DNA of 64,000 nt from Clostridia bacterium (lineage in GTDB: Bacteria; Bacillota; Clostridia; Christensenellales; Borkfalkiaceae), in assembly GCA_017621155.1 (NCBI GenBank), contig JAGATP010000057.1, positions 1 to 64,000 of the forward strand, read 5' to 3'. The notes beneath the pieces were generated by a model. It saw nothing but the letters and a program-made list of their open reading frames with translations, was not told the origin of the DNA and did no database searches. Positions 1-64,000 of this stretch are shown piece after piece; position 1 is the stretch's first letter, and each line of letters begins with the position of its first letter. The translations under genes were made by a program, and so were the position numbers.

Positions 1-1386
1 ATAGACCTTTTCAGGCGCTCTGAACCACAACATATTTTCCTTTCTCTCCGCAATGGTCTTGATGTTAATGAGGTGTTTGATTCCGACGTTCTCGGAGACG
101 GAGTTTCCGCCCCAAGAACCGCAACCAAGGGTCAGCGAGGGGGTCAGCGCAAAGTTGTAAATGTCGCCGATGCCGCCCTGAGAAGAAGGAGTATTGATGA
201 GAACGCGGCAGGTCTTCATGGTAGAACGGAACTTTTCGATTTTGTCCGCACCCGTCTCCACGTTGATATAGATGGAAGACGTATGTCCGAGTCCGCCGTC
301 CTTGATGAGCCTGTCGGCCTTGGCAACTGCGTCGTCAAAGTCCTTTGCCTTGTACATGGCAAGGACGGGAGAAAGCTTTTCGTGTGCAAATTCCTCGGAA
401 AGCTCTACGCTCTCTACTTCTCCGACCAGCACCTTGCTGCCTGCGGGAGCGGTAAAGCCGGAAAGCTCTGCAATTTTGCATGCGGACTGTCCGACGATCT
501 TTGCGTTCAGCGCGCCGTTGATGATGATGGTCTTTCTGACCTTTTCCGTCTCTTCGGGGGTGAGAAAGTACGCGCCGCGCGCTGCAAATTCCTTCTTGAA
601 CGCGTCGTAAACGTCGGCAAGAACGACGACGGATTGCTCGGAAGCGCAGATCATGCCGTTGTCGAAGGTCTTGGAATGAAGTACGGAAGACGCCGCAAGC
701 TTGATGTCTGCGGAAGAGTCGATGATGGCGGGCGTATTGCCGGCTCCGACGCCGAGTGCAGGTTTACCGGAAGAATAGGCCGCTTTGACCATGCCGGGAC
801 CTCCCGTTGCAAGAATCATATCCGCTTCTCTCATGATCATGCCGGACAGAGGAACGGTGGGCTCGTCAATCCAGCCGATGATGTCTTCGGGTGCGCCTGC
901 CGCCACCGCCGCGTCAAGGACGACCTTTGCCGCCGCAATGGTGCTCTTCTTCGCACGGGGGTGCGGGGAGATGATGAGGGCGTTTCTCGTCTTTAAGCAG
1001 ATGAGAGACTTAAAAATCGCCGTCGAGGTGGGATTCGTCGTGGGAACGACCGCCGCAAGAACGCCGACAGGCTCCGCAACCTTGGTAATGCCGAATCCTT
1101 CGTCGTGTTCGAGAACGCCGCAGGTTCTGACGTCTCTGTACTTATTGTAAATGTATTCGGAAGCGTAGTGATTCTTGATCACTTTGTCTTCCACAATGCC
1201 CATGCCGGTCTCTTCAACCGCCATTTTGGCAAGAGGAATTCTCTGCCTGTTTGCAGCAAGCGCCGCCGCGCGGAAAATCGCGTCTACCTGTTCCTGCGAA
1301 TAGGTCGCAAATTTCGCCTGAGCCGCTCTTACCTTTGCAAGAAGCTTTTCCAAGCTCTCTTCATCCTTGACGATGAAATCTTTCAT
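1..1386 (-). CDS. adhE: Bifunctional acetaldehyde-CoA/alcohol dehydrogenase AdhE, N-terminal part (cut by window edge)
   Basis: Only the first 462 codons lie in the window; the gene runs off the left edge. This part is the aldehyde dehydrogenase domain, which reduces acetyl-CoA to acetaldehyde with NADH during fermentation. The catalytic cysteine is visible at residue 247 in the context NGMICASEQSVVV, close to Cys246 of E. coli AdhE. The last readable residues (GSWGGNSVSENVGIKHL, then NIKTIAERKENMLWFR) are the typical junction just before the linker to the iron-dependent alcohol dehydrogenase domain. That second domain is therefore expected outside the window but not seen, so a stand-alone CoA-acylating aldehyde dehydrogenase remains possible. 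The start ATG follows a GGAGG site and lies 27 bp after rex, so the two genes form an operon, and NADH/NAD control by Rex is likely. Confidence 0.88.
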   Translation of the reverse strand, partial: MKDFIVKDEESLEKLLAKVRAAQAKFATYSQEQVDAIFRAAALAANRQRIPLAKMAVEETGMGIVEDKVIKNHYASEYIYNKYRDVRTCGVLEHDEGFGITKVAEPVGVLAAVVPTTNPTSTAIFKSLICLKTRNALIISPHPRAKKSTIAAAKVVLDAAVAAGAPEDIIGWIDEPTVPLSGMIMREADMILATGGPGMVKAAYSSGKPALGVGAGNTPAIIDSSADIKLAASSVLHSKTFDNGMICASEQSVVVLADVYDAFKKEFAARGAYFLTPEETEKVRKTIIINGALNAKIVGQSACKIAELSGFTAPAGSKVLVGEVESVELSEEFAHEKLSPVLAMYKAKDFDDAVAKADRLIKDGGLGHTSSIYINVETGADKIEKFRSTMKTCRVLINTPSSQGGIGDIYNFALTPSLTLGCGSWGGNSVSENVGIKHLINIKTIAERKENMLWFRAPEKVY

Positions 1387-1413
1387 TGTTTACCTCCGTC
1401 TATGGAAAAAAAT

Positions 1414-2055
1414 TTATTTACTCTGTTGTAAAAGGTTTGCAAGCTCCCCCGAAAGAAGGGCGAGCGAAGCTGCCAGATCGACGTTTTTGACGACGATGGT
1501 ACGGGGAACGGAGAGCTGGGTATTCGCAAAGTTCCAAATCCCCCTGACCCCCGCCTCGATGAGCTGATCGCAGACCTTTTGCGCCGCAGCCTTGGGCACG
1601 GTGATGATGCCGAGCTTGATGTTCTGTTCCTCGATAAAGGAAGAGAGCCGCTCCATGGGATAAACGGGCTTACCGCGCACCGTTTCTTCCCTGACCTGTT
1701 GATCGAATGCGGCAATGATGTTCAGCCCGTAATTCTGAAAGCCCTCATAGCCCAAGAAGGCCTTTCCGAGCCCGCCCGCACCGACGACGACGGCTGCCGA
1801 TAAATTGTCATAGCCGAGGAACTTTTCAATGTCCCGAATGAGTCCCCCTACCTCGAAGCCGTACCTGGGTTTCCCCGGAACGGAAGAGACGAGCGCAAGA
1901 TCCTTTCGCACGAGCACGGCGGAAATCGCCATGTCCTTTGCAATCGTCGAGGAGGAGAGATACTCTCTGCCGACGAGCTTCGCGTCTCTGAGATACCGAA
2001 GATACCCCGGCATTCTGGAAATTGTCGCGTTGGATATGTTTGCCGGTCTTTCCAT
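1414..2055 (-). CDS. rex: Redox-sensing transcriptional repressor Rex
   Basis: The 213-residue protein has the two-domain Rex layout. An N-terminal winged helix (about residues 8-75) contains the segment ISNATISRMPGYLRYL and the conserved stretch SSSTIAKDMAISAVLVRKDL. A Rossmann domain follows, with the dinucleotide motif VVVGAGGLGKAFLGYEGF near residues 90-107. Rex proteins sense the NADH/NAD ratio and repress fermentation genes, adhE among them. Here rex directly precedes adhE in the same transcript, which fits autogenous redox control of alcohol fermentation. The start is supported by AGGAGG eight bases upstream. The length is normal for the family. Confidence 0.95.
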   Translation of the reverse strand: MERPANISNATISRMPGYLRYLRDAKLVGREYLSSSTIAKDMAISAVLVRKDLALVSSVPGKPRYGFEVGGLIRDIEKFLGYDNLSAAVVVGAGGLGKAFLGYEGFQNYGLNIIAAFDQQVREETVRGKPVYPMERLSSFIEEQNIKLGIITVPKAAAQKVCDQLIEAGVRGIWNFANTQLSVPRTIVVKNVDLAASLALLSGELANLLQQSK

Positions 2056-2068
2056 ATTCGATACCTCC

Positions 2069-2099
2069 TATCGATATATTCGCTAACTTTTTATCGATA
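2069..2099. promoter_or_regulatory. Repeated palindrome TATCGATA between rex promoter and rex RBS (possible operator)
   Basis: Two copies of the self-complementary octamer TATCGATA lie at 2069-2076 and 2092-2099, 23 bp apart start to start, just downstream of the -10 box, where a repressor would block initiation. They do not match the usual clostridial Rex site (TTGTTAA-N4-TTAACAA). A half-matching Rex-like sequence, TTGTTGATTTATTAATGG on the minus strand, lies upstream of the -35 at 2173-2190. Which of these, if any, is the Rex operator is unknown. Confidence 0.35.
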
Positions 2100-2101
2100 T
2101 T

Positions 2102-2130
2102 ATTTTACCATAAAAAGAGGGCGATGTCAA
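2102..2130 (-). promoter_or_regulatory. Sigma-A-type promoter of rex-adhE
   Basis: On the minus strand the -35 is TTGACA (2125-2130) and the -10 is TAAAAT (2102-2107), with a 17 bp spacer. It lies about 45 bp upstream of the rex start codon and is the only good promoter for the rex-adhE pair. Confidence 0.8.
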
Positions 2131-2252
2131 TTTTCTTGCAGGAAAAATAAAAATGATAATAGCGATATCACCCCATTAATAAATCAACAATTTTTGAGGG
2201 AAAAAGAATGTTCGCTATTCACATTTTTTCGTTTTCTTTCCCTTTCTTTCCC

Positions 2253-2280
2253 AAAAAATCGCCCCACCGGGCGATTTTTT
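2253..2280 (-). terminator. Rho-independent terminator of valS
   Basis: A 12-bp stem (AAAAAATCGCCC pairing with GGGCGATTTTTT) with a 4-nt loop begins five bases after the valS stop codon and ends in a T run on the minus strand. Confidence 0.9.
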
Positions 2281-2284
2281 GCGA

Positions 2285-4912
2285 TTATTCGAAGTCTTTG
2301 AGCTGCTGCTCGATTTTCTTTTTCATGTCGAGGTACTTTTCGTACTTGGCGCGCTCGTCCTCGACCAGCTTCTTGGGCGCTTTTAAGAGGAAGTTCTGAT
2401 TGCTCAGCTTTCCGTCCGCCCTCGCGATTTCGGAGATGATGCGCTCCAACTCCCCTTCGAGCCTTGCCTTCTCCTTTTCGAGATCGACGAGCTCGCCGAG
2501 CGGGATATAAATCTGCGCAAGCTCGCAGAGCTTGGAGACGGTCTTTCCGAGCGCGGAAACATCCTCCACGTACTTGACGGAATTCGCACCCGCAAGCTTC
2601 AGAAGGGGCGCTTCGTTGGCGTGGATGAAACGCTTGTTCTCCGTAATAAGGTAGAGATCGACGCGCTTGGAAGGGGCGCAGCCCACTTCCTTTTTGACGG
2701 CGCGGACGGATTGAATCATCTCCTTGATTCCCTCAAACGCCTTCGCTTCCTTTTTGTAGGCGAGCTTTGCGTTGTAACGGGGGAACTCCGCGACCATGAT
2801 ACTGCCTTCCGTGTTCGGAAGATGGTCGAAAATCTCCTCGGTGACGAAGGGAAGGAAAGGATGCAGGAGCTTTAAGGCATTTTCGAGGACAAAGACGAGC
2901 ACGCTGACTGCGCCGTCCTTTTTCGCCTCGTCCGTCCCGTACAGGGCGGACTTGGTGAGCTCGATGTACCAATCGCAGAAATCGTCCCACATGAAGTCGT
3001 AGAGCTTGGAGAGCGCGACGCCGATTTCGTATTTGTTGAGGTTGAGCGTCACTTCCTTAATGCAGGTTTCGAGCTTGGAGACAATCCACTTATCCGCAGG
3101 GGTGAGCTTTATCTGCTTGAGCGGAAGCACGTTTCTGCCCTCGACGTTCATGATAACGAAGCGGCTTGCGTTCCAGATCTTGTTGATGAAATTTCTGCCC
3201 GCCTCGACTTTCGCCTCCGTGTAACGGGTATCGTTGCCGGGAGCGACGCCCGTAATGAGGGAGAAGCGGAGGGAATCCGCGCCGTATTTATCGATGACGG
3301 TGAGCGGATCGACGCCGTTGCCGAGCGATTTGCTCATCTTCCGACCCTGCTCGTCGCGGACGAGTCCGTGGAAGAGGACGTCGCGGAAGGGAATCTGCTT
3401 TTTGTGTTCGAGCCCCGAGAAAATCATTCTCGCTACCCAGAAGAAGAGAATGTCATACCCCGTGACGAGGACGTCGGTGGGATAGAAATAGTCGAGATCG
3501 GGCGTCTCGTCCGGCCAACCCAGCGTGGAGAAGGGCCAGAGCGCGGAGGAAAACCAGGTATCGAGGACGTCCTCGTCCTGCTCGAGGCGCGAAGAGCCGC
3601 AAGCGGGGCAAATAGACGGGTCTTTCTTTTCGCAAATCTGCTTGCCGCAGTCCGAGCACGTCCAGACGGGAATGCGATGTCCCCACCAAAGCTGACGGGA
3701 GATGCACCAATCCCTGACGTTTTCCATCCAATTGTAGTACGTCTTGGAGAGGCGGTCGGGAATGATCTTGATGCGGTTTTTCATGACCGCCTGAATGGCG
3801 GGCTTGGCAAGGGGTTCCATCTTGACAAACCACTGCTTGGAGACCATGGGCTCGACCGCGTTGTGGCAGCGATAGCAATGCCCCACCGAGTGGGTGTGCG
3901 GTTCGATCTTGACGAGATTACCGAGCGCCTCCAGCTCTTCGACGACGGCTTTGCGGCAAGCGTAGCGATCCATGCCGCTGTATTTCCCCGCACCGTCGTT
4001 CATCGTGCCGTCCTCGTTCATGACGCAGACGACGGGAAGGTTGTGGCGAAGCCCGACCTCGAAGTCGTTGGGATCGTGCGCGGGCGTAATTTTCACGCAG
4101 CCCGTTCCGAACTCCATGTCGGCGTGTTCGTCGGCGACGACGGGAATTTCACGGTTGACGATGGGCAAAATGAGCATTTTGCCGATCATGTCCTTGTATC
4201 TCGGATCTTCGGGATTGACGGCGACCGCCGTATCGCCGAACATCGTTTCGGGACGGGTCGTCGCTACGACCAAGCTCCGATTCGGATCGTCCTTTGCGAA
4301 GTAACGAAGATGCCAGAATGCGGACGCCTCGTCGGAGTATTCCACTTCCGCGTCCGAGAGTGCGGTCTTGCAGTGCGGACACCAATTGATGATGCGGTTG
4401 CCCTGATAGATGAGTCCCTTGTGATAGAGGTTGACAAACGCCTCGCGCACGGCGCGCGAGCACTTTTCGTCCATGGTAAAGGTGAGCCTGTCCCAATCGC
4501 AGGAAGAGCCCATCTTTTTGAGCTGCTCGCAAATTCTGCCCGCGTATTTCTCTTTCCAAGCCCAGGTGCGCTTTAAGAACTCCTCTCTGCCGAGCTGTTC
4601 CTTCGTCACGCCCTCCGTCTCTTTGATGGAATCGACAACCTTGACCTCCGTCGCAATCGCGGCGTGATCGGTGCCGGGAAGCCACAAAGCGGCATAGCCG
4701 CGCATGCGCTTGAAGCGGATGATGGTATCCTGAAGGGTGCAGTCCATGGCGTGCCCCATGTGGAGCTGTCCCGTGATGTTGGGGGGAGGCATGACGATGG
4801 TAAACGGCACTTTGTTCGGATCGATCTCCGCGTGAAAGTACCCCTTTTCGCACCAATCGGCATAAATTCTGTCTTCAAAGTCTTTGGGATTGTAGGTCTT
4901 TTGCATTTCCAT
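2285..4912 (-). CDS. valS: Valyl-tRNA synthetase
   Basis: This 875-residue class I aminoacyl-tRNA synthetase charges tRNA-Val. The ATP-binding HIGH-type motif reads HMGH at residues 51-54 after PPPNITGQL, the hallmark of ValRS, and KMSKS lies at about 525-529. The large editing domain lies between them, and a C-terminal coiled coil spans about 805-875 (GELVDLEKEKARLEGELERI). The length is normal. The start has AGGTGA about 8 bases upstream; an alternative ATG two codons later is possible. No T-box leader precedes the gene: the promoter is only about 35 bp from the start, unlike many Firmicutes synthetase genes. It is monocistronic, with its own promoter and terminator. Confidence 0.98.
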   Translation of the reverse strand: MEMQKTYNPKDFEDRIYADWCEKGYFHAEIDPNKVPFTIVMPPPNITGQLHMGHAMDCTLQDTIIRFKRMRGYAALWLPGTDHAAIATEVKVVDSIKETEGVTKEQLGREEFLKRTWAWKEKYAGRICEQLKKMGSSCDWDRLTFTMDEKCSRAVREAFVNLYHKGLIYQGNRIINWCPHCKTALSDAEVEYSDEASAFWHLRYFAKDDPNRSLVVATTRPETMFGDTAVAVNPEDPRYKDMIGKMLILPIVNREIPVVADEHADMEFGTGCVKITPAHDPNDFEVGLRHNLPVVCVMNEDGTMNDGAGKYSGMDRYACRKAVVEELEALGNLVKIEPHTHSVGHCYRCHNAVEPMVSKQWFVKMEPLAKPAIQAVMKNRIKIIPDRLSKTYYNWMENVRDWCISRQLWWGHRIPVWTCSDCGKQICEKKDPSICPACGSSRLEQDEDVLDTWFSSALWPFSTLGWPDETPDLDYFYPTDVLVTGYDILFFWVARMIFSGLEHKKQIPFRDVLFHGLVRDEQGRKMSKSLGNGVDPLTVIDKYGADSLRFSLITGVAPGNDTRYTEAKVEAGRNFINKIWNASRFVIMNVEGRNVLPLKQIKLTPADKWIVSKLETCIKEVTLNLNKYEIGVALSKLYDFMWDDFCDWYIELTKSALYGTDEAKKDGAVSVLVFVLENALKLLHPFLPFVTEEIFDHLPNTEGSIMVAEFPRYNAKLAYKKEAKAFEGIKEMIQSVRAVKKEVGCAPSKRVDLYLITENKRFIHANEAPLLKLAGANSVKYVEDVSALGKTVSKLCELAQIYIPLGELVDLEKEKARLEGELERIISEIARADGKLSNQNFLLKAPKKLVEDERAKYEKYLDMKKKIEQQLKDFE

Positions 4913-4947
4913 AATAATAAATCACCTGTTATGATCGATGTCCTTCT

Positions 4948-4976
4948 ATTATACTTCTTTTTCCTCGAATTGTCAA
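4948..4976 (-). promoter_or_regulatory. Promoter of valS
   Basis: Perfect consensus on the minus strand: TTGACA (4971-4976), 17 bp spacer, TATAAT (4948-4953). The -35 hexamer overlaps the -35 of the divergent importer promoter. Confidence 0.85.
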
Positions 4977-4999
4977 ATTAAAGTCCCTTCTCATAGAAT
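4970..4999 (+). promoter_or_regulatory. Promoter of the ABC importer operon
   Basis: TTGTCA (4970-4975), 18 bp spacer, TAGAAT (4994-4999), about 30 bp before the first start codon. The -35 shares five bases with the valS -35 on the other strand, so the two promoters are back to back. No riboswitch fits in the short leader. Confidence 0.6.
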
Positions 5000-5028
5000 A
5001 TATTATCAAAAAAGAATCGGAGTATTTT

Positions 5029-6024
5029 ATGAAAAAAATATCGACCCTATTTCTTTCGCTGCTCTTCCTCTTCATGGGAACGGCTTGCGAGAGAAAAACC
5101 AATCTGATCAGAATCAACGAAGTGACCCATTCCGTCTTTTACGCGCCCCTTTATCTCGCCGACTCCCTCGGCTATTTCGAGGAGGAAGGCATCCAAATCG
5201 AGCTGACCAACGGCGGAGGCGCAGACAACACCATGGCGGCAGTCCTTTCGGGAAGTGCGGACATCGGCTTTTGCGGGCCGGAAGCGGCTCTTTACGTGCT
5301 CGTCGGCGGAAGCACTGACGTTCCCAAAGTCATCGGTCAGCTCACCAAGAGAGACGGCTCTTTCCTCGTTTCCAGAAAGGAAGAACCCTCCTTCCGTTGG
5401 GAAGATCTAAAAGACAAGGAAATCCTTGCGGGCAGAAAGGGCGGCGTCCCCGCCATGACCTTTGAATACGTCCTCAACAGCCATTCCCTCTACAACGGCG
5501 TGAACACCCGCCTCAACTACGACGTCGCCTTTAACCTGATGACGAGCGCCTTCGAAGCGGGCACGGCGGATTACTGCACGATGTTCGAGCCCGTCGCCTC
5601 CGAATATCAGGCAGCGGGAAAGGGCTACATCGTGGCGAGCGTGGGCGAAGCCTCCGGCGAAGTCCCCTATACCTGCTTCCTCGCAAAGGAGAGCTGGATT
5701 TCCGCCAACGAAAGCAAGGTAGAAGCCTTTCTTCGCGCCGTCACCAAGGCGACCAAGTACGCCATGGAAGCGGACACGACGGAAATTGCCTCCCTGCTCG
5801 TCAAGCACTTTGAATCCACCTCTCTCGCATCCCTGCGCACCTCCGTGGAGAGCTATCGCAGAATCGACGCGTGGATGACCAATCTCTCCATGACGGAGGA
5901 CAGCTTCAACCGCTTGCAGGACATCATCGCAAACGCAGGCGAGCTTTCGAGGAGAGCGACGCTTTCCGAGCTCGTCTTAAACGACTACGCCGAAAGCGCC
6001 TATCGGGCAATTTACAAGGGATAA
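5029..6024 (+). CDS. ABC transporter substrate-binding lipoprotein, NitT/TauT (SsuA/ThiY-like) family
   Basis: The 331-residue protein starts with a lipoprotein signal peptide (MKKISTLFLSLLFLFMGTAC, lipid-anchored Cys at residue 20). It continues with an NMT1/SsuA-like periplasmic binding fold; the segment FYAPLYLADSLGYFEEEGI is typical of this family. Members bind sulfonates, nitrate, taurine, thiamine precursors or related small molecules, and the sequence does not decide between them. It is the first gene of a complete three-component importer with the ATPase (4 bp downstream) and the permease. I see no thiamine, sulfur or riboflavin genes or riboswitch nearby to indicate the substrate. 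Confidence 0.85.
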   Translation: MKKISTLFLSLLFLFMGTACERKTNLIRINEVTHSVFYAPLYLADSLGYFEEEGIQIELTNGGGADNTMAAVLSGSADIGFCGPEAALYVLVGGSTDVPKVIGQLTKRDGSFLVSRKEEPSFRWEDLKDKEILAGRKGGVPAMTFEYVLNSHSLYNGVNTRLNYDVAFNLMTSAFEAGTADYCTMFEPVASEYQAAGKGYIVASVGEASGEVPYTCFLAKESWISANESKVEAFLRAVTKATKYAMEADTTEIASLLVKHFESTSLASLRTSVESYRRIDAWMTNLSMTEDSFNRLQDIIANAGELSRRATLSELVLNDYAESAYRAIYKG

Positions 6025-6028
6025 CATC

Positions 6029-6763
6029 ATGTCTGAGATCTTACGCTTTGAAAATGTCACCCTCCGCTATCACAGCGACAACGGAGAGACGATTGCCGTC
6101 GAAAACCTGAGCTTCGAACTGCAATCGGGAGAATTTGTCGCCATTGTCGGGCCTTCGGGATGCGGAAAGACCACCGTCCTCTCCCTTGCGGCGGGGCTGT
6201 TGCCCCCTTCCGAAGGCAAAGTCAGCTTTTTCGGAAAGTCGTTCGGCTATATGCTGCAACGCGATGAACTCTTCCCCTGGCGGACGATCGAAAAAAACCT
6301 CTTTCTTCCCCTGGAAATCAAAAAGCTGCTGAACGAAGAAACCAAAGGGCGCGCCCTTTCCCTCGCCGAAAAGTACGGGCTGGGCGAATTCTTGCACCGC
6401 TATCCCGATCAGCTCTCGGGCGGAATGCGGCAGCGCGCGGCGCTCATCCGCACCCTTGCCGCAGACCCCGACCTGCTCCTGTTAGACGAACCCTTTTCCG
6501 CGCTCGACTATCAGACGAGGCTGTCCGTCTGCGACGACGTCTACCGCATCATCGAGAGCGAGGGCAAAACCGCACTTCTCGTCACGCACGATCTGAGCGA
6601 GGCAATCTCCCTCGCCGATCGCATTTTCGTACTCTCGAAAAGACCCGCAAAGCTCTTGTCCGTGCATACCCTCGATTTCGAGGAAACAGAACCCCTGAAA
6701 CGGAGAAATGCTCACGGCTTTTCGGCGGTGTTCGAATCGCTCTGGAAGGAATTAAACGTATGA
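6029..6763 (+). CDS. ABC transporter ATP-binding protein, NitT/TauT family
   Basis: The 244-residue nucleotide-binding subunit has Walker A GPSGCGKTT at residues 41-49, signature LSGGMRQR, Walker B LLLLDEPFSALD and the H-loop histidine in LLVTHDLSEA. This is the pattern of SsuB/TauB/ThiZ ATPases. It energises import through the neighbouring permease and binding lipoprotein. Its stop overlaps the permease start by 4 bp (ATGA), indicating translational coupling. Confidence 0.92.
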   Translation: MSEILRFENVTLRYHSDNGETIAVENLSFELQSGEFVAIVGPSGCGKTTVLSLAAGLLPPSEGKVSFFGKSFGYMLQRDELFPWRTIEKNLFLPLEIKKLLNEETKGRALSLAEKYGLGEFLHRYPDQLSGGMRQRAALIRTLAADPDLLLLDEPFSALDYQTRLSVCDDVYRIIESEGKTALLVTHDLSEAISLADRIFVLSKRPAKLLSVHTLDFEETEPLKRRNAHGFSAVFESLWKELNV

Positions 6764-7557
6764 ACTACTCCCAAGAACATCTGCTCTATTTGAAAAAACA
6801 AAAGAGACAATCGATCTTTATCCACTGTATGCGGATCGGCGTGCTCGTCCTTCTGTTGGGGATTTGGGAACTTGCCGCCGATCTGGAACTCGTCAATCCG
6901 TTTATCACGAGCTCCCCTTCCCGCATCGTCCTTTGCATCGTCGATCTGTTCCGAAACGGGTCTCTCCTCTTTCACATCTGGACGACGCTCTGGGAAACCC
7001 TGCTCGGCTTCTTCCTCGCCGTCCTCATCGGATTTGTCCTTGCGCTCTTCCTCTGGTGGAGCGACGGATTCCGCAAGATCGCCGAGCCGTACATCGTCGT
7101 TTTGAACGCACTGCCCAAGATCGCGCTCGGGCCGCTCATCATCATCTGGTGCGGCACGGGAAGCAAGGCAATCGTCTTAATGACCATTCTCGTCTCCCTC
7201 ATCGTGGCGACGCTCAACCTCTTGAACGGCTTTTTAGCCACCGATCGGGGAAAGATTCGCTTGCTCGAATCGATGGGAGCGGGACAGCTGCAAATTCTCG
7301 TCAAGCTCGTTCTGCCCTCCTCCCTCCCCTCCATTCTGTCCATGCTGAAAATCTGCGTGGGAATGGCGTGGATCGGATCGATCATGGGCGAATACATCGT
7401 ATCGAAGGCGGGGCTCGGCTACCTCATCGTGTACGGCGGGCAGGTCTTTAAGCTCGATCTCGTCATGTCCGCCACCGTCATTCTGTGCATTCTCGCCGGG
7501 GTGATGTACGGCGTCATTTCGCTGATCGAAAAGCGCGTCGTAAAGCACAAGGCATGA
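6760..7557 (+). CDS. ABC transporter permease, NitT/TauT family
   Basis: The 265-residue membrane protein has about six transmembrane helices. It carries the binding-protein-dependent transport signature that docks on the ATPase (around SMGAGQLQILVKLVLPSSLP, residues about 168-187). It completes the operon that begins with the lipoprotein gene and is followed by a strong terminator. The substrate is unknown, as for its partners. Confidence 0.9.
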   Translation: MNYSQEHLLYLKKQKRQSIFIHCMRIGVLVLLLGIWELAADLELVNPFITSSPSRIVLCIVDLFRNGSLLFHIWTTLWETLLGFFLAVLIGFVLALFLWWSDGFRKIAEPYIVVLNALPKIALGPLIIIWCGTGSKAIVLMTILVSLIVATLNLLNGFLATDRGKIRLLESMGAGQLQILVKLVLPSSLPSILSMLKICVGMAWIGSIMGEYIVSKAGLGYLIVYGGQVFKLDLVMSATVILCILAGVMYGVISLIEKRVVKHKA

Positions 7558-7611
7558 AGTCAAGGGCTGCAAAGCACGCTCTGAACGAAATAACGTACGT
7601 AAAAAAGCTTC

Positions 7612-7646
7612 GGGGCGAATCGCAAAGCGATTCGCCCCTGTTTTTT
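7612..7646 (+). terminator. Terminator between the importer operon and rpoC (works on + strand, perhaps both)
   Basis: Stem GGGGCGAATCGC / GCGATTCGCCCC with an AAA loop, followed by TGTTTTTT on the plus strand. On the minus strand a CTTTTTTAC tract follows a few bases later, so it may also end rpoBC transcription. Confidence 0.88.
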
Positions 7647-7682
7647 GCGCGATAAGGGAAAGAAGTTTTTCCCTGTTTTTGA

Positions 7683-11372
<3,690 letters not shown>

Positions 11373-11388
11373 GCTGATTTACCCTCGC

Positions 11389-14300
11389 TTATTCCTTGTC
11401 GTCGTCCTCTTCGTCAGACTGCAGATCGTCGAACAAAGATTTAAAATCGAAATCATCGTCTTCGTCGCCGAGATCTTCTTCTTCGTCTACAAGCTCGCTG
11501 CTCGTAAAGTCCTCGTCCTCATCTTCTTCGTCGAACAAGGAGATGTCCCCTTCTTCCTCGTCCTCTTCGGGCAGGTTGAAGTCGAAATCGGCAAACTCGT
11601 CGTCGATTTCGTGATGCTTTTTCTCCTGCTCCTGAGGGAAGTCGTCCTCGTCGTCAAATTCGCGGATGATCAGCTCGTCGTTGGACTCCGTCAACACTTT
11701 GACGTCGAGCGCGAGAGACTGAAGCTCCTTGAGCATGACCTTGAACGCTTCGGGAATGCCGGGTTCGGAAATGTTGTTGCCCTTAACGATGGATTCATAC
11801 GTCTTGACACGTCCGACCATATCGTCCGATTTGACGGTGAGGATTTCCTGCAGGATGTGCGCCGCACCGTAAGCTTCGAGCGCCCAGACCTCCATTTCTC
11901 CGAAACGCTGACCGCCGAACTGCGCTTTACCGCCGAGGGGCTGCTGCGTAACGAGGCTGTAAGGGCCGATGGAACGAGCGTGAATTTTATCGTCGACCAA
12001 GTGGATCAGCTTGATCATATACATCTGTCCGACGGTGGTTCTCGAATCGAAAGGCTCGCCGGTACGTCCGTCGTAGAGCTGAATTTTGCCGTCTACCTCC
12101 CCTTCGGGATTGACGATGTTGTTCTCCTTGAAGAGCTCGCGGATATCCTTCTCGGTCGCGCCGTCGAAGACGGGGGTTGCGATCTTCCAGCCGAGCTGCT
12201 TGCAGACGTGTCCGAGGTGAACTTCCAAGACCTGTCCGATGTTCATACGGGAAGGGACGCCGAGGGGGTTCACGACAATCTGCAAGGGAGTGCCGTCTGC
12301 CATGAAGGGCATATCCGCCTGCGCCAGCACGCGGGAAATGACGCCCTTGTTTCCGTGACGGCCTGCCATCTTATCGCCGACCTGAATCTTACGCTTCTGC
12401 GCGATATACACGCGGATGAGCTTGTTGACGCCGGGGGAAAGCTCGTCTTTGTTCTCCCTGGTGAAGATGCGGACGTCGACGACGATACCGCCTTCGCCGT
12501 GAGGCACTTTCAAAGAGGTATCGCGGACTTCCCTCGCCTTGTCGCCGAAGATGGCGCGAAGGAGTCTTTCCTCGGGCGTGAGTTCGGTTTCACCCTTCGG
12601 GGTGACTTTACCGACGAGAATATCGCCGGACTGCACTTCCGCACCGACGCGGATGATGCCGTTTTCGTCGAGATCCTTCAAAGCGTCCTCGCCGACGTTG
12701 GGAATATCTCTCGTGATTTCCTCTTCGCCGAGCTTGGTGTCTCTCGCTTCGATTTCATGCTCCTCGATGTGAACGGAAGTGAATACGTCGTCCTGAACGA
12801 GCTTTTCGGAAATGAGCATTGCGTCCTCGTAGTTGTAACCTTCCCACTCCATAAAACCGATGAGAATGTTCTTGCCGAGTGCACGCTCGCCGTTGCAGGT
12901 GGAAGGGCCGTCGGCAATGACTTCGCCCTTTTCCACTCTGTCGCCCGTATTGATGATGGGTCTCTGATTCAAGCAGGTGCCTTGGTTGGAACGCTCGAAT
13001 TTCTTGAGAGGATATTCGCGGATCATGCCGTTGTCCTCTCTGATCTTGATGAGGTTGCTGGCAACGCCGACGGCGACGCCCGCTTCCTTGGCGTGCACCA
13101 TGACGCCGGAATCCTTGGCGATGGCAGCCTCGATGCCCGTGGCGACGATGGCGGATTCCGTCTTTAACAGGGGAACTGCCTGACGCTGCATGTTCGAGCC
13201 CATAAGAGCACGGTTGGTATCGTCGTTTTCAAGGAAGGGAATGAGTGCGGTTGCGACGGAGACGAGCTGCTTGGGAGAGATATCCATATAGTCCATCTTC
13301 TCTCTGGGAAGCTCGGTGATGACGTCCTGATGACGGCAGCCCACTCTCTCGTTGACAAATCTCCCCTCTTCGTCCAAAGGCTCGTTTGCCTGTGCGACGA
13401 TATATCGATCCTCCTCGTCCGCGGTCAGATAATCGACGTGATCGGTGACGATTCCGGTCGCCTTGTCCACTCTTCTGTACGGCGACATGATAAAGCCGTA
13501 TTCGTTGACCTTTGCAAAGGTGGAGAGGGAGGAAATCAGACCGATGTTCGAACCTTCGGGGGTCTCAATGGGACACATACGACCGTAATGGGAGTGGTGT
13601 ACGTCTCGGACTTCGAAGGTAGCACGATCTCTGTTCAGACCGCCGGGGCCGAGCGCGGAGAGCTTTCTCTTGTGCGTGAGCTCGGAAATGGGGTTGGTCT
13701 GATCCATGAACGGCGAGAGCTGGGAAGATCCGAAGAACTCTCGAATGACGGCGGAGACCGGTCTGATGTTGATGAGGCTGACGGGAGTGACGTCGTCGGG
13801 ATTCTGCGTCGCCATTCTCTCCTTGATGAGCCTTTCGAGCCTTGCAACGCCGACGCGGAGCTGGTTTTGAAGGAGCTCGCCGACGGAACGGACGCGGCGG
13901 TTGCCGAGGTGGTCGATGTTGTCGATGGTGCCGATGCCGTACTTCAAATCGAGGTTGGTCGAAATAGAGGCGACGATATCGTCGACGGTGATGTGCTTGT
14001 GGTCGAGCTTTTCGACGAGGGGCTTAATCGCCTTCTTCTCGTCGAGGGTAAGCTCGCGTTCGGGCTCGGAAAGGAGCTTGTGGAAGAGAACGCACGCCTG
14101 TACGAAGCGCTTTCTGTTCTCTCTTCTCTTTTCCCGATTTCTCTTTTCTTCCTGCTTTTCGTCCTCTTCGGGGGAGGTTTCGTGCGTGTAGTAAATATCG
14201 TTGATCTGATCGATATACTTGTTTGCGACGTCCTCTACGGAAAGGGAAGCGCACTCCTCTGCAATGAGCTTGGAGAACTTGAAGTTGGGATAATAGATCG

Positions 14301-15396
14301 TGGGAAGCAGTCCGAGCTTTTTGGGATCCCACGCGGAAATCGACTTCCAATTGACGGAATTGTTGGCGATGATCTTATGGCGGATTTCGCCCTGAACGGG
14401 ATCGGAAACGAGGACGAAGACCTCGTTGATGCCCGCGTCCTGAATCGCCCACGCCTTTTCTTCGGAAATCACCTCTCCCGCTTCGGCGAGGATTTCGCCC
14501 GTTTCGGGATGCACGATAAGATCTGCCGCCTTGCATCCGGGAAGACGATAAGCGAGGTTGAGCTTTTTGTTGAACTTATAGCGCCCTACCTTGACCACGT
14601 CGTATCTGCGGGGGTCGAAGAAGAGGTTATAAAGCTGCTGACGGACGGATTCCTCGGTGGGAACTTCGCCGGGACGAAGCTTTCTGTAAAGCTCGATCAT
14701 ACCCTCGGTGTCCGACTTGGTGGTGTCCTTTTCGATAGTGGAGCGAATCATCTCGTCCCCTTCGAAGAGATTTGTGAGCGCCGTATCCGAACCGTAGCCG
14801 AGCGAACGGAGCAAAACGGTAGCGGGAATTTTACGCTTTCTGTCCACGTGAACCCAGAGGACGTTCTGCGAATCCTGTTCGAGCTCGAGCCATGCGCCGC
14901 GATTGGGAATGACGGTCGTTTTGAACATCTCCTTGCCGCTCTTGTCCTTGTCCGATTCGTTGTAAACGCCGGAAGAACGGACGAGCTGAGAGACAATGAC
15001 GCGCTCTGCGCCGTTGATGATGAAAGAACCCGTCTCGGTCATGAGGGGGATGTCCCCCATGAACACATCATGGTCGAGGACGACGCCCTTTTCCTTCTTG
15101 ACGAGGCGAACCTTGACATAGAGCGGAAGCGCATAGGTTGCGTCTCTGTTTCTGCATTCCTTTTCGTCATACTTGGGCTTGTCTCCAAACTTATGATCGA
15201 GGAAATACAGTTCGAAGTGATCGGAATAGTCGGTAATGGGCGAGAAATCTTCAAAGACTTCTCCGATTCCCTCCTTGATGAAGGAATCATAGGATTCTTT
15301 CTGAATCTCAACGAGATCGGGAATATCGATGACTTCGTTGATTTTGCCGAACTTCCGTCTTTCGTTCTTGCCATACTTGTAAATTGGTAAGTTCAT
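11389..15396 (-). CDS. rpoB: RNA polymerase subunit beta, with acidic C-terminal tail and Pro at the rifampicin pocket
   Basis: The 1335-residue beta subunit is about 140 residues longer than the B. subtilis protein. Core signatures are intact (for example [18 protein letters not shown] and [11 protein letters not shown]). Three features are unusual. A charged insertion around residues 370-460 includes [20 protein letters not shown]. In the rifampicin region, [12 protein letters not shown] puts proline (codon 13711-13713, residue 562) where E. coli has Gln513, and Lys replaces Arg529 in [12 protein letters not shown]. Residues about 1263-1335 form an acidic tail in which 42 of 73 residues are Asp or Glu. 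The gene begins its own operon with rpoC; rplJ/rplL are not upstream as they are in most bacteria. Confidence 0.99.
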
Positions 15397-15529
15397 CGGT
15401 TACTTCAAACTCCTTAAAAAATTTTTAACGCACGCGCGATCTTCCGTATATATCTTTTCACCGAAAAAAATCGAAGGTTAACGATGGAATAACGAACGAA
15501 GCGCATAGAAAGATTTTTCGGAAAAACCC

Positions 15530-15558
15530 TTTACAAATGCTTCGATCCGTTGTATAAT
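15530..15558 (+). promoter_or_regulatory. Promoter directed toward rqcP-ispDF-radA
   Basis: TTTACA (15530-15535), 17 bp spacer, perfect TATAAT (15553-15558). No better promoter lies between it and rqcP, which implies a leader of about 180 nt. Confidence 0.65.
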
Positions 15559-15665
15559 AGAAGGCAGAGATTTCCCTTGGGAATGGCACGTCTTTTCGAA
15601 TTTTTCTCCCATTTTTTGGAAAAAAGGGAAAAGAGGGCATACTACCTATAATAATACATTATGAT

Positions 15666-15694
15666 ATTATAGTGCGTTTTGCCCTTTTTGTCAA
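15666..15694 (-). promoter_or_regulatory. Promoter of rpoBC
   Basis: Perfect consensus on the minus strand: TTGACA (15689-15694), 17 bp spacer, TATAAT (15666-15671). The leader to the rpoB start is about 260 nt. Confidence 0.85.
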
Positions 15695-15746
15695 CTGTTT
15701 TTGCAACGCAATTTTTTAATTTTTGCAATGATTTCGGAGGTCAGCA

Positions 15747-15989
15747 TTGAGAATCGACAAATTTCTGAAAATATCCCGTATTTTAAAGCGGCGAACGGTC
15801 GCGCAGGAGGCTTGCGGAGCGGGAAAAGTCCTCGTCAACGGCAGAGAGGTCAAGCCCGCCCACCCCGTCAAAATCGGGGACGAGGTCGAGCTTTTGTACG
15901 CATCGTCTTCCCTCAAATTCCGCATCCTGAACATCAAGGAGACGGTCAAAAAGGACGAAGCGGCTTCCCTCTACGAGATCATCTCATGA
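15747..15989 (+). CDS. rqcP: RqcP/YabO, S4-domain ribosome quality-control protein
   Basis: This 80-residue S4 RNA-binding protein opens with MRIDKFLKISRILKRRTVAQ and continues GKVLVNGREVKPAHPVKIGD. It closely follows B. subtilis RqcP (YabO), which acts with RqcH to add alanine tails to nascent chains on obstructed 50S subunits. The start is TTG, set by GGAGG six bases upstream; no ATG is available in frame nearby. Its stop overlaps the ispDF start by 4 bp (ATGA). In B. subtilis yabO sits near hup and divIC, so this neighbourhood (isoprenoid synthesis and DNA repair) differs. Confidence 0.9.
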   Translation: MRIDKFLKISRILKRRTVAQEACGAGKVLVNGREVKPAHPVKIGDEVELLYASSSLKFRILNIKETVKKDEAASLYEIIS

Positions 15990-17089
15990 TCAGCGTCATC
16001 ATCTGCGGCGCGGGCAAGGGCGCTCGCGCAGGCTTTTCCGAAAACAAGCTCTTTTATCCCCTCGACGGGAAGACCGTCATCGAGCGGACGGTCGAGGCGT
16101 TCTCCCTCCCCTTCATCGACGAGATTATCGTCACCTCCTCCCAAGCGGATGAAGAGAGGATGCGCGCCCTGCTTCCGCAGGCAAACGTCGTGCTTGGGGG
16201 AGAGAGCAGGACGCAATCCGTTCGGAACGCCCTTCGAGAAGTCAAGGGCGACATCGTCCTCATTCACGACGGGGCAAGGCCGTTTGTCAGCGAAAAGGTC
16301 ATTTCGGACTGCATCGAGAGCGTCAAAAAATACGACAGCGGAATTTGCGCCCTTCCCGCCACGGACACGACCGTGCTTGCGGCAAACGGGTGCATTCGCG
16401 CCGTTCCCGACCGCAGCGAAGTCTACACCGTACAGACCCCGCAGGGATTTCGGACGGCGGCAATCCGCCGCGCCTATGAGTTGGCGGGAGATGAAGTCTT
16501 TACGGACGACTCTTCCGTCTATTCCCGCTACATTGCCCCCGCTGCGCTCTTTGTCGGGGACAAGCAAAACAGAAAGCTCACCTTTCACGAGGATTTTATG
16601 CAGGAAACGTATCGTTCGGGCATCGGAATCGACACCCACGCCTTTGGCAAGGAGCAGGACTTCATCGTCATGGGCGGAATCAAAATCCCCTCTTTCTCCG
16701 GCCTGATCGCCCACAGCGACGGCGACGTGCTCTTGCACGCCGTGATGGACGCACTCCTTTCCGCGGCGGGACTTCCCGACATCGGGCACTATTTCCCCGA
16801 CTCCGACCCCGCCTATCGGGGTGCGGACAGCGCAAAGCTTTTGGAAGAAGTCGTCGCCCGCATTCGGGCAGAGGACTGCACGATCGTCAATCTCTCGATT
16901 GCCGTACAGGCACAAGCTCCCAAGCTCGCGCCCTATATCGGACGCATGATGGAAAAAATCGGCGGGATCTGCGCTCTCCCCCCCTCCCGCGTGGGCATTA
17001 CGGCGGGAACAAACGAAGGGCTCGGCTACATCGGTGAAAAGAAGGGCATCACCGTCACGGCGATCGCCCTGTTAAAGCAAACGAGGTAA
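15986..17089 (+). CDS. ispDF: Bifunctional IspD/IspF (MEP cytidylyltransferase / MECDP synthase)
   Basis: The 367-residue fusion catalyses two non-consecutive steps of the MEP isoprenoid pathway. The N-terminal IspD part (about 1-207) has GAGKGARAGFSENKL at the CTP-binding end and IHDGARPFVS. The C-terminal IspF part begins at YRSGIGIDTHAF (about residue 208), which supplies the metal-binding Asp and His, and continues with AHSDGDVLLHAVMDALLSA and YFPDSDP. Fused IspDF usually channels through IspE, which is not in this window. The start ATG lies inside the rqcP stop (ATGA). Confidence 0.95.
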   Translation: MISVIICGAGKGARAGFSENKLFYPLDGKTVIERTVEAFSLPFIDEIIVTSSQADEERMRALLPQANVVLGGESRTQSVRNALREVKGDIVLIHDGARPFVSEKVISDCIESVKKYDSGICALPATDTTVLAANGCIRAVPDRSEVYTVQTPQGFRTAAIRRAYELAGDEVFTDDSSVYSRYIAPAALFVGDKQNRKLTFHEDFMQETYRSGIGIDTHAFGKEQDFIVMGGIKIPSFSGLIAHSDGDVLLHAVMDALLSAAGLPDIGHYFPDSDPAYRGADSAKLLEEVVARIRAEDCTIVNLSIAVQAQAPKLAPYIGRMMEKIGGICALPPSRVGITAGTNEGLGYIGEKKGITVTAIALLKQTR

Positions 17090-17091
17090 GT

Positions 17092-18456
17092 ATGGCAAAA
17101 ACGACGTCACAATTTGTCTGCAACGAGTGCGGCGCAATCTCCCCCAAATGGCTGGGGCGCTGTCCCTCCTGCGGGAAATTCAATACCATGGTGGAAGAGT
17201 CGATCGCTCCCGCCCCTTCCCGTTCGGGCATCGGCTTAAAGACGAGCTCCTTCAAGCGCGCCATTCCCCTTTCCGAGGTCGCTTACGAGAAATTCGAGCG
17301 CAAAACGAGCGGCATTTCCGAGCTCGACACCGTGCTCGGCGGAGGCATCGTCCTCGGCTCGCTCGTCCTCATCGGCGGAGACCCCGGCATCGGCAAGAGC
17401 ACGCTCTTAACCCAAGTCTCAGCCAATTTATCTGTGCACGAAAAGGTACTTTACGTGTGTGCGGAAGAGAGCTGTTCGCAGGTCAAGCTCCGCACCGAGC
17501 GATTGGGTCTTTCCACGCCCAACCTCTATCTTCTGAACGAAACCTGCCTTGAAGAGATGGAGGCATCCTTCGAGGGAATCCGCTATGCAGTGATTGACAG
17601 CATTCAGGCAGTTTATACGGAAGCGCTCTCCTCCGCGGCGGGCAGCGTGGGGCAAATCCGCGAATGCGCGGCGCGGCTCATGCGCATTGCAAAATCCAAG
17701 GGCATTACCTTTTTCATCGTCGGGCACGTGACGAAGGAAGGCTCGCTTGCAGGCCCGAAGGTACTCGAACACGTCATGGACACCGTGCTCTACTTCGAGG
17801 GAGAGCGGGAGGACAACTTCCGCCTCCTTCGTTCGGTCAAAAACCGCTTCGGCTCGGTGCAGGAGATCGGCGTCTTCGAGATGACGGAGACGGGACTTTT
17901 CGGCGTCAAGGACTATGCGGGACTCTTTCTCTCCGATCGGCGGGGAGAAGCGGCGGGGTGCGTCGTCACGCCCTCGGAGACGGGAAACAGGGTAGTCATG
18001 GTGGAGCTGCAAACGCTCATCGCCAAGACCGCCTTCGGACTTCCCCGCAGAATGCCCCTCGGCATCGACCTCAACAAGCTCATCGTCCTCACCGCCGTGC
18101 TCGAAAAGCGGTGCGGCATTCCCCTCTTCAATCAGGACGTCTACATCGACGCCATGGGCGGCATTCGCCTCTCCGAGCCGAGCATCGACCTCGCCGTCTG
18201 CATCGCGCTCGCCTCCGCCTTTAAAGGCATTCCCGTGGACGCGGGGACTGCCGTCTTTGGAGAGACGGGGCTCACCGGCGAGGTGCGCGGCGTCTCCAAC
18301 GCCGACAGGCGGGTCAACGAGTGCATCAAAATGGGCTTCAAGCGGGTCGTCTTTCCCTACAAAAACAAATCCTCCTGCGAAAAATACAAGGGACAAATCG
18401 AGCTCGTCCCCGTCTCCACCTTATGGCAGGCGATCAAAACCCTTCTGCCGCAATAA
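17092..18456 (+). CDS. radA: DNA repair protein RadA
   Basis: This 454-residue RecA-like branch-migration ATPase has the full RadA architecture. There is an N-terminal four-cysteine zinc finger (CNECGAISPKWLGRCPSCG, residues 9-27), Walker A GGDPGIGKST near 96-105, the RadA-specific KNRFG motif near 250-254, and a C-terminal Lon-like domain (about 290-454). It starts 2 bp after ispDF and ends the operon before a terminator. Confidence 0.97.
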   Translation: MAKTTSQFVCNECGAISPKWLGRCPSCGKFNTMVEESIAPAPSRSGIGLKTSSFKRAIPLSEVAYEKFERKTSGISELDTVLGGGIVLGSLVLIGGDPGIGKSTLLTQVSANLSVHEKVLYVCAEESCSQVKLRTERLGLSTPNLYLLNETCLEEMEASFEGIRYAVIDSIQAVYTEALSSAAGSVGQIRECAARLMRIAKSKGITFFIVGHVTKEGSLAGPKVLEHVMDTVLYFEGEREDNFRLLRSVKNRFGSVQEIGVFEMTETGLFGVKDYAGLFLSDRRGEAAGCVVTPSETGNRVVMVELQTLIAKTAFGLPRRMPLGIDLNKLIVLTAVLEKRCGIPLFNQDVYIDAMGGIRLSEPSIDLAVCIALASAFKGIPVDAGTAVFGETGLTGEVRGVSNADRRVNECIKMGFKRVVFPYKNKSSCEKYKGQIELVPVSTLWQAIKTLLPQ

Positions 18457-18481
18457 GAAAACTTCCCCCTATAAAACAACG

Positions 18482-18510
18482 CCGTCAAAATCTTTTTTGG
18501 CGGTTTTTTT
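18482..18510 (+). terminator. Terminator of rqcP-ispDF-radA
   Basis: Stem CCGTCAAAA / TTTTGGCGG (one G-T pair) with a TCTT loop, then seven T. Confidence 0.85.
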
Positions 18511-18533
18511 CATTGACGATTCCTTGACCGATT

Positions 18534-18565
18534 CAAAAAATACACCCCGAAAAATCGGAGTGTAT
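18534..18565 (-). terminator. Terminator of the LRR lipoprotein gene
   Basis: Hairpin 18540-18565 (ATACAC-CCGA / TCGG-GTGTAT, one unpaired base each side), followed on the minus strand by six T (18534-18539). Confidence 0.8.
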
Positions 18566-18605
18566 TTGTTCTTCATGGATTTTTAGAAGTAATTGTGATG
18601 ATTCC

Positions 18606-19235
18606 TTAAAGCTCGGAACCGTCGCCCTTATAGTTGTAAACGATTTTGCACTTTGCAGACTGCAAGAACGTGTTGTTGCTCTCGTCGATCGTGATCTTGC
18701 CCCAATCTGCTTCGCTGCCCTTGTAGTAGATGGTAACGGTCTTTGCGTTCTCTTCGAGCTTGCTGAATGCGTCGCGGCCGATCGTTGTCATGCCTTTGCC
18801 GATGACGATGACTTCGAGGTTCTTGTTGAGTCTGAACGCAGCCATGCCGAGGGAAGGAACTTCGTCGCCGAGGATGATTTTCTTCACGTTCCAGTTCTGA
18901 AGGCCTCTGAATGCCATTTCGGTGATGCCGTTGCTGACGGTGATGGACTCGACGACTACCTTAAAATCGCCTGCGTCTTTATCGTCGCGGCAAGCGCCTT
19001 CACCGATGCCGACGACAGGCTTGCCGTTGTAGGTGTTGCCGATGACGACGTTCTTATCGGTACAAGTACCGAGGTTCGAGAAAATATAGCCGTCGCCCGC
19101 GTCATTGAGGACGTAGCTGAGTCCTGCACTGCCTTCCACCGTAGAACTACCGCCGCAAGCGGAAATGCAAAGCGCGGATACCGCCATCACAGCGGAGAAC
19201 GCAACCAAAAGAAGAGATTTCAAAAATTTTTTCAT
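18606..19235 (-). CDS. Surface lipoprotein with leucine-rich repeats (BspA-like, LRR_5)
   Basis: The 209-residue protein has a lipoprotein signal peptide (MKKFLKSLLLVAFSAVMAVS, then ALCISAC, lipidated Cys near residue 27). The rest is a BspA-type leucine-rich region: VESITVSNGITEMAFRGLQN, VKKIILGDEVPSLGMAAF and LEVIVIGKGMTTIGRDAFS are successive repeats. Such proteins typically act in adhesion or binding at the cell surface. I chose the inner ATG because AAGGAG lies 7 bases before it; an upstream ATG six codons earlier is part of that ribosome binding region. It lies downstream of the first GH3/4-TM pair on the same strand, but I see no clear promoter of its own, so co-transcription is possible. 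Confidence 0.8.
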   Translation of the reverse strand: MKKFLKSLLLVAFSAVMAVSALCISACGGSSTVEGSAGLSYVLNDAGDGYIFSNLGTCTDKNVVIGNTYNGKPVVGIGEGACRDDKDAGDFKVVVESITVSNGITEMAFRGLQNWNVKKIILGDEVPSLGMAAFRLNKNLEVIVIGKGMTTIGRDAFSKLEENAKTVTIYYKGSEADWGKITIDESNNTFLQSAKCKIVYNYKGDGSEL

Positions 19236-19292
19236 ATTAAACTCCTTTTTCATTTTTCTGATACAATTACTTCTAAGTTATGATAAAAACGA

Positions 19293-19718
19293 TTACGAAT
19301 TTTTCTCGTTCGTCTTTCCCAAAAAACAACATACCACACTGATTACCGTTGCAGCCAAGAGGAGCAAACCAAAAATCAGGATAAAGGGAAACTGCGTCGC
19401 GTCGCCCCAGAAATTGATTCCGTAGATAAAGTCGACGATGGACAGGATTCCCGCAGAGAGAAACGTGGCAAATTCCGAACACAGGAGAACGACGCCCGCA
19501 AGCTCGATATAATCGCCGCCGCGCTTCTTCTCAAAGACGCACGCTAAGATCTGAGCGACAAGCGCAAGGCCTGCAAATACCACCGAAAGGATGTATTTGC
19601 TTTCGACGCCGCTTCTTCCGATCATATAGACGATGGGAGCGACGGCGAAAACCATCATGACGATGCGAAGCCAGAAAATCCAAGAACGGCTCTTTACAAA
19701 TTCAAGTACCTTATTCAT
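19293..19718 (-). CDS. Small four-helix membrane protein paired with GH3 enzyme 1
   Basis: I do not recognise the family. The 141-residue protein has four predicted transmembrane segments (about residues 14-34, 42-62, 74-95 and 109-131), a basic N-terminus and a short polar tail. Its start lies 4 bp after the GH3 stop, and its ribosome binding site AAAGGAGG is inside the end of the GH3 gene, so the two are tightly co-translated. A similarly sized four-helix protein follows the second GH3 gene (25788-26189). The two share the motif order F-L-S/R-YGI before the last helix, suggesting distant paralogy. A partner or anchor for the membrane-bound GH3 enzyme is my inference. Confidence 0.7.
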   Translation of the reverse strand: MNKVLEFVKSRSWIFWLRIVMMVFAVAPIVYMIGRSGVESKYILSVVFAGLALVAQILACVFEKKRGGDYIELAGVVLLCSEFATFLSAGILSIVDFIYGINFWGDATQFPFILIFGLLLLAATVISVVCCFLGKTNEKNS

Positions 19719-19722
19719 CTTT

Positions 19723-22650
19723 CTATCCTCCTTTCTTCATCTTTGCGAGAAGATCATATTTTTCGTTGAGGAAGCCGAAGAGCACTCCGAGCCATGTAAG
19801 CGCAACCACGCCGTCGATAACGTAGGCCGCGATCGCCCACCAGCCGTTACCGGTGGCAATCACCGTATCCTTGCTGAGTCCGTTCATCGAGCCGCAGTTT
19901 GCAACAATAAAGTGCGTGTTCTTGACTGCATTTCTGAGACGTTCGAGCATGTGTCCGTCGCCGTCGTTGATTGCCTTCTTGACTCTGTTTGCGGAAACGC
20001 TCGAGAAGTCGCAGCAAAACAGATCGAGTCCGGCTTCGTGGCACTCCACGACGTTTCCGTAAGTTGCGCTGTCGGCATCCGAAATGGTTGCGCCTTGGAA
20101 GCCCCATTCCTCTCTCAAAACGTTGGTGAGCATCGCCTTGCTCTGCGTGCAGAACGTTCCGCCGAGACGGTTAAGTCCCGTCATCAACGCCTTCATGTTC
20201 CCCTTCGTAACGGCAAGCTCGTACATTCTGAGCGCCGTCTCGCGGTATGCCTGCTCGTTGAAGAAGGTGCAAAGACCCGTCCTTCCGAACTCCTGATCGT
20301 TGCCCGCCATGTGCTTCATCGCGGCGTTGACGCCACGGCAATTCATGCCGAGAACGATGTTCGTCGCGACAAAGCCGCACATATTGCCGTCTTCGGAGAT
20401 ATACTCGAAGTTTCTTCCGCCGAACTGCGTTCTGTGAAGATCGCCGCCGACGCTGTGATTTTTCAGATTACGGCACCAAAGTCCCTCTTCGCCCATCAGC
20501 TCGCCCCTGCTCAGATGGAGCTCAGGGTTCCACGTGCAGGAGAGCGTTACCATCGAGGTGTAGTTTGCGGTCAGATGCTTCGTTCCGTACTTATAGCTAT
20601 AGTTGATGCTGTCCATTCCGTCGCCGGATGCGATGGAAGGTTTTCCGACGGACGCGACGCCTTCCGCGGTGAAGCTTTCGATCAACTGACCCGCAAGCTC
20701 GTCCAAGGTCATCTGATCGAGATAGCTCTCCCAATTCTCGTCGTCATACTCCTTGCCCATCATATCGAGAAGGACAATGTTGTTCTTTTTGCCCTGCTCG
20801 AAGGAAGACACCGCGGGAGCGTCTACGGGCTTTTGATACGTCTTTCCGTTAAGCTGTTTGATGAGATCGGCGGAAGCAATGGGCGCTTCGATCTTCTTCG
20901 GGAACGTGCCCTGCCAATCGCTTCTCGTAAGGTAAGTGCAAGAGCCGGGCGTCCAATAATTCAGATCGCAATCGTCGAATTGGTTGGTCACTTCCACGCC
21001 CGTCACGGACTTATCATAGGTCGTGTTGTCAAAGCTTAATTTCCAGGAATAGACCTTTGCGGCATCGCCGTTTTCGTCCATTCCGTCGGCAACCGTCTTG
21101 CCCTTTGCGGCGAGAATGTTGTTGAGCGCATCGTGCGCGTCCTCACCGATTGCAAAGTAATAGTCTCCTTCGGAGAGAATGTAGCCCTTCTCGGCGGTGT
21201 AGTCGTAGCTTGCGAGCAAGTACTTATCTACCGTGACTTCCACTTCGCAGGATTCGTTCGGCTCTAATTCCTTCGTCTTGGCAAATCCGACGATCTGGAC
21301 GGAGGATTTTTCCACGCGGTTGGTCTTTTCGTAGTCGCCGTAAGGGGTCTGCGCATAGACCTGAACCACGGACTTGCCCTTGACCGCGCCCGTATTCGTA
21401 ACGGTAACGTTCAAGGTATAGGTGTTGTTTTCGCCTTCCTTCACGCTGTTGAGGGTCTGCGTAAAATCGGTATAGGAGAGTCCGTAGCCGAAGGGATAGC
21501 TGACCTCCTTCGAATACTCCCAACCCTTTCCGTCGAGAGAGCCGACCGAAGCGCTTGCATTTCCGTTTCCGAGAACGCAATCTTCGTATCTCGTCTCGTA
21601 ATACTTGTAGCCGACGTAAATACCCTCTTGTTGCACGGTCACGTTCTTATAGTGTCCCGTATTCGTCGTGGAGGTAATTCCCGCCTTGACTTCTTCGAGA
21701 TTCCCCCATTCCCTCGTATTCGTGCCACTGTTGACCACTGCGGGAGCGGAGAGGGAATTGGTCGCATAGGCGTCCACGAGGTGTCCGGAAGGATTCTTTT
21801 CCCCCGTCAAGAGATTGACCATACCGGTAAAGCCCGTCTGACCGGGAGCGCCGATCCAAAGGCAGGCGTCCACGCCGTACTCTTCCAGCCAGCCCACTTC
21901 CATGGAGGTGGGGATATTGAGAATGGCGATAACCTTCTTGAAGGCGGGATCGGAAGTCACCATTTTGACGAGCTCCCTTTCCTTGTCGTGAAGGGCAAGC
22001 TGGCTCTTTCCCTCGCTGTCCTTCATGGAGAAGTCGTTGCCCTCCCCTTGCTCCCTGGAGAGGAAGATGATCGCTACGTCGTTGTACTTTTTCGACCAGC
22101 TCGATTTGATCGCGTCCGTATAGAAGCTTGCAGGCTTTTCGTTGATTTCACGGGTCAGATCCTGGGTCTGCTCCTTGGTTTCTCCGCCGTAAGCGTCCGA
22201 AAGCGTCGTATTCAGTTCAAACCCCGCCTTCGTAAACGCTTCGCTCATGGAAACGAGATCGTCACCCTTTGCGGTGTTGCCCGAAGAGTGGCACTTGATG
22301 ACGGGATTTACGCTCGAAGCACCGAAGATCGTGATACTTCTTTCGTTCGCCTGAAGGGGAAGCGCAGTGTTCTCGTTCTTCAAAAGAACGGCGCCCTCCT
22401 CCATTTCCTTCGTCGTCTGTTCCCTCGTTGCGGCAATCAGCTTTGCCTCGCTTTCCTCATTGAAGGGTCCAAACTTGCTCTCGAAGTAGACTTCGTCGCT
22501 TTCCGTCGTTCCCGTCGAACTGTCCGAGCCGCCGAGCACCGAGTTTACCGCATCGCTGTAAAGAAAGAGCGTACTCGTCGTCTCAATGGAGAGCACCAAC
22601 AGACACGACATAACAGCAACCAGTCCCTGCCATAATTTCGTTTTTTTCAT
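19723..22650 (-). CDS. Membrane-anchored, domain-permuted glycoside hydrolase family 3 enzyme (1)
   Basis: The 975-residue protein has GH3 domains in reversed order. A C-terminal-type alpha/beta sandwich comes first (from about residue 65; EEGAVLLKNENTALPL), then a fibronectin-III-like domain (LNVTVTNTGAVKGKSVVQVY, about 395-480). The catalytic barrel lies at the end (about 640-930). The barrel has the substrate-binding KHMAGND near 780 and the nucleophile Asp858 in GFQGATISDADSAT. Reversed GH3 order is known from Ruminococcus albus and Butyrivibrio beta-glucosidases. A hydrophobic helix at residues 9-30 and another at about 940-962 flank the enzyme, so it should be tethered at both ends and face outward. 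The exact sugar is unknown; beta-glucosidase or beta-xylosidase activity is likely. It leads the operon with the 4-TM gene. Confidence 0.88.
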   Translation of the reverse strand: MKKTKLWQGLVAVMSCLLVLSIETTSTLFLYSDAVNSVLGGSDSSTGTTESDEVYFESKFGPFNEESEAKLIAATREQTTKEMEEGAVLLKNENTALPLQANERSITIFGASSVNPVIKCHSSGNTAKGDDLVSMSEAFTKAGFELNTTLSDAYGGETKEQTQDLTREINEKPASFYTDAIKSSWSKKYNDVAIIFLSREQGEGNDFSMKDSEGKSQLALHDKERELVKMVTSDPAFKKVIAILNIPTSMEVGWLEEYGVDACLWIGAPGQTGFTGMVNLLTGEKNPSGHLVDAYATNSLSAPAVVNSGTNTREWGNLEEVKAGITSTTNTGHYKNVTVQQEGIYVGYKYYETRYEDCVLGNGNASASVGSLDGKGWEYSKEVSYPFGYGLSYTDFTQTLNSVKEGENNTYTLNVTVTNTGAVKGKSVVQVYAQTPYGDYEKTNRVEKSSVQIVGFAKTKELEPNESCEVEVTVDKYLLASYDYTAEKGYILSEGDYYFAIGEDAHDALNNILAAKGKTVADGMDENGDAAKVYSWKLSFDNTTYDKSVTGVEVTNQFDDCDLNYWTPGSCTYLTRSDWQGTFPKKIEAPIASADLIKQLNGKTYQKPVDAPAVSSFEQGKKNNIVLLDMMGKEYDDENWESYLDQMTLDELAGQLIESFTAEGVASVGKPSIASGDGMDSINYSYKYGTKHLTANYTSMVTLSCTWNPELHLSRGELMGEEGLWCRNLKNHSVGGDLHRTQFGGRNFEYISEDGNMCGFVATNIVLGMNCRGVNAAMKHMAGNDQEFGRTGLCTFFNEQAYRETALRMYELAVTKGNMKALMTGLNRLGGTFCTQSKAMLTNVLREEWGFQGATISDADSATYGNVVECHEAGLDLFCCDFSSVSANRVKKAINDGDGHMLERLRNAVKNTHFIVANCGSMNGLSKDTVIATGNGWWAIAAYVIDGVVALTWLGVLFGFLNEKYDLLAKMKKGG

Positions 22651-22720
22651 CAGATAGCTCCTTTCATTGATTCTCTGAAAGAGAACAAAGGGAATGCCCC
22701 TTGCCCCTTATCGCTTCTGC

Positions 22721-22726
22721 ATTATA
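22721..22726 (-). promoter_or_regulatory. -10 box of GH3-1 promoter, lacking a good -35
   Basis: A perfect TATAAT on the minus strand lies about 70 bp before the GH3-1 start. At the correct distance upstream only ATGCAA is found, a poor -35, and this DNA is part of the preceding terminator. A promoter without a -35 often depends on an activator; the LytTR regulator encoded just upstream is a candidate (inference). Confidence 0.45.
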
Positions 22727-22728
22727 AT

Positions 22729-22775
22729 CAAAAAGAGCGAAGATTGCATAGGATTGGCAAAATCTTCGCTCTTTT
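22729..22775 (-). terminator. Terminator of the first LytTR/GHKL operon
   Basis: 15-bp perfect stem AAAAGAGCGAAGATT / AATCTTCGCTCTTTT with a 15-nt loop, followed by a T-rich tract on the minus strand. It begins a few bases after the kinase stop codon. Confidence 0.85.
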
Positions 22776-22779
22776 GGCA

Positions 22780-24066
22780 TTATTTTAAATTCGGAATGGG
22801 AATCAGGGCATTGACCCCGAATATTTTGTCTTTTGCAAAGAACTCCACGTTCCCCTCGTACTTTTTGCAGATAAAGCGGATGCTCTTTGTTCCGAATCCG
22901 TGGTATCTTAAGTCGGACTGATCGGTGATCGGAATCCCGTCCCGAAAGGAAGGCTGAGACGAGATGTAGTTTTCCGCGTAAATGTTGATCATTCCGCCGT
23001 GGCGGGAAACGGTCAGATTGATGTAGCGATTTCCCGGATCTTCCTTCAATTCCCGTTGAATGGCGTTGTCGAGAATGTTTCCGAACAGGGAATAGATGTC
23101 CGTCGTTGACAGGAAGCCTATTTCCTTTCCGTCCGCCATATAGTAAAAGCGAATCCCCATCTTCTCGCAATAGACGCTCTTTGCCGTCAGAATGCTGTCT
23201 AAGGAGATGTTCCCCGTCTGGGCGACCGTGTCGTAAGTCCGCATGGATTGACGAAGCTCCTCCATGACCTCACGGCTGTCCGCACCCTTTACGTCCATCG
23301 TTTCCAAGAGGTGCTTCATATCGTGATATTTGAGATTGATGAGGTCGATCGTGTCGTTGGATATCTTATACTGTTCCTGCTCCGTCTTTATGATGCGCTC
23401 CATCATTTCCCTTTCGGAAATCAACGCATCGTTTTCGGAAGAGCTGTATTGGTATAGGAGCGCACAGAAGGTACACAGCGTCATGAGCAGCCTGCAAACG
23501 AGGTTGTTCGAAAGTCCCTCGACGCGCAAAAAATTCATCATAACGATGACGGCAAAAAGGATCAACGCGGTAATCAAGAGAACCTTCGTCTTCTTCAAAC
23601 TGATGTCGTATCGATTGCTGCCCTTTTTAAAGGTGAACAAAAACGAACACAGATAAATCGGAACGCAAAGCGCCAATTCCAGAAAGAGGAAGAGCCAATC
23701 TTCCTGCAAGGAAAAGATCACTTCCATGCAATGCCCGATATTTGCCACGACGTTTTGCAGCGCGATGGCGCCGACGCAGTTAAAGAGAATTTTTCGAATA
23801 GAGTAGTGAAAGCAGACCCGGCAGAGAACAATCGACACGAAAAAAATGAGAGCGGTCACGTAAGAGCCGAATTTTCCCAAAATGCATTCGGGAAAAAAGA
23901 GCGAGAACAAAAGGTAAACGGCGAGGCTGATCGAAATGCGCAAGCCGCGCTTCGGCTTTAGGACGAAGGGATACATGGATAAAATTTCGGCAAACAAAAT
24001 GGAAATCACAAAGAAAAGCCTTCGAAAAAAATGCGCGCTGATATATTGCACGTAAAATTCCGTCAT
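22780..24066 (-). CDS. GHKL-type sensor histidine kinase (AgrC-like), module 1
   Basis: The 428-residue kinase has about six N-terminal transmembrane helices (residues 1-210), a dimerisation/phosphoacceptor helix with LINLKYHDMKHLLETM (His near 278), and a GHKL ATPase domain with N-box NILDNAIQREL and G-box RYHGFGTKSI. This is the peptide-pheromone-receptor class (AgrC, ComD, BlpH), but no AgrB/AgrD-like genes are nearby, so the signal is unknown. I start it at the ATG that overlaps the regulator stop by 4 bp; longer readings upstream overlap the regulator gene. It sits between its regulator and the GH3-1 operon, all on the minus strand. Confidence 0.85.
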   Translation of the reverse strand: MTEFYVQYISAHFFRRLFFVISILFAEILSMYPFVLKPKRGLRISISLAVYLLFSLFFPECILGKFGSYVTALIFFVSIVLCRVCFHYSIRKILFNCVGAIALQNVVANIGHCMEVIFSLQEDWLFLFLELALCVPIYLCSFLFTFKKGSNRYDISLKKTKVLLITALILFAVIVMMNFLRVEGLSNNLVCRLLMTLCTFCALLYQYSSSENDALISEREMMERIIKTEQEQYKISNDTIDLINLKYHDMKHLLETMDVKGADSREVMEELRQSMRTYDTVAQTGNISLDSILTAKSVYCEKMGIRFYYMADGKEIGFLSTTDIYSLFGNILDNAIQRELKEDPGNRYINLTVSRHGGMINIYAENYISSQPSFRDGIPITDQSDLRYHGFGTKSIRFICKKYEGNVEFFAKDKIFGVNALIPIPNLK

Positions 24067-24782
24067 TTTCCCCTTCCTCCCGAATAGTAGTTGGAAAGCT
24101 TCGAAAGAAACTCCTCCTTCTTCGTCCTGGAAAGCGGCAGAGCGGTATCTCCGGACAAATAGACGTTCGCCGCGTCCGTTCGGTAGACGTAACGGAGATT
24201 GACGAGAAAGGACGTGCTGCAACGGGCAAAGCTCTGCGCCTCGAATTGCTTTTCGAGCTCCTTCATCGCCGAGCGAATTTGAAGCTTCCCCTGCTTCGTA
24301 TATACGTTGACGTAGTGCTTGTCCCCTTCGAAATAATAGATGTCCGAATAGTTCACGCGCACTTTTCCGAGCTGCGTCGTCGAAAGCATGACGCCTCTGT
24401 CGATATGAATATCGAGGTAACGAATCACCCTTGCAAGCTTCATGCGGAAGCTCATGTAATCGATCGGCTTGACGATATAGTCAAATGCGTTGACCTCGTA
24501 TCCGTTGATCGCATACTGCGCCATGTTCGTCACAAAGACCAAAGCGACGGTCTCGTCCTTTTCCCTCATCTTTTTTGCCGTCGCGAGCCCGTCCAGATGC
24601 GGCATTTCAATATCCATGAAGACGATATCGAATCCCTCTTTGAGTCTGTCCAGAAAATCGAATCCGTTCTGAAAGACATATACCGAGAAATTGACGTGAT
24701 TTTCTTTTTCATAGCGTGAAAGAAAATCCCTCTGTATTTTGACATAGCTTGCTTCATCCTCCACGATCGCAACTTTAATCAT
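24063..24782 (-). CDS. LytTR-family response regulator, module 1
   Basis: The 239-residue regulator has a receiver domain (MIKVAIVEDE start, phospho-acceptor Asp57 in VFMDIEMPHLDG, conserved Lys in DYIVKPIDY). A LytTR DNA-binding domain follows (about 135-235), with DIYYFEGDKHYVNVYTKQG and FARCSTSFLVNLRYV. LytTR regulators (AgrA, ComE, BlpR) bind paired direct repeats and activate promoters. I chose the internal ATG because GGTGGAG lies just before it and the receiver begins there. It is coupled to the kinase (ATGA). Confidence 0.88.
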   Translation of the reverse strand: MIKVAIVEDEASYVKIQRDFLSRYEKENHVNFSVYVFQNGFDFLDRLKEGFDIVFMDIEMPHLDGLATAKKMREKDETVALVFVTNMAQYAINGYEVNAFDYIVKPIDYMSFRMKLARVIRYLDIHIDRGVMLSTTQLGKVRVNYSDIYYFEGDKHYVNVYTKQGKLQIRSAMKELEKQFEAQSFARCSTSFLVNLRYVYRTDAANVYLSGDTALPLSRTKKEEFLSKLSNYYSGGRGK

Positions 24783-24862
24783 TTTCTCCACCTTCCTTTT
24801 CTTTGCCTCTTCTCGCTCGGTATGCGAAAAAATCTGCAAAACGGTAAATCTCACCACGATTT

Positions 24863-24871
24863 ATTATAGCA
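24863..24871 (-). promoter_or_regulatory. Extended -10 promoter of the module 1 two-component operon
   Basis: TGCTATAAT on the minus strand is an extended -10 with a weak -35 (TGGCGA) 17 bp upstream. The leader to the regulator start is about 75 nt. Confidence 0.45.
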
Positions 24872-24952
24872 GAAACTCGATCGAATCGCCATGATTTTGG
24901 CAAAATTAACGAAATTTCGGCAAAATATACTTGTCTTTCCCCTTTTAAAAGG

Positions 24953-24983
24953 AAATGAGCTCGGCGCAAGACCGAACTCATTT
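24953..24983 (-). terminator. Terminator of the GH3-2 operon
   Basis: Stem AAATGAG-TCGG / CCGA-CTCATTT with one mismatched base per arm and a 7-nt loop, followed on the minus strand by CCTTTT. It lies about 30 bp after the last gene of the operon. Confidence 0.7.
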
Positions 24984-25011
24984 TTCTGATTGGTTTTTCA
25001 ATTGTTTTTTT

Positions 25012-25791
25012 TCAGTCGACGGTGAGCACGATCTCAGTCATTGTCGCCGTGGTTTGCGCAGCAGGCCCGTAGGACGCCAACAGCGCATTGACGACTTTCA
25101 ACTCGAAGGAATAAAGCCCGTCCGCGTTCTTTGTCGCCGTATATGTTTCGCCCGTCTCGGCAGTGAACACATAGCAATTGTTTTCGAAGACATACGTTCC
25201 TCCATACGGCGTCACGTAATTCTGGCTGTCTTTGACGCTGAAGTTGCCGTCTGCGTCGCAGATGATCGTGACGTTCGACTTGACGCCGCCGCCGAACCAG
25301 CCCGCCGTGCCGGAGAAGGAGGGAATATCGTTCCAGGGCGTTCCTGAAATGGTAAAATCCTTGTCCTCATAGGAAAATTTGAGATTTCCCTCTCCTCTCG
25401 AGCCAAGATTGAGATGATAGATAAACCCGAACGTCTTGGAAGCGTTGTCGAACTGCGAGCGGACGATCGTTCCATTCGTATCGTTGAAGGTAAACGTCCA
25501 ACCCTGCCCTTCGGTAAACGTATACGTTCCATCCGTCACCCCTTCAATTTTGTTGGCGTCCACGGAGAACTTTCCATCCAATCCCTTCATCTTGACGTCG
25601 TAATCGACGTCGTTGAGCTTGATGTTGCCTTCAAAGGTAAATTCGTACTCCGTGGTATCCACGACAGGCGTCTCGGGCTTGAAGGCATTTACGATGACCA
25701 CGACGGTATGAATCGCAAAGCCGAGAATGACGGCGCAGAGTGCCATGGCGATTCCCGCCAAAATCTTTTTTTGCAAAGAGAGCGTTCTCAT
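25012..25791 (-). CDS. Membrane-anchored extracellular beta-rich protein, unknown family
   Basis: I do not recognise this 259-residue protein. One N-terminal transmembrane helix (about residues 10-36, AGIAMALCAVILGFAIHTVV) anchors a predicted all-beta extracellular domain rich in Thr, Gly, Phe and Tyr, with strand-like repeats such as EYEFTFEGNIKLN and GTYTFTEGQGWTFTF. It may be a carbohydrate- or lipid-binding domain. It is the third gene of the GH3-2 operon, overlapping the 4-TM gene stop by 4 bp with a strong AAAGGAGG site, so its role is probably linked to the GH3 enzyme. Confidence 0.65.
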   Translation of the reverse strand: MRTLSLQKKILAGIAMALCAVILGFAIHTVVVIVNAFKPETPVVDTTEYEFTFEGNIKLNDVDYDVKMKGLDGKFSVDANKIEGVTDGTYTFTEGQGWTFTFNDTNGTIVRSQFDNASKTFGFIYHLNLGSRGEGNLKFSYEDKDFTISGTPWNDIPSFSGTAGWFGGGVKSNVTIICDADGNFSVKDSQNYVTPYGGTYVFENNCYVFTAETGETYTATKNADGLYSFELKVVNALLASYGPAAQTTATMTEIVLTVD

Positions 25792-26189
25792 ACGTTTCCT
25801 CCTTTTTCACTTGCGAAGAATGCCGAAGCGATTCCGCATACTAGCATGCCGACGAAGCCAATCGTCGTCGCGATCATCGCGCCCGACATGGGATCGGAGG
25901 CAATGCCGTAAAACTGATGGGAATAGTACATAAAGCGCGAGAGCAGAAACACGCCGACTGCCGAGCCGAGGAATGCCATCACGACGATGGGCCCGATTCC
26001 GAAATAATCCTTGATGCAAAATACCACTGCCGCCACAATGCCGAGCGCGAGCAGAACGTCAACCATGGGGACGAATCCGTAGCTGTCCTGTCCCGCAATC
26101 GAATAGGCGATGAGCCCGACGAGGGCAAACAGCGCCGTGATTGCCTGTAAGTAAAAACCCGTCCTCTTTTTTGCCAAAAACTCTTTCAT
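25788..26189 (-). CDS. Small four-helix membrane protein paired with GH3 enzyme 2
   Basis: The 133-residue protein has four predicted transmembrane segments (about 12-33, 39-59, 66-85 and 103-126). Its family is unknown to me. It resembles in size, topology and position the 4-TM protein after GH3-1. I start it at the ATG at 26189, 2 bp after the GH3-2 stop, because GGGAGGAA lies about 7 bases upstream; an in-frame ATG eight codons earlier lies inside the GH3 gene. It is translationally coupled on both sides. Confidence 0.68.
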   Translation of the reverse strand: MKEFLAKKRTGFYLQAITALFALVGLIAYSIAGQDSYGFVPMVDVLLALGIVAAVVFCIKDYFGIGPIVVMAFLGSAVGVFLLSRFMYYSHQFYGIASDPMSGAMIATTIGFVGMLVCGIASAFFASEKGGNV

Positions 26190-26190
26190 C

Positions 26191-29148
26191 TTATTGTTCC
26201 TCCCTTGCTTCATGATAGGAAGCTACATACCCTACGATGCCGAGGGCGACGAGGCATCCGACGATGACGTCCAGATTGACGAGCGCCGTCTTCCACCAAG
26301 GCATGACCTTGACGATCATGGTAGAAGAGGAAACGCCGTTCATCGCCTTGCTGTTGGCGTAGACGTACAAAATTCTGTGGCAGGCCTCTCTGACCGCTCC
26401 AAAGAGCGTCACGTCGTTCAAGAGGGCGGTTTTGTTGAGCTCGCCGCTCCTGTCGTTGCCGGGAAGGAGCATGAGCTTGTCGTTGCCGAAGGCGATGCTC
26501 AAGCCGCACATATACGGTTCAAGGGCGTTATCGGTAATGGTATAGCCCAAGAAGCCCCATTCATCGCGCAAAATATCGTTCTGAAGCTCGGTGCTGACGC
26601 CGATCCAATCGCATCCGATGCGGTTGAGCGAAGTCATCACATTGCCCGCCTTGGCGACTGCAACCGCACCTTCGAAGCCGCGGAGACTGTTCTCTCTGCC
26701 CGCCTGCTCGTTGGTGTAGACGGCAAAGCCGTATCTGTCCGTCTCCTGATCGTTGAAGGCAAAGTGCTTGGGACCGCAGACGACGCCGTTATACTGCACG
26801 CCCGCCGTCACCTGTGCGCCCATGAGATAGGTGAGCATGGAGTCCTCGGAGAAGTACTCGAAGTTTCTGCCCGCATAAGGGTGACGGTGCAGGTTCAGAC
26901 CGGGGCCCCAAAGGGTGGTCATGCCCGTATAGAAGCAATCCTCGCTCATGACCGTGCCGAGCTCGTAAATGAGCTGCTGATTGAAGGTAGAAGCCTCCAC
27001 CGTCTGCGAGGGATACATTCTGGGTTCGATTTTGCTGTATTTCGATTCTCCCTCGATGACCGTTTCGCCCGTATCGTAAGAGGCGGGATATGCCACACAC
27101 GGCCCTGATCCGACGCCGTCGTTGTCGCTCGTGCCGTTGAAGCCGAGCCCCAAAATGGGATCGATCGCGCCGAAGTTCTTGCCGACCGTAGCGATCATCT
27201 CTTCGACCATCAGCTGATTGAGAATCTGATCCCAGATCTCATCGTCATACGCCTTGCCCTTTGCCATGATGAGGGAGTACGTCGTATCCGCGCCGTATTC
27301 GTACGTATCCCCTACGGGCTCGCCCGGAGTGTAGCGCTTGAAGGTGATGCGATCGATCATTTCGGCAGTCGCCGTGACCGATTGAAGTCCCGCGCACCAC
27401 GTCTTATCCCAATCGCTGCGCGAAAGATACGTCGTCGTTCCCGCTCCGACCAAATTGTTGAGGTCGGCTTTGTCGAGGCGATTCGTCACCGCCGTTTCGG
27501 TGTTGTTGTGGAAGAGTCCGTTCTCCGTCGTATAGCCGTCTTCATCGAAGGTGTATTCTCCGAGAGTGCGGAAGGAATCGTTGTTCCATGCGTACACGAG
27601 GGAAGCATCCCCCGCCCCATCCATGCCGGAGACGGAAACGCCGTTTTCCTTCTTTGCCGCAAGGACGTTGTTGAGCGCGTCGTGCGCACCGTTGCCGACG
27701 GCAAAGTAATACTTCCCTTCGTCCAGAATCCACGTCTTCGCCTTGCGATAATCGTAGCTTGCGATGTTGTAAAGATCCATCTTCACCGTCACCGTCTCGC
27801 TCGTATTCGGCTGCAATTCCTTCGTCTTGCCGATGTTCACGAGCTGAATCGCCGACTTCTCCACGCCGTTTTCCTTATCGTAATCGGTATACGGGCTCTG
27901 CACGTACAGCTGGACTGCGCTCTTGCCCGCAACGCTTCCCGTATTCGTCACCTTGACCTGCGCCGTCACGACGTCGTCCTTCACCTCACAGGAGACGAGC
28001 TCCTCCTTAAACTCGGTATAGGAAAGTCCGTAGCCAAAGGAATAATCCACCTCGTCCGCATAGCTCCAGGAAGAAGTGCTCTTGAATGCGCCCTTGGAGG
28101 AGGAAGCATTCCCCTGATTTAAGACGCAATCCTCGTACCGCGTCTCGTAGTACTTATAGCCGACGTAGATACCCTCGTTGAAGACGGTGTACTTCGTTCC
28201 GCCCGCGCCGACGCCCATCGCCTGTGCCGCCGCCGTGATCTTGTCCGCATTCGCATAGGGAACGGTATAAGCGGACTGATAGGCTGCGGAAGAGCGGGAA
28301 TCCGCCGCATAGGTATCCGTCAGTTTACCCGAGGGATTGACCTTTCCGCTTAAGATATTGCCGACAGACTTCGCGCCGAGCGCGCCGAGTCCGCCGATCT
28401 GCAAGATCGCCCCGACCTTAGGGTCTTTTTTCAGCTCGTTGATGGCGAGCGGAGAGGGAGAATTGACGATGACGATCACGCGATTCGACTGTTCTTCCGC
28501 GGCTTTGATCAGCGCCTTTTCCTTGTCATCCAGCTCGTAGTAGTTTTTCTGCGCGTCTCCACCCTCGCCCGTCACGCGGGACAAGACGACGATGACGGCG
28601 TCCGAATAGTTCCCCACGCTCGACATGGGAAGCTCGGAAGGAGAGATTTCCTCCGAAGGCGCGGAATCGTACTTGGGCTTTTTGCCCGCATAAAAATTCC
28701 ACATCTCCTCGTTGACGGAAAAGCCCGCCTGCTCCAGCCCGCGCTTGAACGACCAATTGATGTTGGAATTTCCCTGATTGCCGATCGCCGCATTGCCCGA
28801 GCTTCCCCCGTAAACGGGGCTAAAGCTCGCCTTTCCGAGCAACGTGACCTTTGCCGAAGGCGCAAGCGGCAAAGTTTTCTCGTTTTTGAGGAGAACAGTG
28901 CCTTCGTCGGTAATCCGCTCGATGATGTTCAGCTTTTGCTGCATGAATTGGCTGATGGAGCTCGTCTTTTTCTTGAAGTATTCCGAATCAACCTCTTCAC
29001 CCGTTTCCACGATTTTGTAAGACGACGTGTTCAGGAGCTGATTCACGTCGTTTTCCGCCTCGAAGGCGAGGGACGTAAGCCCGATCATCACCGTGAAAAC
29101 TGCGGTAAAAGCCGTCGTGAAACCACGACTGATTTGTTTGAGACTCAT
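26191..29148 (-). CDS. Membrane-anchored, domain-permuted glycoside hydrolase family 3 enzyme (2)
   Basis: The 985-residue paralogue of the enzyme at 19723-22650 has the same permuted order: helix (about 10-28), alpha/beta sandwich (DEGTVLLKNEKTLPLAP onward), fibronectin-III-like domain (QVKVTNTGSVAGKSAVQLYV), then the catalytic barrel. The barrel has CGPKHFAFNDQETDRYG and the nucleophile Asp873 in GFLGYTITDNALEPYM. A C-terminal helix (WWKTALVNLDVIVGCLVALG, about 950-970) follows. The two enzymes share long blocks (for example EGIYVGYKYYETRYEDCVL), but their barrels have diverged, so substrates may differ. AAGGAGGT precedes the start. It heads a three-gene operon and diverges from the module 2 two-component genes. 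Confidence 0.88.
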   Translation of the reverse strand: MSLKQISRGFTTAFTAVFTVMIGLTSLAFEAENDVNQLLNTSSYKIVETGEEVDSEYFKKKTSSISQFMQQKLNIIERITDEGTVLLKNEKTLPLAPSAKVTLLGKASFSPVYGGSSGNAAIGNQGNSNINWSFKRGLEQAGFSVNEEMWNFYAGKKPKYDSAPSEEISPSELPMSSVGNYSDAVIVVLSRVTGEGGDAQKNYYELDDKEKALIKAAEEQSNRVIVIVNSPSPLAINELKKDPKVGAILQIGGLGALGAKSVGNILSGKVNPSGKLTDTYAADSRSSAAYQSAYTVPYANADKITAAAQAMGVGAGGTKYTVFNEGIYVGYKYYETRYEDCVLNQGNASSSKGAFKSTSSWSYADEVDYSFGYGLSYTEFKEELVSCEVKDDVVTAQVKVTNTGSVAGKSAVQLYVQSPYTDYDKENGVEKSAIQLVNIGKTKELQPNTSETVTVKMDLYNIASYDYRKAKTWILDEGKYYFAVGNGAHDALNNVLAAKKENGVSVSGMDGAGDASLVYAWNNDSFRTLGEYTFDEDGYTTENGLFHNNTETAVTNRLDKADLNNLVGAGTTTYLSRSDWDKTWCAGLQSVTATAEMIDRITFKRYTPGEPVGDTYEYGADTTYSLIMAKGKAYDDEIWDQILNQLMVEEMIATVGKNFGAIDPILGLGFNGTSDNDGVGSGPCVAYPASYDTGETVIEGESKYSKIEPRMYPSQTVEASTFNQQLIYELGTVMSEDCFYTGMTTLWGPGLNLHRHPYAGRNFEYFSEDSMLTYLMGAQVTAGVQYNGVVCGPKHFAFNDQETDRYGFAVYTNEQAGRENSLRGFEGAVAVAKAGNVMTSLNRIGCDWIGVSTELQNDILRDEWGFLGYTITDNALEPYMCGLSIAFGNDKLMLLPGNDRSGELNKTALLNDVTLFGAVREACHRILYVYANSKAMNGVSSSTMIVKVMPWWKTALVNLDVIVGCLVALGIVGYVASYHEAREEQ

Positions 29149-29172
29149 AATTTACCTCCTTGGTTTTCCACC

Positions 29173-29201
29173 ATTATAAGGAATGGTCGCTTAAAAATCA
29201 A
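29173..29201 (-). promoter_or_regulatory. Promoter of the GH3-2 operon
   Basis: TTGATT (29196-29201), 17 bp spacer, perfect TATAAT (29173-29178) on the minus strand, about 25 bp before the start codon. Confidence 0.75.
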
Positions 29202-29281
29202 GAGAGATTTCCACGCTGTCCTCTTTTCGGGTTATTCTGCGCAAAAAGGCAGATCAAAGCGCAATTTACGCCCGTTCAAAG

Positions 29282-29348
29282 ACAATTCGGACGAAAAAAA
29301 ACAATTGATATTGACTTTTTTACAAAAAAATGATACAATTCGAATTGT
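29282..29348. promoter_or_regulatory. Cluster of ACAATT elements, possible LytTR or repressor operator
   Basis: ACAATT occurs at 29282, 29301 and 29335; the last is half of a perfect 14-bp palindrome ACAATTCGAATTGT (29335-29348) that covers the -10 and start region of the regulator promoter. Direct repeats upstream of a LytTR operon suggest autoregulation, but the 19-bp period differs from the roughly 21-bp period usual for LytTR sites. Confidence 0.35.
29311..29339 (+). promoter_or_regulatory. Promoter of the module 2 two-component operon
   Basis: TTGACT (29311-29316), 17 bp spacer, TACAAT (29334-29339). Transcription should start just before the ribosome binding site, giving a very short leader. 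Confidence 0.75.
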
Positions 29349-29361
29349 GGAGGGAAATTGC

Positions 29362-30078
29362 ATGAAGACAATACGGATCGCCGTCGTCGAAGACGAATCG
29401 GCAAACGCCCTGCAAATCGAAAAATTCATCGCGCTCTATGCAAAGAACAACAAAATCCCCGTGGAGCTTCTGCTCTTTTCGGACGGAGAGAGCTTTTTAA
29501 AGCACAAGGAGTCCTTCGACGTGGTGTTTATGGACATCGAGCTTCCCGGCATAGACGGGATCACCTGTTCGAAGAACCTTAGAAAACGGGACAAAGGCGT
29601 GCTCATCGTCTTTATCACCAATCTTTCTCAGCTCGCCATTCGCGGCTATGAGGTTTCCGCATTCGACTTTATCGTCAAGCCCGTCCTATACAGCGATTTC
29701 TGCTTCAAGCTGCAACGCGTCTTCGCAGCCCTGCAAAGCACCAACGGCGACGCGAAGCTAAAGCTCGAAAATCGGGAAACGATGGAAATCGTCTCCATTG
29801 CGGAAATCGTCTATGTGGAAATTCTCAACCACAACCTCATCTATCATCTGACAACCCGCGACTTCGTCACGAAGGGTCGGCTTGCCGACGTGGAAGAACA
29901 GCTCAAGCCCTATCACTTTTTAAAGTGCAACCGCTGCTATCTCGTCAATCCCGCGCACATCAAGACAATCAGCGGATTCAATCTCTCTCTGACGACAGCA
30001 AACGTGACCATTTCACGCCCCCAAAAGGCGTCCTTTTTGCGTGAATTCAACGAATATCTTTTAAAGAGCGGCTTATAA
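29362..30078 (+). CDS. LytTR-family response regulator, module 2
   Basis: The 238-residue regulator has a receiver domain (Asp58 in VFMDIELPGIDG, Lys in DFIVKPVLYS) and a LytTR DNA-binding domain (about 140-236; IAEIVYVEILNHNLIYH and FLKCNRCYLVNPAHIKTI). It is the same class as the module 1 regulator at 24063-24782. GGAGGG lies 6 bases before the chosen ATG, where the receiver begins. Its stop overlaps the kinase start (TAATG). Confidence 0.88.
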   Translation: MKTIRIAVVEDESANALQIEKFIALYAKNNKIPVELLLFSDGESFLKHKESFDVVFMDIELPGIDGITCSKNLRKRDKGVLIVFITNLSQLAIRGYEVSAFDFIVKPVLYSDFCFKLQRVFAALQSTNGDAKLKLENRETMEIVSIAEIVYVEILNHNLIYHLTTRDFVTKGRLADVEEQLKPYHFLKCNRCYLVNPAHIKTISGFNLSLTTANVTISRPQKASFLREFNEYLLKSGL

Positions 30079-31394
30079 TGGATTCCTATCTCTTTTATTT
30101 TCGCATTTACGGCGAACACACCTTCCATCTTTTCCTTCTCACCCTTCTTTTGTGCCTGCACTACCCGAAAAGAGAAAAACTTCCCCTGCGGCTCGCCTGT
30201 TCTCTTCTCCTTACTCTTTTTTCCGTCGCGCTTGCAGCGCTCTTGCACAGTCTGCAAGCCTCTTTCGGATTCGGAGGGTATTACGGAACAATTCTCACCT
30301 CCTTTATCGGCTATTTGATCCCCATACTCTCCCTCTTCTTTTCCTTCTCCCTTTGCCTGCTCCGATCGGAAAAGCTCATTCTCTTCAACCTCTGCACCGC
30401 CTTCGCCATTCGCCAGATCGGCGAAGAAGTCTGCGCCCTGTCCGCTTTTTTCATTCCCTCGCTCGAACTCGGCACTCCCGCCTTTTCGAATTACCGCTAT
30501 TTGCTCCTCGTCCTTACTTCTTTTCTCTCTTATTTTATCGTCATCCGCAAGGTCAACGTCAAGACCAAGTCGACGGAGGTCAACGACAAGGCGCTTATCG
30601 TTTCCATCGTCGGCGTCCTCGCCTGCATTCTCTTTTCCCAAGTACAATACCAGCACATCACGGAACACGACGCACTCAACAGAATCGGAGAGGCAAGCCA
30701 GATTCTAATCGACCTGTTTATTTTCATCCTGCGGCTCGGTATTCTCGAACGCAACATCTTGATCGACGAGAGCTTTTTGTTGCAGCAAAGCTGGGTGGAA
30801 AAGGAAAAACAGCTCAAGCTGTTTAAGGAAAATCTCGACGACATCAACATCAAGTATCACGACCTGAAAAAGATTCTCTCCACCATTAAGGAACAGTCGG
30901 GCATCGTCCCCAAAGAGCTCGTGGACGAGCTCGAACATTCCGTCGCCGTGCACGAATCGTACGTCGATACCGGAAACACGACGCTGGACGTGATTTTAAC
31001 GCAGTACACGATCAAAAGTCAGGCAAATTCCATCCGTTTTTCCTGCATTGCCGACGGAAAATGCGTCTCCTTCCTCTCCCCGACCGACCTCATCGCCCTC
31101 ATCTCCAACCTCCTCGACAACGCCTTCGAGGCAGTCCTTCCCCTTGCGGAGAACGAACGCTCCGTCGGATTCATTCTGCAAGAGACGAGGGGCGTCGTCA
31201 CCCTGCACACCGAAAATAACTATGGAAGCGAAATCGTTCTCGAAAAGGGAGAAATCCTCTCGAGCAAGGCGGACAAGCGCTATCACGGCTTCGGCATGAA
31301 GAGCATCAAGCGAATTGTGGAAAAATACGGCGGCGCGTTCAGCGTGGACACCGAACATCACGTTTTCAAGGTCAATATCCTCTTTCACCTGTAA
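30078..31394 (+). CDS. GHKL-type sensor histidine kinase (AgrC-like), module 2
   Basis: The 438-residue kinase has six to seven N-terminal transmembrane helices (residues 1-225), a phosphoacceptor segment DINIKYHDLKKILSTI, an N-box LISNLLDNAFEAVLP and a G-box RYHGFGMKSIKRIVEKYGG. The ATPase domain is very like that of the module 1 kinase, while the membrane part has diverged, as expected if the two sense different ligands. It is the partner of the LytTR regulator just upstream and is divergent from the GH3-2 operon. No pheromone precursor gene is visible. Confidence 0.86.
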   Translation: MDSYLFYFRIYGEHTFHLFLLTLLLCLHYPKREKLPLRLACSLLLTLFSVALAALLHSLQASFGFGGYYGTILTSFIGYLIPILSLFFSFSLCLLRSEKLILFNLCTAFAIRQIGEEVCALSAFFIPSLELGTPAFSNYRYLLLVLTSFLSYFIVIRKVNVKTKSTEVNDKALIVSIVGVLACILFSQVQYQHITEHDALNRIGEASQILIDLFIFILRLGILERNILIDESFLLQQSWVEKEKQLKLFKENLDDINIKYHDLKKILSTIKEQSGIVPKELVDELEHSVAVHESYVDTGNTTLDVILTQYTIKSQANSIRFSCIADGKCVSFLSPTDLIALISNLLDNAFEAVLPLAENERSVGFILQETRGVVTLHTENNYGSEIVLEKGEILSSKADKRYHGFGMKSIKRIVEKYGGAFSVDTEHHVFKVNILFHL

Positions 31395-31405
31395 AATGAG
31401 CGCAC

Positions 31406-31441
31406 AAAAGGGCGGCTGCAAAGAATTGCAGCCGCCCTTTT
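31406..31441. terminator. Bidirectional terminator between kinase 2 and the lipase gene
   Basis: 16-bp perfect stem (AAAAGGGCGGCTGCAA / TTGCAGCCGCCCTTTT) with an AGAA loop. A- and T-rich ends allow it to work for both convergent transcripts. Confidence 0.88.
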
Positions 31442-31457
31442 ATGGATACGTTATTCC

Positions 31458-33626
31458 TTAAAATCTGCGTTTTCTGCCGAGGACGACGCCCGCGCCGATC
31501 GCGCCGATGCCGATGACGCCCGCGCCTGCAGCAGCCACCCAAATTACCCAGGCATAGGGATCGGGAGGATAAGGCACTTCCCTTTCCCCTTCGATTTGCC
31601 CGACAAATCCGCTCATTTCGCCGTGAATGCCGACGATTTTGTAGACAAAGCGGACGGAATCCTCTCCCGGTTCGGCGGTATAGGTGAGCTCATAATCTTC
31701 GCCCAAGACGAGCGTCTCACCCTCCCAGACGAGGGTAAAGCAGGACGAATCATAAGAGGAAACGTCGCGCTCAATGGCAATTTCCACTTCCGCAAAGTCG
31801 ATGACCTTGAAGGAATAGGAATCGCCGCACCGCGAACAGGAGTGCAGTTCATAGCGCTCGTCCGGCTGATCGGCGGCAAGCACGTAGTTGTGACCGAGCT
31901 TGGTGCTCTCCTTTGTACGCGTGGATACTTCTCCGCAGTAGCAGACCGCCTTTTCCGTGCCGTCTTCGGTGCAGGTCGCGTCGTTCTGATAGACGTATTG
32001 AAAAACGTGCTCGTGCGCGGCAATCTCAAAGAAAGCTTCCTTCCTGCCCGTAAAGTCGCCGAGGCCCTTGATGACGAGGGACGCCGTTCCCGCTTTGTCA
32101 TTGTCCGTAAACGAGACGGTATAATCGACGTTTTCCTCAAGCGTCTCCCCTTGAAAGACGACGGTGAAGGAGGGCGTAACGGGCTTTCCGAGGTATTCGA
32201 AGCCCTTTTCGGGCGTTTCTATGGTAAGCTGCGCATAGGAAATGTCTTTACCGACGATACGAGATTCTCCGCAGCGAGAGCAGACCTCGATGAGATACCC
32301 CTCTTCAGAGGTGTGATCGTAAGAAAAGTTGTGTCCGAGCGCAGAACCCTCGTCGACGACGGTATCCGAAGCGCCGTCGTAGCAATGCGCCGTCTTCGTT
32401 CCGTCCTCGGTGCAGGTCGCGTCGCCGTTGGAAACGTAATCGTCAAACTCGTGCACGTGGGGATACATCGCGTCCGTATAGGTGAGATAGTTGATCTGCG
32501 AATGCCCCTGTACGATGGCAGCCTGATTCTCGACAAAATACATGATCGTGTAGATCATATCCCGATGGGTGATGGCGTAGTAGCCGAGATCGCCGATGAG
32601 GTCGGCTGCGGTAAAGTCCGCCGCCCCGATCAGGTAAGGCACCAAGTACGTCGTCATGATATCGACGGGGGCGAGGTTCGTGCCGAAGGTGGTATCCTTC
32701 TTGTAATAATCCGCCTGCGTGGGACACCAGGAAGAGAGGTTAGTAGAAAACTCTTGCACGTTTCCAAGGCCCGCAAAGGCGACCTCCGTCTTCGAAGTGA
32801 AGAGGGCGTTTGCCTCTTCATTCAGCGCTTCGTCGTATGTATGCGTCGTGCCGTGGCGGGAAAATCCCCAGCTCTCCAGAGGAAGCGCGGTGATGACGTC
32901 TCCCGCGTAATTGTAGTTGAAGATGTTGGGATAGGCGACGGGCTGTTTGGTCGTCGCAGGAACGGCAAAGTTGTACACGAAGGTATGCTCGGGCGTAACA
33001 AATTCCGCATGTTCGTTGACGGTTGCGCCGAGGAGATTTGCCACCGCGCCGCCGCGGGAATGTCCCGTAATCCAGACCTTATTGTGCTCCTTTTTTTCGC
33101 TGCCGATGACCTCGCTCAGTTTGGCAAACACTTCCTGTGCCGCAGTATCGAATCCGCGGTGCACCTCGCCTTCGCCGATGTTAAAGTTAGACTGCCACTG
33201 CATATCGCCGGCAGTCCCGCGGAGGAAGACGCCGTAGAGGGTATCTTCTCCGATCTCTCTGCTGGCAATGGTATACGTCACGAAGTCGCAATCTCCGCTC
33301 GTGGCGACGCGGTCGTAATTGACCTGCTCCACCACCGTAAAGCCGATGGAAGAAAGCACTTTTTCCATCTCCTCCGCCGACGAATAGACCTCGGCGGACA
33401 TCGCCATCGAGAGCTTGGCGATTCTTCCGTCCTCCCCGTTTTGGGAGAACCAATCGTCGTTATAGACGCCCTCGTAAGAAAGCACCTTCGAGGAAACGGC
33501 ATCGGCGTATTGCACCGTATAAGCTACCGTATCCGCCACCGCCGCGTCGGCAATCGGCGCGGGAAGGCAAAGAGAAAAAGCCAAAGCGCCCGAAACGAGA
33601 ACGCCAAACCATCTCTTTCCTTTCAT
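31458..33626 (-). CDS. Secreted, cell-anchored class 3 lipase with C-terminal Cys-containing repeats
   Basis: The 722-residue protein has a signal peptide (MKGKRWFGVLVSGALAFSLC onward, cleaved near PIADAAVA). A class 3 lipase domain (about 60-360) follows, with catalytic Ser190 in WITGHSRGGAVANL and a likely Asp in YAGDVITALP. The C-terminal half has two copies of a repeat (F-x-Y-V-x-N-DATCTEDGT-x-x-A-x-C-Y, followed by LGHN and C-S-R-C-G). The end is a transmembrane helix plus RKRRF, a membrane-anchor pattern without an LPXTG motif. It probably hydrolyses glycerolipids outside the cell. Longer upstream readings run through tsaD and are not used; the ATG has AAAGGAGGG before it. It lies 11 bp after tsaD. 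Confidence 0.85.
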   Translation of the reverse strand: MKGKRWFGVLVSGALAFSLCLPAPIADAAVADTVAYTVQYADAVSSKVLSYEGVYNDDWFSQNGEDGRIAKLSMAMSAEVYSSAEEMEKVLSSIGFTVVEQVNYDRVATSGDCDFVTYTIASREIGEDTLYGVFLRGTAGDMQWQSNFNIGEGEVHRGFDTAAQEVFAKLSEVIGSEKKEHNKVWITGHSRGGAVANLLGATVNEHAEFVTPEHTFVYNFAVPATTKQPVAYPNIFNYNYAGDVITALPLESWGFSRHGTTHTYDEALNEEANALFTSKTEVAFAGLGNVQEFSTNLSSWCPTQADYYKKDTTFGTNLAPVDIMTTYLVPYLIGAADFTAADLIGDLGYYAITHRDMIYTIMYFVENQAAIVQGHSQINYLTYTDAMYPHVHEFDDYVSNGDATCTEDGTKTAHCYDGASDTVVDEGSALGHNFSYDHTSEEGYLIEVCSRCGESRIVGKDISYAQLTIETPEKGFEYLGKPVTPSFTVVFQGETLEENVDYTVSFTDNDKAGTASLVIKGLGDFTGRKEAFFEIAAHEHVFQYVYQNDATCTEDGTEKAVCYCGEVSTRTKESTKLGHNYVLAADQPDERYELHSCSRCGDSYSFKVIDFAEVEIAIERDVSSYDSSCFTLVWEGETLVLGEDYELTYTAEPGEDSVRFVYKIVGIHGEMSGFVGQIEGEREVPYPPDPYAWVIWVAAAGAGVIGIGAIGAGVVLGRKRRF

Positions 33627-33637
33627 AATACCCTCCT

Positions 33638-34668
33638 TTATCGCAGGGGAATCGCCGCCCTCGCATTGACCGAAAGGGGCGAAAAATTTCCTGCCTGATA
33701 TTGAATGCGCCCTTCCGAAGCGATCATTGCGGCGTTGTCCGTACAATATTTCTTTTCGGGTAGGACGAGTTTGAGACCTGCCTTTTGACAGGCGGCTGCG
33801 AGTTTTTCTCTCAAGTATCCGTTGGCGACGACACCGCCTCCCGCCGTGACGGCGGAAACGCCCTTTTGCAGGGCGGCTTGCACCGTCTTTTCGACGAGAA
33901 CGTCGAGCGCCGCGCTCTGGAAGGAAGCCGCTACGTCCGCTTTGGGGACGGCTTCCCCTTTTTGTTCTTTGGTATGACAGTAATTGATGACGGCGGTTTT
34001 GAGCCCGCTGTAAGAAAAGCGCATTTCGCTTCCCTTGCACATCTTCGGAAAGGGAATGCAGGGCGTTCCCTCTTTTGCGAGCCGTTCGATGTTCGGCCCA
34101 CCGGGATAGGGAAGTCCCAACACTCTCGCGCACTTGTCGAACGCCTCTCCCGCCGCGTCGTCTAAGGTAGAGCCGAGCAGCTCGAACTCCGTCTCCGTCT
34201 TGGTGAAGAGAACCGCCGTATGCCCTCCGCTCGCGAGCAAGGAGACGAAGGGAGGCTTCAGCGTTTCGTCGTCGAGATACGCCGCCGCAAGGTGTCCCCG
34301 CACGTGGTTGACCGCCAAAAGAGGAATTTTGAGGGTATAGGCAAAGGACTTCGCAAAGGAAAGTCCCACCAAAAGAGAGCCGAGCAAACCCGCCCCGTAG
34401 GTGACGGCAACGGCGTCCAGCTCTTCCTTTTTCACCCCCGCGCGCGAAAGCGCCCTCTCTACCACTTCATCAATGGCGATGACGTGAACGCGGGAAGCGA
34501 TTTCGGGGACGACCCCGCCATAAATCGCCTGTGTGGAAGCGGAGGAAATAATTTCGTTGGACAAAAGCTCCCTCCCGCGAATGACGGCTGCCGCCGTCTC
34601 GTCGCAAGAGCTTTCAATGCCCAAAATGAGGGGATTCTCTTTGCCCGTTTGTCTTTGAATGTAGTCCA

Positions 34669-34669
<1 letters not shown>
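33638..34669 (-). CDS. tsaD: tRNA N6-adenosine threonylcarbamoyltransferase TsaD
   Basis: The 343-residue protein transfers threonylcarbamoyl to A37 of ANN-decoding tRNAs together with TsaB and TsaE, which are not in this window. It has the opening LILGIESSCDETAAAVI, the metal-binding HxxxH in VNHVRGHLAAAYL, the substrate loop LLASGGHTAV and the late metal Asp in YCTDNAAMIA. The length is typical. Its ATG overlaps the prfB stop by one base (TAATG), so prfB, tsaD and the lipase gene form one operon. Confidence 0.97.
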
Positions 34670-35766
<1,097 letters not shown>

Positions 35767-35860
35767 AATTTTCTCCATTTCCCGCTTGCGCGGAAAAAAC
35801 CGATTGGGCGCAACCGTCTACGTAAACAGACGATAAAACGCCATTTTTACCATTACCGTC

Positions 35861-35890
35861 ATTATAATGGATTTTACCGCAAAATGTCAA
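35861..35890 (-). promoter_or_regulatory. Promoter of prfB-tsaD-lipase operon
   Basis: TTGACA (35885-35890), 18 bp spacer, TATAAT (35861-35866) on the minus strand, with a leader of roughly 90 nt. Confidence 0.75.
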
Positions 35891-35936
35891 GTAAAACGCC
35901 TTTGAAATTGCAATCGACTTTTGATTCCGCGAAAAT

Positions 35937-35960
35937 GCCCGTACAGCGAACCGTACGGGC
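35937..35960 (-). terminator. Probable terminator of secA
   Basis: Stem GCCCGTAC / GTACGGGC with an 8-nt loop, followed on the minus strand by ATTTTC, about 35 bp after the secA stop. The T run is short, so efficiency may be modest. Confidence 0.6.
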
Positions 35961-35996
35961 AAATTTTTCGATGGATGCTCGGATTTCGTCTGAAAA

Positions 35997-38987
35997 TCAG
36001 ACTTTTCCGTGGCAATTTTTGTACTTAAGACCGCTTCCGCAAGGGCAGGGATCGTTGGGCCCGGGCGCCTTTTTCTTGGCGATCGTGGGCTGCGAGCCGT
36101 CCGCATTCGTGCGAAGGGCACCCAAATTGACGGCGGGAGCGGGCATATCCTCGATGTCCGCCTTGCCGAGCGCCTCTGCGGGCTTCCCCGCTACGGGTGC
36201 GGGCTGTTCCGCAGCGGGAGCGGGCTTGGGAGGCATATAAATTCCCGCTTCGGCGGCGCTGACCGTCTGAATGAGCGGTCTTCTCTTGGGTGCGGTCTGA
36301 ATGCCGGCGTCTGCCGCCTTGACCGTCTGAATGCGGGGAGCGCGATGAACGGACTGCTCTCTGATTCTCGACTTCAACAGGACGGAAATGGTGGTCGTCT
36401 GAATGCGCTCGACCATCTCGTCGAACATCTCGAAGCCCTCCTGCTTATAGGCGATGACAGGGTCGGTCTGCGCATAGGCGCGGAGTCCGATTCCCTTTCT
36501 CAGCTGATCCATGGCGTCGATGTGATCGATCCAGTTTCTGTCAACCGTCATGAGAAGCACTCTTCTCTCGATGTCGCCGAAGTCGATGTGATATTTTTCC
36601 TTGATCTCGACGATCTTCTTCTCGTACTGCTCGGTGGTGAGCTTGACGATCTTGTCGATCGCGGTGTTGTAATCCCAGCGCGCGAGCCGTTCGGGAGTCA
36701 CATAGTTTGTCCCCTCTTCGACGAGGCGCTGCTCGATCGCCTTGTTGAGATCGTCCGCATTCCAAAGCTCGGGCATGACCTCGACGTTGACCGCCCTTCT
36801 CACGACGTCCGTGACGTAATCGGGGATATACTTTAAGACCTGATCGTGAACGTTCTCGCCCTTTAAGACCTTGAGTCGCTCGGCGTACATGATCTCACGC
36901 TGTTTGTTCATGACGTCGTCGTACTGAAGGACGTTTTTACGAATACCGAAGTTTCTGCCCTCGATGGACTTTTGGGCGTTCTCAATGCCGCGGGAGAGCA
37001 TTTTGGATTGCAGACACTGATCGGAATCCATCTTGAACGCATCGTAAATGCTCTTCATCTTCTCGCCGCCGAAGCGAAGAACGAGATCGTCCTCGAGAGA
37101 GAGGAAGAACACGGAGTAGCCGGGGTCGCCCTGACGTCCCGCACGGCCGCGGAGCTGATTGTCGATACGGCGGGACTCGTGCCGCTCCGTACCGAGAATG
37201 CAGAGTCCGCCGACGGCAATGACCTTTTCCTTCTCGGCGTCCGTCTCGACCTTGTAATCGCGATAGAGCTTCTGATAGCGCTGACGAATGGCTTCCGCCT
37301 CGGGGGGAAGCTCCGCGTAAGAGGTCGCCTGCTCGATGAGCTCGTGGGAGACCTGCTCCTCTCTGAGCCGCTTTTTCGCGAGGTATTCCGCGTTGCCGCC
37401 GAGCAGAATATCCGTACCACGACCTGCCATGTTGGTGGCAATGGTGACGGCGCCGAATCTGCCCGCCTGCGCGACGATCTCCGCCTCGCGCTCGTGGTTT
37501 TTCGCGTTGAGGATGTTGTGCTTGACGCCGTTTCTGCGGAGCAACCTCGAAATTTCCTCCGACTTTTCGACGGAAGAAGTACCGACCAGAATGGGTTGTC
37601 CCGTGGCGTGCCGCTCGACGATTTCGCGGACGATCGCCTTTTTCTTGCCCTCGATGGTAGAATAAATCATATCGGGGCAGTCGATACGCTGAATGGGCTT
37701 GTTGGTGGGAATTTCGATGACGTCGAGGGAGTAAATCGTTCTGAACTCCGCCTCTTCCGTCTTTGCCGTACCCGTCATGCCCGAAAGCTTTTTATAGAGT
37801 CGGAAGAAGTTCTGGAAGGTAATGGTCGCATACGTCTTGTTCTCGTTGCGAACCTCCAGGCCCTCCTTTGCCTCGATTGCCTGATGCAGTCCGTCCGAAT
37901 AGCGACGGCCGATCATGAGTCTGCCCGTAAATTCGTCGACGATGATGATTTCTCCGTCCTTGACGATGTACTCTTCGCCGAGGTGGAAGATCTTGTGCGC
38001 CTTCAACGCCTGCTGAATGTGGTGGCTCATGGAAGCGTTTTCGATGTCGGCGATGTTCTTGATGCCGAAGAACTTCTCCGCCTTCTTCGCACCGCTCTCG
38101 GTGAGCTCGACCGTCTTTTCCTTGCGCTCGATGACGTAATCCCAGTCGTGCTCCTCGGCGGCGGCGAGCTTTCTCCTGCCCGCCTCTTCCTTCGTCCTCT
38201 TCTGTCTCGCCTTTGCTTCTTCCTCTTCTTCGAGCTCGTCGTCAAACCCGCCCTGCAAGGTGCGGACGAACTTGTCCACCTTGGCATACAGATCGGAAGA
38301 CTTTTCGCCCTGACCGGAAATGATGAGGGGCGTTCTCGCCTCGTCGACCAGAATGGAGTCGACCTCGTCGACGATGGCAAACGTCAGATCGCGCTGCACC
38401 ATCTGTCTCAAATCCGTCTTTAAGTTGTCCTTCAGATAGTCGAAGCCGAGCTCGTTGTTGGTGGCGTAAACGACGTCGCACTGATAAGCGGCGCGCTTTT
38501 CGTCGTCGTTCTGTCCGGGAACGATGATGCCGACGGTCAAGCCCATGAACTTGTGAACTTTTCCCATCCACTCCGCGTCGCGGCGAACGAGGTAATCGTT
38601 GACGGTGACGACGTGAACGCTGTTGCCCGTCAAGGCATTCAGATAGGCGGGAAGGGTGGAAACGAGGGTTTTACCTTCACCGGTACGCATTTCCGCAATG
38701 CGCCCCTGATGCAAGCAGATACCGCCGATGATCTGAACGTGGAAGTGCTTCATGCCGATGACGCGCCAGCTCGCCTCTCTGAACGCCGCAAATGCGTCGT
38801 ACAGAATGTCGTCGAGCGTTTCGCCGTTTTTCAGGCGTTCCTTCAAGACGTTCGTCTGATTTTTGAGCTCGTCGTCGCTCATCGCCTGATAGACGGGCTC
38901 CAATGCTTCGACCTTGAGCGCCATTTTATCGAGCTTTTTAAGCGCTGCGCGGCCGTCGCTGCCGAGAAGATAACTGATCAGTCCCAT
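35997..38987 (-). CDS. secA: Preprotein translocase motor SecA
   Basis: The 996-residue ATPase drives Sec-dependent export at the membrane. It has Walker A in MRTGEGKTLV, the helicase motif DEVDSILVDEARTPLIISG, and NMAGRGTDI. The C-terminal SEC-C zinc motif PCPCGSGLKYKNCHG binds SecB or ribosomes. A charged insertion in NBD1 (about residues 245-280, including EEEEEAKARQKRTKEEAG) and a proline/alanine-rich linker before the zinc motif lengthen it beyond B. subtilis SecA (841). The linker contains a duplicated IQTV-x-AA-(D/E)-AGI unit. I start it at the ATG with GGAG 7 bases upstream; longer readings lack a ribosome binding site. Confidence 0.97.
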   Translation of the reverse strand: MGLISYLLGSDGRAALKKLDKMALKVEALEPVYQAMSDDELKNQTNVLKERLKNGETLDDILYDAFAAFREASWRVIGMKHFHVQIIGGICLHQGRIAEMRTGEGKTLVSTLPAYLNALTGNSVHVVTVNDYLVRRDAEWMGKVHKFMGLTVGIIVPGQNDDEKRAAYQCDVVYATNNELGFDYLKDNLKTDLRQMVQRDLTFAIVDEVDSILVDEARTPLIISGQGEKSSDLYAKVDKFVRTLQGGFDDELEEEEEAKARQKRTKEEAGRRKLAAAEEHDWDYVIERKEKTVELTESGAKKAEKFFGIKNIADIENASMSHHIQQALKAHKIFHLGEEYIVKDGEIIIVDEFTGRLMIGRRYSDGLHQAIEAKEGLEVRNENKTYATITFQNFFRLYKKLSGMTGTAKTEEAEFRTIYSLDVIEIPTNKPIQRIDCPDMIYSTIEGKKKAIVREIVERHATGQPILVGTSSVEKSEEISRLLRRNGVKHNILNAKNHEREAEIVAQAGRFGAVTIATNMAGRGTDILLGGNAEYLAKKRLREEQVSHELIEQATSYAELPPEAEAIRQRYQKLYRDYKVETDAEKEKVIAVGGLCILGTERHESRRIDNQLRGRAGRQGDPGYSVFFLSLEDDLVLRFGGEKMKSIYDAFKMDSDQCLQSKMLSRGIENAQKSIEGRNFGIRKNVLQYDDVMNKQREIMYAERLKVLKGENVHDQVLKYIPDYVTDVVRRAVNVEVMPELWNADDLNKAIEQRLVEEGTNYVTPERLARWDYNTAIDKIVKLTTEQYEKKIVEIKEKYHIDFGDIERRVLLMTVDRNWIDHIDAMDQLRKGIGLRAYAQTDPVIAYKQEGFEMFDEMVERIQTTTISVLLKSRIREQSVHRAPRIQTVKAADAGIQTAPKRRPLIQTVSAAEAGIYMPPKPAPAAEQPAPVAGKPAEALGKADIEDMPAPAVNLGALRTNADGSQPTIAKKKAPGPNDPCPCGSGLKYKNCHGKV

Positions 38988-39060
38988 AATTACTCCATTG
39001 AAATTTCTATTTGACAAATTGCCAAGAGTGCTTTCTACCACACTACTATTTCAGCTTATT

Positions 39061-39088
39061 ATTGTACACCATTTTTCTCAAAACGCAA
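39061..39088 (-). promoter_or_regulatory. Likely promoter of secA
   Basis: TACAAT (39061-39066) with TTGCGT (39083-39088) 16 bp upstream on the minus strand. The 320-bp gap 38988-39310 holds only this and the divergent DUF308 promoter; I see no gene or riboswitch in it. Confidence 0.45.
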
Positions 39089-39255
39089 AGTATTTTAAAG
39101 GGTTTTTAGAAAATTTTTCAAATTTCCCCGATCAAAGAATTTACCCTTCTTTTCTCTCTTTTCCCGAGCAAAGCGGGAGAAAGTCTCCTTCCACCCCTTT
39201 TTCTCTCCGTAAAATAGAGTTTTTTGGCATTTTTTTACGAAAAACGGCTTACAGG

Positions 39256-39284
39256 TTGACTTTTTGGGACAAAGCGACTATAAT
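39256..39284 (+). promoter_or_regulatory. Promoter of the DUF308 / BirA-like operon
   Basis: TTGACT (39256-39261), 17 bp spacer, perfect TATAAT (39279-39284), about 27 bp before the start codon. Confidence 0.8.
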
Positions 39285-39310
39285 AATAAAAAAACAAAGA
39301 GGTATTCCCC

Positions 39311-39862
39311 ATGCTACAAGAAATCAAAAGCGATTTGCTCCGCATTTCCATTCTCAGCGGATTGGCTTGCATTTTGGGCATTATACTCATCGTCGTACCG
39401 GCGGACGTCCTTCTATGGCTGTGTTTTGTCGTCCTCGGTCTTGCCGTCATTCTCTTTTCCCTTCCCGAATTTATCCATCAGATTCAATACTTCGGAGAAG
39501 AGCCCCTCTATGAATTTCTGCTCACCTGCGTCGTCATGGCGCTCGGCTTTGCACTCATCTTCTGGCAGGAGCCCGTGCTCATGATCATCATCGGCATTCT
39601 TCTCATCGGCATTCCCCTCGTCAAGATTTTCACCTGCAACGCGAAAATGGCGATGTTCCGCACCCAGCTCCCCATCCTCATTCTGGGCGTCACGCTCATC
39701 TTGGTCGGGCCGGGAAAGCTCGTCAACATCCTCTTTGACGTCGCAGGGTGGCTCATCATCTGCCTTGCCCTCGTCTACTTCGTCTATTCCCTCATCTTCC
39801 TTCTCCCCAAGAAGAAGTCCCATGCCATCCAACGGGAAAAGAAGAACATCGGCGATGAATAA
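39311..39862 (+). CDS. DUF308 (HdeD-like) integral membrane protein
   Basis: The 183-residue protein has six predicted transmembrane helices arranged as three pairs, as in the DUF308/HdeD family; ILSGLACILGIILIVVPADV and VVMALGFALIFWQEPVLMII are repeated units. HdeD is implicated in acid resistance in E. coli, but the function in Firmicutes is unknown. It overlaps the following BirA-like gene by 8 bp, so the two are co-expressed. Confidence 0.75.
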   Translation: MLQEIKSDLLRISILSGLACILGIILIVVPADVLLWLCFVVLGLAVILFSLPEFIHQIQYFGEEPLYEFLLTCVVMALGFALIFWQEPVLMIIIGILLIGIPLVKIFTCNAKMAMFRTQLPILILGVTLILVGPGKLVNILFDVAGWLIICLALVYFVYSLIFLLPKKKSHAIQREKKNIGDE

Positions 39863-40511
39863 ACTCGAAAGCAACGTCCTTTCCGCACTCTCCCGTGCGG
39901 AAACTTTTCTTTCGGGAGAGATGCTCGCGATGGAAAACAACGTCTCCCGCGCCGCCGTATGGAAGGCGGTACGCTCCTTAAAAGAAAAGGGCTACCCCAT
40001 CGAAAGCGAAAAAAAGAGAGGTTATTTTCTCCACCCCACCGAAAAGCTCTACGCCGAAGGAATTTGTCTTTCCTTCCCGTGCGACGTCTTTGTCTTTGAA
40101 AGCCTCGACTCCACGAGCAGCGAGGCAAAGCGGAGACTGCGAAAAAAGCCGATTCTCATCCTCGCCGAAATGCAGACGCAGGGAAAGGGACGGAGAAATT
40201 CCGTCTTCCCCTCTCCCCCTTCGGGAACGTACTTTACGCTCGGCGTTCCCCTGCGCTTTCCGCTCACCCGCTTTCCCGCATACAAAGAAATGCTCCTCTC
40301 TCTCATTGCAGAGCACTTCTCCTGCGAAAGGGAAGAACATTCCCTCGTAAAAGAGGGCAACAAAGTGGGCGGCGTCCTCTTGGAGAGCGAAGTCGAATAC
40401 GACGAATGCACCGCTCTTTTCATCGGAGTCGGCTACTATCCCCCGCTTGCGAACAAGCTTTCTTCCCTCTCTGCCCTCTGCGAAAACCTCTACGCCGCAT
40501 TGAAAAAATAA
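39855..40511 (+). CDS. BirA-like protein: HTH domain with degenerate, truncated biotin ligase domain
   Basis: The 218-residue protein has an N-terminal BirA-type helix-turn-helix (residues 1-60; NNVSRAAVWKAVRSLKEKGY) followed by a shortened ligase-like domain. The glycine-rich loop reads QTQGKGRRNSVFPSPP; compared with E. coli GRGRRGR the last Gly-Arg are Asn-Ser. The KWPND motif that supplies the catalytic lysine is missing: the sequence goes straight from HSLVKE to GNKVGGVLLES. The C-terminal SH3-like domain of group II ligases (about 320 residues) is also absent. It may therefore be a biotin-responsive repressor rather than a working ligase, which would require another birA elsewhere. The adjacent convergent bioY with a BirA-like operator supports this. 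Residual ligase activity cannot be excluded. Confidence 0.7.
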   Translation: MNKLESNVLSALSRAETFLSGEMLAMENNVSRAAVWKAVRSLKEKGYPIESEKKRGYFLHPTEKLYAEGICLSFPCDVFVFESLDSTSSEAKRRLRKKPILILAEMQTQGKGRRNSVFPSPPSGTYFTLGVPLRFPLTRFPAYKEMLLSLIAEHFSCEREEHSLVKEGNKVGGVLLESEVEYDECTALFIGVGYYPPLANKLSSLSALCENLYAALKK

Positions 40512-40555
40512 ACGCCCGAAAGACTTTCTGCTTTAAAGCAGACGCCTCGGGCGTT
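40511..40555. terminator. Bidirectional terminator between the BirA-like gene and bioY
   Basis: Outer stem AACGCCCGA / TCGGGCGTT with an inner hairpin (TCTGCTT / AAGCAGA), flanked by T-rich tracts on both strands. Confidence 0.85.
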
Positions 40556-40562
40556 TTTATTT

Positions 40563-41102
40563 TCAGGGAACGAAGCGCTGCAATCGCTCCACCAGGACGA
40601 GGGAAAGGACGATTTTGACGAGATCGAAGAGGTAATACGGCAGAATGGTATATCCGATTGCCGTGAAAAAGTCGTATTTCGTCCAAGCCATGAACCAAAC
40701 CGTCCCCACCGCATAGCAAAGGAGGAGTCCCGAAAGCATCATCCCTCCCCAAACGAGATACTTCGTCCAGACGTGCTTAAAGTGCGTCAGGCGAATGCAA
40801 CCCACGACGAGGGCGAGGGGCAAAAAGCCGATGACGAATCCCGTCGTCGCATTCGGCCCTGCCGCAAAGGAGGCAAAGACGGGAATGCCGATCAATCCCA
40901 TCAGCGTATAAATCGCCGCCGCGGCAAGTCCCCTCCAAACTCCGAACAGCCCCGCGCAGACGAACACCGCCACGAGCTGCAGAGAATATTTCACCGTCTC
41001 CGAGACGGGAATGGAAATCCACGAGCAGACGGTAATCAACGCCACGGAAAGCGCGATAATGCAGAGATTGAACGTAGCACTTTTTCTTATTTCCTGTTTC
41101 AT
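40563..41102 (-). CDS. bioY: Biotin transporter substrate-binding membrane subunit BioY
   Basis: The 179-residue S component of an ECF transporter has six transmembrane helices and typical BioY segments (LSVALITVCSWISIPVS, LMGLIGIPVFASFAAGP, TTGFVIGFLPLALVVG). It imports biotin, either alone or with a shared EcfA/T module not present here. I use the ATG at 41102; an upstream ATG 12 codons earlier would lie within the promoter. The promoter -10 ends only 8 bp before this ATG, so the mRNA is predicted to be nearly leaderless. Confidence 0.88.
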   Translation of the reverse strand: MKQEIRKSATFNLCIIALSVALITVCSWISIPVSETVKYSLQLVAVFVCAGLFGVWRGLAAAAIYTLMGLIGIPVFASFAAGPNATTGFVIGFLPLALVVGCIRLTHFKHVWTKYLVWGGMMLSGLLLCYAVGTVWFMAWTKYDFFTAIGYTILPYYLFDLVKIVLSLVLVERLQRFVP

Positions 41103-41109
41103 GCCCCTT

Positions 41110-41138
41110 ATTTTACCACAATCGTGTTTTTCTGTCAA
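41110..41138 (-). promoter_or_regulatory. Promoter of bioY (near-leaderless)
   Basis: TTGACA (41133-41138), 17 bp spacer, TAAAAT (41110-41115) on the minus strand. Transcription should begin within a few bases of the bioY ATG (41102). Confidence 0.75.
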
Positions 41139-41162
41139 CTATTTTTCAATATTAGTTTACTA
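41132..41162 (-). promoter_or_regulatory. Candidate BirA-type operator overlapping the bioY -35
   Basis: On the minus strand, half-sites TAGTAAAC and GTTGACAG are inverted and separated by 15 bp. BirA operators of Firmicutes have the form TTGTWAAC-N15-GTTWACAA; about six or seven of eight bases match in each half. The right half includes the -35 box, so occupancy would block transcription. Confidence 0.5.
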
Positions 41163-41203
41163 AAAAAGGAGAACGGACAAGCTTTTTGTCCGTTCCCTTT
41201 TTT
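41163..41203 (-). terminator. Terminator of the five-gene export operon
   Basis: Stem AAAAAAGG-GAACGGACAA / TTGTCCGTTC-CTTTTTT with a short loop, followed by T on the minus strand, 28 bp after the permease stop. Confidence 0.85.
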
Positions 41204-41230
41204 GAAACTTAGCGATAAAAATGACAGCGA

Positions 41231-42391
41231 TTATTCAGCGCGCAGATTTTCGATGACGTTGACCTGCGTCGTCTGATAAGCAAAGAGCAAACTGAATACG
41301 ATGCTGAGTCCCAGACAACAGACCAGATACATGAGGAGAGAATAGGGAGTCAGCATGATGACCCATCGAATCCCCTGCGTACAGAAGAGGATGGTTTTGT
41401 ATAAAAGGAAGCCGTCGATGACCAAAATAGCAGACAGAAGGAGATTGCCGAGCATGACGAGGAGTCCCTCGCTGACGAACTGCGCGACGATGCTTCCCTT
41501 GCCCGCACCGATGGCGCGTTTGACGCCGATTTCGAACTTTCTGTCGTTCAAAGCGTTCTTAAAGCTGCCGTACAAGTTGACGGCGAGGATAAAGTAGAGA
41601 AAGATGACGAGCATCGCCTTGTTCCATGCCGCCTGTGCGTTTTGCGCCGCAGAAAGCCGAGCGATTTGATAGGTGGAACCCGCATTCGCCCCCAAATCTT
41701 CGGCAAACTGCACCAGCTCTTCGTGATACTGCACTTCGGCATAGACGAAAAATTGAGAAAGCTGTACGCTCGGATGGATCGCGGGATCGTACATAACGGC
41801 AACGAGCAACCCGTCGTACCCGCGAAGCGTCTCCGTGATCCGATAAAAGACGGGCTCGCCCTGTCCGTTGTGTTCAAAAATATCGTCATAAGAGGAAAAC
41901 CCGATTTCGGTATCGCCGTTTTGCGAAAAGATTTCATAGAGCTGTTCGCTCACCCAAACTTCTCCCTTTTTCAGCGTTTTTCCCTCGGGCAGGATATTTT
42001 TCGTATACTCCCCTCCCTGTATGGTATAGTATGCAAACGCATCGGAAGGCAAATAGACGATGCCGACGTTTGCCTCGGACACACTGTGATCGTAGCCGAA
42101 CAGCTTGACGTTCGTCATGTCATAGGCGTAATAGGAAGCACCGATCTCGTCCAGATAATTGGTCAAAGTCTCTCTCTTTTTCGTGTAATCCTCCTCATTG
42201 GGCAATACGCTAAGTGTGACGATCTCCTGCGGCAAGCGGGCTTGGAATTTATTGGAATTGAAGATGGTGGAATCCTGAAACAAAAAGTAGGAAAGCAGCA
42301 GGGAAAACGAAATGAGGATGCTGATGGAAAGGAGCAAATAGCTCTTGAAATTCTTTTTTACCATGGAAACGGAATGCAGAAAAAGACTCAT
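41231..42391 (-). CDS. MacB/FtsX-like ABC transporter permease
   Basis: The 386-residue permease has one N-terminal helix (about 16-38), a large extracytoplasmic domain (about 40-265) and three C-terminal helices around the FtsX signature (DRKFEIGVKRAIGAGKGSIV). Such permeases work with a dedicated ATPase and often an adaptor in peptide efflux or envelope mechanotransmission. It is the last gene of the operon and overlaps the ATPase gene by 4 bp. Confidence 0.85.
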   Translation of the reverse strand: MSLFLHSVSMVKKNFKSYLLLSISILISFSLLLSYFLFQDSTIFNSNKFQARLPQEIVTLSVLPNEEDYTKKRETLTNYLDEIGASYYAYDMTNVKLFGYDHSVSEANVGIVYLPSDAFAYYTIQGGEYTKNILPEGKTLKKGEVWVSEQLYEIFSQNGDTEIGFSSYDDIFEHNGQGEPVFYRITETLRGYDGLLVAVMYDPAIHPSVQLSQFFVYAEVQYHEELVQFAEDLGANAGSTYQIARLSAAQNAQAAWNKAMLVIFLYFILAVNLYGSFKNALNDRKFEIGVKRAIGAGKGSIVAQFVSEGLLVMLGNLLLSAILVIDGFLLYKTILFCTQGIRWVIMLTPYSLLMYLVCCLGLSIVFSLLFAYQTTQVNVIENLRAE

Positions 42392-43020
42392 AGCAACCTC
42401 CCGTCCTGCAATGTATAAATCTGCCGTGCCTGTCTTGCCGTGTCCTCATCGTGCGTGATGACGACGACGGCGCGCCCCTCAAGGTGGCATTCCTCGAAGA
42501 GCGAAAACACCAAGTCACGATTTTCCCTGTCCAGATTTCCCGTCGGCTCGTCGGCAATGATCAAGGCGGGGTTTAAAATCAGCGACCGCGCAATCGCCAC
42601 CCTCTGTTTTTCGCCGCCCGAAAGGAGGGACGCCGACTGATTCAGAAGAGGGCGTATATCCAGCCGATCGACGAGCTTGTCGAACTGCTCCGCCCCTCCC
42701 CTTGCGTACAGCGTGGGGAGGAGAATGTTTTCCCGACAGGTCATGGTGGGAATGAGATTGTACGACTGATAGATAAAGCCGATCTGCGATAAGCGAAGCT
42801 TATGGTAATCTCTGCCCGAAATAATATGCTCCCCGTTGAAGGTATACGTCCCGCCGTCAAAGGACTCCAACAGCCCCAAAATGTTCATCAGCGTGGATTT
42901 CCCCGAGCCGGACTTGCCGACAACGGCGTAATAGCTGCCGGGCACGATGTGCAAATTGATGTCCTTCAGCACCTCGCGCACATATGCCTTTCGGATGTGC
43001 TCTAATTGAATTTCCAACAT
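42388..43020 (-). CDS. MacB-type ABC transporter ATP-binding protein
   Basis: The 210-residue ATPase of the LolD/MacB class has Walker A VVGKSGSGKST (about 35-45), signature SGGEKQRVAIARSL, Walker B ALIIADEPTGNLD and the H-loop VVVITHDEDTA. It partners the permease downstream, with its start 2 bp after the adaptor gene. Confidence 0.92.
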   Translation of the reverse strand: MLEIQLEHIRKAYVREVLKDINLHIVPGSYYAVVGKSGSGKSTLMNILGLLESFDGGTYTFNGEHIISGRDYHKLRLSQIGFIYQSYNLIPTMTCRENILLPTLYARGGAEQFDKLVDRLDIRPLLNQSASLLSGGEKQRVAIARSLILNPALIIADEPTGNLDRENRDLVFSLFEECHLEGRAVVVITHDEDTARQARQIYTLQDGRLL

Positions 43021-43022
43021 CG

Positions 43023-43838
43023 CTATGACCCGAAGCCGAAGGCGCTCTTATAGCCCGAATCGCAAAGATCGGTCTCCTCTACCCCTACGACGGACAAGTA
43101 ATTCCCCGAACGCATATCGACGACGACGGGCTTTTCGATGACCTGATCCCCGTTGACGACGCGCACGTAATACTTTCCGTCCGCCTTTTTGTAGACGCAA
43201 GCGTCGGGAAGGGCAAGCAGTTGCCGATAGACCCGTCCCGTGCGGACATCAAAGGTAGGAACGCTCTCCCCGCAGGCGTGATCGCCCTCGACCAAAAACT
43301 TAACCTGCACCGTTCCGTTTTTCACGAGCGTGGAGCGAAAATAAGGCGTCACCTTGTAGCCCTCCGTGGTCGTCAGCCCACCGTTCCACGTAAACAGCCT
43401 TTCCGCCACGAGCGGATTGACGTTGCCGACGAAACAGACGCTGTCAAGCGAATCGAAGCAGAGATAAGTCTCCGCCTTTTCCCGCAAAATGCCGTTTCCC
43501 GCCGCAAGCACGGGATTCGTGCCGCAGTACCCGATGACGTTGCCGGTCTGCACCTCGTCTCCCACGGAAATGATGAGCGCCGTATTGGCGTCAAGCTCCT
43601 GCACGAACGCCTCGTACGGCTCGTACGTGCCGCTCAAGGTGTAATACTCCTCGAAATCCTGATAAGACGGGGCGACGAGCTCCCCGTAGCTGAGGGAAGT
43701 ATGTGGCTTCACCTCCCCCGCAAGGTAGCTCTTCTGCTCTGCGGAAGAGAGCAGAAAGATGCAGACGACGGGAATGGAAAGCAGCGCCAAAAAGACGATG
43801 AAAACGACAGCGTTGCGAATTTTATGCGATAATTTCAT
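43023..43838 (-). CDS. Membrane-anchored HlyD/MacA-like adaptor protein (probable)
   Basis: The 271-residue protein has one N-terminal helix (about 9-32, VVFIVFLALLSIPVVCIFLL) and an extracytoplasmic beta-rich part. In it VGDEVQTGNVIGYCGTN resembles the lipoyl/barrel-sandwich portion of periplasmic adaptors, and TLVKNGTVQVKFLVEGDHAC the beta-barrel region. Similarity to known adaptors is weak; position directly before a MacB-type ATPase and permease supports the call. I start at the ATG with AAGGAG 8 bases upstream rather than nine codons earlier. Confidence 0.6.
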   Translation of the reverse strand: MKLSHKIRNAVVFIVFLALLSIPVVCIFLLSSAEQKSYLAGEVKPHTSLSYGELVAPSYQDFEEYYTLSGTYEPYEAFVQELDANTALIISVGDEVQTGNVIGYCGTNPVLAAGNGILREKAETYLCFDSLDSVCFVGNVNPLVAERLFTWNGGLTTTEGYKVTPYFRSTLVKNGTVQVKFLVEGDHACGESVPTFDVRTGRVYRQLLALPDACVYKKADGKYYVRVVNGDQVIEKPVVVDMRSGNYLSVVGVEETDLCDSGYKSAFGFGS

Positions 43839-43873
43839 AGTCAAACTCCTTTTTTCGGCGACCAAGCGGGCGC

Positions 43874-45046
43874 TCAGCGCTGAAAGGCTTCATAATACCC
43901 CTCTACGTCCCAGCCGAGCGTGTATGCGATCCACATCGGCTCGGACAGGGAAACGGTGCGGTTGAACACGTTTCCGAACACTTTTGTTTCCCCGTCAATT
44001 TCGTATTCCGCACACAGGGTGAGCATATAATAGCCGGGCTTTGCGTGCCATTTCCCCGAGAAATTGTAAATCGCTCCCGCGTTGAGCTCTAAGGGCGTAA
44101 CGCCGTCCCACTTCATGCTGTATTGCCGCATTCCATCCTCGACCCAAAACGAAACGTCCGAAAACGTCGTGTCGCTCTCCGCAAAGAACAGCCGCTTCAA
44201 GGTCACGTTCTTTTGCGGTTCGATTCGGAAAGCGTTCGAAAGCGCCGAGCCGTCCGCATGGTAGTCCTCTTTTTTGAAGCTTACGTACAGACCGCCGAAC
44301 CCTATGTCTTTATATTTCTCTACGTCGTAATAGGGTGTTGTTTCGGCGACCAAATGGACTTCCGCATCGAAATGATAGTCCTTCCCGCCCGCATGGAGCA
44401 CGTATTCCGTGATTGTCTCCGTCTCCGAAAAACTCGCATGCCATGAGGAATCCGGAATGTCTTCGGCTACGCCATGAGAGATATAATATCGATACAGCGT
44501 CTGCTTTTCCGATTTCTCCCAAGCCTCTCTCAGCTGTTCGTTGTATTCCTCGTATTTTTTCTCGTCGTTTTCATAAAAATAGCGCAGCAGCTCCCAGTCC
44601 ATTCCGTTTGCCATCTGAAAGGCGGGATAGGAGTTGAAAGCCACGGTATCTATCTCTCCCTTTGCATTCCGATAAGGCTTCACCTCAACGGTCAACTTCG
44701 CTTTACAGTTCATCGTCACCGTCGCGTCATCCAGCAAAAAAGGGGACAAAATTACAGTGGAATAGGGAAGTCCTCCAATAAACGACGCGCCCATATATTG
44801 ATCGCTCCCCATATAATTCATCAGTTTGCCCTTATAAGAATAGACCTCGTACTCTCCCCGCAACAGAATAGGCTCTTCCAACTTAGGGACGACGATTTCT
44901 TTGGGCATCGCGGGAACGGCGGGCTCTGTTCTCTCGACGGGTTTTGTCGTCTGCTCGGCAGGATTTGTCGTCGAAGAAACGGGGGCGCAGCCGGTAAAGA
45001 AAAACACTGCACAAAACAGCAGTGTCATTCCTGTTTTTCCTTTCAT
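43874..45046 (-). CDS. Large lipoprotein of the export operon, unknown family
   Basis: The 390-residue protein has a clear lipoprotein signal (MKGKTGMTLLFCAVFFFTGC, lipidated Cys20) and a Thr/Pro/Glu linker (SSTTNPAEQTTKPVERTEPA). A beta-rich extracellular body of about 330 residues follows, which I do not recognise. Late segments such as NFSGKWHAKPGYYMLTLCAE and KVFGNVFNRTVSLSE suggest immunoglobulin-like strands. It lies between the small exported protein and the adaptor/ABC genes, preceded by a strong stem-loop, and has AGGAGG before its start. Confidence 0.7.
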   Translation of the reverse strand: MKGKTGMTLLFCAVFFFTGCAPVSSTTNPAEQTTKPVERTEPAVPAMPKEIVVPKLEEPILLRGEYEVYSYKGKLMNYMGSDQYMGASFIGGLPYSTVILSPFLLDDATVTMNCKAKLTVEVKPYRNAKGEIDTVAFNSYPAFQMANGMDWELLRYFYENDEKKYEEYNEQLREAWEKSEKQTLYRYYISHGVAEDIPDSSWHASFSETETITEYVLHAGGKDYHFDAEVHLVAETTPYYDVEKYKDIGFGGLYVSFKKEDYHADGSALSNAFRIEPQKNVTLKRLFFAESDTTFSDVSFWVEDGMRQYSMKWDGVTPLELNAGAIYNFSGKWHAKPGYYMLTLCAEYEIDGETKVFGNVFNRTVSLSEPMWIAYTLGWDVEGYYEAFQR

Positions 45047-45081
45047 CTTTTTACCTCCTCAATGAATGATGAATGCGGAGC

Positions 45082-45113
45082 GCTTTCCCTCTGCGGCAAA
45101 GCAGAGGGAAAGC
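45082..45113 (-). other. Strong intra-operon stem-loop without T tract
   Basis: A perfect 13-bp stem GCTTTCCCTCTGC / GCAGAGGGAAAGC with a 6-nt loop lies between the 194-residue exported protein gene and the lipoprotein gene. No run of T follows, so it is more likely an mRNA-stabilising or partial attenuation element that raises the first product above the transporter. Confidence 0.7.
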
Positions 45114-45130
45114 ACCCCCTCTAATTTACG

Positions 45131-45715
45131 TTATACAGCCTTCACAAAGTGCTTAAATTCAGCATCGCTGTACATAGCACATCTGACGTATGCCGCGTTT
45201 GTTCTCGGCATATAGGATATTTCTTGTATGTCATTTCTTATCGTCATCCCGTTGGTAAGCCTTGCTATGTAATATGCCGCCACCGAACAGCCGGGGAACA
45301 CCGTTTCCAAACGATAATATCCGTTTGGAGTTTCCATATTTCCCGCCACCAATTCATAGATTATCGTTTGTTCTGCCGTATAGGTCACTTCTGTCGCAAC
45401 GCCGATACTTGCCGTCAATCCCAAAAAGTCCGCTCCCAGCGAGCCTTCCATTCCCATCGACACACTTGTACCCTGCGATATCTGTATCGCAGTCGTTGCG
45501 GCCGTCGTGTGATAGACCTGCGTGCCGTGATTGGCAATGATCACCGTTTTATTTCCCGTAATCGCCAATTCCGGAAACATAGGCGGGTTGACGATTGCCG
45601 CAGGCGAAATTTCAGACTCCGCAGACGCCTGCACCTTCGCAGCTTTGGCGCAGCAAGGAGTGCCGATTAAAATTACACTGCACAAAATTCCAATCAAAAT
45701 ATTCTTTTTTGTCAT
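45131..45715 (-). CDS. Small exported protein leading the ABC export operon, unknown family
   Basis: The 194-residue precursor has a signal peptide (MTKKNILIGILCSVILIGTP, cleavage probably near AKA-AKV). The mature part contains a long alternating Ser/Thr/Gly-rich strand region (QGTSVSMGMEGSLGADFLGL, then TASIGVATEVTYTAEQTI), a pattern seen in beta-hairpin or pore-forming proteins, but I cannot assign a family. It is the first gene of an operon with a lipoprotein, adaptor and ABC transporter. It has a very strong ribosome binding site and is followed by a stem-loop, as expected for an abundant product. A bacteriocin-like or surface protein role is only an inference. Confidence 0.65.
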   Translation of the reverse strand: MTKKNILIGILCSVILIGTPCCAKAAKVQASAESEISPAAIVNPPMFPELAITGNKTVIIANHGTQVYHTTAATTAIQISQGTSVSMGMEGSLGADFLGLTASIGVATEVTYTAEQTIIYELVAGNMETPNGYYRLETVFPGCSVAAYYIARLTNGMTIRNDIQEISYMPRTNAAYVRCAMYSDAEFKHFVKAV

Positions 45716-45770
45716 TTTTTTCCTCCTTTTTTCTTTCTACTTTTGTTTTGGTGCTGAGTTTCTCTGCCCG

Positions 45771-45785
45771 TCATACGATACCCAT
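45771..45785 (-). CDS. Possible four-codon leader peptide (Met-Gly-Ile-Val)
   Basis: In the leader of the exported-protein gene, AAGGAGGT lies 8 bases before ATG GGT ATC GTA TGA. A near-perfect ribosome binding site on a minimal open frame suggests a regulatory upstream frame or a ribosome stand-by site. It is too short for any statistical support. Confidence 0.3.
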   Translation of the reverse strand: MGIV

Positions 45786-45835
45786 CGGAGCGCACCTCCT
45801 TGCTTATTTCTTATCGATCAATTCAGACCCTCTTT

Positions 45836-45864
45836 ATTTTATCACACTTTTATTGATTTGTAAA
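45836..45864 (-). promoter_or_regulatory. Promoter of the five-gene export operon
   Basis: TTTACA (45859-45864), 17 bp spacer, TAAAAT (45836-45841) on the minus strand, with a leader of about 115 nt that includes the minimal open frame. Confidence 0.7.
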
Positions 45865-45934
45865 TAGTAAAATGAAATTTTTTCAATAGGTTTTTTAAAT
45901 AGCCATCTTCATATTTCTGCATACTTTCTCAAGC

Positions 45935-45973
45935 AAAAAACACCCTTGAAAGCGGATTGCTCTCAAAGGTGTT
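45935..45973 (-). terminator. Terminator of metK
   Basis: Stem ACACC-TTGA-AGC / GCT-TCAA-GGTGT with small mismatches and a loop near 45955, followed by TTTTTT on the minus strand; about 40 bp after the metK stop. Confidence 0.8.
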
Positions 45974-46014
45974 TCTGTCGTTTTTCTAAGGTGTGCTCAC
46001 ACGAACACTCTAAT

Positions 46015-47175
46015 TTATAAGTATTTTTTCAGATCGTCTGTCCGATCGACCCTTTCCCAAGGGAGACCTTCTTTCCCAAAATGACCGTATGCGCAGGTCG
46101 CGGAATAAATAGGCGCGCGCAGAGAAAGCGTTTTGATAATGGAATACGGGCGAAGGTCAAATTCCTTCATGACGATATCCGCAATCTCTCCGTCGGGACG
46201 CTTGCCCGTGCCGAAGGTATCGACGAAGATGCTGACGGGGTTTGCCACGCCGATGGCGTAAGCCACCTGGAGTTCCACTTCGTCCGCAAGCCCTGCCGCC
46301 ACGAGATTCTTACAGATGTAGCGCGCCATATACGTTGCGCTCCTGTCCACCTTGGTGGGGTCTTTTCCCGAAAAGCACCCGCCGCCGTGCGCACACCGTC
46401 CGCCGTAAGTATCGACGATGATCTTTCTTCCCGTCAAACCGCTGTCCCCTTCCGGGCCGCCGATTTCAAATCTGCCCGTGGGGTTGATAAAATACTTGGT
46501 GTTCTCATCGAGAAGAGATGAAGGGATAATCTCCCGAATGACGAACTTCTTCATATCCTCCGCAATCCTCTCCTGCGAGACGAAGGCGTCATGCTGGGTG
46601 GAGACCACGACGGTATCGATGCGCACGGGCGTCTTGCCGTCGTATTCTACCGTCACCTGCGTCTTGCCGTCCGGTCTGAGATAGGGCAAAAGTCCGCTCT
46701 TGCGAACTTCGGTGAGCCGCTTTGCAAGCTTATGCGAGAGCATGATGGGAAGGGGCATCAGCTCCTCCGTCTCTCTGCACGCATAGCCGAACATCATGCC
46801 CTGATCGCCCGCGCCGAACAAATCGGCTTCGTCGCCGCCCGCCTTTTTCTCGACAGAAGCGTCCACGCCGAGCGCAATGTCGGGGGATTGCCGATGAATT
46901 TCCACCAAAATTTTGCATTTATCGTAAGAGAAGCTGCCGAAATCGTAGCCGATGGAACGGATGATCTCGCGCGCCGTCTTTTCATAATCAACCTCGGCGG
47001 TGGTCGTCACTTCGCCCATGATGAGCAATAAATTGTACGCGGCACAACACTCGATGGCACAGCGCGCCATGGGATCTTGCGCGTAAATTGCGTCGACCAA
47101 ACCGTCCGAAATACAGTCGCACACCTTGTCGGGATGCCCTTCCGTCACACTTTCACTTGTAAAAAATTTTCTCAT
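46015..47175 (-). CDS. metK: S-adenosylmethionine synthetase
   Basis: The 386-residue enzyme makes SAM from methionine and ATP. It carries [20 protein letters not shown] at the start, the [12 protein letters not shown] signature, and [19 protein letters not shown], where the usual GGGAFSGKD has Cys for Ala. The length is normal. No SAM riboswitch fits in the short leader (about 33 nt after the -10). The ribosome binding site (AGGAC) is weak. Confidence 0.98.
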
Positions 47176-47208
47176 AGCGTTTTTCGTCCTAAATTCAAAT
47201 TACAGCTC

Positions 47209-47238
47209 ATTATACCGCACAAAGGAAGGGTTTGTCAA
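47209..47238 (-). promoter_or_regulatory. Promoter of metK
   Basis: TTGACA (47233-47238), 18 bp spacer, TATAAT (47209-47214) on the minus strand. Confidence 0.78.
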
Positions 47239-47303
47239 CTCTTTCTTCTCAAATGAATGCAAAACTTCTCCAAGCCGAAAAACGACATTCCACCCCTAGC
47301 GTG

Positions 47304-47336
47304 AAAAATGCCAAAGCAAATTGCTTCGGCATTTTT
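47304..47336 (-). terminator. Terminator of the degV-family gene
   Basis: Stem AAAAATGCC-AAGCAA / TTGCTT-GGCATTTTT with one mismatch; T run on the minus strand, about 30 bp after the stop codon. Confidence 0.82.
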
Positions 47337-47363
47337 CTTTTATTTGAGAAAATGAGCAAACGT

Positions 47364-48236
47364 TTAACGATGTTCGGAGAGGAAGAACACGGCGATCGTG
47401 CCCGGCCCGACGTGCGTACCCGTGCACAGGTCGTACTGACGGATCACCAGGTCTTTATAGCCCGCGCGCTCTTTCATGCCCTTGGCAACGGCGAGCGCTT
47501 CCTCTTCGCAATCGGCATGGGCGATGTACAGGGTCTGTTCCTGCGGGTTGACCGCCTTGGAGGCGTACAAATCGACAAGGGCGTTCATCGCCTTTTTCCT
47601 GCCGACGACCTTCGAGCCGATGACGATTTTTCCCTCGTCGTTGCCCCTTAAAACGGGCTTCACCTTCAAGAGTGTGCCGACGATGGCGACGAGCGGAGAA
47701 ATTCTCCCGCCCTTTTTGAGGTAGGAGAGATCTTCCACGGTAAAGACCTGCGTCACCCTCCACTTCATCTCTTCCAAAAGCCCAAAGACCTCGTCGATCC
47801 CCTTCCCCTCATCGCGCCAGATCGCCGCCTGAATGGCGAGCATTCCCGCCCCGAAAGAAGCGGCGAGCGGATCAAAGGGAACGAGCTTTGCCGTATATTT
47901 TTCTTTGAAAGTCGCGGAGGCAGTCATCGCCTGACGATACGTTCCGCTGATTCCCGAAGAAATGCTGATAAAAAGGACGTCCTGCCCCTCGGCAAGATAA
48001 GGCTCTACCGCTTCCTTCACCATCTCCTCGTTGACGAGCGAGGTGGCGACATCCGCTCCTTCGCGCATGGCGCGATAATAATCCTTTGCCGCCTTCTCGT
48101 GATCCCTTCCCTTCTCGTAGCAGAGAAACTCTTTCCCGTTAAGCCTTGCCCGATAAGAGAGCGCGGAAATGTCGTACCGATCAAGCAGATCGTCTGTTAA
48201 ATTGCATCCTGAATCCACAACAATATGAAATGTCAT
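47364..48236 (-). CDS. DegV family fatty-acid-binding protein (FakB-like)
   Basis: The 290-residue protein has the two-lobed DegV fold. The opening HIVVDSGCNLTDDLLDRYDI contains the Asp-Ser-Gly that contacts the fatty acid carboxylate, and SISSGISGTYRQAM lies near residue 93. Proteins of this family present fatty acids to the kinase FakA for incorporation into phospholipid; no fakA gene is in the window. The promoter carries a palindrome resembling the fatty-acid-synthesis repressor FapR site, consistent with a lipid role. Confidence 0.88.
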   Translation of the reverse strand: MTFHIVVDSGCNLTDDLLDRYDISALSYRARLNGKEFLCYEKGRDHEKAAKDYYRAMREGADVATSLVNEEMVKEAVEPYLAEGQDVLFISISSGISGTYRQAMTASATFKEKYTAKLVPFDPLAASFGAGMLAIQAAIWRDEGKGIDEVFGLLEEMKWRVTQVFTVEDLSYLKKGGRISPLVAIVGTLLKVKPVLRGNDEGKIVIGSKVVGRKKAMNALVDLYASKAVNPQEQTLYIAHADCEEEALAVAKGMKERAGYKDLVIRQYDLCTGTHVGPGTIAVFFLSEHR

Positions 48237-48264
48237 AATTTTATATTACACCTCACTAGGTTAT

Positions 48265-48281
48265 CTAGTATTTAATACTAG
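48265..48281. promoter_or_regulatory. 17-bp perfect palindrome at the degV promoter (FapR-like operator)
   Basis: CTAGTATTTAATACTAG is symmetric around its central base. Its TAGTA-N5-TACTA core has the same half-sites and spacing as FapR operators of Bacillus and Staphylococcus (TTAGTA-N5-TACTAA form). It begins at the -10 box of the degV promoter and covers the transcription start, a typical repressor position. Confidence 0.5.
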
Positions 48282-48308
48282 TTTAAATGTTTTTTTAAAT
48301 TTTGTCAA
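48280..48308 (-). promoter_or_regulatory. Promoter of the degV-family gene
   Basis: TTGACA (48303-48308), 17 bp spacer, TAAACT (48280-48285) on the minus strand, directly abutting the palindrome. Confidence 0.68.
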
Positions 48309-48396
48309 GCGTTCTGCACTATAAATATGGAAAAAGGCGAACTTTCATGCAAAAAAAGAAAAACGCACAGGAGAATGCGGAAACGGACGAAAAAAA

Positions 48397-48425
48397 TTGC
48401 TTTTTCCGCCCGCATATGTTATACT
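48397..48425 (+). promoter_or_regulatory. Promoter of the radical SAM gene (near-leaderless)
   Basis: TTGCTT (48397-48402), 17 bp spacer, TATACT (48420-48425). The ATG at 48432 lies 7 bp after the -10, where transcription should begin, and no ribosome binding site is present. Confidence 0.6.
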
Positions 48426-48431
48426 TTTTTT

Positions 48432-49286
48432 ATGATAAATTGTACGCTATGCCCCGTTCAATGTGGCGTCGATCGGACAAAACAGGTCGGCAGATGCCGG
48501 GTTAACGGGCTGAAAATTGCAAAATACAGTCTGCACCCCTACGAAGAGCCTCCCCTTTCGGGAGAAAAGGGTGCGGGGACGATCTTCTTTTGCGGCTGCT
48601 CTCTGCAATGCGCCTTCTGCCAGAATTTTCCCCTTTCCCGCAACGAGCGGGGCAAGGAGATTTCGGTCAAAGAGCTTGTCGAAATCTTTCACGCCTTGGA
48701 GGAAATGGGCGCGGCGACCATCGACCTCGTGAGTCCCACGCAGTACGCGGACAAGATCGCCGAAGCGCTTTCCCTCTATCGCCCAACCATTCCCATCGTC
48801 TACAACACGCACGGCTACGAGCGCATTGAAACGCTTGAGACAATCGCTCCCTACGTGGATATCTGGCTTCCCGACCTTAAATTCTGTTCTCCCAAACTTG
48901 CAGCGCGCTATACGGGAAGGGCGGACTACTTCGAATACGCCTCGAAAGCCGTCGAATGGATGGCAAAAACGCCCCTTTCCCTTGACGAAAACGGAAAAAT
49001 GAAGACGGGAACGATCGTGCGCCACCTCATTTTGCCCCTGTCCTCTTCGGACAGCGTGGCGATTTTAAACTTCCTCGCACCCCTCAAAGAAAAGCTCTTC
49101 CTTTCTTTGATGAGCCAATATACCCCTTATGGAGAGATCGAACAATTTCCCGAACTCAAACGTCCCATCACCGAGCGGGAATACAAAAAGGTCTTAGACG
49201 CCGCGCTCGATCTCGGATTCCCCCATCTCTTCGTACAGGACAGGAAAAGCGCTTCCGCTTCCTATATCCCCGATTGGGATTATTGA
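48432..49286 (+). CDS. Radical SAM protein, pyruvate formate-lyase activase-like (COG1313)
   Basis: The 284-residue protein has an N-terminal Cys-rich segment (MINCTLCPVQCGVDR and VGRCRVNG) and then the radical SAM cluster motif CSLQCAFC (CxxxCxxC, near residues 55-62). The rest is a (beta/alpha) barrel with SPTQYADKIAEAL and YNTHGYERIETL. The family is annotated as putative PFL-activating enzymes, but true substrates are mostly unknown; no glycyl radical enzyme lies nearby. This start is the only one that keeps the N-terminal cysteines without extra sequence, and it coincides with the predicted transcription start. Confidence 0.85.
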   Translation: MINCTLCPVQCGVDRTKQVGRCRVNGLKIAKYSLHPYEEPPLSGEKGAGTIFFCGCSLQCAFCQNFPLSRNERGKEISVKELVEIFHALEEMGAATIDLVSPTQYADKIAEALSLYRPTIPIVYNTHGYERIETLETIAPYVDIWLPDLKFCSPKLAARYTGRADYFEYASKAVEWMAKTPLSLDENGKMKTGTIVRHLILPLSSSDSVAILNFLAPLKEKLFLSLMSQYTPYGEIEQFPELKRPITEREYKKVLDAALDLGFPHLFVQDRKSASASYIPDWDY

Positions 49287-49405
49287 TAAAATTCCCGTTC
49301 CTTCAAATACACCAGCCGATCGGCGAGCTTGCCCATTTCTTCGGGAGACGCCGAGGCGATTTCACGCTCTAACTGAGCGATTTCCAACGACAGATTTTTT
49401 CTCAT
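49280..49405 (-). CDS. Possible 41-residue small protein
   Basis: An open frame encodes MRKNLSLEIAQLEREIAS followed by a helical, charged stretch ending LVYLKEREFYQ. It is amphipathic and looks protein-like, faintly recalling Spo0E-like small helical proteins but without their SQxxD signature. The ribosome binding site is weak, and no promoter is evident. It overlaps the end of the radical SAM gene tail to tail. Confidence 0.35.
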   Translation of the reverse strand: MRKNLSLEIAQLEREIASASPEEMGKLADRLVYLKEREFYQ

Positions 49406-49436
49406 ACTTCCAGTATGTGGAAAGAAAGAGGTTTTT

Positions 49437-51308
49437 ATGCTGATTTCTTGCGACAATTTAACCTTTGGCTATGACGACGCCGTCGTTTTGGACGGGGTTT
49501 CCCTTACGATTTCCGAGGCGGAGCGCATCGGCTTCATCGGCAGCAACGGGGCGGGCAAAACCACCCTTCTGAAGCTTCTTTTGGGCGAACTCCACCCCGA
49601 CAGCGGCTCTGTCTTTCGAAAAAACGGGCTTGTCATCGGCTATCTCGCCCAGAACGGCGGCTACGACTCCGAAAACACCGTTTACGAGGAAATGCGCTCC
49701 GTCTTCAAAGAGGATTTGCAGGCGATCGACTCTCTTCACGAAGTCGAGCTTCAAATCGCAAACACCCCCATGCAGTCGCAGGACTACGTGCGCCTCTCCG
49801 CACGGTACGAATCCCTCAACAAGCGCATTGCGGCGCACGACGCCTACCATACGGACGTCAAGATCAAGACCGTCTTGAACGGCATGGGCTTTGCGGACAA
49901 ATACGATCAGGTCATCTCCACCATGTCGGGCGGAGAAAAGACGCGGCTCAAGCTCTGCCGTTTGCTCCTCGAAATGCCCGAGCTTCTCATCCTGGACGAG
50001 CCGACCAACCACCTCGATTTGAAGACGCTGTTCTGGCTCGAGGACTACCTCTCTTCCTATCGGGGCGCCATTCTCACCGTCTCGCACGATCGGTACTTTT
50101 TGGACAAGCTCGTCACCAAGGTCGTCGAGCTCGAACAGTGCAAGCTCTTCGAGTACAAGGGAAATTACACCAAATACAAGGTGTTGAAGGCGGAACGGCT
50201 CGCCTTTTGGGAAAAGGAATACGAAAAACAGCAGGTGGAAATCGCCCACATGCAGGACTACGTCAACCGCAACCTCGTTCGGGCAACGACCGCAAAATCC
50301 GCCCTCTCCCGCGTAAAAAAGCTCGAATCGATGGAGTTAATCGAAAAGCCCAAGCCGCCCGAAACGCCGCCCCGCTTCCACTTTACCTTTCGCGATCGGC
50401 CCTATGAACGGGTATTGGAAATCGAGCATCTGAACTTGCGGGCGGGAGAGAAAACGTTGCTCGAAGACGCCTCCCTCCTCGTCATGCGGGGAAGAAAGGT
50501 GGCGATCATGGGCGACAACGGCACGGGGAAATCCACTCTCATCCGCGAGATCGTCAAGGGCAACCGCGCCATTCACACGGCGCGCTTCGTCAAGATCGCC
50601 TATTACGATCAGGAGAATTTGAACTTAAACCCCGAAAACACCGTGCTTGCGGAGCTGTGGGAACGCTTCTCCCTGCAATCGCAGACGGAGATCCGAAAGC
50701 GGCTCGCACGGGTCAAGCTCTCCGAAGAGGACATCGACAAAAAGGTCGGCGCACTCTCGGGCGGGGAGCGCGCAAAGCTCGCTCTCGCCGTGTTCGAAGC
50801 GGAGGAAGGCAATTTCCTCATCCTCGACGAGCCGACCAACCACCTCGATTTATTGGCGCGGGAGAGCCTGGAAAAGGCGTTAAAGGAATTTGAAGGCACG
50901 ATCCTCTTCGTCTCGCACGATCGCTACCTCATCTCCGCCGTCGCGGACGGGATTGTTGTCATCGAAAACGGGAAGCTCTCCTTTTTCGACGGCAACTACG
51001 AAGCGTACCAAAGCACGAAGAACGTCCCTGCCGCACCTCCTCCCGCCAAGCCGAAGGAAAAGGAAACGGAGTCCAAGTCCTCGATGACGAGGGCGGAAAA
51101 GCAGGCGGAAGTGAGGCGCAAGCTCCGCGTCAAGGAAATCGAAAAGCGCATCACGGAGCTAGAGACGGAGGAAGCCCTTCTCAACGAAAAAATGGCTGAC
51201 CCCGCCGTTGCCGCAGACTATGCAAAGCTCTCCGAGGTACTCTCTTCCCTCGAAAAGGTGCACAAGGAATCGGAAGCCCTGTACGAGGAGTACGAAACCC
51301 TTCTTTAA
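49437..51308 (+). CDS. ABC-F family ATPase (YdiF/Uup type)
   Basis: The 623-residue soluble protein has two ABC domains, with Walker A GSNGAGKTT (about 35-43) and GDNGTGKST (about 360-368), signatures MSGGEKTRL and LSGGERAKL, and two LLILDEPTNHLD-type Walker B motifs. An inter-domain linker (about 240-310) and a C-terminal coiled coil (about 540-620) are present. ABC-F proteins act on the ribosomal E site; this subtype is a housekeeping translation factor rather than a clear antibiotic-resistance protein. No uORF-type leader for induction is visible. Confidence 0.92.
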   Translation: MLISCDNLTFGYDDAVVLDGVSLTISEAERIGFIGSNGAGKTTLLKLLLGELHPDSGSVFRKNGLVIGYLAQNGGYDSENTVYEEMRSVFKEDLQAIDSLHEVELQIANTPMQSQDYVRLSARYESLNKRIAAHDAYHTDVKIKTVLNGMGFADKYDQVISTMSGGEKTRLKLCRLLLEMPELLILDEPTNHLDLKTLFWLEDYLSSYRGAILTVSHDRYFLDKLVTKVVELEQCKLFEYKGNYTKYKVLKAERLAFWEKEYEKQQVEIAHMQDYVNRNLVRATTAKSALSRVKKLESMELIEKPKPPETPPRFHFTFRDRPYERVLEIEHLNLRAGEKTLLEDASLLVMRGRKVAIMGDNGTGKSTLIREIVKGNRAIHTARFVKIAYYDQENLNLNPENTVLAELWERFSLQSQTEIRKRLARVKLSEEDIDKKVGALSGGERAKLALAVFEAEEGNFLILDEPTNHLDLLARESLEKALKEFEGTILFVSHDRYLISAVADGIVVIENGKLSFFDGNYEAYQSTKNVPAAPPPAKPKEKETESKSSMTRAEKQAEVRRKLRVKEIEKRITELETEEALLNEKMADPAVAADYAKLSEVLSSLEKVHKESEALYEEYETLL

Positions 51309-51357
51309 ACCCCTTTTGCAAAAGCAAGGATGGCACGCGTTTTTATCCGGAGATTCT

Positions 51358-52830
51358 ATGAGCATCAAAACGAAAACAAGTAAAAGAATCTGTCTCTCTG
51401 CGCTGTGTTTCACCGCTGCGCTGACGATTGCCCTCATTCCGATCAATCTGTTTTGCGCCAACTTCCCCGAATGGGTTACGGTTTTGCTGAGCGTTGTATT
51501 TTGCGGCGGATTGATCGCTTACCTGATCGCTTTCAAAACGAAGCTCGTTACAAAAATAATTTTGCCCATCGTGTTCGCGCTTGTCGCTGTATTTTGTTCG
51601 TTTGTCCCCTATCTCTTGCCTTATTGGAACTCCTATCTATACAAAGATTATCACGGCGTGAGATTGAACTACGATGAAGTCATTTCCTATCAAGCCGCAA
51701 AAGGGGATATGAGCGCACTCAAAGCGCACCTTAAAAAGATACACCCGATGTTCAAGGACGGACTTTCGGATGAAGTGGAAACGGCTTACAATGCGGCTCT
51801 GGATCGATTGAAAAAATCCGATCAAATTACGGTAAACAACCTGCGGCGGGAAATGCAAACAGTCTTGCACCTGATGGGAGACGCCCATACCACGACTTAC
51901 AACAATTATCCAAACGACAAATACTTAAAGACCATTCCGCAAAAGGACAGCCAAGGTTACGACATTGTCGCAATCAACGGCAAAACGGTAGAGGAGATTT
52001 ACGACGACGCAAAGCCCTATTCCTGTTACGAAACGGAAGATTGGATGAGCATCGATCTGGGCAGTCTTGCAACGCTCGACTTTTTGGGATACGCCGAGCC
52101 ATTCACTTACAGATGGTCTGACGGCGAAAACGAATTAGAAGAAACGTACACTGCGAGCGACTTTGTCAGTTGGGAAGAATTTGTAAAAATCCGCAACGAG
52201 TATTTTGTGCCGAGCGCGCCAAAGGACTTCGTCTATTACGAGATCGATGAGCAAAAGAGCCTTGCCGTGCTCACGCTTACAGAGTGCAACTACAATCAGA
52301 CGTACATCGATTGCGTCAAAGCGATGTTTACCGAAGTAAAACAAAAGAACATCCGCAGCGTTGCGGTTGACTTACGCGGCAACGGCGGCGGAAGTTCCCT
52401 CGTCGGGAACGAATTTGTAAAGTATTTGCCCGTCGATACCTATTTTGACGGTGGATTTGCCTGGCGTTGCGGGTTTCTTACGTTTGAATCCAAACAAGTA
52501 TCCCTCAAAAATGACCGCAACAAAGCGCTCACCTTTGACGGGAACGTCTTTGTTCTGACGAACAAGCGCTCTTTTTCTGCGGCAAAGGATTTTGCCATGC
52601 TCATACAGGACAACGGCTTGGGCAAAATCGTTGGAGAGCCTTCGGCGAACGCCGTAAACGGCTACGGAGACATTACCTGTTTTTATCTTCCCAATACGGG
52701 TTTATTTGTGCAGATTTCCACGAAAAAATGGTATCGGATCGACAGCGACAACAAGGACGAATACGTCATGCCCGACTATCCCTGCGAAAGCGACGACTGC
52801 TTTGCAACGCTCTACGAAATCATCGGATAG
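51358..52830 (+). CDS. Membrane-anchored S41 family peptidase
   Basis: The 490-residue protein has three N-terminal transmembrane helices (about 12-90) and an extracytoplasmic S41 (C-terminal processing peptidase-like) domain. VAVDLRGNGGGSSLVGNEFV and TNKRSFSAAKDFAMLIQDNG are hallmarks; the catalytic Ser is in the latter. No clear PDZ domain is seen. GGAG lies 6 bases before the chosen ATG. It starts 50 bp after the ABC-F gene and may share its transcript. Confidence 0.82.
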   Translation: MSIKTKTSKRICLSALCFTAALTIALIPINLFCANFPEWVTVLLSVVFCGGLIAYLIAFKTKLVTKIILPIVFALVAVFCSFVPYLLPYWNSYLYKDYHGVRLNYDEVISYQAAKGDMSALKAHLKKIHPMFKDGLSDEVETAYNAALDRLKKSDQITVNNLRREMQTVLHLMGDAHTTTYNNYPNDKYLKTIPQKDSQGYDIVAINGKTVEEIYDDAKPYSCYETEDWMSIDLGSLATLDFLGYAEPFTYRWSDGENELEETYTASDFVSWEEFVKIRNEYFVPSAPKDFVYYEIDEQKSLAVLTLTECNYNQTYIDCVKAMFTEVKQKNIRSVAVDLRGNGGGSSLVGNEFVKYLPVDTYFDGGFAWRCGFLTFESKQVSLKNDRNKALTFDGNVFVLTNKRSFSAAKDFAMLIQDNGLGKIVGEPSANAVNGYGDITCFYLPNTGLFVQISTKKWYRIDSDNKDEYVMPDYPCESDDCFATLYEIIG

Positions 52831-52866
52831 AAAAAAGTGCTCGGACAAAACGCACTTCCCATAGGG

Positions 52867-52910
52867 ATTATAAAAAGCGAAGAATTTTGAAATTCTTCGC
52901 TTTTTATAAT
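52867..52910. terminator. Bidirectional terminator between the S41 peptidase and DUF3788 genes
   Basis: A 20-bp perfect stem ATTATAAAAAGCGAAGAATT and its complement with a 4-nt loop, between convergent genes. Confidence 0.85.
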
Positions 52911-52933
52911 TTCCCGATAAATTGTACTTCCTC

Positions 52934-53347
52934 TTACTTTTTGTTCGGCTTTCTCTTGATACTCAACATTTTGATAAAATCATTAAACAACGTGGTGTCC
53001 GTCGGCTCAAACATGATCCATTTTCCATCGTGGTAAGTATGTGTATTGTCGTATATTTTTTGAACTTCCTTTGAGTAACTGTCTTTTTCGGCTTCAAATT
53101 TCAACCGCTCGTCTTTGCCCAAGACAATCATAAATCCCACACAATTTTCTCTTGCATAGAAAGCGCAAAGCGTTTTACCGCCGCGACGGTATTTGTATTC
53201 GTATTTCCACGCTTTCCCGCCTTTACCCCACAAGCGTTCCATATCGTAATGCTCGTCGATTAAGGCGCATAGCCTATTCCATACGTCGTAAAGAGATTGA
53301 CCGACCAAAGCCGTCATTTCTTCATTGTTGGGTATCGTATCAAGCAT
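52934..53347 (-). CDS. DUF3788 family protein
   Basis: The 137-residue cytosolic protein matches the DUF3788 pattern as I remember it: a WKYEYKYRRGGKTLCAFY strand pair, then FMIVLGKDERLKFE, a YDNTHTYHDGKWIMF segment and a basic tail. Function is unknown; members are small proteins common in gut Firmicutes and Bacteroidetes. It stands alone and convergent to the S41 gene. Confidence 0.7.
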   Translation of the reverse strand: MLDTIPNNEEMTALVGQSLYDVWNRLCALIDEHYDMERLWGKGGKAWKYEYKYRRGGKTLCAFYARENCVGFMIVLGKDERLKFEAEKDSYSKEVQKIYDNTHTYHDGKWIMFEPTDTTLFNDFIKMLSIKRKPNKK

Positions 53348-53393
53348 ATGAATTCCCCGTCATTTATTGTTTTGTTATCACACACCAATCAAA

Positions 53394-53540
53394 TTAAAAA
53401 GTAAAACAAATAAACTCGCTTGCCTTGCTTGCAAGGTATAGCGTGCTATCCTTATACTCTTTTTCTATGGTAAAATTCCCTATGGGAACTACGGTAATCG
53501 TCCAAGCGCTTTTTCTTTGCTTGAAATGGATGGTACTCAT
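53394..53540 (-). CDS. Possible 48-residue open frame
   Basis: An open frame encodes MSTIHFKQRKSAWTITVV and ends in SKASEFICFTF. It lies 21 bp after the hydrolase stop codon on the same strand. There is no clear ribosome binding site and I do not recognise it; it could be a gene remnant. The rest of the gap 53348-53561 holds nothing I can identify. Confidence 0.25.
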   Translation of the reverse strand: MSTIHFKQRKSAWTITVVPIGNFTIEKEYKDSTLYLASKASEFICFTF

Positions 53541-53561
53541 CTTTTTAAAGTCGGCTCGACG

Positions 53562-54452
53562 TTAAGAAATCCTCTTTTTCAAAAATTCCCCGATGACGGA
53601 AAGCGCTTCCTCTTTGCTGACGTCGTTTAAAATTTCGTGTCTCGCCCCCGCAAAGAGATGCAGGGAGACGTCCTCAATTCCGAGCTTTTGATACATGGCA
53701 TACAGCCGCTTCATTCCCTCGCTATACTGTCCGACGGGGTCGTGTTCTCCCGCCACCAGGAGAAGGGGCAAGTCCTTTCTGATGGTTTCAAGTCCTTCCT
53801 TGCGATAGAGCTTTTTCGCCCCCGCAAAGAAGCGCTCGTAAAATCCGTACGAACAGACCATGCCGCATCCCTCGTCGTTTTCATAGCGGCTGACCTCTTC
53901 GGGAAGGGTGGAAATCATGCTGCCGCCGAGTTTTTTCTCATAGGCGTCGAAGGTGAGCTTTTTGATGAGCTCTGCGGGCGCTTTTCTGCCTTTGAAGGCA
54001 CATCCGATCTTGGCGACCACCGAGGCAAAGCCCGTGGAAAGGGTGGAAAGCTTATCGCTTCCGCAGAGAATCGCCCCGTCGATTTTGTCGCTATAGCGCT
54101 GAAGATACGCTTGTCCCAAAAAAGAGCCGTAGCTGTGCGCGAACAGGATAACGGGAAGGTGGTACTTTTCCCGATAAAGGTCTGTGAGTCCCGCAAGGTC
54201 GGACAGCGTCCCCTCCCAATTGTCCCCGTCCGTGTAGCCGGGAAGCTCCTTGTCCGTCTCCCCGAAACAGCGGTGATCGTCTCCGAACACGGTAAATCCG
54301 AGCCCGTTTAAGTAGGAAGCGAACTTCTTGTAGCGGAGAATGTGCTCCGCCATACCGTGCGAAATCTGCACAATCCCCACGGGCTTTTCGACTGCCCATT
54401 CGACGACGGAAATTTCCTTGCCGTCCTTTGCCTTCCAAGTCATTCTGTTCAT
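53562..54452 (-). CDS. Alpha/beta hydrolase, monoacylglycerol lipase/lysophospholipase-like
   Basis: The 296-residue protein has the serine hydrolase nucleophile elbow LFAHSYGSFLGQ (Ser near residue 103), the acid Asp in LVAGEHDPVGQ and His in FAGARHEILND, and the early motif QISHGMAEHILRY typical of the PldB/monoglyceride lipase group. It lies 1 bp after glpK in one operon, so the glycerol it releases could be phosphorylated by GlpK. I start at the ATG with AAGGAG 7 bases upstream; a longer reading overlaps glpK. Confidence 0.85.
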   Translation of the reverse strand: MNRMTWKAKDGKEISVVEWAVEKPVGIVQISHGMAEHILRYKKFASYLNGLGFTVFGDDHRCFGETDKELPGYTDGDNWEGTLSDLAGLTDLYREKYHLPVILFAHSYGSFLGQAYLQRYSDKIDGAILCGSDKLSTLSTGFASVVAKIGCAFKGRKAPAELIKKLTFDAYEKKLGGSMISTLPEEVSRYENDEGCGMVCSYGFYERFFAGAKKLYRKEGLETIRKDLPLLLVAGEHDPVGQYSEGMKRLYAMYQKLGIEDVSLHLFAGARHEILNDVSKEEALSVIGEFLKKRIS

Positions 54453-54453
54453 A

Positions 54454-55923
54454 TCATTCTCCTTGCGGCAAGCTCTGCTTGACCGCCCTTTGATATCCGC
54501 GATAGAGGGAATCGAAGCGCTCCTCGTCCTCGCTCGGCACAAAGACACGATCCGTCTGACGAAGGTGCTCGATCTCTTCCCTGTTCCAGATTCCCAGCGC
54601 CAAGGCGCACAGGTATACGACGCCGAGCGCCGTGCTCTCCACTTCCTTGGGGCGGTTGAGAGGAACGTGCAATACGTCCGCTTGGAACTGCATCAGGAAG
54701 TTATTGGCGGAAGCCCCGCCGTCGCAGCGCAGTTCTTTCAGAGAAATGCCGCTGTCCTGCTCCATACAGTCGGTGAGCGTCCTCGCCGAATAGGCGATCG
54801 CCTCCAAGCCCGCCCGCGTGATGTGACGCTTGTCCGTCCCGCGGCTGATGCCCGAAATGATCGCCCGCGCATCCCCCCTCCAATAGGGCGCGCCCAGCCC
54901 CGTAAAGGCGGGCACGAGGTACACCCCGCCCGTATCCTCGACGGAGAGCGCAAGCGCCTCCGTTTCAGCGGCAGTGCGGAAAAAGCCGAGCTCGTCGCGC
55001 AGCCACTTGACGGTGCTGCCCGCATGAAAGACGCTGCCCTCCATGGCGTAGACGACTTCGTCGCCGATGGAATAGCCGATGGTGGTGATGAGCCCGTTCT
55101 TGGAGTCCCTGCGCTCCTTTCCCGTGGGAAAGAGGAGGAACATGCCCGTTCCGTATGTAATCTTCGCCTGTCCCTCCGAGAAACAGCCCTGACCGAAGAG
55201 GGCGGATTGCTGATCTCCCGCAATCCCCGCGATGGGATAGACCTTATCCTGATAGACGAACTCCCCGACGCGGCTCGTACAGCTGCCGACCCGAGGCAAA
55301 ATCCCCTTCGGGACGTCAAAGAAATCGAGAAGCTCCTTGTCCCATTCGAGGGTATTGATGTTGAACAGCATGGTGCGCGAGGCGTTGGTGTAATCGGTGA
55401 AAAATTCCCTGCCGTCCGTGAGCTTATAGATGAGGTAGCTGTCCACCGTGCCGCAGCAGAGCTCTCCCCGCTCGGCAAGCTCCCTCGCCCCTTTCACGTG
55501 GTCGAGAAGCCATTTGATCTTGGAGGCGGAGAAGTAGGCGTCCACGGGAAGCCCCGTCTTTTGGAAGATGATTTCCCGCTCCGCTTTGCCGATCTTGTCG
55601 CAAAAATCGCTCGTTCGGCGGCACTGCCAGACGATCGCCCGATGAAGGGGTCTCCCCGTCTTTTTGTTCCAGAGCACGACGGTCTCCCGCTGATTGGTGA
55701 GCCCGATGCCGAGGATGGGCTCGTCCGCCGCCTCGATGCACTGCACGAGGAGGGACACGACCTTGGCGTAAATTTCACCCGCGTCCTGTTCCACCCAGGC
55801 AGGGTGGGGAAAGAACTGTTCCAGCTCTTCCTGAACGGTATAGACGAACTTCTTTTTCTCGAGGGAATAGAGCATCGCACGCGCGCTCGTCGTCCCCTCG
55901 TCTACTGCTATCAAGTAACTCAT
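54454..55923 (-). CDS. glpK: Glycerol kinase
   Basis: The 489-residue FGGY-family kinase makes glycerol 3-phosphate. It shows the N-terminal phosphate loop AVDEGTTSARAMLYS, the glycerol-binding NQRETVVLW and WQCRRTSDFCD, the ATP-site YGTGMFLLFPTG and the FGGY signature region (DGGASANNFLMQFQADVL). The length is typical (about 500). GGAG precedes the ATG; longer upstream frames lack support. No glpF or glpO is next to it; the downstream lipase-like gene suggests use of acylglycerols. Confidence 0.96.
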   Translation of the reverse strand: MSYLIAVDEGTTSARAMLYSLEKKKFVYTVQEELEQFFPHPAWVEQDAGEIYAKVVSLLVQCIEAADEPILGIGLTNQRETVVLWNKKTGRPLHRAIVWQCRRTSDFCDKIGKAEREIIFQKTGLPVDAYFSASKIKWLLDHVKGARELAERGELCCGTVDSYLIYKLTDGREFFTDYTNASRTMLFNINTLEWDKELLDFFDVPKGILPRVGSCTSRVGEFVYQDKVYPIAGIAGDQQSALFGQGCFSEGQAKITYGTGMFLLFPTGKERRDSKNGLITTIGYSIGDEVVYAMEGSVFHAGSTVKWLRDELGFFRTAAETEALALSVEDTGGVYLVPAFTGLGAPYWRGDARAIISGISRGTDKRHITRAGLEAIAYSARTLTDCMEQDSGISLKELRCDGGASANNFLMQFQADVLHVPLNRPKEVESTALGVVYLCALALGIWNREEIEHLRQTDRVFVPSEDEERFDSLYRGYQRAVKQSLPQGE

Positions 55924-55945
55924 AAAATCTCCCCTTTTTCTTCCG

Positions 55946-55974
55946 ATTATACACCATACGGCAAAAAAAAGCAA
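55946..55974 (-). promoter_or_regulatory. Promoter of glpK-hydrolase operon
   Basis: TTGCTT (55969-55974), 17 bp spacer, TATAAT (55946-55951) on the minus strand, about 22 bp before the glpK ATG. Confidence 0.72.
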
Positions 55975-56254
55975 TCCTTTCAGAGATTTTTGCGGAAAAA
56001 CGACTCTGTCCCTTTGCAAAAAGACAGACAACGCGAAACAAGATCGTTTTCTATCCCCTATCAATTCGAAAATAAACAGGCTACCAATAATAAAGAAGAG
56101 GCTTTTTACAGCCCCTTTCATCTATTTCTTTTTATCCTTTTGTTGCGTAGTTATCTTCCTCTTTCAATCTCGTACAGAGGAAATGCGAATATCCCTTCGC
56201 TATTTCCCCCAATTTAAAATCTGTTTTCCTGTACTCACTGATAATTCTTAAAAT

Positions 56255-56458
56255 TCAGTTCCGTTCCGGACAATCTGTCCTCTCCAGCAAATAATCGATG
56301 GATACGTCAAAATAATCCGCAATCGCAATCAACGTCTTATAATCTGCCTCTCGCTGTCCCGTTTCATAACGGCTGATCGAATTCTGCGATAAATTCAAAT
56401 CCATAGCAAGTCGAACCTGGGAAATATTCCGTTGTTCCCGCAATAATTTTAATCTCAT
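56255..56458 (-). CDS. Small HTH (Cro/C1, Xre-type) transcriptional regulator
   Basis: The 67-residue protein is a single helix-turn-helix domain (LKLLREQRNISQVRLAMDL, QNSISRYETGQREADYKTL, YFDVSIDYLLERTD). The chosen ATG lies at the start of the domain; longer readings run antisense into the divergent gene. It is divergent from the coiled-coil membrane protein at 56532, and inverted TATACCA elements in the shared promoter are likely its operators, so it probably represses both genes. Confidence 0.85.
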   Translation of the reverse strand: MRLKLLREQRNISQVRLAMDLNLSQNSISRYETGQREADYKTLIAIADYFDVSIDYLLERTDCPERN

Positions 56459-56462
56459 ACTC

Positions 56463-56491
56463 TTGACATTATTATACCATTTTGCTATAAT
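56463..56491 (+). promoter_or_regulatory. Promoter of the coiled-coil membrane protein gene
   Basis: Perfect TTGACA (56463-56468), 17 bp spacer, perfect TATAAT (56486-56491). The HTH gene -10 (TATAAT on the minus strand, 56471-56476) lies inside this spacer, so the two promoters overlap. Confidence 0.8.
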
Positions 56492-56513
56492 GGAAATATC
56501 CCAATTTGGTATA
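56473..56513. promoter_or_regulatory. Inverted repeat TATACCA ... TGGTATA, probable HTH operator
   Basis: TATACCATTTTG begins at 56473 and its near-complement CAATTTGGTATA ends at 56513. One copy overlaps the promoter core and the other covers the initial transcribed region, as expected for a small Xre-type repressor. Confidence 0.5.
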
Positions 56514-56531
56514 TTTTCAGGAGGTGTCATT

Positions 56532-57851
56532 ATGACGGAAACAAAGGAAGAAATCTTCGGAAGCGGCAGCATTTTCCATCGAACGCAACTAAACAGACTC
56601 ATCGAGAACCCACCAGGGCTACAGGATGCCGTGAGCGAAATGGATTCGGACTTTGCCTTTCTCGAAGAAGCGTGCAAAAACGACTTTATCATTTTGGAAA
56701 ACGCAGTGAAAGCCAATTCTCGGTGCATCGATTCTATTGAAAAAGACGCAGGGCGCAACAGCCTGTTGAACGGAACGTATCGAAATGAATTCGACCAAAA
56801 GCAGGACGCCATCGAAGCGCTTACCGTAACGTGCAGCTTTTGCGCGACAGAAGAAATCACACATGAACATCAAGAAGAAATGCGGCACATTTACCGAACA
56901 ACCATTTCCGCCATCGAGGAAAATCTTTCCAACCTCAAGGAAAGAGTGTTGAACGACACCCTTGAAAAAATCAAATACAGCTCAGACGATTGGGATTCAG
57001 CCATAGCGCATCTTCAGTCAGGATATCTCGGCGGTCAGGTTCTATTCTTTTTAATCATTATGGTGAGTCTCTTAGTAGGTCTCTTAGTATATTTTTTTGA
57101 CCCCATGTCCTCAGTTGCAATTGGCGGCTTAATCGTCGGAGGAGTCGCCTTGCTCGGATTTTTGATTTGTACCTGTCTCAAGCGAGGGAAAAACCCATAC
57201 GGACTTTTAAAGGACACCGAACAAGAGTGTAAAAATTACGTCTGCAATTCCACGCTGCCCGAAAAGCTTTCCGTCCTCGAACAAAACTGCGCCGATCGGC
57301 TTTCATCCGCAAAAAAGAGCTTCCATGATCTGCTCGATCAATGGGAAAGGACGGCAGCGACTCTTCAAGAAAGTCAAAATCTTCAGCCCATCCTTCGTTT
57401 TTACAATGCCGTGCCCGAAGAATTCCGCAATTCGCATGCGCTTCTTGACCTTACACAGCTACTGCAAAACGGACGCGCAGATAACCTCAAAGAAGCGTAC
57501 AACCTGCTTGAAATGCAATATCGCGAAGAAAGAAGAGATGCAGAAACGCAGGAACGCGAAGAAAGAAGAGATGCAAAATTACAAGAATTTTTCGACAGAC
57601 AAAACAAAATGGCACAGGCGACGGCTCTAGCCTCTGTTCTGCAAGCGCAAGCAGCATTACAAACGGCACAGGAAGCCTACCTGCAACGCGTTGCCGCCGA
57701 AAATACAGAGAGATATACGCGAAAAAATTGGCTTGCCGCCGAACGCTCTGCCGATGAAAATGCCAAAGCTGCCAAAGCCGCGAAAACAACCGCAGAAGAA
57801 GCCAAGCGTGCTGCCGACACAGTCCGGGCGATCAAGGAGAAATTAAGCTAA
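56532..57851 (+). CDS. Two-helix membrane protein with long coiled-coil C-terminus, unknown family
   Basis: I do not recognise this 439-residue protein. An N-terminal soluble part (1-165) is predicted helical. Two transmembrane helices (about 172-192 and 198-219) form a hairpin, and the rest (about 225-439) is strongly helical with a charged coiled coil. That region contains a short tandem repeat (YREERRDAETQEREERRDAK, about 330-350) and an Ala/Lys-rich end (SADENAKAAKAAKTTAEEAK). Both ends are predicted cytosolic. It is expressed from a consensus promoter that a divergent HTH repressor probably controls. The layout recalls phage-type or defence-type regulated cassettes, but this is inference. 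Confidence 0.75.
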   Translation: MTETKEEIFGSGSIFHRTQLNRLIENPPGLQDAVSEMDSDFAFLEEACKNDFIILENAVKANSRCIDSIEKDAGRNSLLNGTYRNEFDQKQDAIEALTVTCSFCATEEITHEHQEEMRHIYRTTISAIEENLSNLKERVLNDTLEKIKYSSDDWDSAIAHLQSGYLGGQVLFFLIIMVSLLVGLLVYFFDPMSSVAIGGLIVGGVALLGFLICTCLKRGKNPYGLLKDTEQECKNYVCNSTLPEKLSVLEQNCADRLSSAKKSFHDLLDQWERTAATLQESQNLQPILRFYNAVPEEFRNSHALLDLTQLLQNGRADNLKEAYNLLEMQYREERRDAETQEREERRDAKLQEFFDRQNKMAQATALASVLQAQAALQTAQEAYLQRVAAENTERYTRKNWLAAERSADENAKAAKAAKTTAEEAKRAADTVRAIKEKLS

Positions 57852-57882
57852 ATCGGAACAATCCAACAACTCGTTTTTATGG

Positions 57883-57918
57883 AAAACAACGGCAAACAAA
57901 AAGACTTGCCGTTGTTTT
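57883..57918 (+). terminator. Terminator of the coiled-coil protein gene
   Basis: 13-bp stem AAAACAACGGCAA / TTGCCGTTGTTTT with a 10-nt loop, about 30 bp after the stop codon. Confidence 0.7.
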
Positions 57919-57973
57919 CGCACTACAAAAGAGCCGATGCAAGCGAAGCGTTCCTAAAATGACGACCTTTTTG

Positions 57974-58005
57974 CAAAAAGAGAAACAGCGCAAAACTGTT
58001 TCTCT
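57974..58005 (-). terminator. Terminator of the Bce-like permease; copy of the dut terminator
   Basis: Stem AGAGAAACAG / CTGTTTCTCT with a 7-nt loop and a T5 run on the minus strand. The same hairpin occurs after dut (63771-63800), with about 21 identical bases around it. Confidence 0.8.
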
Positions 58006-58007
58006 TC

Positions 58008-58036
58008 CTTTTATTTTGTTTTCGTATTGCCAAAGT
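58008..58036 (-). pseudogene. Remnant of the dut 3' end after the permease gene
   Basis: On the minus strand, just after the permease stop, the DNA reads GGACTTTGGCAATACGAAAA and CAAAATAA, translating as FGNTKTK-stop. The end of dut is FGSTGTK-stop (63826-63850). Both are followed by TTTTATTTTG on the plus strand side and the same terminator hairpin. This fragment has no start and is best read as a duplicated or left-over dut end. Confidence 0.55.
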
Positions 58037-58040
58037 CCGA

Positions 58041-60065
58041 TTAAGTGCCCGAAGTAAGGGTGCGTTTTAAATCGAACACGGAAACCAAGTAAGTCGCCGT
58101 AAAATAGAGTGCAAAGACGAGGGCAAGACCGAGGGCAATGCCTCCCGCCTGCAAGAAGGCGGACAGAGCCGTATACCCCAAAGCGCCGTTCAAAAGCCCC
58201 GTAACGGCGGAAATCTTCAGACAGCACACGCCCGCCGGAATGCCGAGCAGAAAGGGAATCCCAAAGGGAAGGCAAAAGAAGAAGAAAATCTGAAAGGACA
58301 AGCTCCTTCGAAGGGAGGCTTCGTCCGCACCGACCTGATAGGCGATGAAGTTGCGCTCCTTGTCCTCCGCCAGCATGGCAAGCGCTTTTAGAGCGAGCAG
58401 AGCCATGGCAAACAGGACGAGCGCCGCAGCGCAGACGGTCAACACGAGCAGAAAGATGACGCTCAGCTCCATATTGAACGACCGCTTTTGTTCCCGAAGA
58501 ACATAGTCGCATCGACGGTCTCCCCATTCTTCGTCCACGTAGCTGAGCCTATCGTACAGGGAATCGGAGTCGTAGCGAACGTCTTCCACGGAGAGATACT
58601 GACATTGCCAGACTTCCCTTAGTCCCTCTACCGCCTCGTCCGGAATCACGATAAAGTAGCAGTTGTAAAACTGTGGTGATGCAAGCGTAAAATGCCTTTC
58701 TTCCCTTACGACGCCTGAGCAGGCGTATTCCTTTCCGCCAAGCGGTAATTTTTGGTCGGAAATGGCAGAAGTAACCGCTTCTCTCAGACGATCGTCACCA
58801 TTGATGACAAAAAGGAATCCCCCTGCAAGCGGGACGGGCTTTATACCCACCATTTCGCAGATGCTTTGATAGTCGCTTTCGCGCAGGAAAATATCTTCCA
58901 TGGCCTGCATAACCCCATAATTCTCGTAAATGAATTCTCGAAAAAAATCAGATTCGTCACCCTCGCCCATGTAGGCGACAAACTCAATCGCGCGGTCGAC
59001 TTTGGCGTATTCTTCGACGATCTTCTTCGCCTCTTCGATGGAGATTTTTTCTTCTCCCATCTCCACGACGGAGGCGACTTCGACGGGATATCGACGATAG
59101 ATATCCGTCAGGGACATCTGCTTATAGGCGAACACGCCGTTGAAGAAAATGACGGACAAGGTCAAAAGCAGGGACAGCACGCTCATCAAGCCCGCGTTGG
59201 CGGTCAATTCCCCCGAAAGCTTGCGAAGGGTAAAGAGGCGAAGGTGCTTGGAGACAAATTTTTTGCACTTTAAGAGCAGAGGAAGCAGGCACTTCACCGC
59301 GCTGAACACGAAGAAAATGACGGAAATAAGCATTGCTCCCAGCCAAAGTATCGTATTTTTCACGCTCTCCGAGCTTGCGGATTTGATGCAAAGGACGAGC
59401 GTATCACACAGGTAAATCACGCAGACGACAAAACAAACAAAGGTCAAAAGACAGAAAATTCCCCAAAACGCGATGGGAATGCGCGTTCTTTTTCCCCTTT
59501 CCTTTCCGTGCAACAGCTTGGAAATCTTGGCAAAGCGCAAAAAGGAGAGGGAGAAAAGCGTCGTAATCAAGAAGGCTGCGCCGATCAAGAGCGCGCTCAT
59601 CGTAAATCCCTCAAGGTTGTAAGGGAAAAAGACAGCGGGCACTTCCAAGAAGTTGCAGGCGATTGCCATGAGCCCCTGAAAAAGCAGAAGTCCCAAGAGA
59701 TACCCCATTCCGAGCGAAAAGGCGAAGAGAACGAGCATTTCCCCCGCAAAGAGAAGCACGAGCTGTCCTCTCGTCAAGCCCAAAGTAAGATAAAGTCCGA
59801 ACTCCCGCTTCCTTTGCCGCAGAAGGAACGAAACCGCATAGCTTAAGAAAAAGGAAACCGCGATGCAAAGCATAGAGCCGAACAGCAAGAAGATTACACG
59901 GATGTCCTCTTTTCGCAAAAAATATACCCACTCCGTAAAGTCGTCGCTAAAGAGCACGCTCGTGATCGAAAAGACGAGGGCGACCACCAGCGAAACAGTG
60001 ATAAAGTAGATGAGATAGTTCTTGATCTGACGCCTCATGTTGCGGAAAGAGAGCTTAAACAACAT
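58041..60065 (-). CDS. BceB-like ABC transporter permease (peptide antibiotic detoxification)
   Basis: The 674-residue permease has ten predicted helices in the 1+3+... pattern of BceB, with a large extracytoplasmic domain between helices 7 and 8 (about residues 305-520) and FtsX-like ends (QRKREFGLYLTLGLTRGQLV; EDKERNFIAYQVGADEASLR). BceAB transporters free lipid II cycle intermediates from peptide antibiotics such as bacitracin and also control the paired kinase. It overlaps the ATPase gene by 11 bp and forms a complete Bce module with the kinase and regulator upstream. Confidence 0.85.
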   Translation of the reverse strand: MLFKLSFRNMRRQIKNYLIYFITVSLVVALVFSITSVLFSDDFTEWVYFLRKEDIRVIFLLFGSMLCIAVSFFLSYAVSFLLRQRKREFGLYLTLGLTRGQLVLLFAGEMLVLFAFSLGMGYLLGLLLFQGLMAIACNFLEVPAVFFPYNLEGFTMSALLIGAAFLITTLFSLSFLRFAKISKLLHGKERGKRTRIPIAFWGIFCLLTFVCFVVCVIYLCDTLVLCIKSASSESVKNTILWLGAMLISVIFFVFSAVKCLLPLLLKCKKFVSKHLRLFTLRKLSGELTANAGLMSVLSLLLTLSVIFFNGVFAYKQMSLTDIYRRYPVEVASVVEMGEEKISIEEAKKIVEEYAKVDRAIEFVAYMGEGDESDFFREFIYENYGVMQAMEDIFLRESDYQSICEMVGIKPVPLAGGFLFVINGDDRLREAVTSAISDQKLPLGGKEYACSGVVREERHFTLASPQFYNCYFIVIPDEAVEGLREVWQCQYLSVEDVRYDSDSLYDRLSYVDEEWGDRRCDYVLREQKRSFNMELSVIFLLVLTVCAAALVLFAMALLALKALAMLAEDKERNFIAYQVGADEASLRRSLSFQIFFFFCLPFGIPFLLGIPAGVCCLKISAVTGLLNGALGYTALSAFLQAGGIALGLALVFALYFTATYLVSVFDLKRTLTSGT

Positions 60066-60819
60066 CGACTTCCCCTCCCAGCGACGCCGTCACCGCGAGG
60101 ATTTCCCCATAGAACTCCCGCCTCGACTTGTCACCCTTTTGAATCTCGCTGAAGATATTGCCGTCCCGCAAAAAGAGAATGCGGCTCGCGTAAGAGGCGA
60201 CCGTCGCGTCATGCGTCACCATGAGAATGGTGGACTGCAAAGAACGGTTCATGAGCGCAAAAACTTCCATGAGCAGCTTGGAATTTTTCGAATCGAGCGC
60301 ACCCGTCGGCTCGTCCGCAAGGACGAGTGCGGGATTGGCAATGAGCGCCCTAGCGCAGGCGACCCGCTGTCGCTGTCCGCCCGAAAGCTCGTAAGGGAAC
60401 TTTTTGAGTTGATCGTTTACCTTGAGCGTCTCCGCCACCCCTCTGATTGCCGCCTGTGCGGAAGCATAATCCCTTCCTTGCAAATTCAGGGGAAGCATGA
60501 TGTTCTCCTCCACCGTGAGCGTGTCCAAAAGGTTGTACTCCTGAAAGACAAAGCCGAGCTTGTCACGACGAAAGGCGGCAAGCTCCTTCTGTTTCATTCT
60601 GGAGATCGACTTTCCGTCGATGACGATTTCTCCTGCCGAAAGGGGCTCGATGGTGGAAATCAGATTCAAAAGGGTGCTTTTCCCCGAACCGGATGCGCCC
60701 ATGACGGCGACAAACTCCCCCTTCTCCACGCAAAAGCTGAGGCCGTTTAGCGCCTTGGTGACGACGCTTCCGTTGCCATAGTATTTGACTGCCTGACTGA
60801 CTTTTAAAATTTCGTTCAT
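60055..60819 (-). CDS. BceA-like ABC transporter ATP-binding protein
   Basis: The 254-residue ATPase has Walker A VMGASGSGKST (about 39-49), signature LSGGQRQRVACARAL, Walker B ALVLADEPTGALD, and YGNGSVVTKALNGLSF near the start, as in BceA/YxdL/PsdA. It energises the BceB-like permease. The 71-bp gap to the kinase gene contains TATGAT (minus strand) and the palindrome AGAAAATTTTCT, a possible regulator-controlled promoter. Confidence 0.9.
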   Translation of the reverse strand: MNEILKVSQAVKYYGNGSVVTKALNGLSFCVEKGEFVAVMGASGSGKSTLLNLISTIEPLSAGEIVIDGKSISRMKQKELAAFRRDKLGFVFQEYNLLDTLTVEENIMLPLNLQGRDYASAQAAIRGVAETLKVNDQLKKFPYELSGGQRQRVACARALIANPALVLADEPTGALDSKNSKLLMEVFALMNRSLQSTILMVTHDATVASYASRILFLRDGNIFSEIQKGDKSRREFYGEILAVTASLGGEVDVV

Positions 60820-60890
60820 GCAATGACCTCCTTGGCAACTATGGTATCATAAAAGAGGAGAAAATTTTCTAACGCAACCTTTCTCCAACC

Positions 60891-61877
60891 TTACACTTTC
60901 GTAAGGATTGCCTCCCCGGGAAAGGAAAAGACGAAGCGGGTGTACTTTCCCCGTTCCGATTGCAGGGAAAGGTCGATCCCAAGCCGCTCGCACATGCCGT
61001 GCACGAGGTAAAGCCCCTTGCCTGTGCCCCCGCCGTGCGCTCTGCCCGCTTCGCCGACGAACCCGCGGGAGAAAACCCGCTTTTGTTCGTGGGGAGGAAT
61101 GCCCTCTCCGTCGTCCTCGAAGCAAATCGAATTTCCTTCCAGTCGAATGGAAACCTTTCCGCCTTTGCAGTATTTGGAGGAATTGACGAGCAGCTGTTTG
61201 AGGCAAAAGACAATCGCCTGCCGATCGGTGTACGCCGCAAGCTCTCCCTCGATCTCGACCCGAATCCCCGCTGCGAGCAGAAGGGGCATTTCCCCCTTGA
61301 CCGCTTCGTCGGCAGCCGCACGCAAATCCACGCTGCTAATCTGCGTATCGATTTGGGGAGAGCGCAGCTTTGCGTAATATAGAACGGTCTCCGTAAGATT
61401 TTCCGCCCGCTTGAGCTCCGATTTCAGCTTGCGCCCGTCCCCGCCGTTGGCGAGAATGAGTGAAACCGCAGTGAGCGGCGTTTTGATCTCGTGAATCCAG
61501 CTCTCGACAAATTCACAGTAATCCGCCTGTGCGCGGATCGCCTCTTCCGTGCGGGAGATTGCCGCGGAGGAAACCGCACTCATGATGCGGAAGTATTCCT
61601 CTTCCACGGCGTCGACGGGACGGGGCAGAATTGCGCCGAGGAGATACCCCTCTTCCGCCTCCCCGATGAGTCGCTCGACGCGGGCAAGCCGCTTTCGGGC
61701 ATAAAAGTACCCGAATAGCAGCCAACCGACGAGAAAAAGGGCGACAAAGCACGCCGAAAGGACGACGAAGACGAGGTTGACGCCAGAAAGGAGGGCAAAC
61801 GCCGACCAAAAGACGACGCCCAGAGAAACGAGGCAGAGCGAAATGCTCTTGGAAGAGAGATAGGAAGAAAAGCTCAT
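60891..61877 (-). CDS. BceS-like intramembrane-sensing histidine kinase
   Basis: The 328-residue kinase has two closely spaced N-terminal helices with almost no external loop (about 12-57), an H-box ESWIHEIKTPLTAVSLIL (His near 128), an N-box (QLLVNSSKYCKGG) and G-boxes (FEDDGEGIPP, GGGTGKGLYLV). This compact design is typical of BceS kinases that read the state of their transporter. The start overlaps the regulator stop by 4 bp (ATGA). Confidence 0.9.
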   Translation of the reverse strand: MSFSSYLSSKSISLCLVSLGVVFWSAFALLSGVNLVFVVLSACFVALFLVGWLLFGYFYARKRLARVERLIGEAEEGYLLGAILPRPVDAVEEEYFRIMSAVSSAAISRTEEAIRAQADYCEFVESWIHEIKTPLTAVSLILANGGDGRKLKSELKRAENLTETVLYYAKLRSPQIDTQISSVDLRAAADEAVKGEMPLLLAAGIRVEIEGELAAYTDRQAIVFCLKQLLVNSSKYCKGGKVSIRLEGNSICFEDDGEGIPPHEQKRVFSRGFVGEAGRAHGGGTGKGLYLVHGMCERLGIDLSLQSERGKYTRFVFSFPGEAILTKV

Positions 61878-62479
61878 AGCTTATACCCCACACCGCGCAC
61901 CGTCTGCAAATAGCCCTCCGCACCCAATTCCTTCAGCTTTTCGCGGATACGGTTGATGTTGACGTACAGCGTATTTTCATCGAGATAACAGCTGTCGCTC
62001 CAGAGGGATTCGACGATTTCTTCCTTGGTGCAGATCGGCTTTTGCATGAGGCAGTAGAGAATGCGCATTTCGTTCTTGGTCAAAAGAACGCTCCGCCCCC
62101 GAAAATAGAGGGTGAGCGACGGGACGTCAAGGGTGAGCTCGCGCACGGTCAATCCGCTGTTTTTCTTGAAGAAGCGGGCGATTCGCGCCAGCAGGACGGC
62201 GGGATGATAGGGCTTTTTGATGTATTCGTCCGCCCCTACGCCAAGTCCCGTCAGCTCGTCCTCGACGCTGTCCCTCGCCGTCAAAAGGATGACGGGCGCG
62301 GAGGAGCGCGCCTTGAGCTTTCGGCAAAGCGAGAAGCCGCTCTCCCCGGGCAGATTGACGTCGAGAAGAGCCAAGTCGTAAGGAGCCTCCTCGACGGGCA
62401 GATACCCCTGTGCGCGCAGGAGCGTATTCAGTTCCTCCCGAATGCAAGCATCGTCCTCCACCACCAAAATTCGTTCCAT
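61874..62479 (-). CDS. BceR-like response regulator with shortened receiver domain
   Basis: The 201-residue OmpR-family regulator has the acidic pair (Glu8/Asp9/Asp10 in VVEDDACIREEL), phospho-acceptor Asp40 in LALLDVNLPGESG, Lys in DEYIKKPYHP and a winged-helix domain (about 105-201; LTKNEMRILYCLMQKP, TVRGVGYKL). Only 29 residues separate the acidic pair from Asp40, against about 42 in OmpR-type receivers. The helix-2 region is missing: the sequence goes from GYLPVEE straight to APYDLALLD. The frame is otherwise intact. It controls the neighbouring transporter by analogy with BceR. Confidence 0.86.
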   Translation of the reverse strand: MERILVVEDDACIREELNTLLRAQGYLPVEEAPYDLALLDVNLPGESGFSLCRKLKARSSAPVILLTARDSVEDELTGLGVGADEYIKKPYHPAVLLARIARFFKKNSGLTVRELTLDVPSLTLYFRGRSVLLTKNEMRILYCLMQKPICTKEEIVESLWSDSCYLDENTLYVNINRIREKLKELGAEGYLQTVRGVGYKL

Positions 62480-62507
62480 ACCGCTCGTCCTCCTTTTTTT
62501 ATAAATA

Positions 62508-62536
62508 ATTATAACAAAATAATCCAATCCGTGCAA
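62508..62536 (-). promoter_or_regulatory. Promoter of the Bce-like regulator operon
   Basis: TTGCAC (62531-62536), 17 bp spacer, TATAAT (62508-62513) on the minus strand, followed by AAAGGAGGA before the regulator ATG. Confidence 0.72.
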
Positions 62537-62550
62537 CTCTTTCGAGAAAG

Positions 62551-62579
62551 AAAAAAGAGCCAATGGAGATTGACTCTTT
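62551..62579 (-). terminator. Terminator of the M50 peptidase gene
   Basis: Stem AAAGAG-CAAT / ATTG-CTCTTT with one G-T wobble and a 4-nt loop, followed by T on the minus strand, 6 bp after the stop codon. Confidence 0.82.
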
Positions 62580-62585
62580 GCTTTG

Positions 62586-63737
62586 TCAGGATTGCTCCTC
62601 TTTTTCGATTTTGCTTTCCGCAAGCTCCATTAATTCGCGGTCGGATGCAATGTCGTTCGGATAGGGATAGGTTTTTGCGCATTTCTCAAAGAGCGCTTTG
62701 CTCGCATCGGCTTTTGCCTGATCCCGCTCGCAAAGAAGCGCGTAAGCGTACTCCGTGCGAATGACCGAAGGAAAGCTTTTCATCGTCTTCATGAACTTCT
62801 TCTGCTCGTCCGTGAGGAAACCTTCGAGCACGTCCTTTCGATTTTCCGAGATGAGCTCTATGTAAATTAAGTCGCAGATCATGAGATTGCGATGAATGCC
62901 GGCAATCCCGCTGTCGATTTCGAGAAGGTGCTTCATCTTCTCTGCCCCTTCTTCAAATTCGTGCGCGTCCACCATACGGTTGCAGGCAAAGACGCCCAAG
63001 ACGGCGATCATGCTGTTTTTCATTTCCTCGTCGGAGGGAATTTCAAACCATTCGCTCGGCATATCCTTGATTCGAACGCCGCTTGCGACCTGTTCGTTGA
63101 CCTTCATCTGCACCCAAAAGGCATACAGCGCCTTTTTGTCGCGCCTGAGAGAAAACGCGTTGTAGCCGTCGTTGTCCACCGTTGCCGTCCGCAGAGGAAT
63201 GCCGTTAGAGAGGGCGATTCCCACGCCGAGCAGTGCAATCAGCATAAAAATTTCGAAGAGCGGGCGAATATTCGAAACCGCAAACGTAAGACTGAAGGCG
63301 ATCGCGCTCACGATCAGGTTCAGAATGACGCCGCCGAGGTTATAGAGGACGACGGGCATATTGCCGTCCACAAGATCGGGCGGAGTCATCAGACATTGTC
63401 CGCCCGTTCCCGCAATGCTGAGGCGGCAGAACCTGATCTTTCCGCTTTCCTTGACCCACATAAAGCTCATAATGCGGAAAGAGAAAAATCCATATCCTGT
63501 CATAAGTCCAAAGACGAGATGCCCCGCCTCGTGGAGAATGAGCTGTAAGAGATCTGCCACAAGCAGTTCCGCCAGAAATAAGAGGGTGTAAAGCAAGATC
63601 TGTCCGAAGTTTAAGTCCCCCAAGGCGTCGAGCGAATTTCCCAACAAAATACCGCACAGAATGCCGATCGCGATGCAAAGTACTAAGACGAGTAAGCTCC
63701 CCCAAGTCCCCTTCTTTTTCTTCTTTTGATGGTTCAT
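62586..63737 (-). CDS. M50-type membrane metallopeptidase-like protein
   Basis: The 383-residue protein starts with MNHQKKKKKGTWGSLL and has about six helices in the first 210 residues. The zinc motif HEAGH lies near 67-71 (LILHEAGHLVFGLMTGYGFF), and a candidate third ligand is in DLVDGNMP or DNDGYNAFSL. The remaining 170 residues form a helical cytosolic domain that looks TPR-like (HEFEEGAEKMKHLLEIDSG). Its substrate is unknown; regulated intramembrane proteolysis of an anti-sigma factor or signalling protein is one possibility. I use the ATG with AAGGAG 10 bases upstream and no longer reading. It lies between dut and the Bce-like genes. Confidence 0.75.
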   Translation of the reverse strand: MNHQKKKKKGTWGSLLVLVLCIAIGILCGILLGNSLDALGDLNFGQILLYTLLFLAELLVADLLQLILHEAGHLVFGLMTGYGFFSFRIMSFMWVKESGKIRFCRLSIAGTGGQCLMTPPDLVDGNMPVVLYNLGGVILNLIVSAIAFSLTFAVSNIRPLFEIFMLIALLGVGIALSNGIPLRTATVDNDGYNAFSLRRDKKALYAFWVQMKVNEQVASGVRIKDMPSEWFEIPSDEEMKNSMIAVLGVFACNRMVDAHEFEEGAEKMKHLLEIDSGIAGIHRNLMICDLIYIELISENRKDVLEGFLTDEQKKFMKTMKSFPSVIRTEYAYALLCERDQAKADASKALFEKCAKTYPYPNDIASDRELMELAESKIEKEEQS

Positions 63738-63770
63738 TTTTCGTGTTCTCCTTACAAGCATCAAACAGCG

Positions 63771-63800
63771 AAAAGAGAAACAGCGCAAAACCGTTTCTCT
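63771..63800 (-). terminator. Terminator after dut
   Basis: Hairpin AGAGAAAC(A)G / CGTTTCTCT with a G-T pair and a short A/T-rich end; nearly identical to the hairpin at 57974-58005. Confidence 0.7.
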
Positions 63801-63825
63801 TCTTTTCGTATGAAAAGCTTTGCTT

Positions 63826-64000
63826 TTATTTTGTTCCCGTACTGCCGAAGCCCCCTTCGCCGCGCTCCGTCGAAGAGAGCACTTCCTCTTCGACAAATTC
63901 GACGGTGAGATAGGGCGTAACGACGAGCTGAGCGATGCGCTCTCCGTGCTCGATCGTCTGCGGCGTCGTGCCGTGGTTGAAAAGGGCAACCATCACTTCG
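63826..64000 (-). CDS. dut: dUTP diphosphatase, C-terminal part (cut by window edge)
   Basis: The last 57 residues are in the window: VMVALFNHGTTPQTIEHGER then IAQLVVTPYLTV, and the C-terminal arm ERGEGGFGSTGTK. These are motifs IV and V of trimeric dUTPases; the glycine-rich arm closes over the active site. The enzyme removes dUTP and makes dUMP for thymidylate synthesis. The 5' end lies outside the window. Confidence 0.92.
   Translation of the reverse strand, partial: EVMVALFNHGTTPQTIEHGERIAQLVVTPYLTVEFVEEEVLSSTERGEGGFGSTGTK

What the first reader, a model, noticed from the sequence alone, without database searches (positions are those of the whole stretch)
18606..31394. Two parallel modules of GHKL/LytTR signalling plus a doubly anchored permuted GH3 enzyme and a 4-TM partner
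Twice in 13 kb an AgrC/AgrA-type two-component pair stands next to a 975-985-residue GH3 enzyme with reversed domains and helices at both ends, followed immediately by a translationally coupled four-helix membrane protein. Module 1: regulator 24782, kinase 24066, GH3 22650, 4-TM 19718, and perhaps the LRR lipoprotein. Module 2: regulator 29362 and kinase 30078 divergent from GH3 29148, 4-TM 26189 and an anchored beta-rich protein 25791. AgrC-like kinases normally sense peptides, but no pheromone maker is present. The system may sense a surface glycan, or a product released by the GH3 enzyme. Gene content and order are seen; the joint function is inference.
Basis: partly seen in the sequence, partly recalled or inferred. 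Interest (0 to 1): 0.75.

Follow-up and report, generated by a model that had tools for sequence, protein, structure and literature searches.

The report
Repeated sensor plus anchored sugar-enzyme modules
A small-genome, uncultured bacterium carries more than 50 diverged copies of one gene module (a membrane sensor, a gene switch, a sugar-cutting enzyme held in the membrane at both ends and often a small four-helix partner); the same module recurs in gut bacteria of several phyla and looks like a mix-and-match way of sensing and cutting many different sugar compounds.

Summary
The two modules are real and correctly described, but they are only two of about 54 in this 2.05-Mb genome. 53 loci of doubly anchored, domain-permuted GH3 were read, plus one cut off at a contig end; 40 of the 53 have an AgrC-type GHKL kinase within 1.5 kb, 37 of them upstream on the same strand (about 1.8 expected). 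46 of 49 kinases have an adjacent LytTR regulator. The 4-TM proteins form one family; 28 of 29 sit beside such a GH3. The four gene families fill about 13% of the genome. Catalytic Asp and Glu are kept in 51/51 GH3. In the same bacterial family, genomes with these GH3s have the kinases (13/13); genomes without do not (1/13, truncated). The arrangement recurs in Lachnospiraceae, Oscillospiraceae, Bifidobacterium and others, with 4-TM–GH3 fusions. Direct repeats at 21-bp spacing, the LytTR hallmark, are enriched upstream of the GH3 genes. GH3 and 4-TM evolve together, as do kinase and regulator, but the two pairs reassort; the ortholog of window module 2 is under an AraC regulator in another genus. 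Best reading: glycoside sensing-and-hydrolysis modules built from exchangeable cassettes. Prior art: Kelly 2010 noted three LytTR–GH3 pairs in Butyrivibrio. Ligand, substrate and 4-TM function are unknown.

The parts
18606..19253 (-). accessory lipoprotein with BspA-type LRR (module 1)
   Evidence: LRR_5 E=2e-7; lipobox-like ISAC by eye; about 19 GH3 loci have some anchored or lipobox accessory protein next to the GH3
19293..19718 (-). 4-TM partner protein, module 1
   Evidence: same 28-member family as 25788-26189; AF2 four helices, pLDDT 90.6; no Pfam/NCBIfam family, no structural match at E<0.001
19723..22650 (-). doubly membrane-anchored permuted GH3 enzyme, module 1 (975 aa)
   Evidence: GH3_C 88-393, Fn3-like 428-504, GH3_N 743-899; helices 4-22 and 940-958; acid/base E203 and nucleophile D858 kept in 51/51
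22712..22774 (-). inverted repeat plus T-run (22774-22730), terminator-like, followed by a TATAAT-like -10 (within 22729-22712), between kinase and GH3
   Evidence: read from sequence; the weak 8/10 repeat at 20-bp spacing here is not significant
22780..24066 (-). AgrC-type GHKL histidine kinase, module 1 (428 aa)
   Evidence: HATPase_c_5 2e-19; about 7 TM helices, HDMK and NILDNA motifs
24063..24782 (-). AgrA-type response regulator, receiver + LytTR (239 aa)
   Evidence: LytTR 9e-21, Response_reg 2e-18; overlaps kinase start by 4 bp
25012..25791 (-). membrane-anchored beta-rich accessory protein, module 2
   Evidence: one N-terminal helix; ortholog in the same position in G084 (L143:2264-3043); no Pfam family over its cut-off
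25788..26189 (-). 4-TM partner protein, module 2
   Evidence: starts 1 bp after the GH3 stop
26191..29148 (-). doubly anchored permuted GH3 enzyme, module 2 (985 aa)
   Evidence: helices 10-28 and 955-973; aligns to T. neapolitana Bgl3B; 73% identical ortholog in G084 under an AraC regulator
29173..29201 (-). sigma-70-like promoter of the GH3 operon, module 2 (TTGATT-17-TATAAT)
   Evidence: consensus match only
29311..29339 (+). sigma-70-like promoter of the regulator-kinase operon, module 2 (TTGACT-17-TACAAT)
   Evidence: consensus match only
29362..30078 (+). AgrA-type response regulator, receiver + LytTR (238 aa), module 2
   Evidence: LytTR 7e-16; divergent from the GH3 operon
30078..31394 (+). 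AgrC-type GHKL histidine kinase (438 aa), module 2
   Evidence: HATPase_c_5 1e-21; HDLK and NLLDNA motifs, about 6 N-terminal TM helices

Best explanation
Each module is a small sense-and-hydrolyse unit for glycosides or oligosaccharides. A polytopic AgrC-type kinase detects a glycan-derived ligand outside the cell and phosphorylates its LytTR regulator. The regulator binds direct repeats upstream of the GH3 promoter and switches on an operon encoding an exo-acting GH3 enzyme held against the outer face of the membrane by a helix at each end, in half the cases with a 4-TM partner and often with an anchored accessory protein. The released sugars would be taken up by transporters encoded elsewhere. 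The genome holds about 54 diverged versions, assembled over time from two kinds of exchangeable cassette: sensor (regulator + kinase, sometimes AraC instead) and effector (GH3 with or without 4-TM and accessory protein). SHOWN by sequence: gene content, conserved catalytic residues, co-occurrence, repeat enrichment, co-inheritance within but not between cassettes. INFERRED: phospho-signalling, sugar-type ligand, outside location of the enzyme, complex of GH3 with 4-TM, uptake route.
For: Genome-wide pairing: 40/53 GH3 loci with a kinase within 1.5 kb, 46/49 kinases with a regulator, 27/28 4-TM beside GH3 in the fetched regions and one more on C55. Within one bacterial family, kinases and 4-TM occur in 13/13 genomes with long GH3; in 13 without, kinase 1 (truncated) and 4-TM 2 marginal (Fisher 3e-6 and 2e-5). 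Same architecture in other phyla, and 4-TM fused to GH3 at either end. Catalytic D and E invariant 51/51; E203 and D858 match T. neapolitana Bgl3B positions. Fold match is to permuted GH3 5wug/5k6l. 21-bp-spaced repeats: 18/138 GH3 promoters vs 1.4 expected, no other spacing standing out; 8 of 21 have a good -10 box at the expected distance vs 1-2 elsewhere; matches LytTR geometry in PMC6193735. Cassettes: GH3-4TM r=0.66, K-RR r=0.53, GH3-K r=0.09 n.s.; window module 2 ortholog under AraC with GH43 next door. Kinases of the family in sugar loci without anchored GH3. No AgrB.
Against: No ligand, substrate or expression data. The window's own two promoters show only weak repeats. In control ORFs spacing 21 is also the top class (16/458, partly codon periodicity), so the excess is firm in spacing but covers only 10-13% of promoters. 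13 of 53 GH3 loci have no kinase within 1.5 kb, and 27 have no 4-TM. All AgrC-type ligands that I know of are peptides. No PF01547 sugar-binding protein in the genome, so uptake of products is unexplained. Lack of GH3-K correlation could partly reflect saturation.
Confidence: 0.68

Rival explanations
1. Peptide signalling: the AgrC/AgrA-type pairs are quorum or inter-species peptide receptors, and the GH3 enzymes are merely their regulated targets (surface remodelling, biofilm glycan).
For: Kinase topology (6-7 TM) and GHKL/LytTR make-up are those of AgrC/AgrA; the regulators hit LytR/AgrA models weakly.
Against: No AgrB homolog in the genome. About 49 mutually diverged kinases (median 27% identity), most beside an enzyme gene, would be an odd number of peptide channels. 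Kinases of the family also sit in sugar-catabolism loci. Same-family genomes without long GH3 lack the kinases.
Confidence: 0.12
2. Cell-surface self-glycan or host-glycan remodelling: the enzymes trim the bacterium's own glycans or host glycoconjugates for adhesion or niche adaptation, not nutrition; sensors report the state of the surface.
For: Double membrane anchoring keeps enzymes at the cell surface; no PF01547 sugar-binding protein; few GH43; accessory anchored proteins of unlike sequence.
Against: About 54 mutually diverged enzymes are more than one surface glycan needs; the orthologous cassette lies with GH43 and AraC in G084; sister kinases lie next to a sugar transporter and sugar-catabolism genes.
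Confidence: 0.15
3. Chance neighbourhood: GH3 and GHKL/LytTR are both abundant and adjacency is coincidental or only local duplication.
For: Both families are numerous in this genome; one tandem pair on C33 was clearly duplicated whole.
Against: Binomial P about 2e-42; same arrangement in other phyla; own GH3s interleave with those of other phyla in the tree, at least 29 forced changes, so it is not one local burst.
Confidence: 0.01
4. The modules detoxify or activate glycosylated small molecules (plant defence glycosides, glycosylated antibiotics), each kinase sensing one compound.
For: GH3 enzymes act on aryl and terpenoid glycosides in general (established knowledge); DesR, an antibiotic-activating GH3, is among distant fold matches.
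Against: No efflux or resistance genes seen in the modules; PADLOC finds nothing; nothing sequence-based separates this from nutrition.
Confidence: 0.08

Closest known systems
LytTR regulator + secreted GH3 with C-terminal TM helix, PULs 7, 21, 33 of Butyrivibrio proteoclasticus B316 (Kelly et al. 2010, PMC2914790)
   Same: LytTR response regulator beside a secreted GH3 with a terminal membrane helix, read there as carbohydrate sensing
   Different: three loci, one sentence; no N-terminal anchor, 4-TM partner, cassette exchange or large expansion described in the passages read
GlyA1-type permuted GH3 subfamily (PMC5104943; 5k6l, 5wug)
   Same: domain order C-domain, FnIII, barrel; closest solved folds
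   Different: a search of that paper's text for 'transmembrane' found nothing; here a membrane helix at each end and a linked sensor
Bacteroidetes PULs (SusC/D with hybrid two-component or ECF sensors)
   Same: many parallel glycan-specific units, each with its own sensor and surface enzyme (general knowledge)
   Different: no SusC/D seen in the modules; AgrC/LytTR sensors; exo-acting GH3 only; 4-TM partner
Gram-positive PULs of Roseburia/Eubacterium (PMC5320581)
   Same: one arabinoxylan PUL (Ros-7) lists a LytTR regulator and a histidine kinase
   Different: those PULs contain ABC or GPH transporters; the window modules have none next to the GH3
AgrBDCA quorum sensing
   Same: GHKL kinase with 6-7 TM and LytTR regulator, overlapping genes
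   Different: no AgrB in the genome; enzyme operon in place of the pheromone genes

Membership tests
GH3 with permuted domains (GlyA1 subfamily) | order GH3_C, Fn3-like, GH3_N | tested here: met
   fold match 5wug/5k6l E 1e-41 to 1e-46 (on the related fusion protein L081)
GH3 with permuted domains (GlyA1 subfamily) | catalytic nucleophile Asp and acid/base Glu | tested here: met
   D858 and E203 conserved 51/51, aligned to the corresponding motifs of 2x40; activity not testable here
AgrC-type histidine kinase | GHKL ATPase domain, 5-7 N-terminal TM helices, H-box and N-box | tested here: met
   (43 of 49 with 5-7 predicted helices in the whole ORF; 41 of 49 with both motifs)
AgrA-type response regulator | receiver plus LytTR domain | tested here: met
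   NCBIfam AgrA equivalog model far below its cut-off, so family level only
Agr quorum-sensing system | AgrB processing protease and AgrD pheromone | tested here: not met
   PF04647 absent from the genome; AgrD not searched directly
LytTR regulon | direct repeats about 21 bp start to start, upstream of the -35 box | tested here: inconclusive
   enriched over the GH3 set, but weak in the two window promoters themselves
Bacteroidetes-type PUL | SusC/SusD pair | not tested
   not searched in the genome; no such gene among the read neighbours
Gram-positive PUL (gpPUL) | co-located carbohydrate transporter, regulator and at least one GH | tested here: not met
   no transporter in either window module; no PF01547 protein in the genome; one other kinase locus (C6) has an MFS sugar transporter

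The most novel reading that the evidence does not exclude
The GH3, its two anchoring helices and the 4-TM partner form a membrane complex that couples hydrolysis outside to uptake or signalling across the membrane (the 4-TM acting as a sugar channel, or as a messenger to the neighbouring kinase), and bacteria mix such effector cassettes with interchangeable sensors, so that one small genome holds some 50 parallel 'taste' channels for glycosides.
Probability: 0.2. Interest if true: 0.88.

Novelty: new variant of a known kind. Interest (0 to 1): 0.75.

Why it matters
It would add a sensor type (AgrC/LytTR) and a membrane-tethered exo-enzyme with an undescribed 4-TM partner to the ways bacteria sense and use glycans, and it breaks the habit of reading every AgrC-like kinase as a peptide quorum sensor. 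One genome spending about 13% of its DNA on one module, with sensors and enzymes exchanged between copies, is a natural experiment in how sensing specificity and enzyme specificity are matched. Because the same unit occurs in Bifidobacterium asteroides and Lachnospiraceae, ligand, operator and 4-TM function can be tested in culturable species.

Tried and rejected
(2) 4-TM identity: no Pfam or NCBIfam family, no PDB sequence match, no structural match at E<0.001 in PDB or viral models; the weak 8xMP Pfam hit (E 0.026) and GPCR-like fold hits are noise. (3) Anti-phage defence: PADLOC finds nothing. (4) Fusion-protein model to see 4-TM packing: the GH3 part is good, but the 4-TM part has pLDDT 33-56, so no conclusion; adding 4-TM rows to the alignment scattered them. 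(5) Repeats upstream of the regulators: no excess, so no evidence for autoregulation. (6) Similarity of the beta-rich protein 25012-25791 to lipocalin-like repeats fused to 4-TM in L101: BLASTP not significant (E 0.48); dropped. (7) A simple recent tandem burst: rejected by the tree. (8) Species name of the genome: not obtained; the one genome-contig scan did not list it.
Full report
OBSERVATION. In both GH3 proteins Pfam finds the C-terminal-type domain first, then Fn3-like, then the barrel domain, with one hydrophobic helix at each end. Kinase and regulator genes overlap in both modules; GH3 and 4-TM genes lie 1-4 bp apart, and the beta-rich gene overlaps its 4-TM gene.

SCALE. The window lies in a 2,049,433-base draft genome, 98% complete. 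It holds 49 GHKL (PF14501) and 57 GH3_C hits. I fetched all these places and called genes: 53 GH3 loci of the anchored permuted type (51 ORFs of 900 aa or more; 48 of these with helices predicted at both ends, one of the other three being cut at a contig end), plus one found later on contig C55. 40 of 53 have a kinase within 1.5 kb; 37 have it upstream on the same strand, where about 1.8 would be expected by chance (P about 2e-42). 46 of 49 kinases have an adjacent LytTR regulator. The 4-TM proteins of the two window modules converge to one family of 28, of which 27 touch a GH3; a whole-genome profile search adds one more confident member, on C55, also next to a GH3 and a putative lipoprotein. 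The four gene families make up about 13% of the genome. Paralogs are old: median identity 27% (kinases), 34% (regulators), 32% (GH3), 19% (4-TM).

ENZYME. The nucleophile Asp (D858 of module 1) and the Glu of the GEG motif (E203) are kept in all 51 full-length proteins, as are the Lys-His and an Arg checked with them. Both align with the matching motifs of T. neapolitana Bgl3B; assignment of these residues as catalytic rests on established GH3 knowledge. The AlphaFold model of a related fusion protein (GH3 part pLDDT mostly 80-97) matches the permuted GH3 structures 5wug and 5k6l/5k6o best. NCBIfam models of arabinopyranosidase, beta-glucosidase and xylosidase all match below their cut-offs, so the substrate is open.

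CO-OCCURRENCE. In the same bacterial family 40 of 151 sampled genomes carry the long GH3; this genome has by far the most candidates (68; next 40, 33, 31). Of 13 chosen genomes with the long GH3, all have GHKL kinases (2-47) and 4-TM proteins. Of 13 without it, one has kinase hits (G001, two short frames) and two have marginal 4-TM hits (Fisher 3e-6 and 2e-5). The contrast holds within genera g1, g3, g8, g10 and g11. In a spread of 299 other genomes of the phylum only 3 carry a comparable GH3. A collection scan found relatives with both helices in Lachnospiraceae, Oscillospiraceae, Erysipelotrichaceae, Coriobacteria, Streptococcus suis, Bifidobacterium asteroides and others; regulator-kinase-GH3-4-TM in that order is seen, for example, in L078 (Bifidobacterium asteroides), L079 and L085. 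The 4-TM domain is fused to the N-terminus of the GH3 in L081 and L144 and to its C-terminus in L090, which argues that the two proteins work together.

REGULATION. LytTR proteins bind direct repeats of 9-11 bp separated by about 12 bp, a little upstream of the -35 box, with spacing conserved but sequence not (PMC6193735). Upstream of 138 anchored GH3 genes, near-perfect 10-bp repeats at 21-bp spacing occur in 18, against 1.4 expected from shuffles, and no other spacing is comparably enriched. Control ORFs give 16/458 at spacing 21 with a visible three-base periodicity (15, 18, 24, 27 also raised), so a limited part is codon background. In an enlarged set, 8 of 21 such repeats have a good -10 box 34-48 bp after the second repeat, against 1-2 in neighbouring offset ranges. 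Repeats differ from module to module. No excess is seen upstream of the regulator genes. The two window promoters show only weak repeats; module 1 has a terminator-like hairpin between kinase and GH3 and a TATAAT after it, module 2 has divergent promoter-like sites.

CASSETTES. Distances among modules correlate for kinase-regulator (r 0.53) and for GH3-4-TM (r 0.66), both beyond all permutations, but not for GH3-kinase (r 0.09, P 0.14) or GH3-regulator (r 0.03). In the tree of 168 GH3 the 51 of this genome need 35 changes (29 forced by supported branches), interleaved with other families and phyla, while the 4-TM label needs only 11 changes against 55 in shuffles. Direct examples: the effector part of window module 2 (beta-rich, 4-TM, GH3) has a 73% identical counterpart in genome G084, of another genus, where the upstream genes are an AraC regulator and a GH43 enzyme instead of the sensor pair. 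A 7.3-kb piece with AraC regulator, lipoprotein, GH3 and 4-TM is 99.7% identical between this genome and G084, whose other shared stretches are near 70%; it carries a repeat found nowhere else in either genome. That piece is a recent transfer or, less likely, a chimeric assembly. In some ortholog pairs the kinase is conserved too (3 of 5 testable), so exchange is occasional, not constant.

SUGAR LINK. Some kinases of the family away from anchored GH3 lie in sugar loci: C6 (MFS sugar transporter, GH78 rhamnosidase, permuted soluble GH3) and C39 (FGGY kinase, fucose-isomerase-like protein, class II aldolase, GH3). About 19 GH3 loci have a small lipobox-bearing or anchored protein next to the GH3, unlike one another in sequence (counted by eye). 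The genome has no PF01547 sugar-binding protein and three GH43 hits, so import of released sugars is probably by secondary transporters; this is inference.

PRIOR ART AND NOVELTY. Kelly et al. 2010 wrote that three LytTR regulators of Butyrivibrio proteoclasticus each lie close to a secreted GH3 with a C-terminal helix (PMC2914790). The permuted GH3 fold is known (PMC5104943). A full-text search for LytTR with GH3 gave four papers; of the two I opened, only Kelly describes a link. New here: double anchoring as a family feature, the 4-TM partner family and its fusions, the cross-phylum architecture, the repeat spacing, cassette reassortment, and the scale. I therefore rate it a new variant of a known kind (sensor-controlled glycan modules).

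LIMITS. No function was measured. Gene starts are longest-ORF calls. The genomes contrasted were chosen after the GH3 search. Draft contigs cut some modules. The 4-TM function, kinase ligands and enzyme substrates are unknown.

Noticed in passing
L011:1033-8366 (G000:C5) and L142:1654-8986 (G084:C4): 7.3-kb segment 99.7% identical between two genera; AraC regulator, lipoprotein, GH3, 4-TM and a sigma factor gene; 97-bp direct repeats bracket the AraC-to-4-TM part. Recent transfer or assembly chimera.
   Followed up: partly
L013:1208-10085 (G000:C6:16207-25084): AgrC/LytTR pair beside an MFS sugar transporter, GH78 alpha-L-rhamnosidase and a permuted soluble GH3, with a 4-TM family protein just upstream: possible rhamnoside locus under the same sensor type.
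   Followed up: partly
whole genome G000: No SBP_bac_1 (PF01547) protein found although all 14 control genomes have it; unusual for a genome with over 50 glycosidases.
   Followed up: no
L099:4010-6709, L101:3325-7074: 4-TM family domain fused to long repeats; in L101 (scanned) they match Lipocalin_4.
   Followed up: partly
window 31458-33674: Secreted lipase_3-like protein with a C-terminal membrane helix directly next to module 2.
   Followed up: no
L017:4983-7585 (G000:C9): One GH3 of the family is split into two overlapping frames (461 and 423 aa): frameshift, pseudogene or assembly error.
   Followed up: no
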